A stretch of 64,000 bases of DNA from contig NZ_LMVK01000005.1 in the NCBI RefSeq assembly GCF_001541315.1, positions 62,001 to 126,000 of the forward strand, read 5' to 3'. Positions 1 to 64,000 of the stretch are shown in pieces. Under the pieces are notes generated by a model. It saw only the letters and a list, made by a program, of their open reading frames with translations. It was not told the DNA's origin and searched no databases. Within the stretch, counting starts at the first letter, position 1. Every line of letters begins with the position of its first letter. The stretch is from Agrobacterium tumefaciens str. B6. Its GTDB lineage: Bacteria; Pseudomonadota; Alphaproteobacteria; Rhizobiales; Rhizobiaceae. The translations under genes were made by a program, and so were the position numbers.

Positions 1-457
1 GCTGCGATGCTGAGTTCGAAACGGATGTGATCCGCGCATTGGGAAATCGGCCCGCCATATACAGGGAAAGCGAACCCCAACCGCAGCCGAGTTCCAGAAT
101 ATCCATGCCATCACGCAGCCCGGCATGGGCCACTGTCTCGGAAAGCGCCACGGTCTCGGCTTCATCCAGCGTCGTCGTGGCGTCGGGATAATAACAGCAG
201 GAATATTTGCGCTGCGCTCCGAGAACCAGCGAGAAAAACTCCGCTGGGACTTCGTAATGTTGTCTGTTCGCCTCGTCGGTGTGGCTGGCTATGGGAAACG
301 TCGCCATATCCTTCGCAAAGGCCAATTCGGCATCATCGGGAATATTTGCAAGCCGCCGTTTCGTTCGCACGCAGAGCATATCTATACCGGCCAGTGTGAC
401 CGCGTCAGTGAGCGGTGCGCGTTCTGCGGCATTGATGGCGAAGGCGAGCATATTCAT
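1..457 (-). CDS. CFA-synthase-like SAM methyltransferase (3' end outside window)
   Basis: Only the first ~152 residues are present; the gene runs off the left edge. The N-terminal part resembles the cyclopropane-fatty-acyl-phospholipid synthase/coclaurine N-methyltransferase family: a motif HYEVPAEFFSLVLG, then CCYYPD, then the SAM-binding motif I LELGCGWGSLSLYMA. It overlaps the stop of the DUF1295 gene upstream by 4 bases, so the two are translationally coupled. A second CFA-like gene lies in the divergent operon at 3607. Family members transfer methyl groups from SAM to lipids or small amines; the substrate here is not known. Start chosen at the ATG that overlaps the upstream TGA. Confidence 0.8.
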   Translation of the reverse strand, partial: MNMLAFAINAAERAPLTDAVTLAGIDMLCVRTKRRLANIPDDAELAFAKDMATFPIASHTDEANRQHYEVPAEFFSLVLGAQRKYSCCYYPDATTTLDEAETVALSETVAHAGLRDGMDILELGCGWGSLSLYMAGRFPNARITSVSNSASQ

Positions 458-1242
458 GGCGTTTCCTCGTTCTTGCGCGGGCCCGGAAAGAAGGCGTTGA
501 CGCGGCGTTGCAGGACGCGGAACCTCTCTCCGCGCGATTTCAGCATGTGCTCTTCAAGCGGCGGAATGCCGGAGACGTGGACGAGCAGCCAATACATCAT
601 GATGGGTGCAGCAAGCGACGCCCAGGACAAGACCTGCTCCTGAACGGCGAGCAGCGGGAAACTGCACCAGAAAAGCCATTCGAAGAAATAATTGGGATGG
701 CGGGAATAACGCCAAAGGCCGGTTTCACAGACGCCGGTTTTTGCTTCCGGCGTTTTCCTGAATTTTGAAAGCTGGGCATCCGAGAGCGCTTCACCGGCCA
801 GTGCGGCAAAAGCGACCGCCGTGGCGAAAATATCGATGAGACGCGGAAAACCCTGGCCGTTGCCGGAAGCGAGATAAACCGCAAGAACGAGCACGAAAGC
901 GGCAATGGCCTGTATCTGGAGGAAGATGAAAAGTCTGAGAGGGGCTGCGCTGCCCCATTGCTTGATGAGCTTTGCATAACGGGGATCTTCTCCGCCGCCC
1001 TGCGTGCGCATGCCTATATGCCCGGCAAGTCGCAACGACCAGACGACGACAAGGGAAAATACGACCGCGCGCCGCCAGCCTTCTCCTTCCGCGAATAAAA
1101 CTGCTAAAACTCCGCCAAACCCGACACTCGCCGACCAGACGGTGTCGATCCAGCCGCTCGAACCGGTTGCTCTTTGCAGCGCCCACGCGCCTGCCATCAG
1201 AAGCGACATGAGAATGGCAAGCGCCAGGATCACAGACAACAT
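454..1242 (-). CDS. DUF1295 family membrane oxidoreductase-like protein
   Basis: This 262-aa protein is mostly hydrophobic, with about six membrane segments, and carries the C-terminal steroid-reductase-like signature GLWRYSRHPNYFFEWLFW typical of DUF1295/isoprenylcysteine-methyltransferase-fold proteins. Such proteins probably act on lipids in the inner membrane; no reaction can be assigned from sequence. It is the first gene of a minus-strand pair with the CFA-like methyltransferase and is divergent from the FAD oxidoreductase at 1432, with a 189-bp gap that must hold promoters for both directions. The open frame extends far upstream, but that part is antisense to the FAD gene; MLSVILAL at 1242 begins the hydrophobic protein. 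Confidence 0.85.
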   Translation of the reverse strand: MLSVILALAILMSLLMAGAWALQRATGSSGWIDTVWSASVGFGGVLAVLFAEGEGWRRAVVFSLVVVWSLRLAGHIGMRTQGGGEDPRYAKLIKQWGSAAPLRLFIFLQIQAIAAFVLVLAVYLASGNGQGFPRLIDIFATAVAFAALAGEALSDAQLSKFRKTPEAKTGVCETGLWRYSRHPNYFFEWLFWCSFPLLAVQEQVLSWASLAAPIMMYWLLVHVSGIPPLEEHMLKSRGERFRVLQRRVNAFFPGPRKNEETP

Positions 1243-1431
1243 CACTACTTCACTCACGGTTTGAACAGATGGAGACCGGGTTTCGTGATGGCAAATACGA
1301 CCGAACCGGCAAAAGAGTTTCAGGTTTCGGAAAAGATTCCAAAAAAACACCAGCCGCTGAAACTTATCCGCCCCCTCCCTCGTATCTGCGCTGTCCCAAG
1401 GCAAATTTCTGTAATGCGATGGCGAGGATAG

Positions 1432-2805
1432 ATGACCGACACGGAAACGAGACAAAAAGATAGCCGGTACCGCATCGCAATTGTGGGAACAGGAATTTCC
1501 GGCCTGTCGGCAGCGTGGCTTTTGTCGAAACGGCACGATGTCACGGTCTTTGAGGCGGCTGATCGCGTCGGCGGCCACAGCAACACGGTGACATTCGATA
1601 CGGATAAAGGACCGGCTCATGTCGATACCGGGTTCATTGTCTATAACGAGTGGACCTATCCCAATCTCACCGCGCTTTTTCGAACGCTTGACGTACAGAC
1701 CGCAGCGTCGAACATGTCTTTTGCCGTTTCCCTCGACAATGGCGACTTTGAATATTCCGGTGGAACCGGTCTTGGCCTGCTGGCACAGAAGAGAAATGTG
1801 CTCAGACCACGTTTCTGGGCGATGGTTGCGGACCTCCTTCGGTTTTACCGCAATGCCCCTCGCGACCTGCATTTGATGGGCAATACATCGCTCGACGAAT
1901 ATCTCACGCACAACCGGTACGGATCGGCGTTCCGCGACGATCATCTTTACCCCATGGCGGCAGCCATATGGTCCACGCCGGCCATGGAGGTCGGCCGTTA
2001 CCCGGCTGCGCATTTTATCAAATTCTGCCGCAATCACGGCCTGCTGTTGCTGCGCGATCGACCGGTCTGGCGCACCGTTGTCGGTGGCTCGCGCGAATAT
2101 GTAAAACGCATCACGGCGCCATTTGCGGATCGAATTCGCCTCTCGACACCGGTGACACGCATTCGCCGCCTTCCGCGCGGCGTCGAACTCACCACAGCGG
2201 ACGGGAAAACTGCTCGCTTCGATGACGTGGTGATGGCAACCCATGCAGATCAGGCGCTGGATATGCTCACGGACGCCTCGCCCGCTGAACAGCGCATCCT
2301 CGGCGCCTTTGGCTATACGAAAAACCGCGCCGTGCTTCACACCGACAGCAGTTTCATGCCCCGTCGCCGCGCTGCCTGGTCAAGCTGGAACTATGTTGCC
2401 GATACGCGCATTAAGGCGGGCCAGCCAAGCATCACATACTGGATGAACAGGCTTCAGCCGCTGGGAGAAACCCCGGACACTTTCGTAACGCTGAACCCGG
2501 TCCGGGAACCGGATCAAGGAAAGATCATCGCCGAGGAAACCTATCACCATCCCGTTTTCGACGCCGGCACAGAGCAGATGCGTCAGGAGCTTTGGGCTTT
2601 GCAGGGCCTGCGAAACACCTGGTTCTGCGGCGCTTATTTCGGATCGGGTTTTCACGAGGACGGACTTCAGGCCGGGCTTGCGGTTGCCGAAGATTTAGGC
2701 GGGGTGACACGGCCATGGAAGGTTGCCGACGATAGCGGCCGGATCATTCGCCTGGATTTGAAAACCATTGCGACGGACACGAAACTCATGGAGGCGACAG
2801 CATGA
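1432..2805 (+). CDS. FAD-dependent amine-oxidase-like oxidoreductase
   Basis: A 457-aa flavoprotein. Residues about 19-33 (VGTGISGLSAAWLLS) form the dinucleotide-binding GxGxxG loop, followed by FEAADRVGGHSNTV, the second glycine-rich FAD motif of the monoamine oxidase/phytoene desaturase superfamily; the C-terminal CGAYFGSGFHEDGLQAGL closes the FAD site. A GAGGA ribosome site precedes the ATG. It overlaps the next gene (DUF1365) by 4 bases. In proteobacteria this flavoprotein, DUF1365 and a CFA-like methyltransferase commonly occur together, and in Rhodobacter related clusters belong to a sigma-factor-controlled singlet-oxygen response with lipid remodelling; that link is from family knowledge and remains inference here. 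Confidence 0.88.
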   Translation: MTDTETRQKDSRYRIAIVGTGISGLSAAWLLSKRHDVTVFEAADRVGGHSNTVTFDTDKGPAHVDTGFIVYNEWTYPNLTALFRTLDVQTAASNMSFAVSLDNGDFEYSGGTGLGLLAQKRNVLRPRFWAMVADLLRFYRNAPRDLHLMGNTSLDEYLTHNRYGSAFRDDHLYPMAAAIWSTPAMEVGRYPAAHFIKFCRNHGLLLLRDRPVWRTVVGGSREYVKRITAPFADRIRLSTPVTRIRRLPRGVELTTADGKTARFDDVVMATHADQALDMLTDASPAEQRILGAFGYTKNRAVLHTDSSFMPRRRAAWSSWNYVADTRIKAGQPSITYWMNRLQPLGETPDTFVTLNPVREPDQGKIIAEETYHHPVFDAGTEQMRQELWALQGLRNTWFCGAYFGSGFHEDGLQAGLAVAEDLGGVTRPWKVADDSGRIIRLDLKTIATDTKLMEATA

Positions 2806-3620
2806 CGCCTCCCTTCACGTCAGCGCTTTTCCCGGGCAATGTGACCCATGCGCGCTTCAAGCCGAAAATCCACAAACTGGCCTACCGGATTTATTCGCTG
2901 CTTCTCGATCTCGATGAACTTGAGACGCTCGACCGGAAATTGCGGTTTTTTTCCGTGGACCGGTTCAACCTCTTCTCTTTTCATCGCAGGGACCGTGGCG
3001 ACGGCAGCGCGATTGGCCTGCGCCGGCAGATAGAGACAGCGATGACGGCGGCGGGTATCGCCGTGGATGGAGGGCCTATTCGCCTTCTCACCATGCCGCG
3101 CCTGCTCGGCTGGGCTTTCAACCCTCTGAGCGTGTTCTTCTGCTATGGGCGCGACACGTCGCTGAAAGCCATCCTCTGGGAGGTGGATAACACCTTCGGG
3201 CAACGGCATTCCTATCTGATCCCGGTGGAGGCCGGCAAAGAGACCGAGATCGTCCAGCGATGCGACAAGGCTTTCTATGTCTCGCCCTTCATGGACATGG
3301 ACCTACGTTATGTTTTCCGCGTCATTCCGCCAGGTGACAGGTTGAAGATCGTCATCGAAACTTTCGACGATGACGGCGTGGTCCTGACGGCCCGTCATCT
3401 TGCCCGGCGCGTCGAGCTGACCGATCGCGCTCTGCTCAAAGCCTTCGTCACCATCCCGTTCCTGACGCTCAAGGTCGTTCTCGGCATTCACTGGGAAGCC
3501 CTTAAAATCTGGCTGAAAGGCGTGCGGCTCAAAAAACGTCCGCCGCCGCCCGCCGAACCCGTCTCATTCGTTCATCCATCATCGTCGCAAATCGAGGCCA
3601 GAATTCATGACCCCGTTTGA
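2802..3620 (+). CDS. DUF1365 domain protein
   Basis: A 272-aa cytosolic protein with the DUF1365 pattern: an N-terminal segment GNVTHARFKPKIHKLAYR, then LTMPRLLGWAFNPLSVFFCY and later CDKAFYVSPFMDMD. It lies between the FAD oxidoreductase (4-base overlap) and the CFA synthase (14-base overlap), a conserved three-gene order. The biochemical role of DUF1365 is not established; the context suggests lipid modification together with its neighbours. Start at the ATG overlapping the upstream TGA. Confidence 0.88.
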   Translation: MTPPFTSALFPGNVTHARFKPKIHKLAYRIYSLLLDLDELETLDRKLRFFSVDRFNLFSFHRRDRGDGSAIGLRRQIETAMTAAGIAVDGGPIRLLTMPRLLGWAFNPLSVFFCYGRDTSLKAILWEVDNTFGQRHSYLIPVEAGKETEIVQRCDKAFYVSPFMDMDLRYVFRVIPPGDRLKIVIETFDDDGVVLTARHLARRVELTDRALLKAFVTIPFLTLKVVLGIHWEALKIWLKGVRLKKRPPPPAEPVSFVHPSSSQIEARIHDPV

Positions 3621-4839
3621 AAATCTCTCTGAATTATCGACGCAGGGCACTCGCCTCAACGGTCGTGCCGGCATGGGCACATGGCTCATCAGCCGGCTGC
3701 TGAACAATATCGAGCGCGGCCGACTGCGCGTAACCCTTCCTGGCGGTGGAAACATCGAAAAATCGGGCGATTCGGAAGGTAGCGAAGCCATTCTCGTGCT
3801 GCATAACTGGCGGGCCATCCGCAGGCTGCTCGTCAACGGCGATATCGGCTTTGCGGAAGGTTTCATCGAAAATGACTGGTCTACGCCTGACCTGACAGCG
3901 CTCATCCGTTTCGCCGCTCAAAATCGCGAGGCATTTGCAAGGTCGATGCGCGGCAGCCTGCCCATGCGTCTCATCAACCGGCTTGCACACGGGCTGAATG
4001 CCAACACCAGACGCGGCAGCCGCCGCAATATCGAGGCGCATTACGATCTTGGCAACGAGTTCTACCGGCAGTGGCTCGATCCCACGATGCTCTATTCCTC
4101 GGCGATTTTCGACGAAACCACCACCAGCCTTGAGGCCGCGCAACGCAAGAAACTCGAGCGCATTGCGGAGAAGCTACAGCTGACCGGAAATAACAACGTA
4201 CTCGAAATCGGCTGCGGCTGGGGTGCACTCGCCATCCATCTCGCCACGCAGCACAATACAAACGTGACCGGCATCACCCTTTCCCCCTCCCAGTTGCGCT
4301 GGGCAGAAAATGCGGCGGAGAAAGAAAACAACGCGGGCCGGATCGATCTCAGGCTGCAGGATTACCGCGACGTGCAGGGTCAATTCGACAATATCGTCTC
4401 GGTGGAAATGTTTGAAGCTGTCGGCGAAGCCTATTGGCCAAGCTATTTCGAAACGCTGAAACGCTGCCTGAAACCCGGCGGCCGTGCGGTGCTGCAAATT
4501 ATCTCCATTGAAGAAAGCCGCTTTGACACCTATCGGCGCAAGGCCGATTTCATTCAGAAATACATCTTCCCGGGCGGTTTTCTGCCCTCCGATTCAGCGC
4601 TTGAAAAAGCCATGGGACAAACCGGCCTGAAACTCACGGAGACGGAGCTTTTCGGCCAGTCCTATGCGCTCACACTGTCGGAATGGCGCCAGCGTTTTCA
4701 CGCCCGATGGCAAACGATTTCCCTGCTTGGCTTCGATGAGCGCTTCCGGCGGCTGTGGGACTATTACCTCTGCTACTGCGAAGCGGGTTTTGCCGAGGGA
4801 ACCATAAATGTCGGCCTATACACGATAGAACACGGATGA
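3607..4839 (+). CDS. Cyclopropane-fatty-acyl-phospholipid synthase family protein
   Basis: A 410-aa SAM-dependent methyltransferase. The N-terminal ~130 residues match the lipid-binding lobe of CFA synthases; then come HYDLGNEFYRQWLDPTMLYS and the SAM motif VLEIGCGWGALAIHLA near residue 198, and VSVEMFEAVGEAYWPSYF, a characteristic CFA segment. Length is close to E. coli Cfa (about 380 aa). CFA synthases add a methylene bridge to unsaturated acyl chains of membrane phospholipids; family members may also methylate them to furan-fatty-acid precursors. It overlaps DUF1365 and is followed 27 bp later by a DUF2147 gene, apparently the same operon. Confidence 0.9.
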   Translation: MTPFENLSELSTQGTRLNGRAGMGTWLISRLLNNIERGRLRVTLPGGGNIEKSGDSEGSEAILVLHNWRAIRRLLVNGDIGFAEGFIENDWSTPDLTALIRFAAQNREAFARSMRGSLPMRLINRLAHGLNANTRRGSRRNIEAHYDLGNEFYRQWLDPTMLYSSAIFDETTTSLEAAQRKKLERIAEKLQLTGNNNVLEIGCGWGALAIHLATQHNTNVTGITLSPSQLRWAENAAEKENNAGRIDLRLQDYRDVQGQFDNIVSVEMFEAVGEAYWPSYFETLKRCLKPGGRAVLQIISIEESRFDTYRRKADFIQKYIFPGGFLPSDSALEKAMGQTGLKLTETELFGQSYALTLSEWRQRFHARWQTISLLGFDERFRRLWDYYLCYCEAGFAEGTINVGLYTIEHG

Positions 4840-4866
4840 GGCGGGGCGAACAAGCGGAGAAAGACA

Positions 4867-5244
4867 ATGAAAATCAGCAGATTGGCAATTGTACCCGCCC
4901 TCTTCCCGACGCTGGTGGGCCTCGGTGCGGCAGCAGGCGAGATTGACGGAAACTGGGCGCGCGGCGACGGCAAGGCGAAAGTGCTGATCGCGCCCTGCGG
5001 CGAGAAAATATGCGCCACGAATACATGGATCAAACCTGGCACCGCAAAAGAAAAGACCGGTGATCGCCTGATCATGGACATCAAGCAGAGCGAGGCGGGC
5101 AGCTATTCCGGCACCGCCTTCGACCCGCAACGGGAAAAATCCTACAAGATAACGGTGACGGTCGCGGGCAATAACATGACCACGAAAGGCTGCATCGTCG
5201 CCGGCCTGCTGTGCAAGGGCATAAGCTGGACCAGGATCGACTAG
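4867..5244 (+). CDS. DUF2147 family exported protein
   Basis: A 125-aa protein with an N-terminal signal peptide ending near VGLGAAAG. The mature part has the DUF2147 layout: GNWARGDGKAKVLIAPCG, a cysteine-containing CGEKICATN, and a C-terminal GCIVAGLLCKGISWTR. It is probably periplasmic. It lies 27 bp after the CFA synthase and is preceded by an AAGACA-type weak ribosome site. Function is unknown; DUF2147 proteins often accompany envelope-stress genes. Confidence 0.85.
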   Translation: MKISRLAIVPALFPTLVGLGAAAGEIDGNWARGDGKAKVLIAPCGEKICATNTWIKPGTAKEKTGDRLIMDIKQSEAGSYSGTAFDPQREKSYKITVTVAGNNMTTKGCIVAGLLCKGISWTRID

Positions 5245-5321
5245 CGCATACTCAAATCGCTTCTCTTTATTCTCGTCATCCCGAAAAAAACGTCGCCTGA
5301 TCAAAGGCAAAGGAAACACCG

Positions 5322-5753
5322 ATGAAGACATACCTTGCCGCTTATTCCTTCACCCTCATCGCATTTCTGGTGATCGATTTCATCTGGCTGAGCACCATGG
5401 CGTCGCGTCTTTACCGGCCAGCCATCGGCGATCTTCTGGCGGAAAATTTCCGCCTTGCTCCGGCAATCGTCTTTTATCTCATCTACGCCGCCGGCCTCAC
5501 TTTTCTCGCCGTTCGTCCGGCTCTGATTTCGGGCGAATGGACCACGGCTCTGCTTTATGGCGCAGCGGTGGGCTTCATGGCCTATGCCACCTATGATCTG
5601 ACCAATCAGGCCACGCTGAAGAACTGGTCCACCACCCTGACTGTTGCCGATCTACTGTGGGGAACCTTCGTCTCCGCGGCAGCGGCCATCATCGGTTATC
5701 TCGTCACGGTCCGCCTCATCGGCCCGCTTGAAAACTCGCCGGGTCTGTCATGA
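5322..5753 (+). CDS. DUF2177 family inner-membrane protein
   Basis: A 143-aa protein with four predicted membrane segments and the DUF2177 signatures IDFIWLSTMASRLYRPAIGD near the start and YATYDLTNQATLKNWS in the third helix. A GGAAA ribosome site precedes the ATG. It is often found beside the FAD oxidoreductase-DUF1365-CFA cluster and an ECF sigma factor, as here. No molecular role is known. Confidence 0.88.
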   Translation: MKTYLAAYSFTLIAFLVIDFIWLSTMASRLYRPAIGDLLAENFRLAPAIVFYLIYAAGLTFLAVRPALISGEWTTALLYGAAVGFMAYATYDLTNQATLKNWSTTLTVADLLWGTFVSAAAAIIGYLVTVRLIGPLENSPGLS

Positions 5754-5878
5754 CACTTGTCATAACCTGCGGCTTGCGCCCGATGCTCAAAGGGAGTGCA
5801 TGTAGCGAACGCCCCAAGCATCTCTTGTCTTCTTCCGAAAGACGACCCTATAAAGGAAGGACAGCAAGGAAGGTTCGA

Positions 5879-6421
5879 ATGCAGGGCAAAGAGATCGCAA
5901 CGCTTATCAACCGCGTCGGCATGGGTGATCGTTCAGCATTCGTCTCGCTTTACCAGGCAACAAGCCCGAAGCTTTTTGCGATCTGCCTAAAAATCCTGCG
6001 GGACAAAATGGAAGCCGAAGAGGCGCTGCAGGAAATCTATATCAAGGTCTGGCAGCGCGCCCGAACATTTGCCGTAAGCGCCGGCAAACCGGCGACATGG
6101 CTTGCCACCATCGCCCGCAACCACGCGATAGACACCATCCGTGCGCGTAAACCCGCAAGCGATGACATTGACGAGGCCTATGATCTCGTTGATGAGAGCA
6201 TCCGCGATCCCGAGCAGCAGGTCGTTCTGGTGGATGAAGGCCGCAGGATCGATGACTGCATGCGGGAACTTGAGACTGTGCACGCACAGGCGGTACGTCG
6301 TGCCTATGTCGAAGGTTTGAGTTATCTTGAACTCGCCGACGAATTGCGCGTGCCTCTGAATACGGTCAGAACCTGGCTCCGGCGCAGTCTTCTCAAACTC
6401 AGAGAGTGCATGCAGCGATGA
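5879..6421 (+). CDS. ECF-type RNA polymerase sigma factor
   Basis: A 180-aa sigma-70-family factor with only regions 2 and 4. Region 2 runs from about residue 15 to 85 (LKILRDKMEAEEALQEIYIK and TWLATIARNHAIDTIRARK); region 4 from about 125 to 178 (YVEGLSYLELADELRVPLNT, the helix-turn-helix). The longer open frame starts at 5750, but the ATG at 5879 follows an AAGGAAGG ribosome site and fits the family length. The anti-sigma gene overlaps its stop. It probably controls itself and the lipid cluster upstream; I could not identify a matching repeated promoter motif. Confidence 0.92.
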   Translation: MQGKEIATLINRVGMGDRSAFVSLYQATSPKLFAICLKILRDKMEAEEALQEIYIKVWQRARTFAVSAGKPATWLATIARNHAIDTIRARKPASDDIDEAYDLVDESIRDPEQQVVLVDEGRRIDDCMRELETVHAQAVRRAYVEGLSYLELADELRVPLNTVRTWLRRSLLKLRECMQR

Positions 6422-7128
6422 CAACGGGCGACCAGAGTGGCGGAATGCACACGCGCGACGAAATCCTCGCCGGCGAATATGTGCTGGGCGTTCTGCCGCT
6501 CGAAAAGCGCCGCGAGGTGGAAAGGCGCATCCAGGACGAGGAAGCCTTCGCGCAACTCGTGCAGCGCTGGGAAACGGAGTTTTCCGACTTCAACGCCGAG
6601 TATCAGGAACAGACACCGAGCCCGACTGTCCTTGCCCGCATCGAAGAGCGCCTGTTTGGCAGCAGGGCTGTCAATACCAATGGCAGTCTCTGGAACTCCG
6701 CGCCTTTCTGGCGCTGGATATCAGTCGCCACCAGCGCAACCGCCGTCGCTGCCGTCGTCTATGCTGCGTTCCCCGACCAACGGCCGGATACCACCCCGCT
6801 TGTGGCCGAGCTTGCGACAACCGACAGTCAGGTCAATCTCCTCGCGTCCTACGATGCGGAATCGGGCCGGATGCGTATCGTACCGGTCGCAACCGGCAAG
6901 ACGGACGAAAAATCATTGGAATTGTGGCTCGTCATGGATGGCGGCAAGACCCGCTCGCTTGGCGTTTTCCAGCCGGGCACGAACGGCGACCTCATCATTC
7001 CCGCCGACATGCGCGGCACCATAACGGATGGCACGACCTTCGCAATCAGCGTGGAACCCTTCGGAGGCTCTCCGACCGGTCAGGCAACCGGCCCAGTCAT
7101 CGCTGTCGGCACCGCGCGGCATCTGTGA
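6418..7128 (+). CDS. RskA-type membrane anti-sigma factor
   Basis: A 236-aa protein whose N-terminal cytosolic region contains EILAGEYVLGVLPLEKRREV, the sigma-binding helix typical of RskA/anti-sigma-K proteins. One membrane segment lies near residues 88-107 (WISVATSATAVAAVVYAAF), followed by a periplasmic anti-sigma-K domain ending in FAISVEPFGGSPTGQATGPV. It would hold the sigma factor until signalled from the periplasm. No HxxxCxxC zinc motif is seen, so it is not the ChrR/ZAS type. The start could be the ATG at 6418 overlapping the sigma stop (used here), 6406, or 6445. Confidence 0.88.
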   Translation: MTTGDQSGGMHTRDEILAGEYVLGVLPLEKRREVERRIQDEEAFAQLVQRWETEFSDFNAEYQEQTPSPTVLARIEERLFGSRAVNTNGSLWNSAPFWRWISVATSATAVAAVVYAAFPDQRPDTTPLVAELATTDSQVNLLASYDAESGRMRIVPVATGKTDEKSLELWLVMDGGKTRSLGVFQPGTNGDLIIPADMRGTITDGTTFAISVEPFGGSPTGQATGPVIAVGTARHL

Positions 7129-7213
7129 GGTTTCAAACCGGTTTTAGCATCGCCTGAGCGAAGCTTCTGCGCGGCTCTCATTACTGGCGCTGGTGAGAGC
7201 GGAAAATCAATCC

Positions 7214-8254
7214 TTACCGCTTCTCATGCCATGTCATAGTAAAACGCGTTCCCTGCCTCAGCTCGGGATGTGTATGGGTCTGCTCGACACGTGCACCGAT
7301 ATTCTGCGCCATCGCCATGATCAGCTTGGTACCGAGGCCTGTGCCACGCGGAGTCGAATCCGACGACACGCCGACGCCGTCATCTTCCACCAGCAGAACA
7401 AACTGCCCACTATCCTCGGAGAGTTTGACGCGAACCGTACCGGTCTGGTCAGGATAGGCATATTTCAGCGCATTGGTCAGAAGCTCGGTAATGATGACAC
7501 CAAGCGCCACGGCATGATCAGCCTTGAGATCGATTTCGCAAAGCGAAGTCTCGACCGTGACGGAAGAAGAGCCGGGCACCGCCTGGAACAGGTCGCCGAT
7601 GATGGAGGTCAGATAGGAACTCAGGGAGACCAATCCGACATTGGCGGTATTATAGAGGCTACGGTGCACGCCGGCGATGGCCGAAATCCTGCTTTGCGTT
7701 TCCAATAACGCGGTTTCCGCTTCCTGCGATTTCAGGGTGTTTATTTGCAGACGGATCATCGCCGACACCAGCGACAGGCTGTTCGCGACACGATGGTTCA
7801 TCTCCTTCACCATCATTTCCGCGTGCTCTTTGGCCTTTACCAGCAAACGATCGGCCTCTTCCTTCGTTTGGCGCAGGCGATGGTTTTCCAATGCCTGCTC
7901 GATGGCTGTAAGCAGAAGCGGAAAGAAGTCGTCCCCGACATTCTTGATGACGTAGTCGGCAGCACCCGCCTTGAGCGCGTCTATGGCGATTTGGGCCTCG
8001 TTGGACCCCGTCACATAGAGAACTGGCGCCCTTGCCGGTATCGTCTGGATCGCGGCAAGAAATTCCATGCCCGTCGCGGTCTGGAAATAGTGATCGAGAA
8101 CGACAACATCGAACTGCCCGTTTTGAAAAAGCTCGAGGCCGGAAGCTACGGAGGTGGCATGAACCACCTCCATACCGTGACGACCGAGAACGCGGCTGGA
8201 AAGCCGCGCCAGAGCCGGGTCGTCATCGACATACAAAACGCGCAAAGCCATCAT
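7214..8254 (-). CDS. Receiver-HisKA_2 sensor kinase hybrid
   Basis: A 346-aa protein. Residues 1-120 form a receiver domain with acidic pocket DDD at 10-12, phospho-acceptor D54 (VVVLDHYF) and K near 104 (DYVIKN). A short linker is followed by a HisKA_2 dimerisation/phosphotransfer helix with MNHRVANSLSLV (His ~154) and a HATPase domain with TELLTNALKYAY and GTGLGTKLI. Such kinases commonly phosphorylate stress regulators of the PhyR type in alphaproteobacteria. It is the third gene of a minus-strand operon after a CHASE3 kinase and a single-domain receiver; the start lies 4 bp past the receiver stop. Confidence 0.9.
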   Translation of the reverse strand: MMALRVLYVDDDPALARLSSRVLGRHGMEVVHATSVASGLELFQNGQFDVVVLDHYFQTATGMEFLAAIQTIPARAPVLYVTGSNEAQIAIDALKAGAADYVIKNVGDDFFPLLLTAIEQALENHRLRQTKEEADRLLVKAKEHAEMMVKEMNHRVANSLSLVSAMIRLQINTLKSQEAETALLETQSRISAIAGVHRSLYNTANVGLVSLSSYLTSIIGDLFQAVPGSSSVTVETSLCEIDLKADHAVALGVIITELLTNALKYAYPDQTGTVRVKLSEDSGQFVLLVEDDGVGVSSDSTPRGTGLGTKLIMAMAQNIGARVEQTHTHPELRQGTRFTMTWHEKR

Positions 8255-8258
8255 GCCT

Positions 8259-8696
8259 TCAAGGTATCTGAATTACGGAAAAGAACAGGCCGAGATTTTT
8301 GATGGCATTGGCAAAGCCCTCATAATCGACCGGCTTGGTTATATAAACATTCGCGCCAAGATCATAGCATTTCTGAATTTCAGTCTCGTCGTCGGTCGTT
8401 GTCAAAACCACCACGGGCAAACGGCGTGTATATTCATTGCTCTTGATCTGCTCGAGAATATTGATGCCCGACATGTCGGGGAGATTGAGATCGAGCAAGA
8501 CGAGAAGATAACGGTCCTTGCTGACAAGCCCATCCCGACTTTCGCCTAATATAAAGTCCAGCGCCTTGGCGCCGAGCGTAAAAGGCACGATCTCGTTGTT
8601 CACGCCGGCGCGCCGCACGTTTTTCTCGATCAGCCGAGCATGGCCTTCGTCGTCTTCGATCATCACGATCGTTACTTCCTGACCGGTCGCTTTCAT
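8259..8696 (-). CDS. Single-domain response regulator (Rcp1-like)
   Basis: A 145-aa stand-alone receiver. Acidic residues EDD at 14-16, phospho-acceptor D69 in LVLLDLNLPDMSG, threonine in VVLTTTDD, and K near 119 (VYITKPVDY) are all present. There is no output domain. It overlaps the CHASE3 kinase gene by 4 bases (ATGA), so kinase and regulator are translationally coupled and probably partners; the receiver may pass phosphate on to the receiver-kinase encoded next. It belongs to the same receiver subfamily as the one beside the phytochrome at 11790. Confidence 0.9.
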   Translation of the reverse strand: MKATGQEVTIVMIEDDEGHARLIEKNVRRAGVNNEIVPFTLGAKALDFILGESRDGLVSKDRYLLVLLDLNLPDMSGINILEQIKSNEYTRRLPVVVLTTTDDETEIQKCYDLGANVYITKPVDYEGFANAIKNLGLFFSVIQIP

Positions 8697-10186
8697 TTGT
8701 CGCTTTCCTTCGTCACGCGTCTGAGGTCACTCGGCATCAGCAGGATAAACGTGCTGCCTTCGCCAAGTTTAGACTCGACTTTAATGTCACCCCCTAAATT
8801 TCTGATTAGCGAACGAACATGCGCAAGACCAATGCCCTCTCCCGGCTGATCCTGATTGCCCGCCCGCCGAAAGAGCTCAAAAACCCGTTCGAGGTCCTGT
8901 TCGCCAATACCGCGCCCGTTGTCGGCGACTTCGATACAAATAGCTCCACGTCCAGCCGGATAGGCCCGGGCCGTCAGTCTCAGCGGGCGGCCAGGCATCT
9001 GGTATTTCACCGCGTTATCGAAGAGATTTCCGAGTATCTGATCGAGAGATATCCGGTCGGTCACGATCGTCAGCTTCGGCGTGTCGACTTCGATCTCGCC
9101 GCCATTGGCGTTGATCTGGTGGCGTACCGTCTCAGACAGTGACGAGAGCAACGTTTCTATGTCGACTTTCTCCGGCTGCAGCTTTCGCTGGCCGTCGCGG
9201 GATATTTTCAGGATGGCGTTGATCAGCTGATCCATTTTGCGGGTGGACGAGCGGATGAAGCCGATAGCCTCTGGAATATCCTCTTCAACCGCCAGCCGCG
9301 CCTCACGAATAACGTCCTCCGGGAGAGACTTGCCATCTGCGAGAACATAACTCGTTACCGGCTTCAGCGAAGTATCGAATTCGGATAGGAAGCCCATGAT
9401 ATTGACGAGCGGCGCGCGCAGGTCATGCGTCACGATATATGCGAAGCGCTGAATTTCCTGATTGGCGCGGCGAAGATCCCGCGTTCTTTCCTCGACACGT
9501 TCTTCAAGATGACGATTGAGTTCATCGACATCCTCCCGCGACCTGTTCAGGGCACGGATATAGGTGAAGACAAGGAAGATCGAACCACCGACCACAATGA
9601 GGATAGCGAGCGCACCGCCGACCGTTACCCAGCGCAGCTTATTGGCAGCCCCGAGTTGATCCGCAACGATGATGCGCAGGCGATCATCTGTGTCCGATTG
9701 CAGGTCCGACAGAATACTCCTGATCTCGTTCATGAAGCGTTTGCCGTCATTATTACGGACGACCTCAACCGCCTCCGTTATTCGGCCCGAACGCTGCAAA
9801 TCGATGGTCTCACGGGTTTCAGCCAGCTTCGCGTCGATTGTCTGCCTCAAACCCGAAAGAAACTGCTTGTATTGCTCGTCTTCCGTCAGAAGATCGAAAA
9901 GTCTTGACTGGCGTTGGGGCAAGCCACGCAGGGCTTCTTCGTAAGGCACGAGATAATCGCGATTATTGGTCAGCAGATATCCCCGCTGGCCGGTTTCGAT
10001 GTCCTGCATCGTCGTCAGCACATCCAAAACAGCGGCACGAAAACGTCGGAGTTCCGCTGTTTCCTGGGAATAGCGGTTATTCACCTGCACCAGCCACAGC
10101 GACATGGAGACCATGCCAATCAAAATCGCAACACCCACGGCAAGCATCAAAAGGCTTCGTTGGGCAAACGGTGAAAAACCAATCAC
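8693..10186 (-). CDS. CHASE3-domain sensor histidine kinase
   Basis: A 497-aa membrane kinase: first membrane helix at residues 11-33, a periplasmic CHASE3 domain (about 40-180, with QDIETGQRGYLLT), second helix at 188-209, a coiled coil (214-245), HisKA with AYIVTHDLRAPLVNIMGF (His254), and a HATPase domain (LFDNAVKYQ, VADNGRGIG, GEGIGLAHV). The ligand is unknown. It is the first gene of a three-gene operon with the receiver (4-base overlap) and the receiver-HisKA_2 kinase. Confidence 0.92.
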   Translation of the reverse strand: MIGFSPFAQRSLLMLAVGVAILIGMVSMSLWLVQVNNRYSQETAELRRFRAAVLDVLTTMQDIETGQRGYLLTNNRDYLVPYEEALRGLPQRQSRLFDLLTEDEQYKQFLSGLRQTIDAKLAETRETIDLQRSGRITEAVEVVRNNDGKRFMNEIRSILSDLQSDTDDRLRIIVADQLGAANKLRWVTVGGALAILIVVGGSIFLVFTYIRALNRSREDVDELNRHLEERVEERTRDLRRANQEIQRFAYIVTHDLRAPLVNIMGFLSEFDTSLKPVTSYVLADGKSLPEDVIREARLAVEEDIPEAIGFIRSSTRKMDQLINAILKISRDGQRKLQPEKVDIETLLSSLSETVRHQINANGGEIEVDTPKLTIVTDRISLDQILGNLFDNAVKYQMPGRPLRLTARAYPAGRGAICIEVADNGRGIGEQDLERVFELFRRAGNQDQPGEGIGLAHVRSLIRNLGGDIKVESKLGEGSTFILLMPSDLRRVTKESDK

Positions 10187-10274
10187 AGAAATACATTCCC
10201 GGTAGGCACGAATTAAAGTTGCAAACTAGAATACGACGACATCAGAGGCGACTGTTTTCTTTTTATTTATGGAA

Positions 10275-10299
10275 GGAACCAGTTTGGGACTTAGGGGTT
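10275..10299 (+). promoter_or_regulatory. Candidate EcfG (general stress sigma) promoter for the single-domain receiver
   Basis: GGAAC at 10275-10279 is followed after 16 bases by GGTT (10296-10299), one mismatch from the EcfG consensus GGAAC-N16/17-CGTT. It lies ~57 bp upstream of the ATG at 10356, which argues against the earlier in-frame ATG at 10269. Pattern seen directly; use by EcfG is inferred. Confidence 0.5.
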
Positions 10300-10355
10300 T
10301 TGCAATGTTGATTGGCAGTGCCCGACTGAGCCGAACTGACGAGAATGCGATAACG

Positions 10356-10730
10356 ATGAGCTATAATTTCCAGGGAAAACAAATCCTCGTATTGGAGGAC
10401 GACGCGCTTCTGGCGATGGATATGGAGGATTTTCTTTCCGATCTGGGGGTCAACGTCGTCGGGCCCGTTTCGCACATTGGCGCGGCCTTGGAAAAAATAA
10501 ACGCCACTGATCTGGACGGCGCAGTCATTGACCTCAATCTGAGAGGCGAATTGTCCTTCCCGGTCATCGAGGAGCTCAAGGCGGCAAATATCCCTTTCGT
10601 CATATGCAGCGGATATGCGGAAATACCCGGAGTGCGTGCGCAGCTGGACGGGCTTACCGTCGTCTCCAAACCCTGCGATTTCGACAATCTCTCGCATGTT
10701 CTGGCAAATGAGTTTTCACTGACCAACTAG
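10356..10730 (+). CDS. Single-domain response regulator (FAT GUY type)
   Basis: A 124-aa stand-alone receiver with acidic pocket EDD (14-16), phospho-acceptor D59 in GAVIDLNLRGE, the segment IPFVICSGYAEI, and K in VVSKPCDF. The IPF...SGY pattern marks the FAT GUY family, members of which modulate the alphaproteobacterial general stress response. The open frame begins at 10269, but the candidate EcfG promoter at 10275-10299 places the start at 10356. It sits alone between two minus-strand kinase operons and is transcribed toward the second. Confidence 0.88.
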   Translation: MSYNFQGKQILVLEDDALLAMDMEDFLSDLGVNVVGPVSHIGAALEKINATDLDGAVIDLNLRGELSFPVIEELKAANIPFVICSGYAEIPGVRAQLDGLTVVSKPCDFDNLSHVLANEFSLTN

Positions 10731-10783
10731 GGCGGGGCTAATCTCGGTCCGGTGCCCCAAGCCGCTTCTTTTCATGTGGCGAC

Positions 10784-11800
10784 TTAGTCCAGGGGAAAGA
10801 TGACCTGATATTGCAGGCCGTCGCGGTCGTAGCGAATTTCACTTTCCGCTTGCAATTCGTATTGCGCGCCCCTTGTTACAAGGGTGGTTCCAAAGCCCGT
10901 GTCTTCCGGCATTGAGACCGGCGGGCCTCCGCTTTCCCGCCACCGCAGATTGATACGGTCGCGTCCGTCTCCGTCACGAAGCTTTTTCCAGACAACGTCA
11001 ACCTTTCCGTTCGCACCGGAAAGGGAACCGTATTTCTGCGCGTTAGTCACCAGCTCGTGCAGGATCATTCCCAGCGCCAGAGCGGATTTTGGCGATACAT
11101 GAACGCCATCCGGACCGTCGAGTTCGACCCTGCTCGTGAAGGTATTATGCGGCTCGATCGCGCGCTTCACGACATCTCTCAAATCCGTCTCACCCCAATT
11201 GCTCTGAAAAAGCAGGGCGTGGCTTTCGGCCAGAGCGCTTACGCGCGCCACCAGCCGTTCCTGATAATCCTCGATCGAGGTGCTGCCTTTCGCCGTTCTG
11301 CGGATGATCGATATGACCATCGCCATCGTATTCTTGACACGATGGCTTAGCTCGCGGACGAGCAGCTCCTTGTGCAGCTCCGCCCGTTTTCGCTCCTGTT
11401 TCTCCCGAGCTTCCGCCAGGGCGCGCTCCACAGCGGATGGCAGTCTCACAAGCCGTTGCTTGAGGACGTAGTCCGTCGCGCCGCGCCGGAATGCATCGAT
11501 GGCCGCATCCTCACCTAAAACACCGGACACGAAAATGAACGGCGTATCGGGTCTTGTCGCCATAACGACATCGAGCGCCGACATGCCATCGAAGTCCGGC
11601 AAAGAGAAATCCGCGAGAATGATATCGAACTGCTGTTTTTCCAACGCCTCGATGAACGATGCCTTGCCAACGGCCCTCGTTACCGCAGGCGGCGTCGAAA
11701 GACGTGAAAGCTGTTCTTCGATCAGTTCGGCATCCACCGAACTGTCTTCGAGGAGAAGAAGTCTGCTTGCCTCCATTCGCGACACAGTCTCATCCGCCAT
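10784..11800 (-). CDS. Receiver-HWE histidine kinase
   Basis: About 338 aa. An N-terminal receiver (EDSSVD, phospho-acceptor D64 in IILADFSLPDFDG, K in TDYVLKQRLV) is joined to an HWE-type kinase: phospho-His in ELSHRVKNTMAMV (about residue 155), LHELVTNAQKYG, and the family WxE motif in NLRWRESGGPPV. HWE kinases often feed the general stress pathway. It is the third gene of the phytochrome operon; its ATG at 11800 overlaps the preceding receiver gene (a GTG at 11812 is an alternative). Confidence 0.9.
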   Translation of the reverse strand: MADETVSRMEASRLLLLEDSSVDAELIEEQLSRLSTPPAVTRAVGKASFIEALEKQQFDIILADFSLPDFDGMSALDVVMATRPDTPFIFVSGVLGEDAAIDAFRRGATDYVLKQRLVRLPSAVERALAEAREKQERKRAELHKELLVRELSHRVKNTMAMVISIIRRTAKGSTSIEDYQERLVARVSALAESHALLFQSNWGETDLRDVVKRAIEPHNTFTSRVELDGPDGVHVSPKSALALGMILHELVTNAQKYGSLSGANGKVDVVWKKLRDGDGRDRINLRWRESGGPPVSMPEDTGFGTTLVTRGAQYELQAESEIRYDRDGLQYQVIFPLD

Positions 11801-12245
11801 TGCGATGTGCACCCGGCGGCGGTTCGTTCAGGAGAGCCCAGAAGACGCCAAGATCCTGTATAGCCTTGAAGAACTGGTTGAATTCCACAGGCTTGACGAC
11901 AAATGCGTTCACGCCGAGTTCGTAACTCCTGACGAGATCCTGTTCTTCTCGCGACGACGTCAGCATGACGACTGGAATATGCCGCAAGTGATCGCTGCCC
12001 TTGACCGTCTGCAAAACCTCAAGCCCGTCCACTTTCGGGAGTTTGAGATCAAGAAGAACCACGGCCGGATCACCGCCCGGGCGGTTATGATAGCTACCGG
12101 TTACAGTCAGATAGTCGAGTGCTTCCGTACCGTCGCGTGCCACCACCACCTCATTCGCCAGCTGGCATTTCTCAAGAGCGGTCAGCGTTAGTTCCAGATC
12201 GCGTGGATTATCTTCCACCAGCAGAATGGGTCTGAGTTCAGGCAA
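11790..12245 (-). CDS. Single-domain response regulator of the phytochrome operon (TTG start)
   Basis: A stand-alone receiver of about 151 aa: EDN at 11-13, phospho-acceptor D66 in VVLLDLKLPKVDG, VVMLTSSREE, and K in AFVVKPVEF. The only ATG in frame lies 126 bases upstream, antisense-like within the phytochrome gene; a TTG at 12245, preceded by AGAGGA and overlapping the phytochrome stop, gives a normal receiver N-terminus (LPELRPILLVEDN). This matches the Rcp1-type regulator that accepts phosphate from bacteriophytochromes. Confidence 0.88.
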   Translation of the reverse strand: MPELRPILLVEDNPRDLELTLTALEKCQLANEVVVARDGTEALDYLTVTGSYHNRPGGDPAVVLLDLKLPKVDGLEVLQTVKGSDHLRHIPVVMLTSSREEQDLVRSYELGVNAFVVKPVEFNQFFKAIQDLGVFWALLNEPPPGAHRNGG

Positions 12246-14448
12246 TTTTTTCCTCTTCAACTTTCGTAACCGGCAATGTGAAGAAGAACGTGGCTCCCTC
12301 ACCGACAGTTCCCTCGGCACCGACCAAACCGTGATGGCGTTCGACAATTCGTCGGACCAGCGCAAGTCCAATGCCCGTTCCCTCGAAATCCTCTACCCGC
12401 TGCAATCTCTGGAACACACCAAAAAGCTTGCTGTAATAGGCCATATCGAAGCCAACACCATTATCTTCGACCGAGTAAGTGACGTCGTCCTCGGTTTCGA
12501 CCGCAGAAATAGTGATGATCGAGACCGGCTCCCGGGACGAATATTTGATGGCATTTTCGATGAGATTGTACCAGACCTGCCGCAGCAGGGTCGCATCCCC
12601 GAATATCACCGGCAACTCGCCGATGCGCCACTCGATCTCGCGATCGGCAACGGCGTGCCCGAGAGAGCGACGAACTTCGCTCACCACCTTCTGCATATCC
12701 ACCGGTTTCAGGGACAGTTGCGTGCGACCAAGCTGTGAGAAATTCAGGAGATCATCCACCAGCCTGCCGGCGCCCAGCGCCGCCTCTGATATCATCTGCA
12801 GATAATGCGAGGATTTCTCGTCCAGGGCATTGCTGCGCTCCCGCAACAACTGCGCAAACCCGACGATATGACGGAACGGGGCACGCAGGTCGTGCGAAAC
12901 GGAATAGGAAAAGGCCTCCAACTCTTTATTGGTCCGCTGCAATTCCCGCGTCAGATCTGCCATCTCCTCGGCCTTGCGCAGGACAATGCCGATGATCGCA
13001 CTGCGAAGCTCCCTCGCTGCCGCAAGCTCGGGCTCCGACCAGGGAGATGACGTGTTGCGCAATTGCTCCTTCCAGATTTCAAAAGACTTGCGGGGATGAA
13101 TGCGCCCGCTCTCCTGCACCGTCTTGTGCGGATCACCGCCCCAGCGTACCGTTTTTATGACTTCCGGCCGAAACCAGATAAGCCAGCTGCCGTGCAACTC
13201 CGAAACCCGCATCGCAATAATTCCGCTTGCGGTGGCGGCATAGGCCTCAGCGGCGGCGTAATCGCCGGATAGGTTGTCGGTTGCAAAAACATCGGCAACG
13301 TCCTGCTCACCGAGCCATAGGACAAGCTCTTCAACCTGCTGCCGTGACGGCGTCCTGCCGACCAGCTCATAGTCGTCGCCGAGGACGAGTGCCGCGCCGT
13401 CCGCTCCCACCTGTTTCAGCAGGTCGTTTTTTTCATCGTCACCCGCAAGCAGTCCATCAACCCATTTTTCGGCAGCAGCCATCCCCTTCAGCAGGCGCGC
13501 CTGAATGTGGCCAAGCTCCACCCGGCGGGATGCATCCTGGGAACTCTGCTCCATGGCGATCCGCATCGACAGGAGCTGCGCGGCAAAATCGCAGGCTTCA
13601 CGGACGGCAAGGGATACCGAATGGGGTGTAGCGTGGTGGCAGGCAATCAAGCCCCAGAGAGCGCCATTGACGAGGATCGACACCGACATCGAAGCGGCCG
13701 TACCCATATTGCGCATATATTCGAGATGAACCGGCGACACACTGCGAAGCTGAGAAAAGCTCATATCGAGCACTGCTCCCGTTTCCGCATTCACCGGCGG
13801 CCTGATCGGGACGGGCTTATAATCGACATAGGGAATCATTCGCAGGCGATTGATGGTGTAGAGCTGCCGCGCCTGCGGCGGGATATCGCCCGCCGGAAAG
13901 CGAAGTCCGAGATAAGACGGCAAAGTCCCGCTTCCGGCTTCCGCCACGACATGACCGCTCCAGTCCAGTCCGAAGTCATAGATCAGCGTACGATCATAAC
14001 CGCTGATCAAAGACACCAATTGCGCCGTCCGAAAAAGCGCGTCCTCCAGCGACGGCGCGCTGTTCAGATATTGCGCCAGATTCGTAAGTTCGCCCATCAG
14101 CTTTTCAGCCGACTCGCCCTCTCTTGCCTTTTCGACCTCGAGAATAACCAAAGTCCCGGATCGATGCGCCGAAACAACGAGTTTCTTTTCAGCCCATGCA
14201 TATCGGAAATTGCTCTCTTCGCCGGAATACCAGGCGGAAAGTTCAGAGATGAACGGCAAGATTGTTTCGGTGACGACGGCACCGATTGGTAAGGCCGCAT
14301 CAATATAATCGGCAAGATTATCGCTCGCCTGCACAACGGAGAGTTCCCGCGCGGACAGAACCAAAAGGGCTCCATGTTCCTGAATAGCACCGGGAATGTG
14401 GATGGGCTCTGCGCCGCAACTATCCAGTTTCGGCGTATTTGAACTCAT
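12238..14448 (-). CDS. Bacteriophytochrome histidine kinase
   Basis: A 736-aa red/far-red photoreceptor. The N-terminal CGAEPIHIPGAIQEHG carries Cys11, the expected biliverdin attachment residue of BphPs, then PAS, a GAF domain with LRFPAGDIPPQARQLY and SPVHLEYMRNMG, a PHY domain, HisKA (SYSVSHDLRAPFRHIVGF, His ~519) and HATPase (NLIENAIKYSS, VEDNGVGFD, GTGIGLALV). The length is close to Agrobacterium Agp1 (about 745 aa). The near-invariant PASDIP motif reads PAGDIP here, a Ser-to-Gly change next to the chromophore-binding Asp. It heads an operon with two downstream signalling genes. Confidence 0.93.
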   Translation of the reverse strand: MSSNTPKLDSCGAEPIHIPGAIQEHGALLVLSARELSVVQASDNLADYIDAALPIGAVVTETILPFISELSAWYSGEESNFRYAWAEKKLVVSAHRSGTLVILEVEKAREGESAEKLMGELTNLAQYLNSAPSLEDALFRTAQLVSLISGYDRTLIYDFGLDWSGHVVAEAGSGTLPSYLGLRFPAGDIPPQARQLYTINRLRMIPYVDYKPVPIRPPVNAETGAVLDMSFSQLRSVSPVHLEYMRNMGTAASMSVSILVNGALWGLIACHHATPHSVSLAVREACDFAAQLLSMRIAMEQSSQDASRRVELGHIQARLLKGMAAAEKWVDGLLAGDDEKNDLLKQVGADGAALVLGDDYELVGRTPSRQQVEELVLWLGEQDVADVFATDNLSGDYAAAEAYAATASGIIAMRVSELHGSWLIWFRPEVIKTVRWGGDPHKTVQESGRIHPRKSFEIWKEQLRNTSSPWSEPELAAARELRSAIIGIVLRKAEEMADLTRELQRTNKELEAFSYSVSHDLRAPFRHIVGFAQLLRERSNALDEKSSHYLQMISEAALGAGRLVDDLLNFSQLGRTQLSLKPVDMQKVVSEVRRSLGHAVADREIEWRIGELPVIFGDATLLRQVWYNLIENAIKYSSREPVSIITISAVETEDDVTYSVEDNGVGFDMAYYSKLFGVFQRLQRVEDFEGTGIGLALVRRIVERHHGLVGAEGTVGEGATFFFTLPVTKVEEEKIA

Positions 14449-14701
14449 AACTTTCTCCAGCCGCTCTTTTTGCGAGAACGTTCGACCTGCTCAAAAGATG
14501 CGGCCAACCTATTGATTATTGCGGGGATGTAAACGCTCGTTTTCGCAAAATTGCCGAATGATTTCCACCGGATTTCCGGTTACGCAAACGTAGGACGTTC
14601 ACGCGGCCATAGATTGAAACAATCACGCGATAAGAAATCCGGGCGCTGGCGCAGCAAAATCGGCGCTTGTTGGACGTCAATGATCTTTTTGGAAAAGTCA
14701 C
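14449..14701. other. Intergenic stretch between phytochrome operon and tRNA genes
   Basis: About 250 bp with no convincing gene. It must contain the phytochrome operon promoter on the minus strand; an AGAAAG sequence just upstream of the ATG serves as a ribosome site. No clear EcfG-type motif was seen here. Confidence 0.4.
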
Positions 14702-14775
14702 TGGAGCGGGTAGCGGGAATCGAACCCGCGTATTCAGCTTGGAAGGCTGCTGCTCTACCATTGAGCTATACCCGC
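14702..14775 (-). tRNA. tRNA-Gly (TCC)
   Basis: On the minus strand a 74-nt cloverleaf: 5' acceptor GCGGGTA, D-arm AGCTCAATGGTAGAGC, anticodon arm with TTCCAAG (anticodon TCC), T-arm GGGTTCGATTCCC, and an encoded CCA end. All arms pair. Confidence 0.95.
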
Positions 14776-14800
14776 GGTGGTGATTTCGATCCGTGCAGAA

Positions 14801-14885
14801 TGGTGGAGGGAGTTGGATTTGAACCAACGTAGGCGTAGCCAACGGATTTACAGTCCGTCCCCTTTAACCACTCGGGCATCCCTCC
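14801..14885 (-). tRNA. tRNA-Tyr (GTA)
   Basis: On the minus strand an 85-nt class II tRNA: 5' GGAGGGATGCCCGAGTGG, anticodon loop ACTGTAAATC (anticodon GTA), a long variable arm, T-arm GGTTCAAATCC and an encoded CCA. It lies 25 bp upstream of tRNA-Gly on the same strand, probably cotranscribed. Confidence 0.95.
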
Positions 14886-15094
14886 AGCTTTCTGCTAGGA
14901 TCGAGCAACCAAGCTCTTCAGATTTCGCTGCGGCGAAGCGCCGTTGCGTCGTCTGTGGCGCGTATATGACGGCCTCGTTCGTTTCTGTCAACACGCCCTT
15001 TCACGAATTTTCGGGAAAAAATTCAAACCTGTTTGCAGCCCTGTGGATTATCGCGGGGGCTGGTGCGCGCCTCTTTGCAGAGATATAAGGCGCC

Positions 15095-15982
15095 ATGAGC
15101 AAAGACGATCCCAACAACAAATCCACCCGCGACACGCACTATGCCACCCTGCGCCGTGCCGTGCGCGACGCCAAACGCGAGCGGGGCGAAATTCCGACCC
15201 CGCAGCAGCCGAAGCGCCGGAACCGCGGTGCCGATGACTGGAAGCCGCCGCAGCTCGCGCCCGATCAGGTGCATCTTTACGGCCTGCATACCGTGCGCGC
15301 GGCGCTTACCAATCCCGAACGGCAACTCATCAAGCTATCCGTCACCCAGAACGCCTTTGCGCGGCTGGATATCGGCGAGGCGGATGCCCAGCCCTTCCCG
15401 GTCGAGATGGTTTCGCCGCAGGATATCGACAAGGTTCTCGGCCCCGATGCCATCCATCAGGGTGTGATGCTGGAAACCAGGCCGCTGCCGGTCAAGCGGC
15501 TCGGCGCGCTGAAGGACAGCCCGCTCATCCTCGTGCTCGATCAGGTCACCGATCCGCACAATGTCGGCGCCATCATGCGCTCGGCGGTCGCCTTCAACGC
15601 CGGCGCCGTCATCACCACCATGCGCCACAGCCCAACCGAGTCAGGCGTGCTGGCGAAATCGGCTTCCGGTGCACTGGAACTCATTCCCTATATCCAGATC
15701 ACCAATCTGGCCGATGCGCTGGGCGAGCTGCACAAGCTCGGCTTCTTCTCCGTCGGTCTGGATTCGGAAGGCCCCGCCCCCATCGAACAGACCTTTAGCG
15801 GTGAAAAAATCGCACTGGTGCTGGGCGCCGAAGGCAAGGGCCTGCGCCAGAAGACGCGCGAAACCGTCTCGGCGCTCGCCCGTCTCGACATGCCGGGCGA
15901 GATCAAATCGCTCAATGTTTCGAATGCGGCGGCCATCGCCCTTTATGCAACGCAGCAATTTCTGGGCAAAGCGTCATCCTGA
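15095..15982 (+). CDS. rlmB: TrmH/SpoU family rRNA 2'-O-methyltransferase (RlmB-like)
   Basis: A 295-aa SPOUT methyltransferase. The N-terminal ~75 residues are basic and unstructured; a substrate-binding domain begins at VHLYGLHTVRAALTNPER; the SPOUT core has LDQVTDPHNVGAIMRSA (motif 1), VLGAEGKGLR (motif 2) and LNVSNAAAIALY (motif 3), forming the SAM knot. It methylates a ribose in 23S rRNA (G2251 in E. coli RlmB). The start follows a GGCGCC region with no strong ribosome site. Confidence 0.9.
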   Translation: MSKDDPNNKSTRDTHYATLRRAVRDAKRERGEIPTPQQPKRRNRGADDWKPPQLAPDQVHLYGLHTVRAALTNPERQLIKLSVTQNAFARLDIGEADAQPFPVEMVSPQDIDKVLGPDAIHQGVMLETRPLPVKRLGALKDSPLILVLDQVTDPHNVGAIMRSAVAFNAGAVITTMRHSPTESGVLAKSASGALELIPYIQITNLADALGELHKLGFFSVGLDSEGPAPIEQTFSGEKIALVLGAEGKGLRQKTRETVSALARLDMPGEIKSLNVSNAAAIALYATQQFLGKASS

Positions 15983-16058
15983 CGCTTGCCCTTCCTTGCG
16001 AAATCGCAAAGCGCAACGCATGCTGCGCCTTTGTCATTCGCATGGAGCAAATCTCAAC

Positions 16059-16451
16059 ATGACCAACCCAACCATCAAACCGACCGGCGAGCTGACTCTC
16101 AGAACGCTCGCCATGCCGGCCGACGCCAATCCGGCCGGTGATATTTTCGGCGGCTGGGTCATGTCACAGATGGACTTGGCGAGCGGCATCCGCGCCGCGG
16201 AACGCTCCCGCTGTCGTGTGGTCACGGCAGCGGTCAAGGAAATGGCCTTCGAACTGCCGGTGAAGATCGGCGACACGCTGTCCATCTATACCGATATCGC
16301 CCGCGTTGGCCGCACGTCCATCACGCTCACGGTGGAAGCCTGGGCGCAGCGGTCGCGTTATGACAAGCTGGAGAAAGTCACCGCCGGAACTTTCATCATG
16401 GTGGCAATGGACGAAAACGGACAACCCACGCCCATTCCCGCAGCGGAATAA
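16059..16451 (+). CDS. Acyl-CoA thioesterase, hotdog fold (YciA-like)
   Basis: A 130-aa single hotdog domain with LAMPADANPAGDIFGGWVMS, the catalytic Asn/Asp region of YciA/BACH thioesterases, and AWAQRSRYDKLEKVTAGTF. It hydrolyses acyl-CoA esters in the cytosol; chain preference cannot be read. The open frame extends far upstream through the rlmB reading region, but the ATG at 16059 matches the family N-terminus. Confidence 0.9.
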   Translation: MTNPTIKPTGELTLRTLAMPADANPAGDIFGGWVMSQMDLASGIRAAERSRCRVVTAAVKEMAFELPVKIGDTLSIYTDIARVGRTSITLTVEAWAQRSRYDKLEKVTAGTFIMVAMDENGQPTPIPAAE

Positions 16452-16628
16452 TCGCGTTGCGGCACTGGGCTCCAGTGCCGCTCTCAGCTCAAACGCCATA
16501 TACAGCAGGCAGCATAGACATCTCGCGCATTGTCAGGATCATTCCTCACCGATGCGATCCCTGTTGTCTCTCCCCTGCCGTCATTGTGTCGCGGTGACAT
16601 CTCGCCGCAAATATGACATTCCGATCCC

Positions 16629-17033
16629 ATGGGATTCATTCGCAGGATCATGCAGGATAGAAGTTCGGCTGGCGCCATCGCCATGCTGGCGGTTCTGCTT
16701 TTCCTTTTGCAGGGTCTCGCCAATGGCCTGACCAGCGGCAATATGGCGATGGCCGCGCTGGCGGCGGATGAGATCATCTGTTCCAGCCATATGCCTGAAG
16801 GCGGCTCGGACAAACACGACCCGGCGGGCAAGATCGCCGATGACTGTTGCGGCACGCTCTGCCGTCTGGCCTCGGCCACGGCCGCCGCTCTTCCGGTTAT
16901 TCCCGTCGAAGGCGCGGACAATATTCTCCCGGCGGTCGAAGTCGCCTTTTTGAATTTCGACGCGGTGCTGTCGCCATCGCCGCCCAATCTGGAATCGCGC
17001 CCACGCGCGCCGCCCTTCGCTCCGCAGCGCTAG
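16629..17033 (+). CDS. Small exported protein, DUF2946-like
   Basis: A 134-aa protein with an N-terminal membrane segment (AIAMLAVLLFLLQGLANGL) followed by a short Cys/His-containing region: ICSSHM, a HDP segment and DDCCGTLC. This layout resembles DUF2946 proteins, which are often coupled to copper or iron uptake and PepSY genes. It sits 47 bp before the PepSY protein. Function is unknown; metal handling is inferred from the Cys/His pattern and context. Confidence 0.65.
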   Translation: MGFIRRIMQDRSSAGAIAMLAVLLFLLQGLANGLTSGNMAMAALAADEIICSSHMPEGGSDKHDPAGKIADDCCGTLCRLASATAAALPVIPVEGADNILPAVEVAFLNFDAVLSPSPPNLESRPRAPPFAPQR

Positions 17034-17080
17034 AACACTGTCCGGCCTGCCGGAAAATCCATTCTCTTGCGGAGACATCC

Positions 17081-18445
17081 ATGTCCGTTACGACCTCTTT
17101 CGAGGGCGAGCGTGCGCCTGCGCATTCCTCGTCCGCAAATCTTTACCGCGCCGTGTGGCGTTGGCATTTTTATGCCGGTCTCCTCGTCCTGCCCTTCATG
17201 ATATCGCTCGCCGTCACCGGCGCGCTTTATCTCTTCCGGGACGAGTTCGACAATTTTATCCATTCGGACCTTAAGCGCATCGAGGTAGCGCAAAACGCGC
17301 CAAAAGCCCTGCCTTCCGAGATCGTGGCCGCAGCGCTCGCGGCCGTTCCCGGCACCGCCGTCAAATATACGACACCGGCCGATCCGGGTGCTTCGACGGA
17401 AATCACCGTCAGTACCGCGGTTGGAAAGCAGGCCGTCTACGTAAACCCCTACACCGCTGAGGTGGCCGGTTCCCTACCGGATCGCGGCACCGTCATGTGG
17501 ACGATCCGTTATCTCCACAGCCTGAAATATTTCGGCGCCTATGCCCGCTATCTGATCGAGATCGCGGCCGGCTGGTCCATCCTTCTTGTCGCCACCGGCA
17601 TCTATCTCTGGTGGCCGCGAAAGCAGACGGGTGGAGTCGTCACCGTGCGCGGCACGCCGAAAAAACGGGTCTTCTGGCGCGATACCCATGCCGTCACCGG
17701 CATTTTCGTCGGCTTTTTCATCGTCTTTCTTGCGGTCACCGGCATGCCCTGGTCGGGCGTATGGGGCGCGAAGGTCAATGAATGGGCGAATGGCAGCAAC
17801 TTCGGGTACCCGGCGGGCATCCGCACCGATGTTCCGATGTCCGGAGACCATCTCGATCATGTGGCGAAGACAAGCTGGTCGCTGGAGCAGGCAAAAATAC
17901 CGGAATCCACCACCACCTCCGAAGGCCAGCCGATCGGAATCGACGAGGCGATCGCACGTTTCGATGCACTCGGCCTTGCCGCCGGTTATGCCGTCGCCCT
18001 GCCGGGAAAACCGACCGGCGTCTATAGCGGCTCGGTCTATCCCGATGATCTCGGTCAACAGCGCGTTGTGCACCTTGATCAATATAGCGGAGAGCCGCTG
18101 ATCGACATGAGCTACGCCGATTACGGCCCGCTTGGCAAGGCGCTGGAATGGGGCATCAATGTACATCTGGGACAGCAATATGGCCTCGCCAACCAGATCG
18201 TGCTTCTGGCGGCCTGTATCGGCATTGTGCTGCTTGCCGTGTCCGCCGGCGTCATGTGGTGGAAACGCCGTCCGAAAGGGTCGCTCGGAGTGCCGCCCCT
18301 GCCGCAGGAAAAACGCGTGCTTCGCGGCCTGCTCGTCATGCTCGCCATCGGCGGCGTCATTTTCCCGTTGGTGGGCGCGAGCCTGCTGGTCATGCGCGTG
18401 CTGGACCTGATCATACAGTCCCGTCAGAAACGGCGCGTAATCTGA
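17081..18445 (+). CDS. PepSY-associated transmembrane protein
   Basis: A 454-aa inner-membrane protein with four main membrane segments. The first is FYAGLLVLPFMISLAVTGAL; a periplasmic PepSY region follows; then ATGIYLWWPR and ITAVTG-like repeats (FFIVFLAVTGMPWSG) and a last pair near the C-terminus ending in GVMWWKRRP. HINVHLGQQYG-type histidines are present (NVHLGQQYG). PepSY_TM proteins are linked to ferric-siderophore or flavin electron transfer at the membrane. Start ATG at 17081 is preceded by GGAGAC; the upstream open frame is a shadow. Confidence 0.9.
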   Translation: MSVTTSFEGERAPAHSSSANLYRAVWRWHFYAGLLVLPFMISLAVTGALYLFRDEFDNFIHSDLKRIEVAQNAPKALPSEIVAAALAAVPGTAVKYTTPADPGASTEITVSTAVGKQAVYVNPYTAEVAGSLPDRGTVMWTIRYLHSLKYFGAYARYLIEIAAGWSILLVATGIYLWWPRKQTGGVVTVRGTPKKRVFWRDTHAVTGIFVGFFIVFLAVTGMPWSGVWGAKVNEWANGSNFGYPAGIRTDVPMSGDHLDHVAKTSWSLEQAKIPESTTTSEGQPIGIDEAIARFDALGLAAGYAVALPGKPTGVYSGSVYPDDLGQQRVVHLDQYSGEPLIDMSYADYGPLGKALEWGINVHLGQQYGLANQIVLLAACIGIVLLAVSAGVMWWKRRPKGSLGVPPLPQEKRVLRGLLVMLAIGGVIFPLVGASLLVMRVLDLIIQSRQKRRVI

Positions 18446-18452
18446 AAATGGA

Positions 18453-18479
18453 AACAGCCGGGCGAAAATCCCGGCTGTT
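18453..18479. terminator. Hairpin between convergent genes
   Basis: AACAGCCGGG (18453-18462), a 7-base loop, and CCCGGCTGTT (18470-18479) form a perfect 10-bp stem between the stop codons of the convergent PepSY and SnoaL-like genes. U-tracts are weak on both sides, so it is probably a bidirectional or partly Rho-assisted terminator. Confidence 0.65.
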
Positions 18480-18513
18480 CCCTTGTCATCGGTGAGGCGT
18501 CGAGGGGCTGCCC

Positions 18514-18990
18514 TCAGAACATCGTATTATTGTTCGCCGCCGTTTCCGGAACGGGCTGGATCACATCCCAGTGCTCGGTGATCTTGCCGTCGGTGACGCG
18601 GAAGATATCGACGATGGCCGTACCGCGATCGCCGTCTTTTTCGGTCGAATGAATATGCAGATAGACGAGATCGCCATCCGTGGCGCTGCGCACGATGCGC
18701 GCCTTCGACTGCGGGTTTTCCTTGAAGTGACCGGTGAAATAATCCACGAACGGCTTCTTGCCATCCGGCACCATGGGGTTGTGCTGCTTATAGCTGTCGA
18801 CAATGACGGCAGCCCCCTTCTCCACTTCATGCTTATTGAAAACGGTATCGTAAAACTCGATCACCAGCTTGCGGTTGGCCTCTTCCTGGGCGAGATCCCG
18901 CTTGGCGGTTTCGGCCAGGACCGGAGCGGCCATCAATGCAGGCGCAAGAGCGAGAGCGGCGATGGCAAGACGACGTGTCACGAAATTCAT
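18514..18990 (-). CDS. Exported SnoaL-like (NTF2-fold) protein
   Basis: A 158-aa protein with a signal peptide (cleavage near APVLAETA) and a SnoaL/ester-cyclase domain: NRKLVIEFYDTVFNKHEV, DSYKQHNPMVPDGK and ITEHWDVIQPVPET. The EHWD motif is typical of SnoaL-like aldol condensation/ester cyclase homologues with unknown substrates. It lies 12 bp after the NAD(P)-binding oxidoreductase and shares its operon, opposite an HxlR regulator, suggesting response to a reactive or aromatic compound. Confidence 0.85.
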   Translation of the reverse strand: MNFVTRRLAIAALALAPALMAAPVLAETAKRDLAQEEANRKLVIEFYDTVFNKHEVEKGAAVIVDSYKQHNPMVPDGKKPFVDYFTGHFKENPQSKARIVRSATDGDLVYLHIHSTEKDGDRGTAIVDIFRVTDGKITEHWDVIQPVPETAANNNTMF

Positions 18991-19002
18991 GGGTGATACC
19001 TC

Positions 19003-19614
19003 TCAATAACCGACGGTGAAACGCTGGCGGGAATGCTGCGGCTTCTCGATTTCATCGACAAGCGCAATGGCGTAGTCCTCAAAGGAAATGCGGCTGCCTT
19101 CGGCATTGCTGAGAAGCTCATCTTTGCCGATACGGAATTTGCCGGTTCTTTCCCCCGGCACGAATTCGGCGGATGGCGACAGGAAGGTCCAGTCGAGCTG
19201 CTTTTCCCCTCTCAGGCGGTCCAGAAACTCCGCGCCCTTGGTCGCTTCGGCCTTGTAGGCGGCCGGGAAATCCGGCAGGTCAACCACACGCTGGCCCGGT
19301 GCTATTTCAAGGCTGCCGGCACCACCCACCACGAGATAACGGGGAACGCCGGAGGCGCGCACGGCCTCGATCAGCGTCACGGGATCGCTGGCGGTGAAGT
19401 GCACCGCGCTGATCACGGCATCGTGACCTTTAAGCAGCTCCGAAAGCCCTGCCCGATCGAAAACATCGCCCTGTTTTGCCACCACGTTCGGCAGGCTGGC
19501 GATCTTTTCAGGGCTGCGGGCGATCGCCGTCACCTTGTGGCCCCGGTCGGAAAGCTCCTTCAGAATACGGGATCCGGCATTGCCGGAGGCTCCGATGAGC
19601 GCGATTTTAGCCAT
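19003..19614 (-). CDS. NAD(P)-binding oxidoreductase (NmrA/YwnB-like)
   Basis: A 203-aa Rossmann protein with IALIGASGNAGSRILKEL (GxxGxxG) at the start, VTAIARSPEK, and HDAVISAVHF. It has no catalytic YxxxK in the SDR position, so it belongs to the atypical SDR group of NAD(P)H-binding proteins. It is divergent from an HxlR-type regulator (155-bp gap) and followed by the SnoaL-like gene, an arrangement usual for HxlR-controlled detoxification operons. Confidence 0.85.
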   Translation of the reverse strand: MAKIALIGASGNAGSRILKELSDRGHKVTAIARSPEKIASLPNVVAKQGDVFDRAGLSELLKGHDAVISAVHFTASDPVTLIEAVRASGVPRYLVVGGAGSLEIAPGQRVVDLPDFPAAYKAEATKGAEFLDRLRGEKQLDWTFLSPSAEFVPGERTGKFRIGKDELLSNAEGSRISFEDYAIALVDEIEKPQHSRQRFTVGY

Positions 19615-19642
19615 GACTTCTTCCTTTGTCGGTATCGTTATT

Positions 19643-19659
19643 GGTCTAAATAATAGACC
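19643..19659. promoter_or_regulatory. Candidate HxlR operator
   Basis: GGTCTA (19643-19648), five bases, TAGACC (19654-19659) is a perfect 6-bp inverted repeat 29 bp upstream of the oxidoreductase start, in the divergent gap to the HxlR gene. Position and symmetry fit an operator for a winged-helix dimer; binding is inferred. Confidence 0.45.
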
Positions 19660-19769
19660 GCTAATGAAAGCTATGATATCGCAACCCCGGCCGCAAGAAG
19701 TCAGCCGCCGCTGATCAGGTCACACGGCGATGACCTGAAGGGGTAAGAAAATGGAAAGGGCGAGGCAAA

Positions 19770-20153
19770 ATGCCGGATATGCAAACCAAAGAAATCTTCG
19801 TCTTCGACCAGCCCTGCCCCATACGCGACGTGCTGGATCGTATCGGCGATCAATGGAGCCTGCTGGTTCTGGAAGCGCTTCAGGGCGGCGTGCTGCGTTT
19901 CAACGAATTGAACCGCAAGATCGACGATATTTCCAAGCAGATGTTGTCGCGTACGTTGAAGCGGCTTGAGGAAGACGGTTTCATTCGCCGCACGCTTTAT
20001 GCGCAGGTACCGCCGCGCGTGGAATACGAACTGACCAATCTCGGCCGTTCGTTTCTGGTGCCGATGCAATTGCTGGTGCAATGGGCCGATGAGAACCACG
20101 TCCGTATCTGCAAGGCGCGGCTGCAATATTCCCAAAACGACAATCGCAGCTGA
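19770..20153 (+). CDS. HxlR-family winged-helix transcriptional regulator
   Basis: A 127-aa MarR-like regulator with the HxlR signature: CPIRDVLDRIGDQWSLLVLE, then GVLRFNELNRKIDDISKQML (recognition helix region) and LEEDGFIRRTLYAQVPPRVE. A cysteine lies near the N-terminus (DQPCP), which in HxlR/HypR proteins can sense reactive electrophiles. It likely controls the divergent oxidoreductase-SnoaL operon. Confidence 0.92.
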   Translation: MPDMQTKEIFVFDQPCPIRDVLDRIGDQWSLLVLEALQGGVLRFNELNRKIDDISKQMLSRTLKRLEEDGFIRRTLYAQVPPRVEYELTNLGRSFLVPMQLLVQWADENHVRICKARLQYSQNDNRS

Positions 20154-20170
20154 CAGGAAGCAGGCACCCA

Positions 20171-20273
20171 GAGCATTTCCAGTAAAAGTGCGTAGCGGTT
20201 TTACGTCCGGATAATGCGATAAACAAAGAGATGGAGCACGTCCGACGCTTCCGTTTAAACCGGACGTGCCCTA
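20171..20273. repeat. Dispersed Rhizobiales intergenic repeat
   Basis: Starts GAGCATTTCCAG and contains AGCGGTTTTACGTCCGGA and AACAAAGAGATGGAGCA, then a terminal stem GCACGTCC/GGACGTGC ending in CTAG. This layout matches the common short interspersed element seen between genes in Agrobacterium and Rhizobium chromosomes (recognised from memory). It ends inside the stop codon of the next gene. Confidence 0.6.
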
Positions 20274-20732
20274 GCCCAGCCGGTAGACCTTGCAGACCAG
20301 CCCTTCCGGCTGGCGATAGGTCGTGAAGCCCATGGCGTCGTAATAACCCTGCCCGAGCATGTTGTCCGCGCCGATGCTGGCATCGATATTCTTGAGGCCC
20401 CGCGCCTCTGCTGCCCTTCGCGTTGCCGCGAAGAGGGCGGATCCTACTCCTCTTCGCGCCGCCTGCGGGCTGACATGGGTGCCGATGATGCCCCAGCCTT
20501 CCGCCACGCCATAGGGATTGTCCGCCCGCGCATAACGCAGCGACTGGAACCCCATAATGCGCCCGTCATCGTCCTCGGCGACCGAACATTCGATACGATC
20601 GGTGTGCTGGATATAATTCTCCAGCACCGCCGTAATATCCGTCGGCGCTTTTCGGAGGCCGGCCGAGAATATCTCGTTCTGGACCGCCGCCATTCCCGTC
20701 GCGTCGTCAACTCTTGCAGGGCGTATTTTCAT
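20271..20732 (-). CDS. GNAT family N-acetyltransferase
   Basis: A 153-aa acetyltransferase: KIRPARVDDATGMAAVQN at the start, the acetyl-CoA loop region SPQAARRGVGSALFAATRRA (Q/RxxGxG/A motif A), and NMLGQGYYDAMGFTTYR near the end. The acceptor is unknown. Its TAG stop lies within the terminal CTAG of the dispersed repeat downstream. Confidence 0.88.
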   Translation of the reverse strand: MKIRPARVDDATGMAAVQNEIFSAGLRKAPTDITAVLENYIQHTDRIECSVAEDDDGRIMGFQSLRYARADNPYGVAEGWGIIGTHVSPQAARRGVGSALFAATRRAAEARGLKNIDASIGADNMLGQGYYDAMGFTTYRQPEGLVCKVYRLG

Positions 20733-20799
20733 CGATACATCACCTCATATCCGTTGCGATTGGTTCCGCCGGTAAAGCGCCAGTCTCTTTCGTTTGTCT

Positions 20800-21153
20800 T
20801 CAGGAGCGGAAAATGAAGGAAGCGCCGAAGGCGATCAGCGCAAAACCGATCACGTGATTGATGGTGATGCTTTCCTTCAGCCAGAAGATCGAAAACAGCG
20901 CGAAGACCGCGAGCGTGATGACTTCCTGAATGGTCTTGAGCTGCGCGGTGGAATAGACCTCCGAACCTATGCGGTTCGCGGGAACGGCCAGCACATATTC
21001 GAAGAACGCGATACCCCAGCTGGCGACAATAGCCAGGAAGAGCGCGCTGCCCTTGTGCTTGAGATGGCCGTACCAGGCGAAGGTCATGAAAATATTGGAG
21101 GCGATAAGCATCAGGACAGGCCAGATGTGGGCAGGGCTGATTGAGAACGGCAT
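20800..21153 (-). CDS. DMT-superfamily small membrane protein (DUF486-like)
   Basis: A 117-aa protein with four membrane segments. The patterns SNIFMTFAWYGHLKH, AIVASWGIAFFEYVLAVPAN, and TLAVFALFSIFWLKESI match the DUF486 family in the drug/metabolite transporter superfamily. Transport activity is not established. It lies 67 bp upstream of the GNAT gene on the same strand. Confidence 0.88.
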   Translation of the reverse strand: MPFSISPAHIWPVLMLIASNIFMTFAWYGHLKHKGSALFLAIVASWGIAFFEYVLAVPANRIGSEVYSTAQLKTIQEVITLAVFALFSIFWLKESITINHVIGFALIAFGASFIFRS

Positions 21154-21238
21154 GATGGGTCCTGGAAAAAGGGAGGGATGTCATGAAATGCAGTATAAAA
21201 AGCAGTCTGAAGGTAAACGTCATTCTGCCCGTATGGAT

Positions 21239-21330
21239 TTGCTCTAGCGCATCCGCCCGAAAACCGGAATCGATTTTCTGCAGATTTTAGCAAAGCTGTT
21301 TTCAGCCGCTACGCAACGCATCCGGCCGAA
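21239..21330. repeat. Probable dispersed intergenic repeat
   Basis: The GCTCTAGCGCATCCG start and a CCGAAAACCGGAATCGATTT segment resemble a second common Rhizobiales interspersed repeat (CTAGCGCAT...CCGAAAA...CGATTTTC). It fills the space between the DUF486 gene and uvrB. Assignment is from pattern memory. Confidence 0.4.
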
Positions 21331-21419
21331 TTTTGTTCCGCACGCTTCGTTTCCTTTTTGTACTCATTTTTTCGCTGTATCCCCTTCACTTTGTGCGTGA
21401 CTCCCTCCATATTTCGCCC

Positions 21420-24386
<2,967 letters not shown>

Positions 24387-24467
24387 CGCGCCCCAGGCGT
24401 TATTCAGCGCCATGCTTATGTATCGCGAAAATATGGCCGGAGCACTCGCGCGCCCCGGCAACGGCGA

Positions 24468-25067
24468 TCAGCTTTCGCACTGTCTGATCCGCGCCGCGAC
24501 CTGGCCCGCACCAAACACTTTCATCAGATCCGCATCCACGGTCATGGCAATGTAGTCTTCATTTTCCGCAGGCTTGATGTAAGTCGAGAAATAGACCGGG
24601 CCGGTCGGGAGAACGCCTGTGACACAGGCGCGCAATATCTCGATCTCCGTACTCCCCCTGATGCGCGGCCCCTCGATGCGGGAAAGGCGCACCTTCTCCT
24701 GCAATGTTGCAAGCCTTGAAACCTCCTCAGGCTTTATTCTCCACACGCTTGTGGCGGTTCCCGCCCGCTTTTCCGCGTGGAACTGCACGCGGGCGGCGGC
24801 GTCCTTATCCTCGATCAACGCAAACGTCTCGACAGTCTCGCCCTTTACGCCGTCTGTAACGCTGCGAATAATCATCACCGCATCACCGGAACCCAATGAC
24901 AGATGGGCAGGAAGCTGCAGCCCTACACGCACATGCTCGAAATTCATCGTCAGAAAGTCGAGCCGCATCAGCTTGGGAATACTCGAGATGGGCGTGGTCA
25001 TGCAGCCGGTAAGGAGAAAAAGTAAAATAAGCGAGCGTGTGAAACGCGATAATATCAATGTCACCAT
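24468..25067 (-). CDS. Predicted lipoprotein of unknown function
   Basis: A 199-aa protein with a lipoprotein signal (SLILLFLLTGC, lipobox LLTGC) and a mature part lacking a domain I recognise; notable segments are HLSLGSGDAVMIIRSV and RLSRIEGPRIRGSTEIEI. A C-terminal pair of cysteines (RACVTG and RQCES) may form a disulfide. It probably resides in the outer or inner membrane facing the periplasm. No operon partner. Confidence 0.75.
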   Translation of the reverse strand: MVTLILSRFTRSLILLFLLTGCMTTPISSIPKLMRLDFLTMNFEHVRVGLQLPAHLSLGSGDAVMIIRSVTDGVKGETVETFALIEDKDAAARVQFHAEKRAGTATSVWRIKPEEVSRLATLQEKVRLSRIEGPRIRGSTEIEILRACVTGVLPTGPVYFSTYIKPAENEDYIAMTVDADLMKVFGAGQVAARIRQCES

Positions 25068-25192
25068 GTTTTAAATCCAAAATTATCAAATGTGCGCAAT
25101 GGCCTTGGCGGGAACAATCCTTCCCGGACCTGAGACCGTCATACCGGTCCGCAGATGTGAGGGAATGACATTGCAGCAGCGTTACGTCTTCC

Positions 25193-25217
25193 GGAACTCA
25201 CGGTTCCCTTGAACGTT
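25193..25217 (+). promoter_or_regulatory. Candidate EcfG promoter of the esterase gene
   Basis: GGAAC (25193-25197), exactly 16 bases, then CGTT (25214-25217): a full match to the EcfG general-stress promoter consensus. It is ~41 bp upstream of the esterase ATG. Use by EcfG is inferred. Confidence 0.65.
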
Positions 25218-25257
25218 GACCGCCCTTATGGAATGGCAAGCAGTATGGAGACACGGC

Positions 25258-26226
25258 ATGCATCTCAGAAATCTGGCGCTCTCATACCTTTTCCTCTCCT
25301 GCGCCCCGAGCTTTGCCGGCCAGATCGAGGATGCCACCTTCCACAGCGCGGCCCTCAACGCGCCGCTTCCCGTCAACATCTACCGCCCGGATGGCGCTCC
25401 ACCGGAAAACGGCTGGCCGGTGCTCTACCTCCTGCACGGCCATGATGGTGACCAGAATAGCTGGCGCGATCTCGGCAATATCGAAAAGACGCTCGATACG
25501 CTCATCGAGGCCGGCGCCATACGCCCGCTTGTCGTCGTCATGCCTGGTGTCAAGAACAGCTGGTATGTGGATTCCACCGCCGTGGGCGGTCCCGGCGATT
25601 ACGAAACCGCCCTGACCAGCGATCTGCGCCACCAGATCGAAAAAACACTGCCGGTGCGGAAAGATCGGGAAGGCCGCGCCATTGCCGGCCTCTCCATGGG
25701 CGGCTTCGGCGCCCTTCATCTCGCCTATGGCCACGAGGACCTCTATGGCGCCGTCGCCAGCCTGTCGGGCGCCATCTGGCAGAATGTCCCTGCCGCCGAT
25801 CTCGACAAGACACCTGCCGAACTCAAGCTCATTCAGGACAGTGCTTTCTTTCACCGGGTTGACCGCGCCACCGTTACAAGCGGCATCGTGCTGCCCTCAA
25901 CCGGCGACCATTTCTCCGGCGCCTTCGGCACGCCTTTCGATGCAAGGCTCTTCAACGAAAAGAACGTCTTCACCCTCGTGGCGCAGCATGTCGCCGAAAG
26001 CCAGGATCTGCCCGCCACCTATCTGACCGTTGGAGACGATGACGGCTTCTTCCTCTGGCGCGGCGCCATCGCCCTGCATGAGACGCTACAGGCCGACAAG
26101 CGCAAATCTGAATTGCGCGTGACCGATGGCGATCACGTCTGGTCGGTGTGGAAGGTCTCGATCATCGACGCGCTGAAGTTCATCGATGGGGAGTGGGACA
26201 AGGCCGCGGACGTAGCCCGGGACTGA
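25258..26226 (+). CDS. Exported alpha/beta-hydrolase esterase
   Basis: About 322 aa with a signal peptide (LALSYLFLSCAPSFAGQ) and an esterase D/antigen-85-like hydrolase domain: YRPDGAPPENGWPVLYLLHG, VVVMPGVKNSWYVDS, the nucleophile elbow GLSMGGFGALHLA (Ser), and a C-terminal HVWSVWK with the catalytic His. The substrate could be an acyl ester of a carbohydrate or lipid. The ATG at 25258 is preceded by GGAGA; a longer frame from 25216 lacks a signal peptide. A perfect EcfG-type promoter lies upstream, suggesting induction in general stress. Confidence 0.88.
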   Translation: MHLRNLALSYLFLSCAPSFAGQIEDATFHSAALNAPLPVNIYRPDGAPPENGWPVLYLLHGHDGDQNSWRDLGNIEKTLDTLIEAGAIRPLVVVMPGVKNSWYVDSTAVGGPGDYETALTSDLRHQIEKTLPVRKDREGRAIAGLSMGGFGALHLAYGHEDLYGAVASLSGAIWQNVPAADLDKTPAELKLIQDSAFFHRVDRATVTSGIVLPSTGDHFSGAFGTPFDARLFNEKNVFTLVAQHVAESQDLPATYLTVGDDDGFFLWRGAIALHETLQADKRKSELRVTDGDHVWSVWKVSIIDALKFIDGEWDKAADVARD

Positions 26227-26254
26227 GGCATCGCCCTCCCCACCACCGGTTTCA

Positions 26255-26680
26255 TCACTTTCCGGCTCGTTTCTTCCCGCTCGTCGCTGCCACATTCAAC
26301 GCCACCGCAGCCTGTATCAGCGCCGCTAGCGCCTGGTCATCCACGACATCCCCCTCGTGAAAATCGATCGCGCGCCGCGTGTTTCCCTCCAGGCTGGAAT
26401 TGAACAGCCCCGCCGGGTCCTCCAGCGACGCGCCCTTGGCAAATGTCATCTTCACCGCGCTTTTGTAGGTTTCACCCGTGCAGAGAATACCGGCATGCGA
26501 CCAGACCGGCACGCCGCGCCATTTCACCTCTTCGATAACCTCGGGATCGGCCGTCCTGATCACCGCCCGGATATGCGCAAGCGTCTCGCCGCGCCAGTCG
26601 CCCAGCTCCGCAATTTTCCGGTCGATGATCTCGGACGCCGCAGCCTCTTCCGCAGCTTTCTCCGTCACAGTTTTTGCCAT
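26255..26680 (-). CDS. DUF1801 domain protein
   Basis: A 141-aa cytosolic protein with the DUF1801 layout: LAHIRAVIRTADPEVIEEVKW, GVPVWSHAGILCTG, and KMTFAKGASLEDPAGLFNSS. Members have an iron-chaperone/YdhG-like fold and unknown role. The ATG at 26680 is preceded by GGGAGGGTATC, a good ribosome site. It is divergent from the PRC-barrel gene. Confidence 0.88.
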   Translation of the reverse strand: MAKTVTEKAAEEAAASEIIDRKIAELGDWRGETLAHIRAVIRTADPEVIEEVKWRGVPVWSHAGILCTGETYKSAVKMTFAKGASLEDPAGLFNSSLEGNTRRAIDFHEGDVVDDQALAALIQAAVALNVAATSGKKRAGK

Positions 26681-26774
26681 GATACCCTCCCGATTTCGCC
26701 GCGCCGCCGCTCCCGGCCTGCTGCACATCTGTTCCGGTTTTCAGCATAGACCAAAATTTCCTGCGCTCCCATGC

Positions 26775-26799
26775 GGAACCAAATTCGCCCTTCACCGTT
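26775..26799 (+). promoter_or_regulatory. Candidate EcfG promoter of the PRC-barrel gene
   Basis: GGAAC (26775-26779), exactly 16 bases, then CGTT (26796-26799), a full consensus match, 45 bp before the ATG of the exported PRC-barrel protein. PRC-barrel genes are frequent EcfG targets in Rhizobiales. Confidence 0.7.
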
Positions 26800-26843
26800 T
26801 CTTCCCCGAACGCAACGTTCAGCATACAAAGGGAAGAAACATC

Positions 26844-27299
26844 ATGAAAATCAATGTCATCGCTCTCGCTGCCGCAGCAGCGCTCTCCTCTTCCGTGGCT
26901 TTTGCCCAGACGGCAACCACGGCTCCTGCTGCCGGTGCGGATGCCACTTTGTCCGGCCCGGGCATCACCATGGGCACCAAGGCCAGCGGCCCGCTGAAGT
27001 TCGTCAATGTCCAGAAGACCGATCTCACCGCCTCCCAGCTTGACGGCATGGACATCTATAACGCCCAGAACGAAAACATCGGCGAAATCGAAGATGTCGT
27101 CATCGGCGACGGCAAGTCGGTGATCGGCCTTGTCGCCAGCGTCGGCGGCTTCCTTGGCATCGACAAGAGCTATGTGGTTCTCGATCCCGCTTCCGTCGCC
27201 GTCCACAACGACAACGGCACCTGGAAGGCCTATGTCGACACCACCAAGGACGCACTGCAGAACGCACCCAAGCTCGATTACGACAAGCTGGACGACTGA
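26844..27299 (+). CDS. Exported PRC-barrel domain protein
   Basis: A 151-aa protein with a signal peptide (SSSVAFAQT cleavage) and a PRC-barrel: LTASQLDGMDIYNAQNENIG, EIEDVVIGDGKSVIGLVASV and GGFLGIDKSYVVLDPASV. Such periplasmic proteins are strongly stress-induced; their binding partner is not known. A GGGAAG ribosome site precedes the ATG. The candidate EcfG promoter upstream and the strong terminator downstream make this a single-gene unit. Confidence 0.92.
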   Translation: MKINVIALAAAAALSSSVAFAQTATTAPAAGADATLSGPGITMGTKASGPLKFVNVQKTDLTASQLDGMDIYNAQNENIGEIEDVVIGDGKSVIGLVASVGGFLGIDKSYVVLDPASVAVHNDNGTWKAYVDTTKDALQNAPKLDYDKLDD

Positions 27300-27325
27300 T
27301 TACCCCTGCAGTCGTACACTTGTCT

Positions 27326-27351
27326 CCCCCGCGCCGAGGCGCGGGGGTTTT
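27326..27351 (+). terminator. Rho-independent terminator of the PRC-barrel gene
   Basis: CCCCCGCGCC, two-base loop core, GGCGCGGGGG and TTTT: a 10-bp GC stem followed by a T-run, 27 bp after the stop. Confidence 0.85.
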
Positions 27352-27457
27352 CGTGTGGATTATTCCGCGCAGGAGCCGGCGATCCTCGCCCACATCCCCT
27401 TGCCTGACCGCCTGCCCCTCGCCTATCTTCGGCGCGCAAACCACCAAGGATCGATGC

Positions 27458-28066
27458 GTGCCCGCCCATAGTCTTTTTCCCCTTTCCGTCAGCGCCGCCC
27501 TGTTGCTGAGCGCCCTTCCGCTGTCAGCGCAGTCCGCCGGCTGGAAACCCGCCGAGCAGATAAAGACCTATGCCATCAGCGGTAATTCGGGTGGTGCGCT
27601 TTACCAGTCGATCGGCGAGCGCGGCCCCACTGCCGGCGTGCAGGCCATTGCCCACACCACCTTCAAGCTGACATGGCGGCGCGATTACCGCCCGCAGCCG
27701 GATGGTGCCTGTATTCTCGCCACAGCAAGGCCCAATCTCACCATCATCTATACCTGGCCGAAAGCGCCGGCCAATCTGCCGCCCGCCGTCGCCGCCAGCT
27801 GGAAGACCTTCATTTCCGGCGTGGAAACCCATGAGCGCGTCCATGGCGAACACATCCTCGACATGGTGAAAAAGATCGAGGCCTTCAGCACCGGCCTGAG
27901 GGCGGAAAACGATCCCAAATGCCAGAAGGTACGCGTCGTGCTGCAGCAGCGGCTGGGCGAGCTTTCCAACGAACAGCGCCAGCGCGGCCGCGATTTCGAC
28001 CGCGACGAGCTTTCCCCGGGCGGACGGGTGCACCAGCTCATTCTCGCCCTCGTCAACGGTCCGTGA
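27458..28066 (+). CDS. Exported DUF922 Zn-protease-like protein
   Basis: About 202 aa with signal peptide (LLLSALPLSAQSA) and a DUF922 domain: TYAISGNSGGALYQSIGERG and FISGVETHERVHGEHILDMV, whose HERVHGEH gives the HExxH-like zinc site arrangement (HExxH variant HERVH). It is likely a periplasmic metalloprotease of unknown substrate. A GTG at 27458 after AAGGA is the likely start; the upstream frame crosses the terminator of the preceding gene. Confidence 0.8.
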   Translation: MPAHSLFPLSVSAALLLSALPLSAQSAGWKPAEQIKTYAISGNSGGALYQSIGERGPTAGVQAIAHTTFKLTWRRDYRPQPDGACILATARPNLTIIYTWPKAPANLPPAVAASWKTFISGVETHERVHGEHILDMVKKIEAFSTGLRAENDPKCQKVRVVLQQRLGELSNEQRQRGRDFDRDELSPGGRVHQLILALVNGP

Positions 28067-28073
28067 CGGGCGC

Positions 28074-28676
28074 TTACTCCGCCGCCTCGCTTTTCAGCAA
28101 GGGCTCGGCCAGCATCACGCTTTCCAGCTCGTAGGAATAGCCCTCGAGCATCGTATAGGCCTGTTCGATCGCCTCGATCTGAGCTTCGGCGTTGCGGATC
28201 GCTTCAGCGATGGACTGGCTGCGGGCGCGCAGCATGGAACTCAGCACATCGGTTTCCGGCTTGCGGCCAAGACGGTCCATATGTTTGCGAACCCGGGTGC
28301 GGTGCCGTTCCAGTTCGAGAATATGGAAACGGCTTTTCAGAATATCATCGGTCAGCTTGCGGCGCATGGCGGCCACGGGGTCGAAACTGCCGGGCTCGCG
28401 TTCGTCCAGAATGAACTCATTGACCAGCGTTTCCAGCATCAGCAGGCCCTTCAGGTCCTTGGCGTCGGCAAGCTGCGGATCATAGCCGGTATCGTCGAAC
28501 ACCTTGCGGCGCACCGGATCCTTCAGAAGCTCATAGGCGGTTTGCAGGCGCGCGAACTGCTCGGCATCGCCACCGCTGTCGGGATGGGCGGCCTTGGCCA
28601 CCTTGCGGTAAGCCGATTTGATCGCCGCCTCGTCGGCATCGCGCTCCACGCCAAGCAAAACATAGGGATCAATCAC
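28074..28676 (-). CDS. J-domain (DnaJ-like) protein
   Basis: A 200-aa protein with an N-terminal J-domain (residues 4-63): YVLLGVERDADEAAIKSAYR, AHPDSGGD with the HPD motif that stimulates Hsp70, and FARLQTAYELLKDPVRR. The remainder is helical, likely coiled coil (RFHILELERHRTRVRKHMDR). It lacks the G/F and zinc-finger domains of DnaJ. It is convergent with the DUF922 gene. Confidence 0.9.
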   Translation of the reverse strand: MIDPYVLLGVERDADEAAIKSAYRKVAKAAHPDSGGDAEQFARLQTAYELLKDPVRRKVFDDTGYDPQLADAKDLKGLLMLETLVNEFILDEREPGSFDPVAAMRRKLTDDILKSRFHILELERHRTRVRKHMDRLGRKPETDVLSSMLRARSQSIAEAIRNAEAQIEAIEQAYTMLEGYSYELESVMLAEPLLKSEAAE

Positions 28677-29071
28677 AAAAACACCTTCAAACGCAAACTG
28701 TTACCCGCACACCTGATGCCACCCTCATAAGGCCTGCGAGTGGATCATAGGCCAAATCCGCCCGGCACGGCACCCCGCCCCGGCGGTTAAACCGGCAAAG
28801 CCCACACAAAAGCCTTGCCGCAGGCGGCAGGACGACCGGCGGAAAGCCCTTGAGGCCGAATTTTGTCGGACCCAAGGCGACTATAATGACGGGCAGGACA
28901 AAATTGTGGAAAGCGGCGGCAAAACATGCCGCCCCTGCAGCACCGCATTTGCCGCAGCCGGCCCAAAACCATCCTGAAGAAAAGCGTTACCGGCGCGTTT
29001 TCAGGAGGTTATGGTGGAACCTCGCCAACGGGTGTAAGCTTGGCTTTTGGATCCTGAGGGAGGACGATCCG
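28677..29071. other. 395-bp intergenic region
   Basis: Between the minus-strand J-domain gene and the NTF2-like gene. A frame runs through the right half in phase with the NTF2-like gene but lacks a ribosome site, whereas GGGAGG sits just before the ATG at 29072. I see no RNA gene or repeat I can name here. Confidence 0.4.
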
Positions 29072-29425
29072 ATGCCGCAAACCATTACCCAGACCGTCAC
29101 GGACTACATCCATGCCATGGCCTATGCGGATGAAAGCCTGATGCGTGACGTTTTCGACCCGCGCGCCAGCATCGTCGGAACCTTCGAAGGCGAAATCGAA
29201 TGGTTATCCCTGGAGGACTTTGTTGACCACATGCGCAAAAGCGAACGTGGCCTCCCCGATCATGATCCCGCTTTCGAAATCATGGGTATCGACAAGGAGG
29301 GCGACAGCGCCTCGGTGAAGCTGACGACCCGTTTCGACGGCATGGATTTTTATGAATATTTGTCCCTGCTGGAACGCGACGGCAACTGGTCGATCGTGCA
29401 CAAGCTTTATCACGTAAAGCCATAG
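29072..29425 (+). CDS. NTF2-fold protein (lumazine-binding/SnoaL-like)
   Basis: A 117-aa single-domain protein: TDYIHAMAYADESLMRDVFD, FEGEIEWLSLEDFVDHMRKS and WSIVHKLYHVKP, the pattern of the putative lumazine-binding (Lumazine_bd_2) NTF2-like family. Ligand or substrate is unknown. The ATG follows GGGAGGACG at good spacing, which decides this start over longer in-frame ones. Confidence 0.85.
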   Translation: MPQTITQTVTDYIHAMAYADESLMRDVFDPRASIVGTFEGEIEWLSLEDFVDHMRKSERGLPDHDPAFEIMGIDKEGDSASVKLTTRFDGMDFYEYLSLLERDGNWSIVHKLYHVKP

Positions 29426-29530
29426 GGATTTTTAAAACCGCCACCCCGCTTTGTGCGCTTCTGCCCGCTCGCGTTCCACTCTCAGCGACGGGCCATAATT
29501 GCGATTCTGGTTGCTTTGCCGCTGGAAGAA

Positions 29531-30100
29531 CTAAAACAGATCGCTGTAGATCGCCGTTATCCAGAGCGCGTTAACGAAGAGCCAGACAACACCGAGCCAC
29601 ATAATTTTGCGGCTGCTATCGGTTCTCATTGCCACAACAGCAATCAGCAGGCCGCCGACTATCCTTGCCAGATACCATGGCCCGAGCTGTTCAAAGTGTT
29701 CCCTCCCCTTGATGTAGGTGTCCATCAGATCGAAGACGAACGACGCGGCAAACAAGGCAAAAAACGCATGCCGCCTGCGCACGAAAAAACTTTCCCGCTC
29801 GGACAACTCCTGAATGTGATCGGGATAAAGCAGCGTCGACATCAAAAAGAAGAGCGACGTGTAAACGAGAACGAAGATGTAAATCCAGAAATTCCAGTTA
29901 TGGATGAGCCGCAGGGCAAACTCCCACCACCAGAAGTGGACCGCTCCAAGAAGCAGGACAATCGACCAGACGATCTGCGCGTGCATGCGATCGGTTTTTT
30001 GCGGCTCCTGCAGCCTTCTGGAAAGACCAGACAACACTCTGGTGATTGCAAGGCCGAGGATGAGGCTAACCAATATCCGCAAATGACCGTATGCATCCAT
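29531..30100 (-). CDS. Multi-pass inner-membrane protein of unknown function
   Basis: A 189-aa protein with about five to six membrane segments (ILVSLILGLAITRVLSGL, IVWSIVLLLGAVHFWWW, FWIYIFVLVYTSLFFLM, ARIVGGLLIAVVAM, MWLGVVWLFVNALWITAI). I do not recognise a family. The start MDAYGHLRILVSLILG resembles other short membrane proteins annotated as hypothetical in Rhizobiales. Confidence 0.75.
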   Translation of the reverse strand: MDAYGHLRILVSLILGLAITRVLSGLSRRLQEPQKTDRMHAQIVWSIVLLLGAVHFWWWEFALRLIHNWNFWIYIFVLVYTSLFFLMSTLLYPDHIQELSERESFFVRRRHAFFALFAASFVFDLMDTYIKGREHFEQLGPWYLARIVGGLLIAVVAMRTDSSRKIMWLGVVWLFVNALWITAIYSDLF

Positions 30101-30308
30101 TGGAAGCGCCCGCTGTTGCTCAACTTATCGCTGAACAATATGCTTAAACCCGCAGGCTTTACAATCATCCTGAAAGACCAGGCAATAAAGGGGTCTGTCT
30201 CGCGCCCCAGACTAAGCGGCAATCCCGTCGCCCTGTTGGGCGAATTGTTGCCGCATCACTGGGATCGACCGACCAATCCGAGGCGCCAAGGACATATTCG
30301 GCGGGCGC

Positions 30309-30455
30309 TTACGATCCGCCGTTTTTCTTTTCGTTCTTCGCTTGATCGTGGTGCCACTTAATGGCGAAGAACATGCCCGTGCCTAACACGAGAATCTTGA
30401 GCGGAAAGACGACTATAGGGAACCAGTCTACCCAATCCCAATCCATCATTTGCAT
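30309..30455 (-). CDS. Small membrane protein
   Basis: A 48-aa frame, MQMMDWDWVDWFPIVVFPLK, then a membrane segment ILVLGTGMFFAIKW and a charged C-terminus HHDQAKNEKKNGGS. GGAAAT precedes the first ATG; ATGs at 30449 and 30446 are alternatives. Tryptophan-rich start plus one helix suggests a genuine microprotein, but no homologue is recalled. It is the last chromosomal gene before the island. Confidence 0.5.
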   Translation of the reverse strand: MQMMDWDWVDWFPIVVFPLKILVLGTGMFFAIKWHHDQAKNEKKNGGS

Positions 30456-30830
30456 ATTTCCAGGCTGTTACTTGACACTATCTGTCGTGAGGAGCGCTAC
30501 CTCAAAACTGCTGCTGCAACAACTTCATATGCGCGGTCTTTTTGACGCAGCCCCGCCGCTCCGCTTCATCTGCGGCTGTCGTATCCGCCGCGCCCGCCAA
30601 TCGAAAAACTTGCTTTCCCTGGCGAAAACCGTGCCCGCGCCCCGCTCGAAATTCTTGTCTTTCTTGCTTGGGGCGTCTTGGTGAATTCATTCGGACAGAA
30701 CTGAACGCCAAGCGGCTTCACGTCATCATGGCGCAAGGAAACGCGCTGGCGACGGAATGTAAAATGCGCCGCGCAGCAAAATGGATGATTTTGAACGACA
30801 AGATAAAACATTGATAAACAATGAGAAAAC
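30456..30830. other. Gene-free stretch before the island
   Basis: About 375 bp with no ribosome-site-supported frame. Toward attL it becomes AT-rich. Nothing further can be named. Confidence 0.4.
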
Positions 30831-30878
30831 TGGTGCCCCCGACAAGGTTCGAACTCGTGACCCCCTGATTACAAATCA
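30831..30878. repeat. attL, displaced 3' half of tRNA-Thr
   Basis: 48 bp identical to 55596-55643. It starts at the CCA end and reaches the anticodon stem (…GATTACAAATCA). The left copy is followed by AC rather than the GG needed to continue the tRNA, so this copy is not a functional tRNA. Confidence 0.93.
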
Positions 30879-31036
30879 ACCAAAATGTAAAATACAGCTT
30901 TCTCGAGCAATGATTTGAAAATCAAAAATAAACGCCATCGCATTGAAACGCCTCAGAAATGTTAACATTTTATCGGTTTGTCAAACCAATTGAGAGGACC
31001 TCCGAGGCTACCTGTCCCACTCTTGCACAAGAAACC

Positions 31037-31080
31037 CGGTGGCCCCAGGGTGGCCCCAATCAGAGTTGGTGGCCCTAAAA
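31037..31080 (+). repeat. TGGCCC repeats at the left island end
   Basis: GGTGGCCCCAGGGTGGCCCC followed by TTGGTGGCCCTAAAA: three TGGCCC units in direct orientation, 16 bp before the integrase start. The same composite motif is found at the right end (55516-55540). Likely arm-type binding sites of the integrase, or an operator for it. Confidence 0.6.
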
Positions 31081-31095
31081 TATCAGGAGGTCTAG

Positions 31096-32670
31096 GTGGC
31101 CGAATACATAGATAAGAAAACCATTGATAGGGCGCGGTCTGCCGCGCAGTCTCGCACCGCAGCCGTGTTCCGAGACAGCGACGTCGCCGGCTTATGCATC
31201 CAAGTGAAAAACGGAAGTGCCCATTGGTGGGTCATGACCAAGAACAACAAGATTTCCTTCGCGCCGCTGGACGGGTTCAGAGTCGATCAGATGCCCCTCG
31301 TTCGGGAAATAGCCGCGAAGATAAAGGCGAGCTGGAAAGCTGGTCGGAAAAACAATGACATTAAAATCATGGTTTCCGCTCTTTTATCGCAGCCTACCAC
31401 TACACCATCCGTCGAAGCTGCGGAGAATGTTGCGGCCGTGAAAATCGACGGCGCGTGGACGTGGGAGGTTCTTCGGGACGAATATCTCGCGTGGGCGAAG
31501 ATATACAAGAGCGATGCAATGTATGCGACTTATCGCTCAGCGCTTGGAGCTGCGAAAAACAGTAAACTGACCTCCGATTTCAAACACATCGCAGGCAAGC
31601 CGATCGCGAATCTCACACAACTCGATATCCTGACCGTTCGGCAGAACATTCTCGAGCGCGGCGGGATGGTCAACGGCATTCCCAAGGACAATGTGCGAGC
31701 GGCTGAGCAAACGGAAAACGGGCTCAAGGCAGCCTTCAAGTTCGCAATGGACCCGCGACGCGTTACCGGGTTGAAAATGAATCCAACCATCGGACTGCCG
31801 GCCGTCGACCAACCGGATTTGAAGAAGCGCGATATTGTGAACGCAGACGATATTTTCGACCGTCCGTATATGTCTCTTAAACAGCTACACGATTTCCTCT
31901 TCTGGTTGGAAGACAAAGAGTTTTCTCACGAAGCAAAACGAGCTGTCACGCTTCAAGCATTGACGGGGCAACGAATAGAAACCGTCACGACGACGTTTCA
32001 TAATCAGATGGCAAGGACGTACGGCTCCGTGTTGTTCGATTACGTTTGGTATTTGGGACCAGACAAGAATAAGCTCTATCGTCCGCTCCCCCTGCCGTCT
32101 TGGGCGGCATGGGCAGGACATACCGCTTTGATGCGATACCGGGAGCGATCCCCCGATAAAGACGCTAATAACTTCCTCTTCCCGCAATTGAAGAAGCGCT
32201 ACGCCCACATACCTGGTAACGGACATATATCGAACAAGCTTATCAATGACATTTTTCAGGCTGCGCGAAAGCCTGGGGGACCCTTAGAAGGAACCGCCTT
32301 CGCCAGTCACGACTTGCGGCGAGCGTTCGTCAGCCACGTCGGAAAGAAGGGCCGCAAACTCGGATTCCCGTATGACGATATCGTAAGCGAGGTTGCAAAG
32401 GTCACGCATAAGGGCGAAGGCAAGATCAGCGTCATCCAGAAATTCTATGATCTGGACACCGATTCATCCCTGAAACTGAAGATGCTTCAGCTCTGGCAAG
32501 ACATGATCCTCGGAGCGTACGGAGAAGCCAAGCGCCCGGATGATCGCTGGTTCGAACTGGATGAACCCGAGGTGCCGTTAACTCGTGAAAAATGGCTCCA
32601 AATGCAGGAACAAACGGAAGACGATTTCCAGGAGTTCGGCGTCTTTGGGGAGTACACCGAACCCGATTAG
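31096..32670 (+). CDS. int: Tyrosine site-specific integrase
   Basis: A 524-aa integrase starting with GTG after a perfect AGGAGG (31084-31089). The N-terminal ~130 residues form an arm-binding-like domain (FRDSDVAGLCIQVKNGSAHW), followed by a SAM-like core-binding domain and a catalytic domain with the tetrad: Arg ~293 in LTGQRIETV, HDLRR (His 405, Arg 408) and Tyr ~451 in IQKFYD. It would cut and rejoin the 48-bp att sites in tRNA-Thr. The gene is next to attL, as usual for tRNA-targeting islands. Confidence 0.93.
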   Translation: MAEYIDKKTIDRARSAAQSRTAAVFRDSDVAGLCIQVKNGSAHWWVMTKNNKISFAPLDGFRVDQMPLVREIAAKIKASWKAGRKNNDIKIMVSALLSQPTTTPSVEAAENVAAVKIDGAWTWEVLRDEYLAWAKIYKSDAMYATYRSALGAAKNSKLTSDFKHIAGKPIANLTQLDILTVRQNILERGGMVNGIPKDNVRAAEQTENGLKAAFKFAMDPRRVTGLKMNPTIGLPAVDQPDLKKRDIVNADDIFDRPYMSLKQLHDFLFWLEDKEFSHEAKRAVTLQALTGQRIETVTTTFHNQMARTYGSVLFDYVWYLGPDKNKLYRPLPLPSWAAWAGHTALMRYRERSPDKDANNFLFPQLKKRYAHIPGNGHISNKLINDIFQAARKPGGPLEGTAFASHDLRRAFVSHVGKKGRKLGFPYDDIVSEVAKVTHKGEGKISVIQKFYDLDTDSSLKLKMLQLWQDMILGAYGEAKRPDDRWFELDEPEVPLTREKWLQMQEQTEDDFQEFGVFGEYTEPD

Positions 32671-33046
32671 GCTATAGCACGAGTCTCCATTCGAAGAGAC
32701 ATCGCCAAGGACAACCGCACATTATACTTCGACATCGGCGAATACAATTCTTGGCATATGAAAGCTCTTCTGAACGTAATGCCAAAGCGCCAAGCGCATT
32801 CGAAGATACTAAATTACTTCATCCCTATCCTAATCAATAGTTGTACGGAACCCATTCAACGGGCTGAACATCAGACTCGAAAGTCGGTGGGATGACCGTC
32901 TTTCGCCTACGCACACCGAGCTACAAGCGATCTTCAAGGCCCCGGAAAAACAGGCCACATGAGGCAGATTCATACGCCGGCGAGCTCGAAGTGCCGAGCA
33001 TCAGCGGGATGCTCGGTTCAACTAAAGGGTCTACAAGTCAAGCCAG
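32671..33046. other. Gap between integrase and ATPase gene
   Basis: 376 bp between the convergent integrase and ATPase-HEPN genes. No frame with a ribosome site, no strong hairpin with a T-run. I see nothing definite; an excisionase gene was looked for and not found. Confidence 0.4.
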
Positions 33047-35041
33047 TTAGGATGCTAGGAAGCCTGTGGTTCGCAAATCGTCTTCGATTTTCGCGAATGC
33101 TAGCCGCGCCTGTTCAAACTGCTCTACAGTGATAGAGCCCGAATGCGCCTCTTCAGTTCGAACTTTTCGAATTGCTTCCATATAGAATTCAAAATCGTTC
33201 TTACCGATGGTGAACATTTTTTCGAACAGGGGCCATTTGGCTAAAATTATTTTTGATAGGTCGCTCAAATTGAGGTCGATGGAGTTAGGTTGTAGGGCAG
33301 CCGAGAAGCCGCGCTCTGTAAGTCTCTTCAAGCTTACGCCAGTCACAATTGCAGTTGCTTCTTTCTGGGCTTTGGCTCCAAAGTTGGCCATGAAAATCGC
33401 GAGAATTACCCGTCGCATGGCTGGCTCGATCAGCGATCTCCGGGCCGCGACTTCGACTTGTCGTTCTTGGTTGGTTTTTACTGGTCTCGTGAATTTAGAC
33501 TTCTTTTGGAGATGCTCGCGTACTGACTCAATTCGGAAGTAATAACCATCAGCACCTTTTGCAATCAGGCCGTAGCCGATCAAGTGGCTTGTCAGTGTTA
33601 TATCACTCGCGAATGAGTTAAATAGCTCAAGGTCGTTATTCGCTAGAGCGGTTAGCATAATGTATTCGTCTGGAAAGTCTCTAACGATAACATCGAGTAT
33701 CATATCCGTATAATTCGCATAATTTACGTCGAACTCTGACTTTGATTTTACATACAAAGATTTATCTACGTTGTGAGGCCGATTTGTTGGTGTATTTTTA
33801 TTTATTATCGAGCATACGTGCCTAACTAGGTACGGATGTCCCCCAAGATCATCGTGAAGCCGGGAATAAACAAGGTCATCAAATTTCAGACCCATATAGA
33901 GACCGAGTTTTCTGACCATTTCTGATGTTTGTTGGAAATCAAAGCTAGGAATATATTCTACTGGAACGCTGTTAAATATTGGATTGTCATGACCTTGTAT
34001 GAATGGAGTCTCGATAGACTGCGGATTTGTCCCAATCAATACGAATGAGAAAACCCCTGTGTGGCGTTGGAACGCAGACCTTATTGCTTGCCAAAAAAGT
34101 ATGAAATCGGTTCCATTGGCCCAATGCGAAGACGACCCTGTTTTTGGTGAGATTCGTTCTATTTCATCGAATGCGATGAGAATTGGGCTTCTCTTTAGTG
34201 CCGAGTATATCGATTTTACGTCATAGAAAAACTGATCCGCCGCATTTGTCGCGGTATACTTATCTACTTCTACGAGGTTTTTCTTTAATCCATACTTGGT
34301 TAGGGTTTGTTGCAATATGTACGGGAGAAGTTCATGCCATCTACGTTGATGCACTGATGGGCTTTGGCAGTCGACCGGAACGAATGACACCCCGTTTATT
34401 TTGCTCGCACGTTCCAACCCAAAAACGATTGAAGTTTTTCCGCTTCTCCGCAATCCGAATAGTGCAGAGTTTTCGTTCGAGCGGTGGCGCGACAATATGT
34501 TGTTTATTAGGTCTGATCGACCAAAAAAGTATGTGTCACGCTTGAGCGGACTCTCGAATGCGAAGAGGTCGCGAGAGAAAAAGTGGTGCCGAAATCTATT
34601 TAATATAAGTGACGGGTCTCTGTCATTGATAAGTTCGTCATAAGTAAATGGAACAATTACGGGAAGCTCTGGGTCGTTCTTTAGGACGTCGGTAATTCTC
34701 TCGACGATTTTACGGTCCCTGCTGATGAGAACGCGGCAGATGGGGTCAGTTCTGAGCTGATTAAACCGGCTCGCTGCTGCCTCGAACGCATCGATGGTGC
34801 GCACCTCGAATTCATCGTAATTGCTAAACACTGCAATTATTTCCCGCTCTAAATTGAACATTTTAGCGGATGGGTCGCAAGGTTTGCCTAGAAAGGCGCG
34901 ATATGTGCTCGTTTCAGACAGATGCAGCGGTTTTATGGGTGTGGTGACAAACCATTCAGTAGCGAAGCGCTTGATAATGTGCTGCTCTTCCCCGCTATAA
35001 GTGTCGAAATCAAAATTGGGATGTACGCCTGGTGTAGCCAT
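33047..35041 (-). CDS. AAA/STAND-like ATPase with C-terminal HEPN-like domain (candidate defence effector)
   Basis: A 664-aa protein. Residues 1-160 form an unrecognised N-terminal domain with a possible nucleotide or Rossmann-like element (CRVLISRDRKIVERITDVL). FSRDLFAFESPLKRDTYFFG leads into the P-loop FGLRRSGKTS (196-204) and Walker B ILIAFDEIE (287-295). A winged-helix-like region follows (about 460-520). The C-terminus (about 545-664) is helical and ends with KVRTEEAHSG: R628-x4-H633, the catalytic motif of HEPN ribonucleases (Swt1-like). This pairing of sensor ATPase and RNase is typical of abortive-infection proteins. The gene is visibly more AT-rich than its neighbours. The HEPN call rests on one motif and fold position. 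Confidence 0.7.
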   Translation of the reverse strand: MATPGVHPNFDFDTYSGEEQHIIKRFATEWFVTTPIKPLHLSETSTYRAFLGKPCDPSAKMFNLEREIIAVFSNYDEFEVRTIDAFEAAASRFNQLRTDPICRVLISRDRKIVERITDVLKNDPELPVIVPFTYDELINDRDPSLILNRFRHHFFSRDLFAFESPLKRDTYFFGRSDLINNILSRHRSNENSALFGLRRSGKTSIVFGLERASKINGVSFVPVDCQSPSVHQRRWHELLPYILQQTLTKYGLKKNLVEVDKYTATNAADQFFYDVKSIYSALKRSPILIAFDEIERISPKTGSSSHWANGTDFILFWQAIRSAFQRHTGVFSFVLIGTNPQSIETPFIQGHDNPIFNSVPVEYIPSFDFQQTSEMVRKLGLYMGLKFDDLVYSRLHDDLGGHPYLVRHVCSIINKNTPTNRPHNVDKSLYVKSKSEFDVNYANYTDMILDVIVRDFPDEYIMLTALANNDLELFNSFASDITLTSHLIGYGLIAKGADGYYFRIESVREHLQKKSKFTRPVKTNQERQVEVAARRSLIEPAMRRVILAIFMANFGAKAQKEATAIVTGVSLKRLTERGFSAALQPNSIDLNLSDLSKIILAKWPLFEKMFTIGKNDFEFYMEAIRKVRTEEAHSGSITVEQFEQARLAFAKIEDDLRTTGFLAS

Positions 35042-35329
35042 GTCGCTGTCTATCTAAGAAAGGGTTAGAAATAATGGTGGTGTCTTCTTCATCATAGTCG
35101 CGATAAAAAATCGATAACAATCAGGGGCTGTGGTCGCTAACAGGAATTTTTAATGCCGTTGACCTGCCCGATCGTTATCGAAGTCATACTAGATTTAAGC
35201 CGTCCGGCCCTCGGAGAGCCGATGTCATGAGCTTGCGAATGACTGTAGTCGGTCACTACAGTTGTACTTTTTGGCTTTCCGCCGGCGAAGTTCAGGGGCA
35301 CTCTCGGGTTATTCCTTTGAGTACCTAAG
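35042..35329. other. Divergent regulatory/transfer region
   Basis: 288 bp between the ATPase-HEPN gene and the mobilization operon. It holds the inverted repeat at 35242-35262 and must contain promoters for both directions. No gene is supported. Confidence 0.5.
35242..35262. promoter_or_regulatory. Perfect inverted repeat, candidate oriT or operator
   Basis: ACTGTAGT (35242-35249), five bases CGGTC, ACTACAGT (35255-35262). It lies 67 bp before the first gene of the relaxase operon. MobV plasmids such as pMV158 have an oriT hairpin of this size just upstream of mob, with the nick next to the stem. An operator for an island regulator is the alternative. Confidence 0.5.
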
Positions 35330-35689
35330 ATGCCGCGTCCTCCTCTTTACTTCACCCTCGTTCGCCTTGCAGACGGCGATCTGGCATCCCCCACTGTCAT
35401 CCGCAAGCCGACAGAGTTTTTCGCGCAGTTGCGATCTTATGGTTTTACCGAACATTCAGGGGCCGCGTCACCGAAACTAGCGGAAATGCAAACGGGCGCT
35501 TTTCTGGATACCGTCGCTGGTGTTTTCAGCGTATCTCGCGATCGACCGTTCACATACATTATCCCAGAGGGAATGCCCCGCGCCGAGTGGCTGGCGGCTA
35601 TGGAGGAGAAGGCTCACGATCCGCGTTTTTTTCTCCGGGAGCGTGACGGCGAGTTTTCTTATTGCACGATCATACCTCGTCTCAAGTGA
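35330..35689 (+). CDS. Small protein heading the mobilization operon
   Basis: A 119-aa protein of unknown family: LYFTLVRLADGDLASPTVIR, FFAQLRSYGFTEHSGA and YIIPEGMPRAEWLAAMEEK. No signal peptide or membrane segment. It ends 9 bp before the relaxase ATG, so it is probably a relaxosome accessory or regulator. Start chosen at the ATG whose frame covers the conserved-looking N-terminus; the ribosome site is weak. Confidence 0.65.
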   Translation: MPRPPLYFTLVRLADGDLASPTVIRKPTEFFAQLRSYGFTEHSGAASPKLAEMQTGAFLDTVAGVFSVSRDRPFTYIIPEGMPRAEWLAAMEEKAHDPRFFLRERDGEFSYCTIIPRLK

Positions 35690-35698
35690 CGTGCGATC

Positions 35699-36850
35699 AT
35701 GGCGTACCAGTTCGTCCACCTCGAATCGTGGTCGCGTAAACCCGACGCCAAGGGCAGGTCTACGGATTTTATCTTCGACGAAGCGTCCCGCAAACCCATC
35801 GCGTCCGTCCACGTCACCGATCCCAAACACCCGACGGTGATTTACGGCCTCGGCATCGATGAAGTCCGCCAGATGCACGATACGGCAGCGGCGGCGGCAA
35901 TGACGCCTGGTGCGCGGGGCAAGCTTCGGAAACTCGATTCCAAACAGAAGACCCTGCACACGGTCGTCGCCTCGCATCCTTATACCGTCGAGGAAGTCCG
36001 CGCCGATCCAACAAAGGCGGCGGAAGTACGGGACTGGGAGCGGAGGACGATTGCATGGTTGCGGAAGCAATATGGTCCCGCATTGAAATCGGTCCTCCGC
36101 CACACCGACGAAAAGCAATGGCATGTGCATGCCTACGTGCTGCCGACGAATGATCCACAGATGCGGGCGGGCATCTATCATCCCGGCGCTGTTGCCAAAA
36201 AGGCAGTGAAGGCGGGCGGCAGACGAGACGGCGAGGATGGCAAGGCGCTCAACAAGCGCGCGGACGTCGCTTACAAGGCCGCAATGCGGGACTGGCAGGA
36301 TTCATACCACGAAACCGTCGCCGTCCCATGTGGACTGACGCGTCTAGGCCCCGCACGCCGCCGTCTTACAAGGGAAGAGTGGAAAGCCGAGCAAGCCCAA
36401 GCACGGGCGCTCCAGAATGCCCTTGACTGGGCGGAAGCCGTGAAACGGCAGGGGCAAGACTACATCAATCGCACCAAGGCGGAGGCGACCGCCGCCAAGG
36501 CAGAATTGGCACAGATCAGGGCATCCACTGAGCGTCTGACCGGGATCGGCGGCGCTGTCCGTGCCGTCGTGGACGGTATTCAGGACTCCCGAATCCGCGA
36601 CCAAATCCGCAAGGAGTTTGCCCGCGATCTTGCAGCCGCAAAGGCTGCGGTGGAAAAAGCGCAAACGGAGACCGCGAAAGCAAAAACCTCCCAGCGTAAT
36701 GCCGAGAAGCAGGCTGCCGAGCAACGTCACGCTTTCCGTCAACAGCGGGAACGGCTTGTGGCCGCGCAGCAGGAAATCCGGGCGTTGTCGCAGGCGCTTG
36801 CCGCCGCGCTGGAGGAACCAGCACCGACACCGGGAGCGCCAGCACCATGA
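35699..36850 (+). CDS. MobV/Pre-like relaxase
   Basis: A 383-aa protein. LRHTDEKQWHVHAYVLP (His135, His142, His144) matches relaxase motif III (HxDE..PHxHxxxxP), which holds the metal in MobV/Pre enzymes. An acidic/basic N-terminal domain of ~215 residues precedes a long Ala/Gln/Lys-rich coiled coil (about 225-370) of the kind that ends many relaxases. It would nick oriT and pilot the strand into a conjugation channel. The nicking residue (His or Tyr in motif I) is not certain; SRKPDAKGR and KTLHTVVASHP are candidate regions. It overlaps the next gene by 4 bases. Confidence 0.75.
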   Translation: MAYQFVHLESWSRKPDAKGRSTDFIFDEASRKPIASVHVTDPKHPTVIYGLGIDEVRQMHDTAAAAAMTPGARGKLRKLDSKQKTLHTVVASHPYTVEEVRADPTKAAEVRDWERRTIAWLRKQYGPALKSVLRHTDEKQWHVHAYVLPTNDPQMRAGIYHPGAVAKKAVKAGGRRDGEDGKALNKRADVAYKAAMRDWQDSYHETVAVPCGLTRLGPARRRLTREEWKAEQAQARALQNALDWAEAVKRQGQDYINRTKAEATAAKAELAQIRASTERLTGIGGAVRAVVDGIQDSRIRDQIRKEFARDLAAAKAAVEKAQTETAKAKTSQRNAEKQAAEQRHAFRQQRERLVAAQQEIRALSQALAAALEEPAPTPGAPAP

Positions 36851-37527
36851 TGACAACAGGCGAAGAGATTTCCTGGACAAATGCCCGCGCGATCCTGCAC
36901 GACATTGGCATGGCACACCTAGATTGGGCGCATGGTGTTGCCGTCAACATCGTGCGGCAGTGCCAGAACACACGGCATCGCCCGACCTACCATCAACAGA
37001 CGTTTCTGGAGGCAGAATCTCCAGCCCTTCTGGCGTACCTCGAAAAGCTGGCGTCGTCGGGCGATAGCGTCGGATGGCGGACGCTTCGGGATCGTGTCCA
37101 GGTGCATGCTGATACTCTTCGAGATAGCGACATGCAGCCATGTCGCCGGCCATGGCTGGCGGCAATCTGGCACGCGCTCCCTGAACTGGCTGCGATAGGT
37201 CAGTCGATCCTCGACAAGCCGTCAAAACCAAAGAGTGTGGCCGATTTCGAAGTCATGCCTGGTTCGGCGGATACAGACTCTGCGTCGGGGAGCGGTGGAG
37301 ACAAGAAGGGTAGCGCGGGGAAAACCGGATCGGCTGGAACGGTGGCGAAACCCTCATCACGGCTGAAGCTGCCGATCGTCGCGGTTATCCTGACTGAAGC
37401 CGAAAAGAAGGCGCTCGGCCTCGACAAACCCGCCTCGGATGCCGACGCGAGAGATGAGGTCACGCCTGACGGTCCGGACGGGACGAACCACACATCGGGT
37501 CAAACAATGTCGGGAGGCCCGAAATGA
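36847..37527 (+). CDS. Unknown protein between relaxase and TraY-like gene
   Basis: A 226-aa soluble protein. The first ~150 residues look folded (ISWTNARAILHDIGMAHLDW, HQQTFLEAESPALLAYLEKL, LAAIWHALPELAAIGQSIL); the remainder is low-complexity Gly/Ser/Lys/Thr, probably disordered. ATGA overlaps on both sides couple it to the relaxase and the TraY-like gene, so a role in DNA transfer is likely. No family recognised. Confidence 0.7.
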   Translation: MMTTGEEISWTNARAILHDIGMAHLDWAHGVAVNIVRQCQNTRHRPTYHQQTFLEAESPALLAYLEKLASSGDSVGWRTLRDRVQVHADTLRDSDMQPCRRPWLAAIWHALPELAAIGQSILDKPSKPKSVADFEVMPGSADTDSASGSGGDKKGSAGKTGSAGTVAKPSSRLKLPIVAVILTEAEKKALGLDKPASDADARDEVTPDGPDGTNHTSGQTMSGGPK

Positions 37528-39491
37528 TTGATCTGTTGGCTGAACCGCCGGCCACCGATATCGCATGGCAGATTGTCAACGCGGTGCTGCCGAGTGAGGC
37601 GACGACGATGTACGGCCGCGTCCTCCAGGTCTTCAACTCGGTCCTGTTTTTCCTTGGCGGACTCTTTTTTGCCTACCAAGCTCTTCAGGGCATCGTTGCC
37701 TCGGCCCGCACCGGACAGGCGCTCGGCGAACGATGGCATACCATATGGACGCCATTGCGGGTAGTCGTGGGGCTCGGGCTACTCTTACCGACGCCGCAGA
37801 CTGGCTTTTCCAGTGTTCATTACCTCCTTCGGGATTTCGTTGCCCGTCCTGGCATCAATCTCGGCAATGCCTTGTCGAATACGGCCATAACTACCGTCGT
37901 GAAGGAGGGCGTCACCATTACGCCCGCCTCCTCGAACGGGTCTAGCATCGCGATGATGGTGCTGCGGCACGAAGTGTGTGCGGCGGTCTACAACCAGGCG
38001 GGCAATCTTTGGGGTTGGAATGCGCGACTGTCCGATCCCGAGGGAAATGTATCCGGTCTCGGCATCCTGGGGTACGAAAAGCGGATCACCTGGGCTTACG
38101 GTCCCACCTGTGGCCAGTTTTCCGTCAGTGCGCTTGATGATCGCGCCACATTCTCGAACGCAAGGCGAGAAGCTATAAAGATGTTCGTAAACGCGTTCCG
38201 CGCGGAGTCCGGCAGATATGCCCAGCTTGCCGCCGAAACCTCCGGGCTATCGTCCGCTGGTGCTGCGGCGAAGGCGGTGACATCCAATGTGCTATCGCCC
38301 GATCTCGTCCAGCGCATCCGCTCAATGGGAGCCGCCTATGATCGTGCGATGACGGCAGCCGCAAAGGAAGAGGCAAAGACCGTCGCGACCGCCTCCCGTG
38401 ACGCTCTTGTAAGGGATGCCCGTGAACAGGGGTTCCTGACCACGGGCATGTACTGGAGCACTCTGGCGCAGGTTTCTGAAATCACGACGGCGATGACGAA
38501 CGAACGGCCCGAGGATACACCGCCCCGTATTGATGGCGACTTCGGTGAAGCGATCCAGAAAGCGTTCGACGTGCTTCGCTTGCAGGTGTCGGGCGAAGCG
38601 GAACGGCAGGCGTTGAGCGCCAACGATTTCGCGGCAGCCGGCGACGAGACTGCTGACCCCGCCACGAAAATCATCGCGCCGATATCGCGCTCGATCATCG
38701 AATGGGCCGCGACGTCCGCTGATGATGGGCAGCCTCGTGATGAGATGGGCATTCTGGTTTCGTCGGGTCATGCGATGATGGCGGGTGTCTCCGCCGCCAT
38801 CGCCGCGGGTGGTGTGATCGCGGGCGTTGCAGGGAACAAGGTCGCTGAGTTCTTCGGAGCGGCGGCAATTGACTACTTCCTCGACTGGTCGAGGTTCGCC
38901 ATCATTCCTGTGTGGATCATGGGTGCGCTCAGGGCCTACGTGATCCCCATTATGCCGCATGTTTTCATGCTGGTGTCCGGCGTGGCCCTGCTCGTTTCCG
39001 TGATGGAGGCGATGGTTGCCCTGACGATCTGGTGCCTTCGCTGGCTAAAACTCGACGGCAACGATGATTTCGCGGGAGACAGCGTCAAGCTCGGTCTTCT
39101 GTTTCTCGTCAATATCTTCCTGCGGCCGGCATTGGCAATGCTCGCGGTGTTCGCTGCCTATGGGGTTTTTAATCCTGTCCTCGGAATGCTGGACCGTCTG
39201 TGGGCAACCGCTTTCCTCGCGCAATCGGGCGGGCACATTGTCGGCCTTCCCGGTTACATCGTGATGACCTTCGGGCAGACGTACATGATCTGGTACGTCG
39301 TTCTCAAGACCTACGGGCAGATATGGGCTCTTCCTGACCGAGTTCTGGCCTGGTCCGGTCAAAGCACGTCCTACGGCGAATCCGGGCTCGTTTCCGGTGC
39401 GTTCGGCGGAATGATCGCAGTTGCCGGACGCGGGATGATGCCCAAGACTATTCTTCCAGGGCTTTCGAAAAAGGGAGGAAAACCGAAATGA
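37524..39491 (+). CDS. DotA/TraY-type conjugation membrane protein
   Basis: A 655-aa inner-membrane protein. The N-terminal FFLGGLFFAYQALQGIVASA helix and WHTIWTPLRVVVGLGLLLP (72-89) are the signature of DotA/TraY family proteins of I-type (Dot/Icm, IncI) type IV secretion systems; a ~300-residue periplasmic part and at least five C-terminal membrane segments follow (SAAIAAGGVIAGV, WIMGALRAYVIPIMPHVFML, AMLAVFAAYGVF). TraY forms part of the pore and is the exclusion target in IncI plasmids. No other T4SS gene is present, so this one may modify a helper system. Translationally coupled on both sides. Confidence 0.85.
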   Translation: MIDLLAEPPATDIAWQIVNAVLPSEATTMYGRVLQVFNSVLFFLGGLFFAYQALQGIVASARTGQALGERWHTIWTPLRVVVGLGLLLPTPQTGFSSVHYLLRDFVARPGINLGNALSNTAITTVVKEGVTITPASSNGSSIAMMVLRHEVCAAVYNQAGNLWGWNARLSDPEGNVSGLGILGYEKRITWAYGPTCGQFSVSALDDRATFSNARREAIKMFVNAFRAESGRYAQLAAETSGLSSAGAAAKAVTSNVLSPDLVQRIRSMGAAYDRAMTAAAKEEAKTVATASRDALVRDAREQGFLTTGMYWSTLAQVSEITTAMTNERPEDTPPRIDGDFGEAIQKAFDVLRLQVSGEAERQALSANDFAAAGDETADPATKIIAPISRSIIEWAATSADDGQPRDEMGILVSSGHAMMAGVSAAIAAGGVIAGVAGNKVAEFFGAAAIDYFLDWSRFAIIPVWIMGALRAYVIPIMPHVFMLVSGVALLVSVMEAMVALTIWCLRWLKLDGNDDFAGDSVKLGLLFLVNIFLRPALAMLAVFAAYGVFNPVLGMLDRLWATAFLAQSGGHIVGLPGYIVMTFGQTYMIWYVVLKTYGQIWALPDRVLAWSGQSTSYGESGLVSGAFGGMIAVAGRGMMPKTILPGLSKKGGKPK

Positions 39492-39661
39492 AGAAACTCA
39501 TGGTCTGGACGGCTTCTGGATTTGGTTTGGCACTGGCCTGCGGCTTGTCGGGGCTGCCGCACCTGTCGGCCACGGTCATCACGCTGACCGCATTTTGCGC
39601 CGTGCCGGCGCTCCTTGTTGTGGCGCTTGATGTCCTGTCTCGCAGAGGAGTGGTGCGATGA
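39488..39661 (+). CDS. Small two-helix membrane protein
   Basis: 57 aa, starting MKKLMVWTASGFGLALACGL and ending ALDVLSRRGVVR, with two hydrophobic stretches. ATGA overlaps join it to the TraY-like gene upstream and to the exported protein gene downstream, which strongly supports translation. Possibly a pore accessory; no family recognised. Confidence 0.75.
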   Translation: MKKLMVWTASGFGLALACGLSGLPHLSATVITLTAFCAVPALLVVALDVLSRRGVVR

Positions 39662-39999
39662 GGGGCGTAATAATCGCCGTTATCCTTGCGGCAATCTCCA
39701 CGGGAAACGCCAGTGCTGAAACCTTCCGGTTTCCCGCCTCGGCACGGGCGGCTTACGGTGTCCCGCAAGTCGACATTGCCATGTCCGTCTACATGCACCC
39801 GGATTGCGCGGGCCGTTGGTCCGTAGATTACCCGGCAGGCTTCGCGTTTCGACGCGCTGGTCCAAATGGCGGGAACCTCTACGGCAACCCAGGCCGAGGA
39901 ACATATGACGTCGCCCTCAAAACAGAAGCCTGTCCGTCGCGGGGGTCTGATTACGTTGAGCCGGCCCGCATGACCTGGCACAAAGTTGTCGTCTACTGA
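39658..39999 (+). CDS. Exported protein of the mobilization operon
   Basis: A 113-aa protein with signal peptide (IIAVILAAISTGNASAET) and a mature domain with two conserved cysteines (HPDCAGRW and EACPSRG). No family recognised. The start overlaps the upstream stop (ATGA) and the next gene begins 9 bp after its stop behind a GAGGAGG ribosome site. Confidence 0.75.
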   Translation: MRGVIIAVILAAISTGNASAETFRFPASARAAYGVPQVDIAMSVYMHPDCAGRWSVDYPAGFAFRRAGPNGGNLYGNPGRGTYDVALKTEACPSRGSDYVEPARMTWHKVVVY

Positions 40000-40008
40000 G
40001 GAGGACCC

Positions 40009-40374
40009 ATGAAAACGATCCTGACCACCATTTTCCTCGCCTTGGCGACCTTATCGGCTAACGCCGGATCACTCTTGCAGCCGCCTGCCGACGCACTGCG
40101 CGTGGAGTTCACCAGTCCCGACACCTCGCCGACCGAACGCCTGAAGGCGGGTCAGCCGCTGACTGTGGGTGTCGTCGTCACGAGGTCGACGGGGGCTGTC
40201 CAGATCGTGCCGACGGCAACGCCGGACTGGATGGCCTTCAATCCGAAGACCCACCAATTTTCAGGGGTCCCCGTAGAAGGCGAGGATGAACTCGCCGTGC
40301 GGGTGACTGATGCCGGAACGGGGCAGACGGCGACGGGCATCCTCTCTTTCGCCATTAAAGGCGTCGCAGAGTAA
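40009..40374 (+). CDS. Exported Ig-like (putative He_PIG) domain protein
   Basis: A 121-aa protein with signal peptide (LALATLSANAGS) and one Ig-like domain: ATPDWMAFNPKTHQFSGVPV followed by EDELAVRVTDAGTGQTATG, the He_PIG/cadherin-like pattern of putative surface-binding domains. It could be a pore-surface or adhesion component. It is preceded by GAGGAGG and is the last gene of the coupled operon. Confidence 0.7.
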   Translation: MKTILTTIFLALATLSANAGSLLQPPADALRVEFTSPDTSPTERLKAGQPLTVGVVVTRSTGAVQIVPTATPDWMAFNPKTHQFSGVPVEGEDELAVRVTDAGTGQTATGILSFAIKGVAE

Positions 40375-40718
40375 GTTTTAAAATACATCTTACAACTTAC
40401 TGTTTTTAACGCGGTAATCGCATTTTCCTGTCGACGCGCCGACGTGGCCCCGGCATCCTTAAATCATCGAAGGGACGCAAGGAACTTCGGTTATTATCTT
40501 TCCCCATGAGGGATTAGGAGAGATCAGGTCTTTGACTTGAAATGTCCGGTATCGTTCCCTGCGAGGGATCATTTCGACCGCCGAAGGCGGCTCTGAAATA
40601 TGTGGTGTTATCGGAATTTAAACTGACGAGACTACCGTTGACCGCCTTGCATGCGGATTTGGAAAGGGCGGCAGAAATGCCGCCCTTTTTTGGGATCGTC
40701 GGTCAAACTTCATCCCCC
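40375..40718. other. 344-bp convergent region with hairpins; possible small RNA
   Basis: Between the mobilization operon and the orphan methyltransferase. It contains a small hairpin CCGCCGAAGGCGG near 40580 and a strong terminator at 40666-40691, nearly 300 bp after the last stop, so the transcript either has a long 3' end or a separate small RNA is made here. No coding frame is convincing. Confidence 0.4.
40666..40691 (+). terminator. Rho-independent terminator
   Basis: GGGCGGC (40666-40672), loop AGAAAT, GCCGCCC (40679-40685) and six T. Clear plus-strand terminator, 290 bp after the mobilization operon. Confidence 0.88.
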
Positions 40719-42089
40719 TTAACGCGTCATGTGAAAATCCATGACGTCATCGGGTGCATCGCCCTGTTCCGACTGGTGCCAACTTGAAGTGACGCCCTGC
40801 ATCAACTCCTTGAGATCGATCGGGCGCGGACGGCGGCGCTCAACTCCACCCTGCACGGGTTCCGGGTTATTACCGTTGCGGGCGTTTTCAAAGGCGCGGT
40901 AATGGCGCAATGCCTGACGAAGCTCGGATTTGGTGCCGTTGGACAGGGCTTCGAAGCCTGACGCGCTTTCCAAGGCCGCGATCTCCAAGGCTTCATTCTC
41001 GAAGGTGCGGCCCAAAAGCATATAGCGGGCGCGCCCAAGGCTCGACTTGATGTTGCGTGCGGTTGCGCGTGAGCGCTGGTTGCCACGAACAAGCCACTGC
41101 ATGAAGCGTTCCTCGGTCTTCGGAGAAATCTTTCCCGTTTGACGGTCGAGGATGACCTTTCCGATGATTTCGGCAGCCGTTGGCGGGACGGCGTTGGCGA
41201 TCATCACCATGATGCGGCGCTTGTTTTTCGAACACCATTTCCAGCCCTCGGGAAACCCCTGGATACGGGACAGGAATTTCTGGTGGCCAACAGCTGCGTC
41301 TTCCAGCGGAGCACTGTCGTTCGGGTGTGCCTCGTACTTTGCCTTCAGCGCTGCCGACGGCGGTTCGCCTGACGTTCTGGTAATAGTCGCGTAGGGCTCA
41401 TCAACGCTACGGACGGCACGGCCGGCGCGAAGCGGCCGCGTGTAGATGTGTCCTTTCACAACGATATCGAGATTGTATTCCGGTCGCCACTGGTTCTCCG
41501 CAGTCGGCATTTCGCCCATCGCTTTGGTGAATTCCCGCCGCACGGATTTCGGTACGTCGGTGGCGGCATCCGCGATTGCGCCTTCAATGAACCCATCACG
41601 TTCGCCGAGACGTCCCACGACGATCAGACGACGTCGCGCCTCTGGCGTATTGTAGTAGGAAAAATCGACCCGGCACTCTGAGATGCCGTAGCCAGCTTTC
41701 TTGAGCATGGCTCGTGCCTCGGCCCACGATTGGGAGCGTGCGGCTTGGACGACGTTTTCCATGATGAACCACTCAGGGCGCACCGCCGCGATGGTGATCG
41801 CATACGCCAGGGTCAGTCGGGCGTTCTTGCCCTCGGCACGCTTGCCGGCCACGGAGAAGTCCTGACATGGAGGGCCACCCGCGATGAGGTCGGGTTTCAG
41901 GTCCACGATATCCGGGATAATGCTGAGAAGATCGGACAGGTCACGCTGATGAACGTGGTCGCCAATGTTCGTGCGGTAGGTCTCGACCGCGTCCGGCATG
42001 CTGTCATAAGCAGCGACGACATCAAAGCCAGCGCGCTTGAGACCAAGCGACATACCGCCCGCACCACAGAAAAGTTCAACAACCTTCAT
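40719..42089 (-). CDS. DNA (cytosine-5) methyltransferase, orphan
   Basis: A 456-aa m5C methyltransferase. Motif I VVELFCGAGGMSLGL at the start, motif IV GGPPCQDFSVAG with the catalytic Cys, motif VI ENVVQAARS, motif VIII EARRRLIVVG, motif IX RIQGFPEGW and motif X IANAVPP. A ~130-aa C-terminal extension follows motif X (MLLGRTFENEALEIAALESA, ending in a charged tail), longer than standard enzymes. The start MKVVEL at 42089 follows GGAAAGGAAG; an earlier ATG lacks it. No restriction gene is adjacent, so it may protect the island or regulate. Confidence 0.88.
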   Translation of the reverse strand: MKVVELFCGAGGMSLGLKRAGFDVVAAYDSMPDAVETYRTNIGDHVHQRDLSDLLSIIPDIVDLKPDLIAGGPPCQDFSVAGKRAEGKNARLTLAYAITIAAVRPEWFIMENVVQAARSQSWAEARAMLKKAGYGISECRVDFSYYNTPEARRRLIVVGRLGERDGFIEGAIADAATDVPKSVRREFTKAMGEMPTAENQWRPEYNLDIVVKGHIYTRPLRAGRAVRSVDEPYATITRTSGEPPSAALKAKYEAHPNDSAPLEDAAVGHQKFLSRIQGFPEGWKWCSKNKRRIMVMIANAVPPTAAEIIGKVILDRQTGKISPKTEERFMQWLVRGNQRSRATARNIKSSLGRARYMLLGRTFENEALEIAALESASGFEALSNGTKSELRQALRHYRAFENARNGNNPEPVQGGVERRRPRPIDLKELMQGVTSSWHQSEQGDAPDDVMDFHMTR

Positions 42090-42259
42090 TCGATCTTCCT
42101 TTCCCGACGCCCGGTTCACCCGCTGTGTAGCGGTGGCGCGTTAATGGAAGTCCGAAAAAACCGTTAAAGGTTTAGCGAAGGTGTAAATTTTTGGATGTCG
42201 AAATTAAACACCCATCACCCAATTCTACATGATGCTGATACGGGCAAGGTGCCCGCCAT

Positions 42260-42478
42260 TTAATGCCTCTCTTCGTGGTGCCCGATTTCGCTGATCAGTT
42301 CCCATGCATCGCCAAGAGCCGCGTGGACTCTCTCCATCTTTTTCGCGACCGCTGTCCCGCTTGGTGTTCCGAGGTCGGAAAAGCGGGCTGCTATAGAACC
42401 GACCTCATTGCGAAGACGACAATATGTGTCGTGGTTCATGGGGAATTTTTCGACTGATATATCGGAGAATTTGGTCAT
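42260..42478 (-). CDS. Small hypothetical protein
   Basis: 72 aa: FPMNHDTYCRLRNEVGSIAA then a charged helix SGTAVAKKMERVHAALGDAW. No recognised family; probably helical and soluble. It is the last gene of the small-gene run; the start could also be MNHDTY 13 residues in. Confidence 0.5.
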   Translation of the reverse strand: MTKFSDISVEKFPMNHDTYCRLRNEVGSIAARFSDLGTPSGTAVAKKMERVHAALGDAWELISEIGHHEERH

Positions 42479-42494
42479 GATTTTTCACGTGCTC

Positions 42495-42653
42495 TCATGT
42501 TGAAAGGCGAACGTAAGCAGTCGCAAGCGAATTTGCCGCGCCGTAAACAATCATGGCGGCACCCAAGAAGTTGAAGACTCTATTTTGCCAGCGCGAACAG
42601 AGACTGTTGTCGCCAATGATAGCCAAACCGAGAAAAAGGAGGAGCACATCCAT
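42495..42653 (-). CDS. Membrane microprotein
   Basis: 52 aa: MDVLLLFLGLAIIGDN, a charged loop, then FNFLGAAMIVYGAANSLATA, giving two membrane segments. An AAGGTGG ribosome site lies 6 bp before the ATG and the previous gene ends 14 bp upstream. Too short for usual gene callers. Confidence 0.6.
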   Translation of the reverse strand: MDVLLLFLGLAIIGDNSLCSRWQNRVFNFLGAAMIVYGAANSLATAYVRLST

Positions 42654-42667
42654 ATCGTCCACCTTCC

Positions 42668-43006
42668 TCAGACCTCTGTCTCTACGGATTGCGCTCCCGC
42701 AGACCCGAATGCCGCTGCCAGAAAACGGTCACGTGCCGCCTCGGCCTTCTCCCCAGCCCGGATTACGTCCTCCATGTCGCTAAAGTCACATTCAAACTCT
42801 ATCGCGTAGCTTCCAAGATGCTGGCGCAGTACGCGACGGGCATCCTCATTGCCTTGGCCATCGCTTCCAACGAGATCGAACCGAACGCAGCTTTCGCTTG
42901 GGATGTTCTCAATGATGGGCTCGACCCATTCGAAGTTGCCTGCTGAATCGACAATCGCCAGTTTTCCGTCGAAGCCGAAGTCGTCGAATTTGAATTTCGT
43001 GTTCAT
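42668..43006 (-). CDS. Hypothetical acidic protein
   Basis: 112 aa, acidic: KFDDFGFDGKLAIVDSAGN, VRFDLVGSDGQGNEDARRVL and FECDFSDMEDVIRAGEKAEA. No family recognised. Its ATG overlaps the stop of the ribbon-helix-helix gene upstream, so both are made from one message. Confidence 0.65.
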   Translation of the reverse strand: MNTKFKFDDFGFDGKLAIVDSAGNFEWVEPIIENIPSESCVRFDLVGSDGQGNEDARRVLRQHLGSYAIEFECDFSDMEDVIRAGEKAEAARDRFLAAAFGSAGAQSVETEV

Positions 43007-43170
43007 GCATGTTTTCCTTGTTGGATGGCTTTTTGAACGAGGGTAGTGACAATCTCCCGGATCGTCATTTCGCGTTGCGCGGCGTGAACCTTCAACGCTG
43101 TCAGCGTTCCGGTAGGAAGGTCCACGCTTAGCCGCTCTCGCGGATGTCCATTCTTCAGTCTTTTGGTCAC
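43003..43170 (-). CDS. Ribbon-helix-helix DNA-binding protein
   Basis: 55 aa, GTG start overlapping the upstream stop (GTGA). The pattern RERLSVDLPTGTLTALKVHA (beta strand then helix A) followed by REMTIREIVTTLVQKAI (helix B) is a ribbon-helix-helix fold as in ParG/CopG-type proteins. It could repress this operon or act in the relaxosome; the target is not known. Confidence 0.8.
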   Translation of the reverse strand: MTKRLKNGHPRERLSVDLPTGTLTALKVHAAQREMTIREIVTTLVQKAIQQGKHA

Positions 43171-43439
43171 GCCATTGCCTCCTCGACTTTCTCTACTGCC
43201 TCAACGACATCCGATTGGATTGCCTCAAGGAGACCGATTGCGTCCTCCAAGGCTCCGATCGCCGCATTAGCCGCCTCACCTCGTGCACTTTCGCCGATGC
43301 TGGACGGCATCGCAGCGAGGTATTCGTCCTCTTCGTCCCTCAGCACCTCGATGTCGTATTTCAGTTCTTCGATAACAGCTTCGATCGGCCGAATTTGATC
43401 CAGCAGTTTCCGAAGACTTTTCCGTCTGGCCTTGTTCAT
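43167..43439 (-). CDS. Small coiled-coil protein
   Basis: 90 aa from MNKARRKSLRKLLDQIRP, with AAGGGA six bases upstream. Almost wholly helical with heptads (IEAVIEELKYDIEVLRDEED, then AIGLLEAIQSDVVEAVEKVE). Start at 43439 preferred over longer in-frame ATGs without ribosome sites. Coupled to the ribbon-helix-helix gene by GTGA. Confidence 0.7.
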   Translation of the reverse strand: MNKARRKSLRKLLDQIRPIEAVIEELKYDIEVLRDEEDEYLAAMPSSIGESARGEAANAAIGALEDAIGLLEAIQSDVVEAVEKVEEAMA

Positions 43440-43627
43440 TGCATTCCCTTTTCGTTGGCCTTCGGGCAAAGCTTTTCCGCCGCGCAAAGCCACGTTGTTC
43501 GTTGATTTTGTTTCCATTTTCAGGAGTACATATGGGTGGAGAAGTGCGTTTGTGACTGTCCACATACACAGTGTTCGTCCATTCGAATCGCTGTGCAAGA
43601 TGGAAAATGTGCCGACGGCGAAGTTTT

Positions 43628-43933
43628 TTACGACACCAGAACAGGGCCGCTGACGATGCGACGGATAGCTTCCTCGACAGCTGCTACAGCTTCCTCCCGG
43701 GTATGGACAATACCATTTGCAAGGGAGCGGAGGCGTTTCGGAAATCCATTCTCATCCCGTGACTGAATGTCTGGAATGTCGACGGAATAAACCCATCGGG
43801 CATCGGGGCACTTCTGGAGCTCTTCCATCCAGGCACACAGCGGGTACGGATATGAAGGGTGATCGACCTCGGCGGCGTCATAAACCGCGTACTCGTGTTC
43901 GGCATTGTACCAGTCTATCGCGATTGCCGTCAT
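43628..43933 (-). CDS. Hypothetical protein
   Basis: 101 aa: AIAIDWYNAEHEYAVYDAAE, CAWMEELQKCPDARWVYSVD and a C-terminal helix HTREEAVAAVEEAIRRIVSG. No family recognised. Its ATG overlaps the stop of the upstream microprotein gene and follows AGGAGG. Confidence 0.65.
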   Translation of the reverse strand: MTAIAIDWYNAEHEYAVYDAAEVDHPSYPYPLCAWMEELQKCPDARWVYSVDIPDIQSRDENGFPKRLRSLANGIVHTREEAVAAVEEAIRRIVSGPVLVS

Positions 43934-44094
43934 ACGTGCCTCCTGATGAGCTTACCAACGATCAGCAACGGTAACACGATCCAAAAAGCGAGGCTGCCCG
44001 CCTCCATCACTTCCGGTGCTTTGATGGCGGCTGTGTGCAGGATTGCAAAGGCTGCCATGGCGATCGGCAGCCAGAGGACTCGTAAAACAAGCAT
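43930..44094 (-). CDS. Membrane microprotein
   Basis: 54 aa with two hydrophobic segments (LWLPIAMAAFAILHTAAI and LAFWIVLPLLIVGKLI) and a basic end RRHV. It ends in an overlap with the next gene (ATGA), which supports it. No family recognised. Confidence 0.65.
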   Translation of the reverse strand: MLVLRVLWLPIAMAAFAILHTAAIKAPEVMEAGSLAFWIVLPLLIVGKLIRRHV

Positions 44095-44125
44095 GTCGTT
44101 TTTCCTTCATGTGGGAATGTGGGTT

Positions 44126-44365
44126 TCAAGTGCGCGAAAAGCGTCGAAACGCCTGGATACCATTGCGCTGGATTTCCTGTTTCATGTCGTCGGCAGCTCC
44201 GGGCAGACGGGACTTCCCGATAAGGCGGCGTACGGACGTCGCTTTCTCGACCCTGTAGATGGATGCCACGTAGCAAAGGAGGCTGCCGCACGGTGCCCGC
44301 TCGTTAACCTCCTCGATCATAAGATTGAAGGTCAGACCCGGAATGAGTGTGGTCTTTACGGCCAT
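44126..44365 (-). CDS. Hypothetical protein heading the small-gene operon
   Basis: 79 aa: TTLIPGLTFNLMIEEVNERA, CYVASIYRVEKATSVRRLIG and a basic C-terminus. GAGG precedes the ATG. No family recognised. It is the first of eight small genes on this strand. Confidence 0.55.
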   Translation of the reverse strand: MAVKTTLIPGLTFNLMIEEVNERAPCGSLLCYVASIYRVEKATSVRRLIGKSRLPGAADDMKQEIQRNGIQAFRRFSRT

Positions 44366-45224
44366 TTTAAACCTCGAAAGCGGCTGTTTTCATTGGCCTA
44401 TTTATATCATTTCGTGGGAATCGAGCCCAGGGAATAACGCGGCATGGTTGAGTTGTGCCGGAGGCGTAGTTAACGGGATCGGTCGAATTTTAAGGGTTCC
44501 TTCTCGAAAGCCATGCTCCCTGTTCGATCCTGCCGGAGGCCGGTCGAACCCGCGCACAGCGCGGTCTTGTGATGCTCCCCGTCCCGATGCCTCCAATCCG
44601 ACCGGCACGCGCAACGGCGGTCACCCGAAGGGCCGAAGCAACGCGGCGGACGGCACCGCCGTTGACATAGTGAGCATGTCGGTAGGCTTGCTGGTGAGGG
44701 TGAGGAAATGGATTCAGGGGTATCTTGGCCCATCCGAAGGTACAAACGTGTTGTACGAGGCTCTATACGCGCCCGTAGAACGCGTTTGACTACAAAATGG
44801 TCCCGTGGACCATTGGGGCGCGGGAAGCGCGTCTACAACGAAGAAGAGCGCACCAGAGCTCCAAGCATAGCGGTCCCCGGTGACGTAGATGGCGCGGGAA
44901 TTCGTACATGCCAAGAACGATCAAAAGGGCCACCGCGAGAGACTCATCATAGATGTGCCAGTCGGCTTCATGCCCTTTTTATCTTCCCACATGAGAAGGT
45001 TTAACCGCCATCAGTTTGACGCAGGCAGGGCTACCACCTTTAAGAGAAACTTTTTTCGGGCTGGAGAGCGCTAAGTGCGGTCATCTGTGCCGAAACGGAA
45101 ATTCAACATGAAGAATCCGTCATTGCTACTACAACAAATTATCCTTTTTTGCTTGCTCGGCAGGCCATACGTCTGCACGTAGTATGGGTTGGAAGAGAAT
45201 ACTGACCAGGTTTTCAACTTTCAC
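44366..45224. other. 859-bp gene-poor region
   Basis: Between the small-gene operon and the KTSC gene. A 61-aa plus-strand frame (44889-45074) with a GGTGA ribosome site is possible but unlike anything I know. The left part is GC-rich and structured around CCGGAGGCCGG. The inverted repeat at 44796-44814 lies in the middle. It may hold the small-gene promoter. Confidence 0.4.
44796..44814. promoter_or_regulatory. Perfect inverted repeat, candidate operator
   Basis: AATGGTCC (44796-44803), CGT, GGACCATT (44807-44814). No T-run follows, so an operator or recombination half-site pair is more likely than a terminator. Confidence 0.4.
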
Positions 45225-45434
45225 TCACACTCGTGAATACGGATAAGCATTCTTAATATAGGTGTTCAAAAATTGTCCCTTCGAAGGGGCGCTCATTAGT
45301 TGCTCGTAGAGAGCAATGGAAACATTGTAGTACTGATACACAGTCCCGCTAGTGAACTCCACTTCGAGGGTTTCTGTCGCTTCATCATAACCAATGGATA
45401 CCAAATTTGTTGATCCAACATGTTCACGCATCAT
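45225..45434 (-). CDS. KTSC-domain protein coupled to SIR2-HerA
   Basis: About 69 aa. LVSIGYDEATETLEVEFTSG, VYQYYNVSIALYEQLMSAPS and GQFLNTYIKNAYPYSRV match the KTSC domain (a short all-beta/helix module of unknown role, also found in some tRNA synthetases). The ATG overlaps the end of the HerA gene, with GTAAGGACA before it, so the three genes form one unit. A longer frame upstream is antisense-like within HerA. Confidence 0.8.
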   Translation of the reverse strand: MMREHVGSTNLVSIGYDEATETLEVEFTSGTVYQYYNVSIALYEQLMSAPSKGQFLNTYIKNAYPYSRV

Positions 45435-47271
45435 TGTCCTTACCCTCGTCGTGGTCTTCAATGGAGGTTCGTTCGATGTTGAGGTCATTGACGACAGCCG
45501 TGGTGCGCTGGGCTCTCCATGAAGCAACTACGCGATCATAGCCCTCGGCCGTACGTTTAGATTTCCACGCCTGAGTGACTCTCGGATCGGAACTCTGTGG
45601 CATTTGATCAACAGACGGCAGAAATATCCGCGTCCTGACGGGCAAGCGGGCCGCTTCCCCGGTTATAATTGCTTCACCTGTACGCAAAACAGGCAGCAGG
45701 TCTGTCAGGCCCGAAAGGTTGTCAGGCAATGCGCCTCGGACGCGACCGCGATCCGACGGGTTCGACAGCCTGAGGGCTATTAGAGTGCCGCATTGGGATA
45801 GGATTGTCTCATCTATCTCCGCCGGCCGCTGCGACACCACCATAGCGCCGACACCGTATTTGCGCCCTTCCTTTGCAATGCGCTTGACGACGTCAGCCGC
45901 CGCGTCCCCGCTGTCTGACGAAACGTAACGATGAGCCTCCTCCATTACGACGAGCAATGGCCGTAAAACGCCGCCTTCCGTCTTTTCTCGGCTCCAGAAA
46001 AGCGCTTCATAGACGATCCTTAGAATGGACCCTATTAGCCGCACCAGAACTATGCTTGGGACGCCTGAGAGATCGAGAATTGTAATTGGCTTTTCGTGGC
46101 CCAGCCAGTCCTCAAGCAAGACGTCCAAGTCTTGCGCGGAGAAACCTCCAAGGTCCGGTTCCCAAGGCCCCGGGTGGAGAAGGAAGTCAAAGCGGCGGTC
46201 CAATAGCCTAGAGCGTAGCAAATTCAATTGTCGCCGAATACCTCTAGCCGCGGTATTCGTAAAAGGGCCAGTTGAGCCTAAACCATGGGGCTGATATTTA
46301 GGAGGGGCTAAGGTCGCCGCATCCCCCTCATCCTCGACGGCGGGCTGGTCTCTGTTCACACCGACGAATGTCTTCGTCTCAAAGTCCACGAGATCATACC
46401 AAAGCTTTTTCAACGAAAAGGGTACAGGACTGTCAACGGTCAAAGATTGGGCCGGCAGGCCTGGAAGTGCCTCAGCCTCAATACGTTGAGTTTTGAGCTC
46501 CTGTATCTTGTCGGTGAAAGCAATGAGCTGGTTGTCATTGAGGCTTCCTGCTAGAAATTCTAAGAGTTCTCCTGTTTCCAATGCCCAATATGGGACATAC
46601 AGCGGACGCTCACCCGATTGTGGCGTGGCGCTGAACACCTTCGCGACATCCCCCAGAGCAGCCGCATATTCACCGTGAATATCCAACAAGAGAATGCGTG
46701 CCCCCGGCGATCCCTCGGAGCCATCGCGACCAACAATCGACCGCAGAATACTCGCCACCGTCGTGGATTTTCCAGAGCCTGTCGAACCGAGAATGGCGGA
46801 ATGGCGGGTCACTAGGGCGTCTAGCGACAGTCGCACAACGATATTCTCGGCGCTCGAAAGCGTTCCAACCGCAACCTGGTTCTCCTCTTCTCCGCCGTAA
46901 ATTCGGCGGAGATCGCCCTCCGTCACTATATGGACGGTATCATTCACGTTTGGATGCTGGCTAAGGCCTCGTTCAAAGTGCGATCCGATAGCCTCTCCTG
47001 CGAGTTCGATCCGCATCCAGCGTCCTGAGTCGACATCGTCGGAGGCGAGACTGACGGGCGCTGCCGAGGCACCGACCTCCGAGACAATCCCGAAAAGGTC
47101 CTGATAGCCTTGTGGGATTCGGACGAAGCTGCCCACTTGTCCAACCCGGTAAGCGTGCCCCGCGATTATAGCAGTACCCGAGGCCAAAGACTCGGAGAGC
47201 CTTACGGTAATAGAGGCACCGGAGACGGCCGTCACTTTGCCAAGATAAGTGGGGTCGGTTAAAGTTGCCAC
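45424..47271 (-). CDS. herA: HerA-family ATPase of a SIR2-HerA defence pair
   Basis: A 615-aa DUF87/HerA hexameric ATPase. Residues 1-145 form the HAS beta barrel; GSTGSGKSTT (162-171) is Walker A; LLVVMEEAHRYVSSDSGDAA holds Walker B; AEIDETILSQCGTLIALRL is the HerA arginine-finger region. GTG start after AGGTG, 11 bp after the SIR2 stop. In known SIR2-HerA systems the HerA ring binds the SIR2 NADase and the pair stops phage by NAD+ loss and possibly DNA cutting. Confidence 0.9.
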   Translation of the reverse strand: MATLTDPTYLGKVTAVSGASITVRLSESLASGTAIIAGHAYRVGQVGSFVRIPQGYQDLFGIVSEVGASAAPVSLASDDVDSGRWMRIELAGEAIGSHFERGLSQHPNVNDTVHIVTEGDLRRIYGGEEENQVAVGTLSSAENIVVRLSLDALVTRHSAILGSTGSGKSTTVASILRSIVGRDGSEGSPGARILLLDIHGEYAAALGDVAKVFSATPQSGERPLYVPYWALETGELLEFLAGSLNDNQLIAFTDKIQELKTQRIEAEALPGLPAQSLTVDSPVPFSLKKLWYDLVDFETKTFVGVNRDQPAVEDEGDAATLAPPKYQPHGLGSTGPFTNTAARGIRRQLNLLRSRLLDRRFDFLLHPGPWEPDLGGFSAQDLDVLLEDWLGHEKPITILDLSGVPSIVLVRLIGSILRIVYEALFWSREKTEGGVLRPLLVVMEEAHRYVSSDSGDAAADVVKRIAKEGRKYGVGAMVVSQRPAEIDETILSQCGTLIALRLSNPSDRGRVRGALPDNLSGLTDLLPVLRTGEAIITGEAARLPVRTRIFLPSVDQMPQSSDPRVTQAWKSKRTAEGYDRVVASWRAQRTTAVVNDLNIERTSIEDHDEGKDNDA

Positions 47272-47282
47272 GTTATTTGCAC

Positions 47283-48467
47283 CTATGTCACTGGGGCGGC
47301 CGGCGTCGCGACATCCGCCGAATATGAGATAGCCAGAAATCTGCAGAATGTAGCGAAATCACCGAGCAAGAATACAGGATCGCCCTGCCCCCAGCGCTGA
47401 CCCCAGAAGCTGCTTCTGATCTCACTCCAATTCTTTGGAGGATCGCCTAGCCTCCACTTTCCTGCAACCCCGTTTATAACGGCTCCATCCGAAGCGTATA
47501 CGGACACGTTAGGCCGGTCATAAGCCAGTTTACACGCGGGTTGTTCCGAATTCAGGTCAAGGAATTGGAAGGCGAATACCGACGTGTTCGCGTTAACCGC
47601 GAGTGCCTCATCGATGACAGCGCATATATGCGCGTCCCTGAAGGAAAAACCTGTCGTGAGAAGGAGCGTATCGGGCGTCATGAGAAACCGCTTCAGCCGC
47701 TCGAACAGAGCTGCGTATGGTTGCTTCTGGGTCAAATCGTATTTCAAATGATCAGGATAGATAAGTTCGGTACTGTCATAGCTACCTGTTCGGACTACGC
47801 GCCCATTCTCGACCATCCAGCCGAGAGAACCATGCATTTTCCAGAGCCGAACCCATCTCGCAGGAAGATCGTCTCCTGCAACGGTCACAGGATCGAAAAA
47901 GGGCGCATGACCTCCGCTGAAACCATCAAAATATGGCACCTTGGCTGCCTCCAACGCGGTTTCAAAAAGAAGGTCGTAGTTCGTCGTGAACAGTTCCACG
48001 GAATGAGGTCTCTGCGCCCCAGCAATCCAGGCAACTAACTCATGAAACGCACTCCGGGCGTTCGGTAGCTTCGCACCGACGATTTTGCCGATCCCTTCGC
48101 AGATTTTCTCTCCAAGCGCTTTGTATCCGTCCCCGTCGAGTCCGTTGGCCTTGACGTCTCCCAAAGCCGTCTGCATCAACCTGATCTTGGAGAGGATATT
48201 CTCGATATTCCCGTTTTGTGGGAGTGAAGCACGAATTGCGTCAACGGCAGCTTTCTCGTCTCCAACGAAGTCCTTGAGCACTGCGTCAGTCAAAGCATCC
48301 ACCCCGGGAATGAGTGGAGTTCCGTTCGGGTCCAAGTTACCGTTCTGATCGATCCGAACCGAGAGTGGCGCTCCCGCGCCAACAAGCAAGCCGATACGTT
48401 TACGACCTTGGGATAGCACTTGACGGAGGTCCGCCATGAACCGATCCGGATTATGAACGGACTCCAT
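47283..48467 (-). CDS. SIR2-like NAD-binding protein of a SIR2-HerA defence pair
   Basis: A 394-aa SIR2-fold protein. GLLVGAGAPLS (near 27-37) is the NAD-binding glycine motif, ELFTTNYDLLFE holds the conserved Asn-Asp, and LWKMHGSLGW the catalytic His. C-terminal helical region follows. The ATG at 48467 has AGGA upstream; a GTG at 48488 is possible. Partner HerA follows at once. Family members degrade NAD+ on phage infection. Confidence 0.88.
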   Translation of the reverse strand: MESVHNPDRFMADLRQVLSQGRKRIGLLVGAGAPLSVRIDQNGNLDPNGTPLIPGVDALTDAVLKDFVGDEKAAVDAIRASLPQNGNIENILSKIRLMQTALGDVKANGLDGDGYKALGEKICEGIGKIVGAKLPNARSAFHELVAWIAGAQRPHSVELFTTNYDLLFETALEAAKVPYFDGFSGGHAPFFDPVTVAGDDLPARWVRLWKMHGSLGWMVENGRVVRTGSYDSTELIYPDHLKYDLTQKQPYAALFERLKRFLMTPDTLLLTTGFSFRDAHICAVIDEALAVNANTSVFAFQFLDLNSEQPACKLAYDRPNVSVYASDGAVINGVAGKWRLGDPPKNWSEIRSSFWGQRWGQGDPVFLLGDFATFCRFLAISYSADVATPAAPVT

Positions 48468-48488
48468 CGCCAATTTTTCCTCAACCAC

Positions 48489-48818
48489 CGCGTTATTGTT
48501 CGACTCGGACTCTACACACTTTCAGCGAGTATTAGCTAGCAGAGATACTGGCGTTGTCCATATTTCCGCTTTCGGGAGCATTGATAGACAAGCCATGGAG
48601 TGAGCGTGAACCAAGCTTTACTTCGCCTGCCGACTGGAAGCGCCTGTCGCGACTTTGAACCGGGACCAACTGCCCGCGGATCGGCATACCGTTTCAGGTG
48701 ATGGTACTGGGGTAAATATACCTTCGGAAATAGCGGTTTCCCTAACCGGATATCTTACGCAACCTTTAATCGCCATCGGGCACATCTGACCCCGCTTGAT
48801 TGAGAAAAGGGGTAAGAC
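48489..48818. other. Intergenic region upstream of SIR2
   Basis: 330 bp between the SIR2-HerA operon and an exported-protein gene on the other strand. It must hold both promoters. No gene or repeat recognised. Confidence 0.4.
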
Positions 48819-49190
48819 ATGAAATCACTATTGATGTGCGCGATTGCGGCGCTGCTGTCGTTCGCGGCGCATGCCGAGGAAAGTATCTGGCCCGGAGAGT
48901 ATGCCGGGGATTGCGGCAACAAGGTGCAGTGCATCATCGAGATCGACGACAGCGGCGGCGACAAGGTCGGCGTCAAGCTCGTCGTGGCGAACCGCATCGA
49001 TTTCAATGACGTCAAATGCAAGCTTGAAGGGCGCTTCAGCCGCTCGGCGGTGCTTGGCATATCCGGGGAATTCAAGGGTGCGCCCGAGGTGCTGATCGGT
49101 CGGTACCGCGAGGGTGTCGAGGTGTTCGGCATACCCAAGAAGGCGTGTGGTGTGGCGTTGAACAAAAAATACGTGATGTTTGGAGACTGA
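48819..49190 (+). CDS. Exported cysteine-containing protein
   Basis: 123 aa with signal peptide (AALLSFAAHAEE) and a mature part with four cysteines: YAGDCGNKVQCIIEIDDSGG, VKCKLEGRF and PKKACGVALNKK. The beta-rich layout resembles small periplasmic proteins; no family recognised. An AAGGGG ribosome site precedes the ATG. It pairs with the next gene (4-bp gap). Confidence 0.65.
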   Translation: MKSLLMCAIAALLSFAAHAEESIWPGEYAGDCGNKVQCIIEIDDSGGDKVGVKLVVANRIDFNDVKCKLEGRFSRSAVLGISGEFKGAPEVLIGRYREGVEVFGIPKKACGVALNKKYVMFGD

Positions 49191-49194
49191 GACC

Positions 49195-49920
49195 ATGAAG
49201 ACGATTTTGAGAATTACGCTGTTGTCCGCCATCGTGATCGCATCGCCTGTGCATGCTGGAACACTGGATACGTCGATCCTCGACCTGAAAGTAGGAATGC
49301 CGTTCGAGAATGCCAGGAAGTGGGTGAACGAACGCATCCCGAATGCCAAGACTCGGATGGCGGACCAGGCACAGGGATCGGACGGGAAGCAGTTCTTCAC
49401 ATACCTGCAACTGACGACGTCGGGAACCACAAGCAAGGGCATTGAGAAGCTGAAGGCCGATAACGGCTTCATCGGAGAAACCTGGACGTTGTATGGGGGC
49501 GGGCCGGCCACGGGAACACAGGCTGTCGGGCTTGCGAGGTCCGTGCGTTACGATGATGGCAAGGGGCCTGACGTCGAGGAAATGAGAAAGGCGCTGGTCG
49601 CCCGTTATGGTGAACCGTCGAAAACAGAGGATGGCGGTGAAAAACTGTACTGGGTATCGAAGAACACGGCATTGGACCAATCGTCCTCGACCTGCGCCCC
49701 CGATTATCGCAGCCTGAAATATTCCCCCGACTGCGGCACCTACATATTCGCATCGATCGAAGCTGGCCGTGACCGCCTCGTCACAGAACTGTCGATTTCG
49801 ATCCTCGACCATGATCTGGCGATATCCACGATTGCAGCGGAGAGGGCAGCATTGCAGAAGGCAGCGAACGAGAAGATGGAAAGCGACCGCCAGAACCGGG
49901 CCGCCGTACCGAAGCTCTAA
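49195..49920 (+). CDS. Exported protein of unknown function
   Basis: 241 aa with signal peptide (VIASPVHAGTLD). The N-terminal ILDLKVGMPFENARKWVNER is similar in layout to proteins that start with a bacterial lipoprotein-like fold (BLIP/OmlA-like 'GMPFEEVR' motif). The rest is unrecognised, with a helical tail (ERAALQKAANEKMES). It follows the 123-aa gene by 4 bp and shares its operon; it ends 5 bp from the convergent LuxR gene. Confidence 0.65.
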   Translation: MKTILRITLLSAIVIASPVHAGTLDTSILDLKVGMPFENARKWVNERIPNAKTRMADQAQGSDGKQFFTYLQLTTSGTTSKGIEKLKADNGFIGETWTLYGGGPATGTQAVGLARSVRYDDGKGPDVEEMRKALVARYGEPSKTEDGGEKLYWVSKNTALDQSSSTCAPDYRSLKYSPDCGTYIFASIEAGRDRLVTELSISILDHDLAISTIAAERAALQKAANEKMESDRQNRAAVPKL

Positions 49921-49924
49921 AGGA

Positions 49925-50599
49925 TCATTTCGGCCTGATGGCCGATGCGATTGACAGTGTGGCGAGATGCGCCACGCTACGTGCTCCGAACGCTACCTTG
50001 AGTTTCTCGAGCTTGTGCTCGACGGTGCGCGCCGAGAGGCCGATCCGAACACCGATGTCGCTTGCGGTATATCCTTCCTGTAATAACTGAAGGATCGCGA
50101 GCTCTGCGACGTCGGGTTCGCGCGTCGGTTTCGTCACGGGCAGCAGGCAGCGGATGCGGACCAGTGAAACACACCACGCGCCGTGCCGGTCGGCATGTCT
50201 CGATGGAAGGATGATGCGATCCCCGAACATCCTGACATTGGAAAGACAGGCGTCTACACTGTCGATCTCCGGGCGCGCCTGCGCGATCGCCTGCTGCCTG
50301 CCCGCAACAATGGTGTCGACCGTGAACTTTCGATCCGATAGATGACGAAACGGCAGGTTCGTCTCGACTGGCAGGATGCCGGCGAGACCAGACGGAATCT
50401 CGTAGCCGCGAATGAGCGAAAACGCCCAGTCGAGCGGGTCGGTCGTCGTTGTCCTGGTCACGGTGAGGATCATATCGGGGGCGAGGTAATCCAGTACGCC
50501 GCCGCAGATGATATCCGCGCCGTCGGTATCGGCCCCGGTGCTGATCCACGCATCAATGAGCCGCGCCGCGCATCGATCGAAACTGAGAGGCTGCCGCAT
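49925..50599 (-). CDS. LuxR-type transcriptional regulator
   Basis: 224 aa. The C-terminal ~60 residues hold a LuxR helix-turn-helix: LQEGYTASDIGVRIGLSART, VEHKLEKLKVAFGARSVAHL. The N-terminal 160 residues lack an autoinducer-binding or receiver signature. Target and signal are unknown; a divergent serine recombinase lies upstream. Confidence 0.8.
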   Translation of the reverse strand: MRQPLSFDRCAARLIDAWISTGADTDGADIICGGVLDYLAPDMILTVTRTTTTDPLDWAFSLIRGYEIPSGLAGILPVETNLPFRHLSDRKFTVDTIVAGRQQAIAQARPEIDSVDACLSNVRMFGDRIILPSRHADRHGAWCVSLVRIRCLLPVTKPTREPDVAELAILQLLQEGYTASDIGVRIGLSARTVEHKLEKLKVAFGARSVAHLATLSIASAIRPK

Positions 50600-50611
50600 C
50601 TGGTATGGAAA

Positions 50612-50725
50612 CGAACCCTTTTGTCATCACTGTCGGACAGGCTTTGTTCCTTGCATAAGCCCTTGCCACGATTTCCAAATCGAAAAGGGTCGCACGACCG
50701 CATGCCCACCCCACGAAAGGGTTCC
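50612..50725. repeat. Short related repeats upstream of the serine recombinase
   Basis: CGAACCCTTTTGTC (50612-50625), CGAAAAGGGTCG (50681-50692) and CGAAAGGGTTCC (50715-50726); the first and last contain the 9-bp inverted pair GAACCCTTT/AAAGGGTTC. They lie 54-170 bp before the recombinase start, where a res or inversion crossover site is expected. Confidence 0.45.
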
Positions 50726-50778
50726 TTTTTGTCAAGGTGGCGGTGCTACGGGGCGGCCGGCACAGGGTTTCGGACAGC

Positions 50779-51330
50779 ATGGCAATGATAGGATATGCAC
50801 GGGTATCGACGAACGACCAGAATCTCGACCTCCAGGTGAACGCATTGCGTTCGGCGGGGTGCGGACGTGTGTTCGAGGATCATGGCGTCTCCGGCGCTGT
50901 CGAGAAGCGACGCGGCCTGAATGCGGTCCTCAGGACCCTGCGCAAAGGCGATACGCTGGTAGTATGGCGGCTGGATCGCCTCGGGCGGTCGATACGCCAT
51001 CTGATCGACGTCATCACCAAGCTTCAGGCGCGTGGGGTGGAATTCCGTTCGGTAACGGAAAACATCGACACCAACTCGGCCGGCGGACGAATGATCTTTC
51101 ATGTCATCGCCGCCATGGCCGAGTTCGAGCGCTCGATGATCAGCGAACGGACGGTTGCCGGGATGGCGGCCGCACGCCAGCGCGGACAAAACCTTGGACG
51201 CCGCCGCTCAATGACGGAGGAGCAATGCGCCGAGGCAGTCACGGCGCTGGGACAGGGTGGTGAAAGTCTCGCCGACGTCGCCCGGCGTTACAAGGTCCAT
51301 CCCCGCACGCTCAAGCGGTTGATCGGTTGA
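50779..51330 (+). CDS. Serine recombinase (resolvase/invertase)
   Basis: 183 aa. YARVSTNDQNLDLQ has the catalytic Ser (position 10), VWRLDRLGRSIRHLI and AAMAEFERSMISERT are further signature blocks, and a Hin-like helix-turn-helix (GESLADVARRYKVHPRTLKR) closes the protein. The shorter start at 50779 gives a normal resolvase N-terminus. It could resolve cointegrates or invert a segment; no invertible segment is evident. Confidence 0.93.
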   Translation: MAMIGYARVSTNDQNLDLQVNALRSAGCGRVFEDHGVSGAVEKRRGLNAVLRTLRKGDTLVVWRLDRLGRSIRHLIDVITKLQARGVEFRSVTENIDTNSAGGRMIFHVIAAMAEFERSMISERTVAGMAAARQRGQNLGRRRSMTEEQCAEAVTALGQGGESLADVARRYKVHPRTLKRLIG

Positions 51331-51493
51331 ATGATCGACGTTGAGTGCCGTAGATTGCTCTACGAGTATGAGGATGTTGGCAGCCTGTGTGCCGACAACA
51401 TCTGGTCTGAAGGTATTCATCTTCCCCCGCCTCTATAAGAATAATCCCTTACTATATAAGAAAAACGGGACACTTCCTGTTATCCAATTGATA

Positions 51494-52843
51494 TTACATA
51501 GCAATGTCAAAAATCGTTTCGTTTTCCTCCTCGGCCTCGGTACTTGCCGTGACAGGGAGGTATGGTGCCAGCGTTGCGGGATCAGGAGCCTGCCATTCGC
51601 CGGCCTTCTCTAACTCCAGCATCCGTGCCAGATGATCCCGGACGTCGAGGTAATCGTCACCGCCGGTTTCGAACCAATCCCGGATATAGGCGAGCCTTGC
51701 AAAGCTTTCGGGAGCGGTCTCGGCCGTCTTGTCCATAAAGCCAAGGACGAAATCAACCATCTGGAACGCATCGTAACAAGTCGGGTATCCACCCGCGAAC
51801 GCTTTCAGGTCATGCAGGATTTTTGCAAGGCGTCTGGTCGCCTTCTTGACTCCAGGATCGTTGATTTTGTCCGCAAGGTCGTAGAGATTTTGCGCCATGT
51901 CGTCGCCAGCATACGAATGATAGGCCCGTTCGATCCATGGCAGGACGGGCGTCATGTCCAGCAGCAGGCGCTCCAAACGGAAAATCGCGTTCAGCTTGTC
52001 CAGAGGATAGAAATGGCCGGACACGCTCATGTCTATTATCGACATGACGTCTACCACAACTGGGTCGGCCCAGAAGTAGTTCTGTTCGGCCACGGCTACA
52101 GATTTGGGGCGCAGAATGGCGGGATAGCGTCCCAGGCGCTGCGCCTCCGCGATCCAGGTGTTTGCTTCGGACAATGAAGGAAAGCGACGCCCCCGACGAA
52201 TGCCACAGACATCCCCAATGGTGATGATGCTATACCCGACGCCCGCTTTCGAAATTTTCGACAGCAGCGTGGCAAGTTTCTTCTTCCGTGAGGCCTGTGT
52301 CGTGACTGGAACATGACGAGGCTCACCGTCATCCCACAGAGTTGCTCCCAGTCTGCTCAACTGAAGGATGCCTTCAGCTTTTGTGTCAAATGTCGCATCG
52401 AGGGTGCGGACAAGCTGCTGCGCTGTCTTCGGCAGCTTGCGGATTTTGGCATCCCGCCGTGGGGCGATACCCTGCCTTGCCAGATGCCTGGCAACTGTGC
52501 TTTTCGACTGCTCGGTGATCCGGGCAGTGTTGCGGACGGACGCCCTTCCGAAATCCTCCCCGGAGAGTTGAAAGACTACGGGGGTTGCGAGGAAGTCCCT
52601 GGCCCGTTGTTCACGGCTGCGCTTGGGCCTGTAACGAGGGATATTGTACCTGTTCATCGTCCAGCGGACGACATCGTTGATAAGTCTGCAATCATCGTGG
52701 CCCCTCGGGCCGTGGGTTTCACGCCAATTGCGCATGAAGTCTTCGCAGAAGACGTGCAGACGGCCGACATCCTTCCCGTGCTTATTCACGAAAGAATATG
52801 CCGCCTTGCGCAGCGCTTCGAATTCTTCCTGGTTGTCGCTCAC
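51494..52843 (-). CDS. Unknown 449-aa protein after the NaeI-like nuclease
   Basis: A soluble protein. A helix-turn-helix-like segment ARITEQSKSTVARHLARQG lies at 107-125, preceded by a basic region (YRPKRSREQRARDF). The C-terminal half is helical (LVKKATRRLAKILHDLKAF-like stretches) and ends with an acidic tail EEENETIFDIAM. No known domain. It follows the restriction nuclease by 97 bp on the same strand, so it may be a third part of that defence unit or a regulator. Confidence 0.7.
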   Translation of the reverse strand: MSDNQEEFEALRKAAYSFVNKHGKDVGRLHVFCEDFMRNWRETHGPRGHDDCRLINDVVRWTMNRYNIPRYRPKRSREQRARDFLATPVVFQLSGEDFGRASVRNTARITEQSKSTVARHLARQGIAPRRDAKIRKLPKTAQQLVRTLDATFDTKAEGILQLSRLGATLWDDGEPRHVPVTTQASRKKKLATLLSKISKAGVGYSIITIGDVCGIRRGRRFPSLSEANTWIAEAQRLGRYPAILRPKSVAVAEQNYFWADPVVVDVMSIIDMSVSGHFYPLDKLNAIFRLERLLLDMTPVLPWIERAYHSYAGDDMAQNLYDLADKINDPGVKKATRRLAKILHDLKAFAGGYPTCYDAFQMVDFVLGFMDKTAETAPESFARLAYIRDWFETGGDDYLDVRDHLARMLELEKAGEWQAPDPATLAPYLPVTASTEAEEENETIFDIAM

Positions 52844-52940
52844 CCGATCCTGGTCCGTTTCCCGTAGCTCTTATCAATAATGCTGGGGCGATCTGGTGCA
52901 CCGATCAAGGGGTTACAGGGTGCTAATGCTCTGTGAATAC

Positions 52941-53813
52941 TCAATCTATGTGCCCGGCGTCTCGCAGAAGAGCGATCTCTGCCGTACTCGCGGGTCGAAA
53001 TGAAATGAACTCGTCGGCGGTAACAGGGCCGAGGCCGAGTTGATCGATCAACGCCCGGTCGCGCTGACCCCAAAGCAATGCGATACCCTTCGGTGCAAGG
53101 ACGTCTCTCGCGCCACCGTTTCGACGGATACGTTTCATATAGTCGTGTTGCTGCGCCAGGGCGCTGACCTGCTGACGTGAGATTGGCTTCCCTTGGACTT
53201 TCTCGAACAAGGCCGCGATACGGTTGGTACCGCCTTTTGAGGTCATGATCTCGTTGCGGTCCGCGACGGACAACACTTCCCAGAAATTCGGCGGATACGG
53301 GTGTTGGCGCAGTATCCACCATATATTCACATGCTGCGCCGCCGACAGTTGGCCTTTCCCGTCCTGATTGGTGCTGAGGCGCAAATACTCAGGCCGGCAG
53401 ATTACCACGCCGATGTCGCACAGGGCGGTCTTCTCCGATGATCTGACAAGAAGAGCCGGCCTTCCGAGCACCTCCCGCGGAAGCATCCAATCACGTCCTG
53501 TCGTATTCTTGATGTCAATCTCGGTGCCGTCGATCAGCATGTCGAGAACCGAGCCTTTTGGCACACCAAGGTAATTCCTGATCAGGATTTCAACCTTGGT
53601 GCCGACATATGTCTTTTCGGTCTTCTCCGTTTCGCCGAGCGTAAAACGGCTTGTGCGGGGAGCGTCGATGACTTCGTCAAATGCCTGACGGAGAAGAGAT
53701 GGCACATTCACCGAGAAGGCATCAAATCCACCCGCATGACGGAGGATGCCTGCGATCAGTGTTGAGACGGGGATGAAATCCTGATGTGACGAATCGAGTG
53801 GAGCTTGCGACAT
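52941..53813 (-). CDS. NaeI-type II restriction endonuclease
   Basis: 290 aa. KTYVGTKVEILIRNYLGVPK and GTEIDIKNTTGRDWMLPREV contain the NaeI catalytic cluster (Asp-x-Lys in EIDIK) and the WMLPRE block; QHVNIWWILRQHPYPPNFWE and SALAQQHDYMKRIRRNGGAR match the C-terminal topoisomerase-like DNA-binding domain. NaeI (about 317 aa) cuts GCCGGC and needs two sites; the specificity here is not proven. It lies 43 bp after the methyltransferase. Confidence 0.8.
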   Translation of the reverse strand: MSQAPLDSSHQDFIPVSTLIAGILRHAGGFDAFSVNVPSLLRQAFDEVIDAPRTSRFTLGETEKTEKTYVGTKVEILIRNYLGVPKGSVLDMLIDGTEIDIKNTTGRDWMLPREVLGRPALLVRSSEKTALCDIGVVICRPEYLRLSTNQDGKGQLSAAQHVNIWWILRQHPYPPNFWEVLSVADRNEIMTSKGGTNRIAALFEKVQGKPISRQQVSALAQQHDYMKRIRRNGGARDVLAPKGIALLWGQRDRALIDQLGLGPVTADEFISFRPASTAEIALLRDAGHID

Positions 53814-53856
53814 GCCGGCGATGATCGCCGGACATGGTTAGCGGATAGTTAAGGCG

Positions 53857-54822
53857 TCAACCTGCGAGTGCGGAAACCGGACGGCTCGCCCTTGTCTCAA
53901 TAGCTTCACGAATTTTGGAGGCAACGGCTTTGGCAACCGGAGGCGGAAAAGCATTGCCGACCTGGCGATATGCAGCCGTTTTCTTACCGTAGATTAGCCA
54001 TTGGTCGTCAAAACCTTGAATGCGGGCTGCCATACGAACCGTCAGGCGAGGCATTCCGACGAAGTCACGCTCGGGAGCCTCTTCCGCTATGGACTTTCCG
54101 TTGACGCCGAGTGTGGCCCACGCCGCTTTTGCTCGAGTTGGCCCGAGGTCTGGCCCGCCGTGCTTCTTCGAACCGCCGACGAGCGTCGGGGCGACGTCGT
54201 TGGCGCGCTTGGCCCAAGCCTTTGCGCCTTTCCAGCCGTTGGCCGACATAAGGTCGATAAGAGTCTCGCCAACCGTCGGTGCATCGAATCGGAAAGGAGC
54301 CGGCCATTCGAATTGATCCTTAATGTCATCGCGCAGCGCAACGATGATGACGCGCGGACGTAACTGCGGAACCCCATAGTCAGATGCGTTGAAAAGACGC
54401 CAGTGAGCATCATAGCCAAGCTTCTTGAGTTCGCCCTTGATAAAACCGCGGTAGTCTTCGAACACGGCGCTCAGGAATCCCCGGACGTTCTCAATCATGA
54501 TTGCCTTGGGTCGAGTTTCATCAACGAGACGGATCGCCGCGGGGAACAGATTGCGTTCATCTTTGTCGCCGAGTTGTTTTCCCGCGATAGAGAATGGAGG
54601 GCATGGCAAGCCGCCAGCGAGTAGGTCTATCCCGTGATATTGGCGTCCGTCGAATTGGGTCAAGTCCTCCTCATGGACTGTCCATTCCTTGCGGTTTAAT
54701 CGCAAAGTTTCACAGCAATGGTGATCAATTTCCACCACGCCAGCATGGTCGAATCCTGCGAGTTCCAGGCCTCGCGCTTGACCGCCGGCCCCGGCGCACA
54801 TTTCAAGCGAGGTGAAAGACAT
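53857..54822 (-). CDS. DNA (cytosine-5) methyltransferase of the restriction cluster
   Basis: About 321 aa. SFTSLEMCAGAGGQARGLEL (motif I), GGLPCPPFSIAGKQ (motif IV with the catalytic Cys), IENVRGFLSAVF (VI), LRPRVIIVALR (VIII), LTVRMAARIQGFDD (IX) and GNAFPPPVA (X). Standard m5C enzyme length. GGAGGCAC precedes the ATG at 54822, which rules out the earlier ATG. It should methylate the site cut by the adjacent nuclease. Confidence 0.9.
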   Translation of the reverse strand: MSFTSLEMCAGAGGQARGLELAGFDHAGVVEIDHHCCETLRLNRKEWTVHEEDLTQFDGRQYHGIDLLAGGLPCPPFSIAGKQLGDKDERNLFPAAIRLVDETRPKAIMIENVRGFLSAVFEDYRGFIKGELKKLGYDAHWRLFNASDYGVPQLRPRVIIVALRDDIKDQFEWPAPFRFDAPTVGETLIDLMSANGWKGAKAWAKRANDVAPTLVGGSKKHGGPDLGPTRAKAAWATLGVNGKSIAEEAPERDFVGMPRLTVRMAARIQGFDDQWLIYGKKTAAYRQVGNAFPPPVAKAVASKIREAIETRASRPVSALAG

Positions 54823-54912
54823 AGGGTGCCTCCGATAGAACAAAATAGGAACATTGCCGATTTAGCACGCCGTTGAGGTCGACGCAACGGTTCAGATGGT
54901 AATCTAGTCCTA

Positions 54913-55383
54913 CTAGGTTTCCCCAGGCTTAACCGCGTGAACGGAGCCAGAATCCACAGATTTACTAACCTCAAGGAAGTGTTCTATCCGGTCACGAACT
55001 GCGTCCATGTTCCGTAGCTCGCATTCCCAAACGACCAGCACCGCCCAGCCGGCACCTTCAAGGAGTTCCAGGTTCCTCTGATCGCGAGCCACATTCCGAT
55101 CCATCTTGGGACCCCAGTATCCGGTGTTCGATTTGGCTTCTGATCTAGCCTCCCAACAGCTTGGATCATACCGAAGATGGGCGTGCCAATAACAGCCTCG
55201 TACTTCTATGATCTTTCGACGTGGTCCAAAGGTCAGGTCGGGTTTCCCAGGGAGGTCCTTACGATGTAGCCTATATCTGTAGCCGAGAGAATGGACGAGC
55301 CGGCGAATAAGCATTTCTGGCTTTGTGTCTTTGGAGCGAATACGGGACATCGTCCTGCTTCGCTGCTCGATGGTTTCAACCAT
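54913..55383 (-). CDS. vsr: Very short patch repair endonuclease (Vsr)
   Basis: 156 aa. EQRSRTMSRIRSKDTKPEML, GYRYRLHRKDLPGKPDLTFG with the catalytic Asp, KIIEVRGCYWHAH (metal and zinc site region) and NLELLEGAGWAVLVVWECEL are Vsr landmarks. It nicks T:G mismatches that arise when m5C deaminates, protecting the methylated site from mutation. It is the first gene of the restriction cluster. Confidence 0.93.
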   Translation of the reverse strand: MVETIEQRSRTMSRIRSKDTKPEMLIRRLVHSLGYRYRLHRKDLPGKPDLTFGPRRKIIEVRGCYWHAHLRYDPSCWEARSEAKSNTGYWGPKMDRNVARDQRNLELLEGAGWAVLVVWECELRNMDAVRDRIEHFLEVSKSVDSGSVHAVKPGET

Positions 55384-55595
55384 TACTCTCTCCCGCCCCC
55401 CATAAAGCGTACGGTATATTCAGAGGAGCGCCGATGTGGCGGAGCCAACAAAGTGATGACACTACACCGAAAGCGCGAAATCAAACAAAGCTGTTAACAA
55501 CTGCCAGAAAAATCGCGGTGGCCCCAGGGTGGCCCTAAAAACAAAAACGCTGCGTCTCTCTTTCGAGAATAACGCAGCGTTTTCAGTGAATTAGA
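55384..55595. other. Right island end
   Basis: 212 bp between vsr and attR. It carries the second TGGCCC composite repeat (55516-55540) and a small stem around AACGCTGCGTC/CGCAGCGTT (near 55546-55580). Confidence 0.5.
55516..55540 (+). repeat. TGGCCC repeats at the right island end
   Basis: GGTGGCCCCAGGGTGGCCC followed by TAAAA, the same composite as at 31037-31080 and in the same orientation, 56 bp from attR. Likely integrase arm site. Confidence 0.6.
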
Positions 55596-55671
<76 letters not shown>

Positions 55672-55883
55672 AAGCCAGTGCCTTGCCAACTATCAGATTC
55701 TGACTTGGTGTAAAGCAAAAACTGTCGGCAGGCCGTCAGTCGGTTGCTTTTCCACACCGCGACGGCCCGCTTGTCCGCATGATCACTATTAAAGCAGAAG
55801 GCCCATAAAATAAGCGAAGTATTTACGCGGCGGAGATAGAATGACCATGAACCATAACCATTCCAGCGAGAATAACGCATCAG

Positions 55884-57623
55884 ATGCGCGCGAGCATACA
55901 GAAAATCCAGCTGACAGGCACGATCATCATTGCCGTAAGCTCCATCCTGCTGGCTACCCTTGCCGCGCTGCCCAGCGTCTCCAACTATCTGCGTTACCGG
56001 ACGAATGCGCAGCAGCTTGGCCGCTTTGAAACCGCGCTCCAGTCCGCCTGGCTGGTTTCGGCAGAGCGCGGTCCTGCCAACAATCTGATGGCGTCGTCTG
56101 CCGTGGACGCAAGCCTGGTCGAAGCCCTCGCCGCGGCGCGCAAGGCGACGGACGACAAGTTATCCCAGGTCGAGACCTCCTTCGCCGAGGAAATTAAAGC
56201 GCAACCCGGCTTGGCGAAATCGCTTGCCGAAACCCGCCAGAAGCTGGCGGATTCGCGAGAGGCGGTGGACGACGTTGCTGCCCTTTCGCCTGAAGCACGC
56301 AGCTACAGCGCCATGGCCAACGCCATTCAGTCGATGTTCAAGGCGGCGGACAGTGTCAACCTGCTTCGCGGCAGGGCTGCACGCGCCATCATAACAAAGA
56401 CGCCTGATGTGGCGATCGACATCGCCATGACCGGCACGGCCGGCGTGATGCGCGACAGGATCGGCCGCCTCGGTTCCTATGTCATCATGAGCATGCAGGC
56501 AAACCGGCAGGACAGGTTAAGCTATCGCGCAAAGTTCGACACCGAGATGCAAAGCCTGATGCTGGTGAAGTCATCATTGTGGAACTATACCGCCGCCTAT
56601 CTCTCGACCCCGCGTCTGGACACCGCATTTCGTGAGTTTGAGGCCTATTATTTCGGTCAGGCGCTTCGCTATGCGCAGAATACGATTGCCATCGTCGTGC
56701 CATCTGCGCGCCCAAGCGTGCGTGAGTTTTCCGAAAGCTACATTCAGGGCATGCGGTCGTCGGACAAGCTGCGTGACCTCATTCTTGCCGAAACCCGGGC
56801 GAGAATCGAAAAGAAGAAGCAGGAAGCGCTCATCTATGGCGCAGCGTCTCTGTTAATCGCCTTCATTGCGGTTCTGGTCCTGCTTCGCCTCACATCGGTC
56901 TACAAGACAGCGCTGTTCCAGCCCATGCAGTCCGTCCGGACGCAGATCGCCGCGATAGCGGCAGGCGATCTTTCCGAGGCACACTATAAGGATGGCGTCG
57001 CTCCGGAAGTGAAGAAGATGTTCCAGGAACTTGATTTCCTGCGCGAACAGCTTCGCCAGAAAGGAGAAATGGAGGACCAGCAGCGAGCGCTGGCCGAGCA
57101 GCTGCGCAAGCTCTCCGAAACCGACGCCCTGACGGGCGTCTTCAATCGCCGCGCACTGGAAAAGGCCGTTCGCACCATCCTCAGCGGCAACGAGCAATGT
57201 CCGGCGCTGGGCGTGATGATTGTCGATATCGACCACTTCAAGTCGATCAACGACCGATACGGCCACGCCAGGGGCGCCCTCGCGCTGCAGAAAACGGCGG
57301 GCCTTTTGAAGGGCGCATTGCGCAAGGACGACATTCTTGCCCGATATGGCGGTGAGGAATTCGTCGGTGGGCGGCAGGAGGTCAGCCCCGCCACCGCGGC
57401 GGCCCCCCCCCACCCCCCTCGCCGCCCGATCGAGGCCCAGAACATCGATGAGCAGAGCGGCCTGGCCCCGACGGCCAGTTTCGGCGTGGTCTGGCAGGAA
57501 GCACGTGCGATCAACAGCTGGGACGAGTTGATCGCCATTGCCGACGACCGGCTTTACGAGGCCAAGCGCGCGGGCCGCAACCGGGTCTGGGCAACCTATT
57601 TCCCCAAGGTCGCGAACGGCTGA
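55884..57623 (+). CDS. Membrane diguanylate cyclase with damaged GGDEF end
   Basis: 579 aa. A membrane helix at 9-32 (TGTIIIAVSSILLATLAALP), a long periplasmic helical region, a second helix near 313-332, a HAMP-like stretch and a GGDEF domain (TDALTGVFNRRALEKAV, VDIDHFKSINDRYGHARG, ARYGGEEF). After GGEEF the sequence VGGRQEVSPATAAAPPHPPRRPIEA replaces the usual hydrophobic/helical segment; the frame recovers at APTASFGVV. The DNA there has long C runs (57401-57420). It may be a sequencing error or a disabled enzyme. Confidence 0.85.
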   Translation: MRASIQKIQLTGTIIIAVSSILLATLAALPSVSNYLRYRTNAQQLGRFETALQSAWLVSAERGPANNLMASSAVDASLVEALAAARKATDDKLSQVETSFAEEIKAQPGLAKSLAETRQKLADSREAVDDVAALSPEARSYSAMANAIQSMFKAADSVNLLRGRAARAIITKTPDVAIDIAMTGTAGVMRDRIGRLGSYVIMSMQANRQDRLSYRAKFDTEMQSLMLVKSSLWNYTAAYLSTPRLDTAFREFEAYYFGQALRYAQNTIAIVVPSARPSVREFSESYIQGMRSSDKLRDLILAETRARIEKKKQEALIYGAASLLIAFIAVLVLLRLTSVYKTALFQPMQSVRTQIAAIAAGDLSEAHYKDGVAPEVKKMFQELDFLREQLRQKGEMEDQQRALAEQLRKLSETDALTGVFNRRALEKAVRTILSGNEQCPALGVMIVDIDHFKSINDRYGHARGALALQKTAGLLKGALRKDDILARYGGEEFVGGRQEVSPATAAAPPHPPRRPIEAQNIDEQSGLAPTASFGVVWQEARAINSWDELIAIADDRLYEAKRAGRNRVWATYFPKVANG

Positions 57624-57654
57624 GCGACATTGCCGGCGGCAGGTTTCGCCTCGC

Positions 57655-58764
57655 CTAGATCAGATCCAGCGTCATGACCACGGGGCAATGATCGGAAGCC
57701 TTCGGACGATCCCAACCGGTGCGCGGATAACGTTCGACCTCCTGCCCCGGCGGGAATACCGTCCGGAAAGGCTGTCCATTGCGAATGATTTCGGGCACAT
57801 GCGTGGCGTTCGTCTCCGCCAGACGCGGCGAAAGCCAGATATAGTCGAGCTGGCACAGATGCTGCTCCTGAGGACCGCGGGAATGATAAAGCGTCCAGCG
57901 GTCCATGACGTCACGGCGCATCATCGGATTGACCACGAAATCATCGGCCGTAAAAACATCAAGCGCGCTGCGCTCCTCCTCGATCGGCGCAAAGCTGTAG
58001 CCGCTGCGCCGGTCGCCGGAAATCGCAATACGCTCCTGATAGTCGTTCATATCACCGCAGATCGCGAAGTTCTTGTTGCGGCTATTGCCGACACCCCAAC
58101 GGTTTTCAATGATGCGGCGAACGGCCATGGCCTCCGCCTCGCGGATAGGCATGGTGGCAAGCCGCGCATCGACCGGATCGCGGGAATTGGTCATGGATTT
58201 GAAATGCGTGACGTAGAGCGTCAACGGTTTGCCGCCGATCCTCAAATCGATTTCCAGACAATCCCGTTTGAAAATCTTGTCGTCGATCTGGTTGGTCGCG
58301 GCCAGCGCAGGATTGAAAAGATCGAGATTGCGATAGGTCAGCGCCGCATGGCTCTTGATGTCGACCACCTCGATCTTGTCGCCGTCCCGCGTTTCCTCGC
58401 GCATGACGACGGCGACATCGATACCGCGACTATCATTACCCTCGACCAGATATTTCTGCAGGTAGCCATTACCGACCATGCGGTAGAGATAGCCATATTC
58501 GAAGGCCTGCAGCGCAGCCATGTTGTCGACTTCCTGCAGACAGAGAATGTCGGCATCCGCATCGGCGATGGCGAGCGCCGAAAGCTGCCGCGTATCGTCG
58601 GTGGACGAGACCATCCGCGCGCTTTCCAGCGCCTGATAGGTTGCCTCATCCCTGATATCGAAAAGCTGGATCGCCCTGTCGCGCCGCGTCTGGTTGCGAA
58701 AGCCGGTGAAATCGAAACGGGTGAGGAGATTTTCGATATTGAAGGTGGCAAGTCGAAGCGACAT
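57655..58764 (-). CDS. Endonuclease/exonuclease/phosphatase family protein
   Basis: 369 aa with the EEP catalytic motifs: LATFNIENLLTRFD, LCLQEVDN (metal Glu), THFKSMTNS, AICGDMNDYQ and QLDYIWLSPRL, ending in SDHCPV. No signal peptide. Substrate could be a phosphodiester or nucleic acid. It converges with the diguanylate cyclase, 31 bp apart. Confidence 0.88.
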   Translation of the reverse strand: MSLRLATFNIENLLTRFDFTGFRNQTRRDRAIQLFDIRDEATYQALESARMVSSTDDTRQLSALAIADADADILCLQEVDNMAALQAFEYGYLYRMVGNGYLQKYLVEGNDSRGIDVAVVMREETRDGDKIEVVDIKSHAALTYRNLDLFNPALAATNQIDDKIFKRDCLEIDLRIGGKPLTLYVTHFKSMTNSRDPVDARLATMPIREAEAMAVRRIIENRWGVGNSRNKNFAICGDMNDYQERIAISGDRRSGYSFAPIEEERSALDVFTADDFVVNPMMRRDVMDRWTLYHSRGPQEQHLCQLDYIWLSPRLAETNATHVPEIIRNGQPFRTVFPPGQEVERYPRTGWDRPKASDHCPVVMTLDLI

Positions 58765-58898
58765 GAATCAATCCTATTGCTGCGGGGAAACCTTAGCCGG
58801 TGTCGCACCGCATCGCCAGTAGCCTGAAACACATCGCGTTTGACCAGATTGGCCCACAGAGGTGCCGTCAGGACTCCGTGCGCCAGTACATCATCCAT

Positions 58899-59015
58899 CC
58901 TCATCCCTGTGCTTGTCACAGGAATCCGGCCGATGCGCGTCCGCGCGGCGGGGAGAGTCCTTTCAGCCCAAAGACTTGGGCTGGCTGGATCCCTGTGACA
59001 AGCACAGGGATGAGG
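58899..59015. repeat. Inverted-repeat intergenic element
   Basis: Left arm 58899-58927 and right arm 58987-59015 are 29-nt arms with 28 complementary positions; each contains CTGTGACAAGCACAGG or its complement. An inner stem AGCCCAA/TTGGGCT sits between them. It resembles a dispersed element of Agrobacterium chromosomes. Confidence 0.7.
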
Positions 59016-59031
59016 AGACGTCATTTTCAGG

Positions 59032-60057
59032 CTAAAGCCGCCACGCTGCACGAATGGCGACCGGCAACCGATCACCGATCGCAACCGCTTCCCGTGAATA
59101 GGCCCTGATCGCCTGCCCGTCCGGCAGATCGAGACGCAGGGCATAACGCTCGCCCTCGTAAAGAACCGAGGTGACGGTGCAGGTAATCCCCTCAGAATCC
59201 CGCACCACATCCTGCGGCCGCACCAGAATATCCATCTGCGATGCTGCTCCGCTCTCCATCGCCGCACGAAGCCCCGGCCAGTCGAGATCCCGCGAAGCGC
59301 CTTCCCGCAAGGGCACCGTCAGGATCGCCCCCTGCCCCACCAGAGAACCGACAAGCCTGCCCTCCGGCCGCGCATAAAGCTCCGCCGGCGGCGCGACCTG
59401 CAGCAGCTTGCCATGCGACATAACCGCGACATCAGTTGCGAGCGCCATGGCTTCGGCCTGGTCGTGGGTAACATAGATCATCGTCGCGCCGGAGCGTGCG
59501 TGAAACTCGCGGAAAGTCTCCTCCATCTCCTGCCGCAGATGGCGGTCGAGATTGGCGAGCGGTTCGTCAAGCAGCACCACATCGGGCTCGGTGACGAGGC
59601 AGCGGGCGAGCGCCACACGCTGCCGCTGCCCACCCGACAATTCGGCGGGACGGCGATCGGCAAAGCTTTCGAGGCGAACGGCGGTCAGCGCCTGTCGCAC
59701 CTTCTCGCGATATTTCTCCCCCGAAATGCCGCGCACCTTCAAGGGATAACCGGCATTGTCGGCGACCGACATATGCGGCCACAGCGCATAGGACTGGAAC
59801 ACCATCGCCATGTTGCGCCGCTCCGACGGCACCATGCTGCCGGCATCGGCCAGCACCCTCTCGCCGAGCAGGACGGAACCATCAGTCGGCTGTTCGAACC
59901 CGGCGATCATGCGCAGCACCGTCGTCTTGCCGCAACCGGAAGGTCCGAGCAGCGCCAGGAAACCGCCATCACGCACCGTCAGCGACACATCGTCAACGGC
60001 TGGCTTCGATCCCGCACCAAAACTTTTCGACAGGCGGTTGAGGATCAGTTTCGCCAC
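59032..60057 (-). CDS. ABC transporter ATP-binding protein (Fe3+/spermidine type)
   Basis: 341 aa. Walker A LLGPSGCGKTTVLRMIAG, Q-loop, signature LSGGQRQRVALARC, Walker B DVVLLDEPLANLD, H-loop YVTHDQAEAMALA, and a C-terminal TOBE domain. It powers uptake with the permease encoded before it (13-bp overlap). Confidence 0.93.
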   Translation of the reverse strand: MAKLILNRLSKSFGAGSKPAVDDVSLTVRDGGFLALLGPSGCGKTTVLRMIAGFEQPTDGSVLLGERVLADAGSMVPSERRNMAMVFQSYALWPHMSVADNAGYPLKVRGISGEKYREKVRQALTAVRLESFADRRPAELSGGQRQRVALARCLVTEPDVVLLDEPLANLDRHLRQEMEETFREFHARSGATMIYVTHDQAEAMALATDVAVMSHGKLLQVAPPAELYARPEGRLVGSLVGQGAILTVPLREGASRDLDWPGLRAAMESGAASQMDILVRPQDVVRDSEGITCTVTSVLYEGERYALRLDLPDGQAIRAYSREAVAIGDRLPVAIRAAWRL

Positions 60058-61739
60058 GGGACGACTCCTTTCGGCAGATAGCGCCCCAGAATTTCGAGCA
60101 GCAGCATGAGAAAAATCACCATGATGACAACGAGCACCGAAAGCGCCGAGGCGAGATCGAAGCTGCCGCTGTCATCGAGGTTGTAGATGAGGACGCCGAG
60201 CGTCTGCGTGCCAGCCGACCACAGCAGCGCCGAGACCGTCAGTTCATTGCAGGCGATCAGGAAAACGAGAATGACGGAAGCGCCTGCCGCCGGCCCGACC
60301 AGCGGCAGGATTATATCCTTGAGCCGCCGCCAGAAACCCGCGCCGGACAGCCGCGCCGCCTCTTCCAGCGATGGATCGAATTGCAGGAAGGCGCTGACCA
60401 TCGGTTTCAGGCTGACCGCAAAGAAGGAGGAGAAATAGGCGAGCAGGATGATCCAGATCGTGCCGTAGAGCGTCACGCCGAGGAGCGGGATCGGGGCCGC
60501 GAAAAGCAGCACGAAGGAAACGGAAATAACCACGCCCGGAAGCGCATAGGGAATATCCACCAGCGCCGAGAGCAGGAACATGAAGCTGCTCTTGCCGCGC
60601 ACGAGGAAGTAGGCCGTCAGCACCGTCACCGCCAGCAAGCAAAGTGATGTGGCAGTCGCCAGAAACAGCGAATTACGGAAGGCCGTGCGGGTCACGCTCT
60701 GCCGGTAAAGCAGTTCCTCATAGGCATGCAGTGTCGCGGTCTTGAGGCTGAGCGGCACGCCATAGGCGGGCGCGAGCGAACTTGCCACCAGTGCCGCAAG
60801 CGGCGCCCCCAGCATGAAGAACAACACGAGCCACAGGGCAAGCTCCGCCGGCACCCGCCACCGCGCCAGCCCAAAAGTCGCCGCCTTGCCGGAAAGGCCG
60901 ATGATGCGATAGTCCCTGCCCTTCATCGCCCGTTCCTGCAAAGCAAGCCCGGCCACGGAAATGATGGCGATCATGGTGGAGAGAATGGCGATATCGCCGA
61001 AGGTGCTGGTGCCGAAACTGGCGAAACGGCTGTAGATCAGCGTCGGCAGGGTAAAGATCGAGGCGGGAATGCCGAGGATCGCCGGAATGCCGAAATTGCC
61101 GACATTGGACACGAATGAGATTGCCGCCCCGGCGATCAATCCCGGTGTCGAAAGCGGCAGGATGATATCGAACAACACACGGCGCGGTGAAGCACCCGAA
61201 AGCTTGGCGGCCTCGATACCATCCTGTGGCAAGACCAGCAGGCCCGCGCGCAGCGACAGATAGACGAGCGGCGCATGCTGCACGCCGAGCAACAGCGCGA
61301 TGCCGGCAGTGGAATAAAGCGGCTGCGGCGAACCCATTGCCGGCGCAAGGCCGATGGCCTTCAACAGCGTGCTTGACGGGCCGGTCATGCCGATCCACGA
61401 CAGCGCCGTCACCTGCGGCGGGATCATCATCGGCAGCATGAACAGGAAGCTCAAGATCGACTTGCCGCGTATGTCGCAGAGCGTCAGCGAAAGCGCAAAG
61501 GCGCCGCCGATGCCAAGCGAAATCAGCATGCCGAAAAACGAGGTGGAAAGCGTGTTCAGCGCCGCATCCCACAGGGCCGGATCGGCCAGAAGTCGCCATA
61601 TGTCACCATTGAGTGACGAAATGATGCCGGTATAGGCGAGCCGCCCGAGCGGCAGGGCGCTGAGCGCAAAAACAACGCTGACCACAAAAGGAAACAGCCA
61701 GCGCGGCTGGCTGCTTCCATAGGCATTGGAACGGGTCAT
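60045..61739 (-). CDS. ABC transporter permease, duplicated (FbpB-type)
   Basis: 564 aa with two fused permease halves and ~12 membrane segments; each half carries an EAA loop (GIEAAKLSGASPRRVLFDII and SLEEAARLSGAGFWRRLKDI). This architecture is typical of Fe3+ and some phosphonate/polyol importers. Lies 10 bp after the binding-protein gene. Confidence 0.92.
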   Translation of the reverse strand: MTRSNAYGSSQPRWLFPFVVSVVFALSALPLGRLAYTGIISSLNGDIWRLLADPALWDAALNTLSTSFFGMLISLGIGGAFALSLTLCDIRGKSILSFLFMLPMMIPPQVTALSWIGMTGPSSTLLKAIGLAPAMGSPQPLYSTAGIALLLGVQHAPLVYLSLRAGLLVLPQDGIEAAKLSGASPRRVLFDIILPLSTPGLIAGAAISFVSNVGNFGIPAILGIPASIFTLPTLIYSRFASFGTSTFGDIAILSTMIAIISVAGLALQERAMKGRDYRIIGLSGKAATFGLARWRVPAELALWLVLFFMLGAPLAALVASSLAPAYGVPLSLKTATLHAYEELLYRQSVTRTAFRNSLFLATATSLCLLAVTVLTAYFLVRGKSSFMFLLSALVDIPYALPGVVISVSFVLLFAAPIPLLGVTLYGTIWIILLAYFSSFFAVSLKPMVSAFLQFDPSLEEAARLSGAGFWRRLKDIILPLVGPAAGASVILVFLIACNELTVSALLWSAGTQTLGVLIYNLDDSGSFDLASALSVLVVIMVIFLMLLLEILGRYLPKGVVPWRN

Positions 61740-61748
61740 TCCGCTTTA

Positions 61749-62732
61749 TCAGCCCTTGGAGCCGAAGATATCGGAGAAGGTCTTCAGGTCCTGTTCGGAG
61801 TTCTTCAACGCATCGGCGGCGTTGAGCGGCAGAACCTTGAGCTTGTCGCGGGCCGGGAAACCTTCCGGCATGCCGGCGTCGGCGCGCGCGGGAATGTAAC
61901 CGAGCTTGACGAAGCCCTGCTGGCCCTTTTCGGAAAGCACGTAGTCAACGAACTTCTTCGCCGCTTCCTCGTGCTTGGTGCCCTTGATGATCGCGACCGG
62001 CTCGGTGACAGCAGAAACGCCTTCTTCCGGGAAGACGAACTCGACCGGCGCGCCCTTGGCCTTTTCGCGGATCGGCATGTAGTCGACAACCACGCCATAG
62101 GCCTTCTCGCCCGATGCGACGGACTTCAGGACCGCGCCGTTGCCGCCGCCGGCAATGGCTTCATTGGCCTTCAGCTGCTTGTAATAATCCCAGCCGAGGT
62201 CCTTAACGGCGGCGATCGTCTGCGCATGGATCAGCGCGGCACCCGAGGTCAGCGGGCTCGGCATCGTCACGAGACCCTTGGCTTCCGCCTTCGCCAGATC
62301 CTTCCAGCTGGTCGGCTTCATCGCGGCAGCGGTATTATACATGATGCCTGTCGTGATGAGCTTGGTGGAATAATAGAAGCCATCCGCATCATAGAGCGAG
62401 GCATCGATATTCTTGGCTTCAGGAGACTTGTGAGCCAGAAGCTGGCCGGCCTGCTTCATGCGCTCCAGCGTTACCGTGTCGGCGATCAGCAGCACGTCGG
62501 CAACCGGATTGCCGGCATTGATCTCGGCCATCAGCTTGGCCATGATCTTCGGCGTCCCGTCACGCACCCATTCAACTTCGAGACCCGGATTGGCGGCCTT
62601 GAAACCATCAACGGTCGCCTGCGCGTCCTCGTTCGGCTGGCTGGTATAAAGCACCAGATCGGCGGCATTGGCGGCTGTGGCGATGAAGCCGAGCGATACG
62701 ATGGCGGTGAAAGCGGAGAGCAGCGTTTTCAT
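61749..62732 (-). CDS. ABC transporter periplasmic binding protein (Fe3+-type)
   Basis: 327 aa with signal peptide (GFIATAANAAD) and an FbpA-like fold: LVLYTSQPNEDAQATVDGFK, EINAGNPVADVLLIADTVTL, FYYSTKLITTGIMYNT. FbpA's paired tyrosines that bind iron are not clearly present, so the substrate may be iron(III), a phosphonate or another anion. No iron-box was seen upstream. Confidence 0.88.
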   Translation of the reverse strand: MKTLLSAFTAIVSLGFIATAANAADLVLYTSQPNEDAQATVDGFKAANPGLEVEWVRDGTPKIMAKLMAEINAGNPVADVLLIADTVTLERMKQAGQLLAHKSPEAKNIDASLYDADGFYYSTKLITTGIMYNTAAAMKPTSWKDLAKAEAKGLVTMPSPLTSGAALIHAQTIAAVKDLGWDYYKQLKANEAIAGGGNGAVLKSVASGEKAYGVVVDYMPIREKAKGAPVEFVFPEEGVSAVTEPVAIIKGTKHEEAAKKFVDYVLSEKGQQGFVKLGYIPARADAGMPEGFPARDKLKVLPLNAADALKNSEQDLKTFSDIFGSKG

Positions 62733-62860
62733 GGATCCAGTCCCTGTTGTTCGGTGGGACCGCTAAAACATGATTGCATAACATGTATGTGACAGGCAGG
62801 ATTTTAGAGGTGTAATCCCTAGGGTTCGTCGGGATTGAGAGTAACAATGCTCCTTGGCGC

Positions 62861-63035
62861 TTGCGGCTTACCCCCCTCTGCCCTGCCGGGCATCTCCCCC
62901 TCAAGGGGGGAGATCGATTTGCGGCAAGGTTTCGCCTATCTCAACGCTTTAGAATGAAGTGGCAGGAGAGCGTCTTGCCGATCTCCCCCCTTGAGGGGGA
63001 GATGCCCGGCAGGGCAGAGGGGGGTGAAGCCGCAA
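62861..63035. repeat. Large inverted-repeat intergenic element
   Basis: Arms 62861-62916 and 62979-63035 are complementary over ~56 nt with one indel; each contains CTGCCCTGCCGGGCATCTCC or its complement. The same arm sequence, diverged, is inside uvrB at 24001. Typical Rhizobiales mosaic palindrome (RIME-like). Confidence 0.8.
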
Positions 63036-63059
63036 CCTCTGTAACTGCCGGAAAGTCAC

Positions 63060-64000
63060 TCAAATCGCCGGAACCACCTCGCCCGTAGTTGCCTGCGCGG
63101 TCGCGATCAACCGCCCAAGCCGCTTCATGCCTTCCTCGATCATCGCCTCATTGGCGCAGGAGAAGCTGATACGCAGCGTATTCGTGCCGGAACCATCCGC
63201 GAAGAAAGCGCGGCCAGGAACGAAGGCGACCTTTTCCGTGGCGATGGACTTCGCCAGAAGTGCGGCGCCATCCATGCCTTCCGGCAAGGTAACCCAGATG
63301 AACATGCCACCCTCGGGCTTGGTCCAGCGCGTGCCCTTCGGCATATATTTGTCGAGTGCGGCCAGCATCGCATCACGTCGCGCGCTGTAAGCAGCCTTGA
63401 TCTTGGCAACCTGTTTGTCGAAGCCGCGCGAGGCGACCCGTTCGATGGCGATCTGGTTGATTGTCGAGGAATGCAGGTCGGCGGCCTGCTTCATCAGCAC
63501 CAGCTTGCGGATAACAGGCGCAGACGCGACGATGTAGCCGACGCGAAGGCCGGGTGCGAGCGTCTTGGAGAAACTGCCGCAATAGATGGTGCGGGTATTC
63601 TCGATGCCGCCCGAGCGGGCGATATCGAGCGCCATGATCGGCGGAACAGCCTCGCCATCGTAACGCAGCGACTGGTAAGCGGCGTCTTCGATGACGGCGA
63701 TATCAAGCTCGTCGGCCAGCGCCAGAACCTTTTCGCGGTCGACCAGATCGACGGTTTCCCCGGTCGGATTGGAGAAATCGGCCGAGAGATAAGCGAACTT
63801 CACCGCGCCGCCGAGCTTGGCCGCGGTTTCGCGGTATGCCTCGGGCGTGCGGTTGCCGCCGGGGTTCAGCTGGTCGTAATTCGGCTCATAGGCGTTGAAG
63901 GCGGAAAGGGCGCCGAGATAGGTCGGCCAGGTCACCAGCGCCGTATCCTTGGGCGACAGGAACAGCTTACCGAGATAATCGAGACCCTGCTGCGAACCGG
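63060..64000 (-). CDS. PLP-dependent aminotransferase, class I/II (5' end outside window)
   Basis: At least 313 residues are visible; the frame continues upstream beyond 64000 (SQQGLDYLGKLFLSPKDTAL before MTWPTY). Landmarks: AYLSADFSNPTGETVD, VIEDAAYQSLRYDG, and YCGSFSKTLAPGLRVGYIVA with the PLP-binding Lys. The group resembles 2-aminoadipate/LysN-like and MocR-tail aminotransferases; the substrate is not clear. Confidence 0.9.
   Translation of the reverse strand, partial: GSQQGLDYLGKLFLSPKDTALVTWPTYLGALSAFNAYEPNYDQLNPGGNRTPEAYRETAAKLGGAVKFAYLSADFSNPTGETVDLVDREKVLALADELDIAVIEDAAYQSLRYDGEAVPPIMALDIARSGGIENTRTIYCGSFSKTLAPGLRVGYIVASAPVIRKLVLMKQAADLHSSTINQIAIERVASRGFDKQVAKIKAAYSARRDAMLAALDKYMPKGTRWTKPEGGMFIWVTLPEGMDGAALLAKSIATEKVAFVPGRAFFADGSGTNTLRISFSCANEAMIEEGMKRLGRLIATAQATTGEVVPAI

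Follow-up and report, generated by a model that had tools for sequence, protein, structure and literature searches.

An integrative mobilizable element (IME) of Agrobacterium tumefaciens str. B6 was found to carry, in a single mobilization operon, a MobV-like relaxase gene and a gene for a DotA/TraY channel protein. The recurring pairing of a relaxase with a lone DotA suggests that islands of this kind exchange a single component of a foreign transfer apparatus for their own, and the best reading is that exchange of a VirB6-class subunit, proven for SGI1 and proposed for GISul2 and the IncP island, has an MPF_I equivalent here. We give roughly even odds (probability about 0.5) to the element supplying its own TraY/DotA to the channel of an I-type helper, with a hybrid that likely escapes exclusion. 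The sequence data show the anatomy of the element, the homology of its DotA, the absence of two I-type markers, recurrence at three relaxase families, purifying selection on DotA, and a covarying hairpin ahead of the operon.

The window analysed was the whole 64,000-nt stretch of contig NZ_LMVK01000005.1 (positions 62,001 to 126,000), and the features of the element are listed here in window coordinates.

30831..30878, no strand: left att copy, 48 bp identical to the 3′ end of tRNA-Thr
31096..32670, plus strand: integrase of tyrosine-recombinase type, 524 aa (p524), phrog_1 integrase E 3e-14
35242..35262, plus strand: inverted repeat ACTGTAGT-CGGTC-ACTACAGT, probably the oriT hairpin, alternatively a site for a regulator
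35330..35689, plus strand: 119-aa protein, operon ORF 1, with a relative in L070
35699..36850, plus strand: MobV-like relaxase, 383 aa, by alignment and NF041497 (E 9e-11, below cut-off)
36847..37527, plus strand: p226, sits between relaxase and DotA in MOBV elements
37524..39491, plus strand: DotA/TraY channel protein, VirB6-class, 655 aa, TIGR04346 E 2e-64
39488..39661, plus strand: p57, small membrane protein
39658..39999, plus strand: p113, apparently exported, judged by eye from a signal-like N-terminus
40009..40374, plus strand: p121, apparently exported, weak Ig-like match (He_PIG E 1e-4)
40719..42119, minus strand: C5 cytosine DNA methylase (PF00145 E 4e-43), convergent with the operon
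45424..47271: HerA ATPase, best match a defence HerA
55596..55643, no strand: right att copy, 3′ terminus of tRNA-Thr(TGT), whose gene spans 55596-55671

The two att copies lie 24,765 bp apart and delimit a 24.8-kb element at tRNA-Thr, which by its att repeats, integrase and own relaxase is an IME, with helper-driven excision and transfer predicted. The p524 integrase had no match in Pfam or NCBIfam profile searches, and a 96% identical copy was present in the related locus L069. A tRNA search of 11 relative loci returned tRNA-His or tRNA-Gln in four and none in seven. For p192-p154-p98, family searches gave no useful match. HerA was considered as a coupling protein and rejected, as it matched PADLOC HerA at E 1e-162 and adjoins SIR2. 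At several other loci with a lone DotA, genes related to the methylase likewise lie close to it.

The operon at 35330-40374 comprised seven plus-strand ORFs, with 4-bp stop/start overlaps at four of the six junctions (relaxase/p226, p226/DotA, DotA/p57 and p57/p113) and 9-bp gaps at the other two, in agreement with the original prediction of seven plus-strand genes mostly joined by 4-base overlaps. The 57-aa membrane protein and two exported proteins that it described were likewise present, export being apparent from the sequence. Apart from the relaxase, DotA and p121 (its He_PIG match in Pfam lying below cut-off), the operon proteins gave nothing better than E 0.01 in Pfam/NCBIfam, and among the compared loci the 119-aa protein had a clear relative in L070 alone (78%). 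In gene order, excA directly follows traY, and the small gene directly after dotA gives the window element a likeness to the TraY-ExcA arrangement of IncI and IncL/M plasmids; ExcA is much larger than p57, for which an ExcA-type family match was absent in the Pfam/NCBIfam profile searches.

The relaxase scored 42 bits against NF041497, under the cut-off of 100, and only E 0.067 against Pfam Mob_Pre, and "MOBV" is used here as a working label for a protein that is MobV-like yet divergent. Motif III, already named in the original prediction, reads RHTDEKQWHVHAYVLP; its HxDE...HxH pattern, which defines motif III of MOBV relaxases, was visible here and retained in 8/8 aligned relaxases. The inverted repeat lies 67 bp upstream of the first ORF of the operon and was the sole match in the 64,000-nt window at ≤3 mismatches (0.03 expected). 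Its arms covary across 7 loci, two measures of this being unexceptional: pairs changed on both sides were reached by 52/500 shuffles, and further pair types by 74/500. The repeat is probably an oriT hairpin; it could be a site for an activator of the helper, though oriT fits too. The hairpin also precedes a relaxase at L052, in a genome without DotA.

The 655-aa protein matched TIGR04346 over residues 18-612 at 218 bits (cut-off 100), and the solved chain 9ngy, named DotA, with a phmmer sequence match of E 9e-19. By this homology the protein is a genuine DotA/TraY, and the HMM search thus bore out the family membership that had been claimed. DotA/TraY is described as corresponding to VirB6 (PMC12857230, PMC12624023).

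Among the 25 element ORFs scanned in at least one library, some small ORFs being outside the scan, no I-type gene was found, which upholds the claim that the island holds no other T4SS gene as far as I-type genes are concerned. The two type IVB core genes searched for, DotH/TraN and DotI/TraM, were absent from the whole genome of the window. A complete T4SS that travels with the element, which would have spoken against the original prediction, was sought by these two markers and not found. The genome has three VirB4 loci, all on other contigs, representing one VirB and two Trb systems, and a concealed I-type T4SS was discarded as an explanation, since the VirB4 loci were of VirB/Trb type only and DotH and DotI were missing. 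As controls, 14 named genomes were negative for DotA, DotH and DotI; the positive controls for DotH/DotI were the genomes and plasmids that matched (8/24 in one set, 10 in the family).

The relaxase-p226-DotA set was found in five further elements, with identities of 52–93% for the relaxase and 55–98% for DotA, and is therefore not a product of chance; a survey of related islands for the same genes, as the original prediction had proposed, showed the core kept and the tested I-type markers missing. In the host-family sample DotA was present in 34/394 genomes, DotI in 10/394, all within these 34, and DotH marked the same 10, which leaves 24/34 with a lone DotA (without DotH and DotI). A relaxase gene was located ≤2.4 kb from DotA in 21 of the 24 lone family genomes (8 MOBV, 13 MOBQ). 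In the MOBV group the gap was 658–691 bp on the same strand (7 genomes with whole DotA); DotA of G447 (L072) was broken, and the other lone family loci were long open frames. The 13 MOBQ genomes comprised 14 loci, with a gap of 332–2361 bp and DotA divergent from the relaxase in 14/14; the MOBQ label was obtained by HMM for two proteins, L060 (PF03389 E 2e-44) and L057 (NF041496 182 bits, cut-off 200), and rests for the remainder on similarity to these two.

In the host-order sample, DotA scored above cut-off in 11/397 genomes, eight of them lone, the weak sub-cut-off matches in G051, G224 and G317 lying outside the DotH/DotI test. The lone cases included MOBQ relaxases (G235, G292, G333) and PF03432 relaxases, the MOBP versions (G319, G005). 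MOBQ and MOBP versions occur in other families of the order. That DotA also accompanies relaxases of these two kinds is a point that the original prediction had missed, and its recurrence in both samples rules out a single chance case. A p57-like ORF ≤250 bp after DotA was found in 0/18 MOBQ rows, the small membrane gene being seen in MOBV elements only, and this weakens the idea that DotA and a small exclusion gene form a constant pair. In L137 and L145 an apparently exported protein of 249–361 aa follows DotA. Counting against the reading favoured here, none of the 10 family genomes with I-type markers had a second DotA (0/10), and co-occurrence of helper and element was not observed; by definition, the 24 lone family genomes are without I-type markers. 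The VirB and two Trb systems of the window's genome count against it too.

We infer an I-type helper, a hybrid channel and evasion of exclusion, in the following course of events. An I-type (MPF_I) conjugative plasmid would enter the cell, the element would excise from tRNA-Thr, and the MobV-like relaxase would nick the DNA at the hairpin that precedes the operon. The element's TraY/DotA would be built into the helper channel, replacing or mixed with the helper TraY, DotA being the VirB6-class protein that forms a pentamer along the axis of the channel. Such a hybrid would favour the element, most likely by being unrecognised by the ExcA-type exclusion protein of the helper, and the element would thereby pass back into cells already holding the helper, like SGI1 with TraG and IncC.

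The precedents on which the original prediction had leaned are real: SGI1 TraG escapes IncC exclusion, as tested by mating (PMC5389848), and recipient ExcA acts on donor TraY (PMC4416936). For the TrbL of GISul2 and of the IncP island, a subunit swap is proposed (PMC5704250). Like SGI1, the window element is an IME with its own VirB6-class channel subunit and the rest of the T4SS missing, here by two markers. SGI1 differs in its MPF_F helper (IncC) in place of MPF_I, in being described as without a canonical relaxase (PMC5704250), in also having TraN and TraH, and in an effect proven by mating (PMC5389848). The IncP island, which has relatives in Alphaproteobacteria, shares an own relaxase, a VirB6-class TrbL and a small exclusion-like gene (PMC5704250 section 3.3). 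It and GISul2 differ in carrying TrbJ-TrbK-TrbL of MPF_T, with a VirB5 homologue included, and the IncP island also in a MobP relaxase related to that of its helper; elements of the window type combine TraY/DotA (VirB6, MPF_I) with a relaxase that is MobV-like or MOBQ, and no VirB5 was recognised in them. The mobilizable plasmids pVF2, pGES5 and pPae-13 resemble them in a MOBP relaxase and a "DotA/TraY family protein" with no DotH/DotI on the plasmid record. They differ in the distance of the relaxase from DotA, which ranges from about 3 kb (in pVF2, measured across the circle junction) to 11 kb, and in a DotA of 952–962 aa that belongs to a different clade and is encoded together with an M23 peptidase in its own, separate operon. 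By search listings, no report of a lone TraY/DotA in mobilizable elements was found in the open-access literature, and neither TraY nor DotA occurs in the text of the 2017 IME review.

The lone DotAs rejected a single clade (AU p 5e-9, 17 vs 6 rows), and in the tree, a quick search with long branches flagged, DotAs of mobilizable elements were placed apart from the T4SS-linked DotAs of the family. The broken L072 DotA was left out of the identity table, dN/dS and trees, G324 and G027 were absent from both trees, and G323 (L050) was left out of alignments A2 and A3. Identity of the element DotA to the T4SS-linked DotAs compared was about 22–28% (pRlX5 27–28%, AM1 24–27%, Bosea 24–25%, Acetobacter 22–25%). 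As this is below the 37% between the TraGs of SGI1 and IncC (PMC5389848), it is doubtful whether the protein fits the channel of a known helper. The separate placement, the adjacency of DotA to three relaxase families and the MOBQ elements that have DotA without a p57-like gene would also suit a rather unlikely alternative, in which DotA is needed for transfer by a foreign helper whose I-type channel otherwise transports its own DNA only; DotA would be a donor-side docking or gating subunit for the MOBV, MOBQ or MOBP relaxosome, and exclusion irrelevant. To our knowledge, however, the adaptors known for foreign relaxosomes are coupling proteins, none of them VirB6-class. G341 also speaks against such a need: its relaxase is 52% identical and the hairpin is present, yet its genome gave no match to DotA, which shows that relaxases of this type can occur where DotA is missing. 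DotA adjoined the relaxase relative in 2 of the 16 host-order genomes that have one, which weighs against the favoured reading. No relaxase was found near T4SS-linked DotAs in five rows and L147-L149 with seven queries, which may miss I-type relaxases; this control is weak, as 11/16 rows covered only about 1.5 kb per side.

DotA dN/dS was 0.08–0.24 in nine pairs and below that of the relaxase in seven of them, the window-L070 pair giving no dS; DotA is under purifying selection. Such selection on a full-length DotA exceeds the needs of a poison, and the placement with a relaxase and probable oriT suggests a role in the element's own transfer, which together make helper sabotage improbable. There, DotA would poison or slow the helper channel as a form of fertility inhibition, reducing the spread of the helper to the benefit of the element. 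VirB6-class subunits form pentamers (PMC12857230), in which a variant could act dominantly, and the p57 relatives in L069 and L050 have a C-terminal tail resembling the C-terminus of DotA, as a dominant-negative fragment might.

More improbable still is that DotA acts outside I-type conjugation, either with the resident VirB/Trb systems (MPF_T) or by itself, as a membrane pore or recipient exclusion factor. The resident systems of this genome are VirB and Trb, and I-type markers are scarcer in the family than lone DotAs (10/394 against 24/394), but DotA/TraY is a component of I-type machines, each Trb system of the genome has a TrbL of its own, and a recipient-side role leaves the constant relaxase adjacency unexplained. 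Reduction of conjugative elements can yield mobilizable ones (PMC11389934), but a remnant of a decayed I-type conjugative element with DotA as the last T4SS gene is very improbable, as the same gene is kept without DotH/DotI in 24/34 DotA genomes beside different relaxases in fixed arrangements, at the low dN/dS given above and with one MOBV copy broken (L072 of G447) and the other lone family loci open.

The presence of a type IVB secretion system should not be concluded from a DotA/TraY match, a caution for annotation. For VirB6-class swapping by IMEs there is proof in SGI1 (MPF_F) and a proposal for IncP-type islands (MPF_T). Lone DotAs outnumber genomes with I-type markers in the sampled family (24 vs 10 of 394), and if they stand for an I-type swap, channel remodelling by one protein would be a common route to parasitise conjugation. 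With this system one can test directly which property the central channel protein governs, be it exclusion, substrate choice or helper fitness. Tentatively, and at somewhat less than an even chance, DotA/TraY may be a standard T4SS-free mobilization gene common to MOBV, MOBQ and MOBP IMEs of Alphaproteobacteria; one-subunit remodelling would then be a general rule of hitchhiking and not a peculiarity of SGI1-type elements.

The original prediction placed seven plus-strand ORFs at 35330–40374, and all were present exactly as described (orf119, relaxase, p226, DotA, p57, p113, p121), most of them joined as claimed, with a 4-bp stop/start overlap at four of the six junctions and a 9-bp gap at two. 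The 655-aa protein was confirmed as DotA/TraY by TIGR04346 (E-value 2e-64, score twice the cut-off) and by phmmer similarity to 9ngy, a solved chain that bears the name DotA (E-value 9e-19). The relaxase is MobV-like by NF041497 (E-value 9e-11, under the NCBIfam cut-off), and the HxDE...HxH pattern was present in all eight aligned relaxases. No match better than E-value 0.01 was obtained in Pfam or NCBIfam for orf119, p226, p57 and p113, and p121 gave a weak Ig-like Pfam match.

An exact copy of the final 48 bp of the tRNA-Thr gene at 55596 lies at 30831, and the 24.8 kb between the two copies contain an integrase gene, the operon, and cargo including several defence-type genes. Features next to the ends are:

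31038–31075 and 55517–55535: GGTGGCCC repeats, directly inside both att ends
31096–32670: integrase (phrog_1, E-value 3e-14)

The GGTGGCCC repeats are possible integrase or excisionase sites. The 5.65 Mb genome (52 contigs) contains a single DotA, and DotH and DotI were absent from the whole genome as searched. Its three VirB4 loci represent one VirB system and two Trb systems, and the host is thus probably one of the Rhizobiaceae of the Agrobacterium type, carrying a Ti-like plasmid.

A C5 cytosine methylase gene (40719–42119) adjoins the operon, with relatives (41–59% identity) within the compared stretch around DotA in seven of 23 family loci (L124–L146), and near DotA in all four loci of other families with a MOBQ relaxase, a class assigned from two HMM matches and similarity to those proteins; the enzyme possibly protects entering DNA against restriction. 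Further cargo includes a HerA-SIR2 pair at 45424–48488 with strong PADLOC matches (E-values 1e-162 and 2e-172), and, at the tRNA end (52941–55383), a NaeI-type restriction endonuclease, C5 methylase and Vsr, with relatives in locus L072. A 664-aa STAND/AAA-like protein (33047–35041) with a weak terminal HEPN-Swt1 match and a 77% relative in locus L070 had no PADLOC match, and is a possible unrecognised defence gene. Three successive small ORFs at 43859–45004 (p192, p154, p98) returned no Pfam or PHROG family, and relatives of p154 and p98 occur in five of five related elements, those of p192 in four. The block at 48828–52843, comprising p227/p246 in overlapping frames, LuxR-like p224, p251 and p449, is 80–96% identical in locus L069, and p449 has a 68% relative also in L072.

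Upstream of the window's operon lies an inverted repeat, separated from the first ORF by 67 bp and from the relaxase gene by 436 bp. It is common to six elements at the same place, with a constant CGGTC centre and arms that are variable yet complementary. Across seven loci, changes on both sides were found in five of eight pairs, and 91% of cells were paired; the covariation score and paired percentage were reached by none of 500 shuffles, and slid controls scored far lower. Two further measures were unremarkable (reached by 52 and 74 of 500 shuffles). The repeat may be the site of a regulator; on this pattern of substitutions it is a probable oriT. In genome G341 (locus L052), where DotA has no match, the repeat occurs with a relaxase of 52% identity, and the repeat thus tracks the relaxase rather than DotA. 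DotA in turn is an add-on, since it adjoins the relaxase in only two (G000 and G323) of the 16 order-sample genomes in which this relaxase has a relative.

Close relatives were four loci from a DotA-protein scan of genome contigs, and G323 from the order sample; the closest named DotA relative was from Rhizobium nepotum (98%). Relaxase, p226 and DotA occurred in the same order, followed by a p57 relative, in all five, p113 relatives in two and p121 relatives in three. Identities of relaxase and DotA were discordant between elements (window vs L071, 54% and 82%; L070 vs L071, 82% and 66%; window vs L050, 70% and 55%), and therefore DotA is exchanged independently of the relaxase. Rough dN/dS values, with dS often >1, were 0.08–0.24 for DotA (nine of ten pairs) and 0.12–0.29 for the relaxase; DotA was lower in seven of nine pairs and higher in two.

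The survey proposed with the original prediction, for related islands with the same genes but no other T4SS genes, gave the same core genes in these five loci and further cases of lone DotA in wider samples, lone DotA being DotA without the tested I-type (MPF_I) markers DotH and DotI. In the order sample (397 genomes), 14 genomes had a DotA match, 11 over the cut-off; both markers were present in three (G218, G324, G027) and neither in eight. In the family sample (394 genomes), DotA exceeded the cut-off in 34 genomes, DotI was present in ten genomes of the whole sample, all of them among these 34, and DotH in the same ten of the 34, leaving 24 that are lone by both markers; a second DotA was found in none of the ten. 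In eight of the 24, a MobV-like (MOBV) relaxase lies upstream of DotA on the same strand with p226 between, at a gap of 658–691 bp in the seven with whole DotA; in the eighth (G447), DotA is interrupted, with matches in two frames (L072:4869–6859), and intact relatives are known. In 13 (14 loci), a MOBQ relaxase is divergent from DotA at 332–2361 bp. In G751, DotA is preceded by a p226-like gene, with a PF03432 relaxase ca. 5 kb downstream, and in G410 no relaxase was found within the 20 kb examined around DotA. Outside the family, relaxases were MOBQ at 279–548 bp (G235, G292, and two loci of G333) or PF03432 at 518–904 bp (G005, G319). Among nine plasmid records, each searched alone, DotA lacked both markers in four (Microvirga W01, pVF2, pGES5, pPae-13) and was accompanied by both in five. 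Such frequent proximity of relaxase and DotA would hardly be expected by chance.

A second kind of lone DotA, with a downstream M23 peptidase gene, was found in G433 (L127:8828–13271, where the two genes adjoin and RepC-like and integrase genes are present), and on betaproteobacterial and gammaproteobacterial plasmids of the MOBP type (L006, L010, L011). DotAs of 912–937 aa in L124 (G410), L061 and L062 (G172) form a clade with no DotH, DotI or recognised relaxase nearby.

Among the ten MOBV rows in which DotA is whole, seven have a p57-like ORF overlapping the dotA stop; in L133 this ORF begins 85 bp past DotA, and L069 and L134 have a different membrane protein of 91–95 aa at its place. In L069 and L050, the p57 relative ends in a tail resembling the DotA C-terminus (41% over 34 aa, E-value 3e-7; 38% over 48 aa, E-value 6e-7; database of five), which is absent from the window's p57. 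The variable small gene recalls ExcA, and also TrbK of the IncP island as presented in passages of PMC5704250. No p57-like ORF followed DotA in any of 18 MOBQ rows, and this gene is therefore at best a MOBV-specific extra.

In a 23-row tree, the 17 lone DotAs were not one clade (AU p 5e-9). A 55-row tree, a quick search with long branches flagged, gave a strongly supported group of 31 DotAs (MOBQ- and MOBV-associated, MOBP-associated G751, the Microvirga plasmid, and R. leguminosarum pRlX5); the family's ten T4SS-linked DotAs were outside it, with the G319/G005 pair as their sister. On these trees, element DotAs look like an old separate stock, not recent copies of sampled helpers, i.e. of conjugative elements that supply the remaining channel.

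DotA/TraY is the VirB6-class protein of the I-type machine, a pentamer on its axis according to passages of PMC12857230 and PMC12624023. Both precedents behind the original prediction are described in the relevant passages: the TraG of island SGI1, also VirB6-class, takes the place of the helper's own, increases transfer of the island and evades exclusion (PMC5389848), and recipient ExcA acts on donor TraY (PMC4416936). The same role is proposed for TrbL of GISul2 and the IncP island in passages of PMC5704250. By analogy, the simplest reading is that the element does to I-type helpers what these islands do, or are proposed to do, to theirs: its own DotA would replace the VirB6-class subunit of the helper's channel, with more transfer of the element and escape from the helper's exclusion as the outcome. 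This reading is weakened because a lone-DotA element and an I-type system never shared a genome in the family sample (394 genomes, DotH/DotI markers), and because identity of element DotA to the T4SS-linked DotAs compared was only about 22–28%. Elements awaiting an incoming helper would fit the former.

No paper on lone TraY/DotA in mobilizable elements was found in the open-access literature searched, and plasmid records already label such genes “DotA/TraY family protein” on mobilizable plasmids. The subunit-swap concept is already known for MPF_F and MPF_T; the TraY/DotA version proposed here would be broadly distributed.
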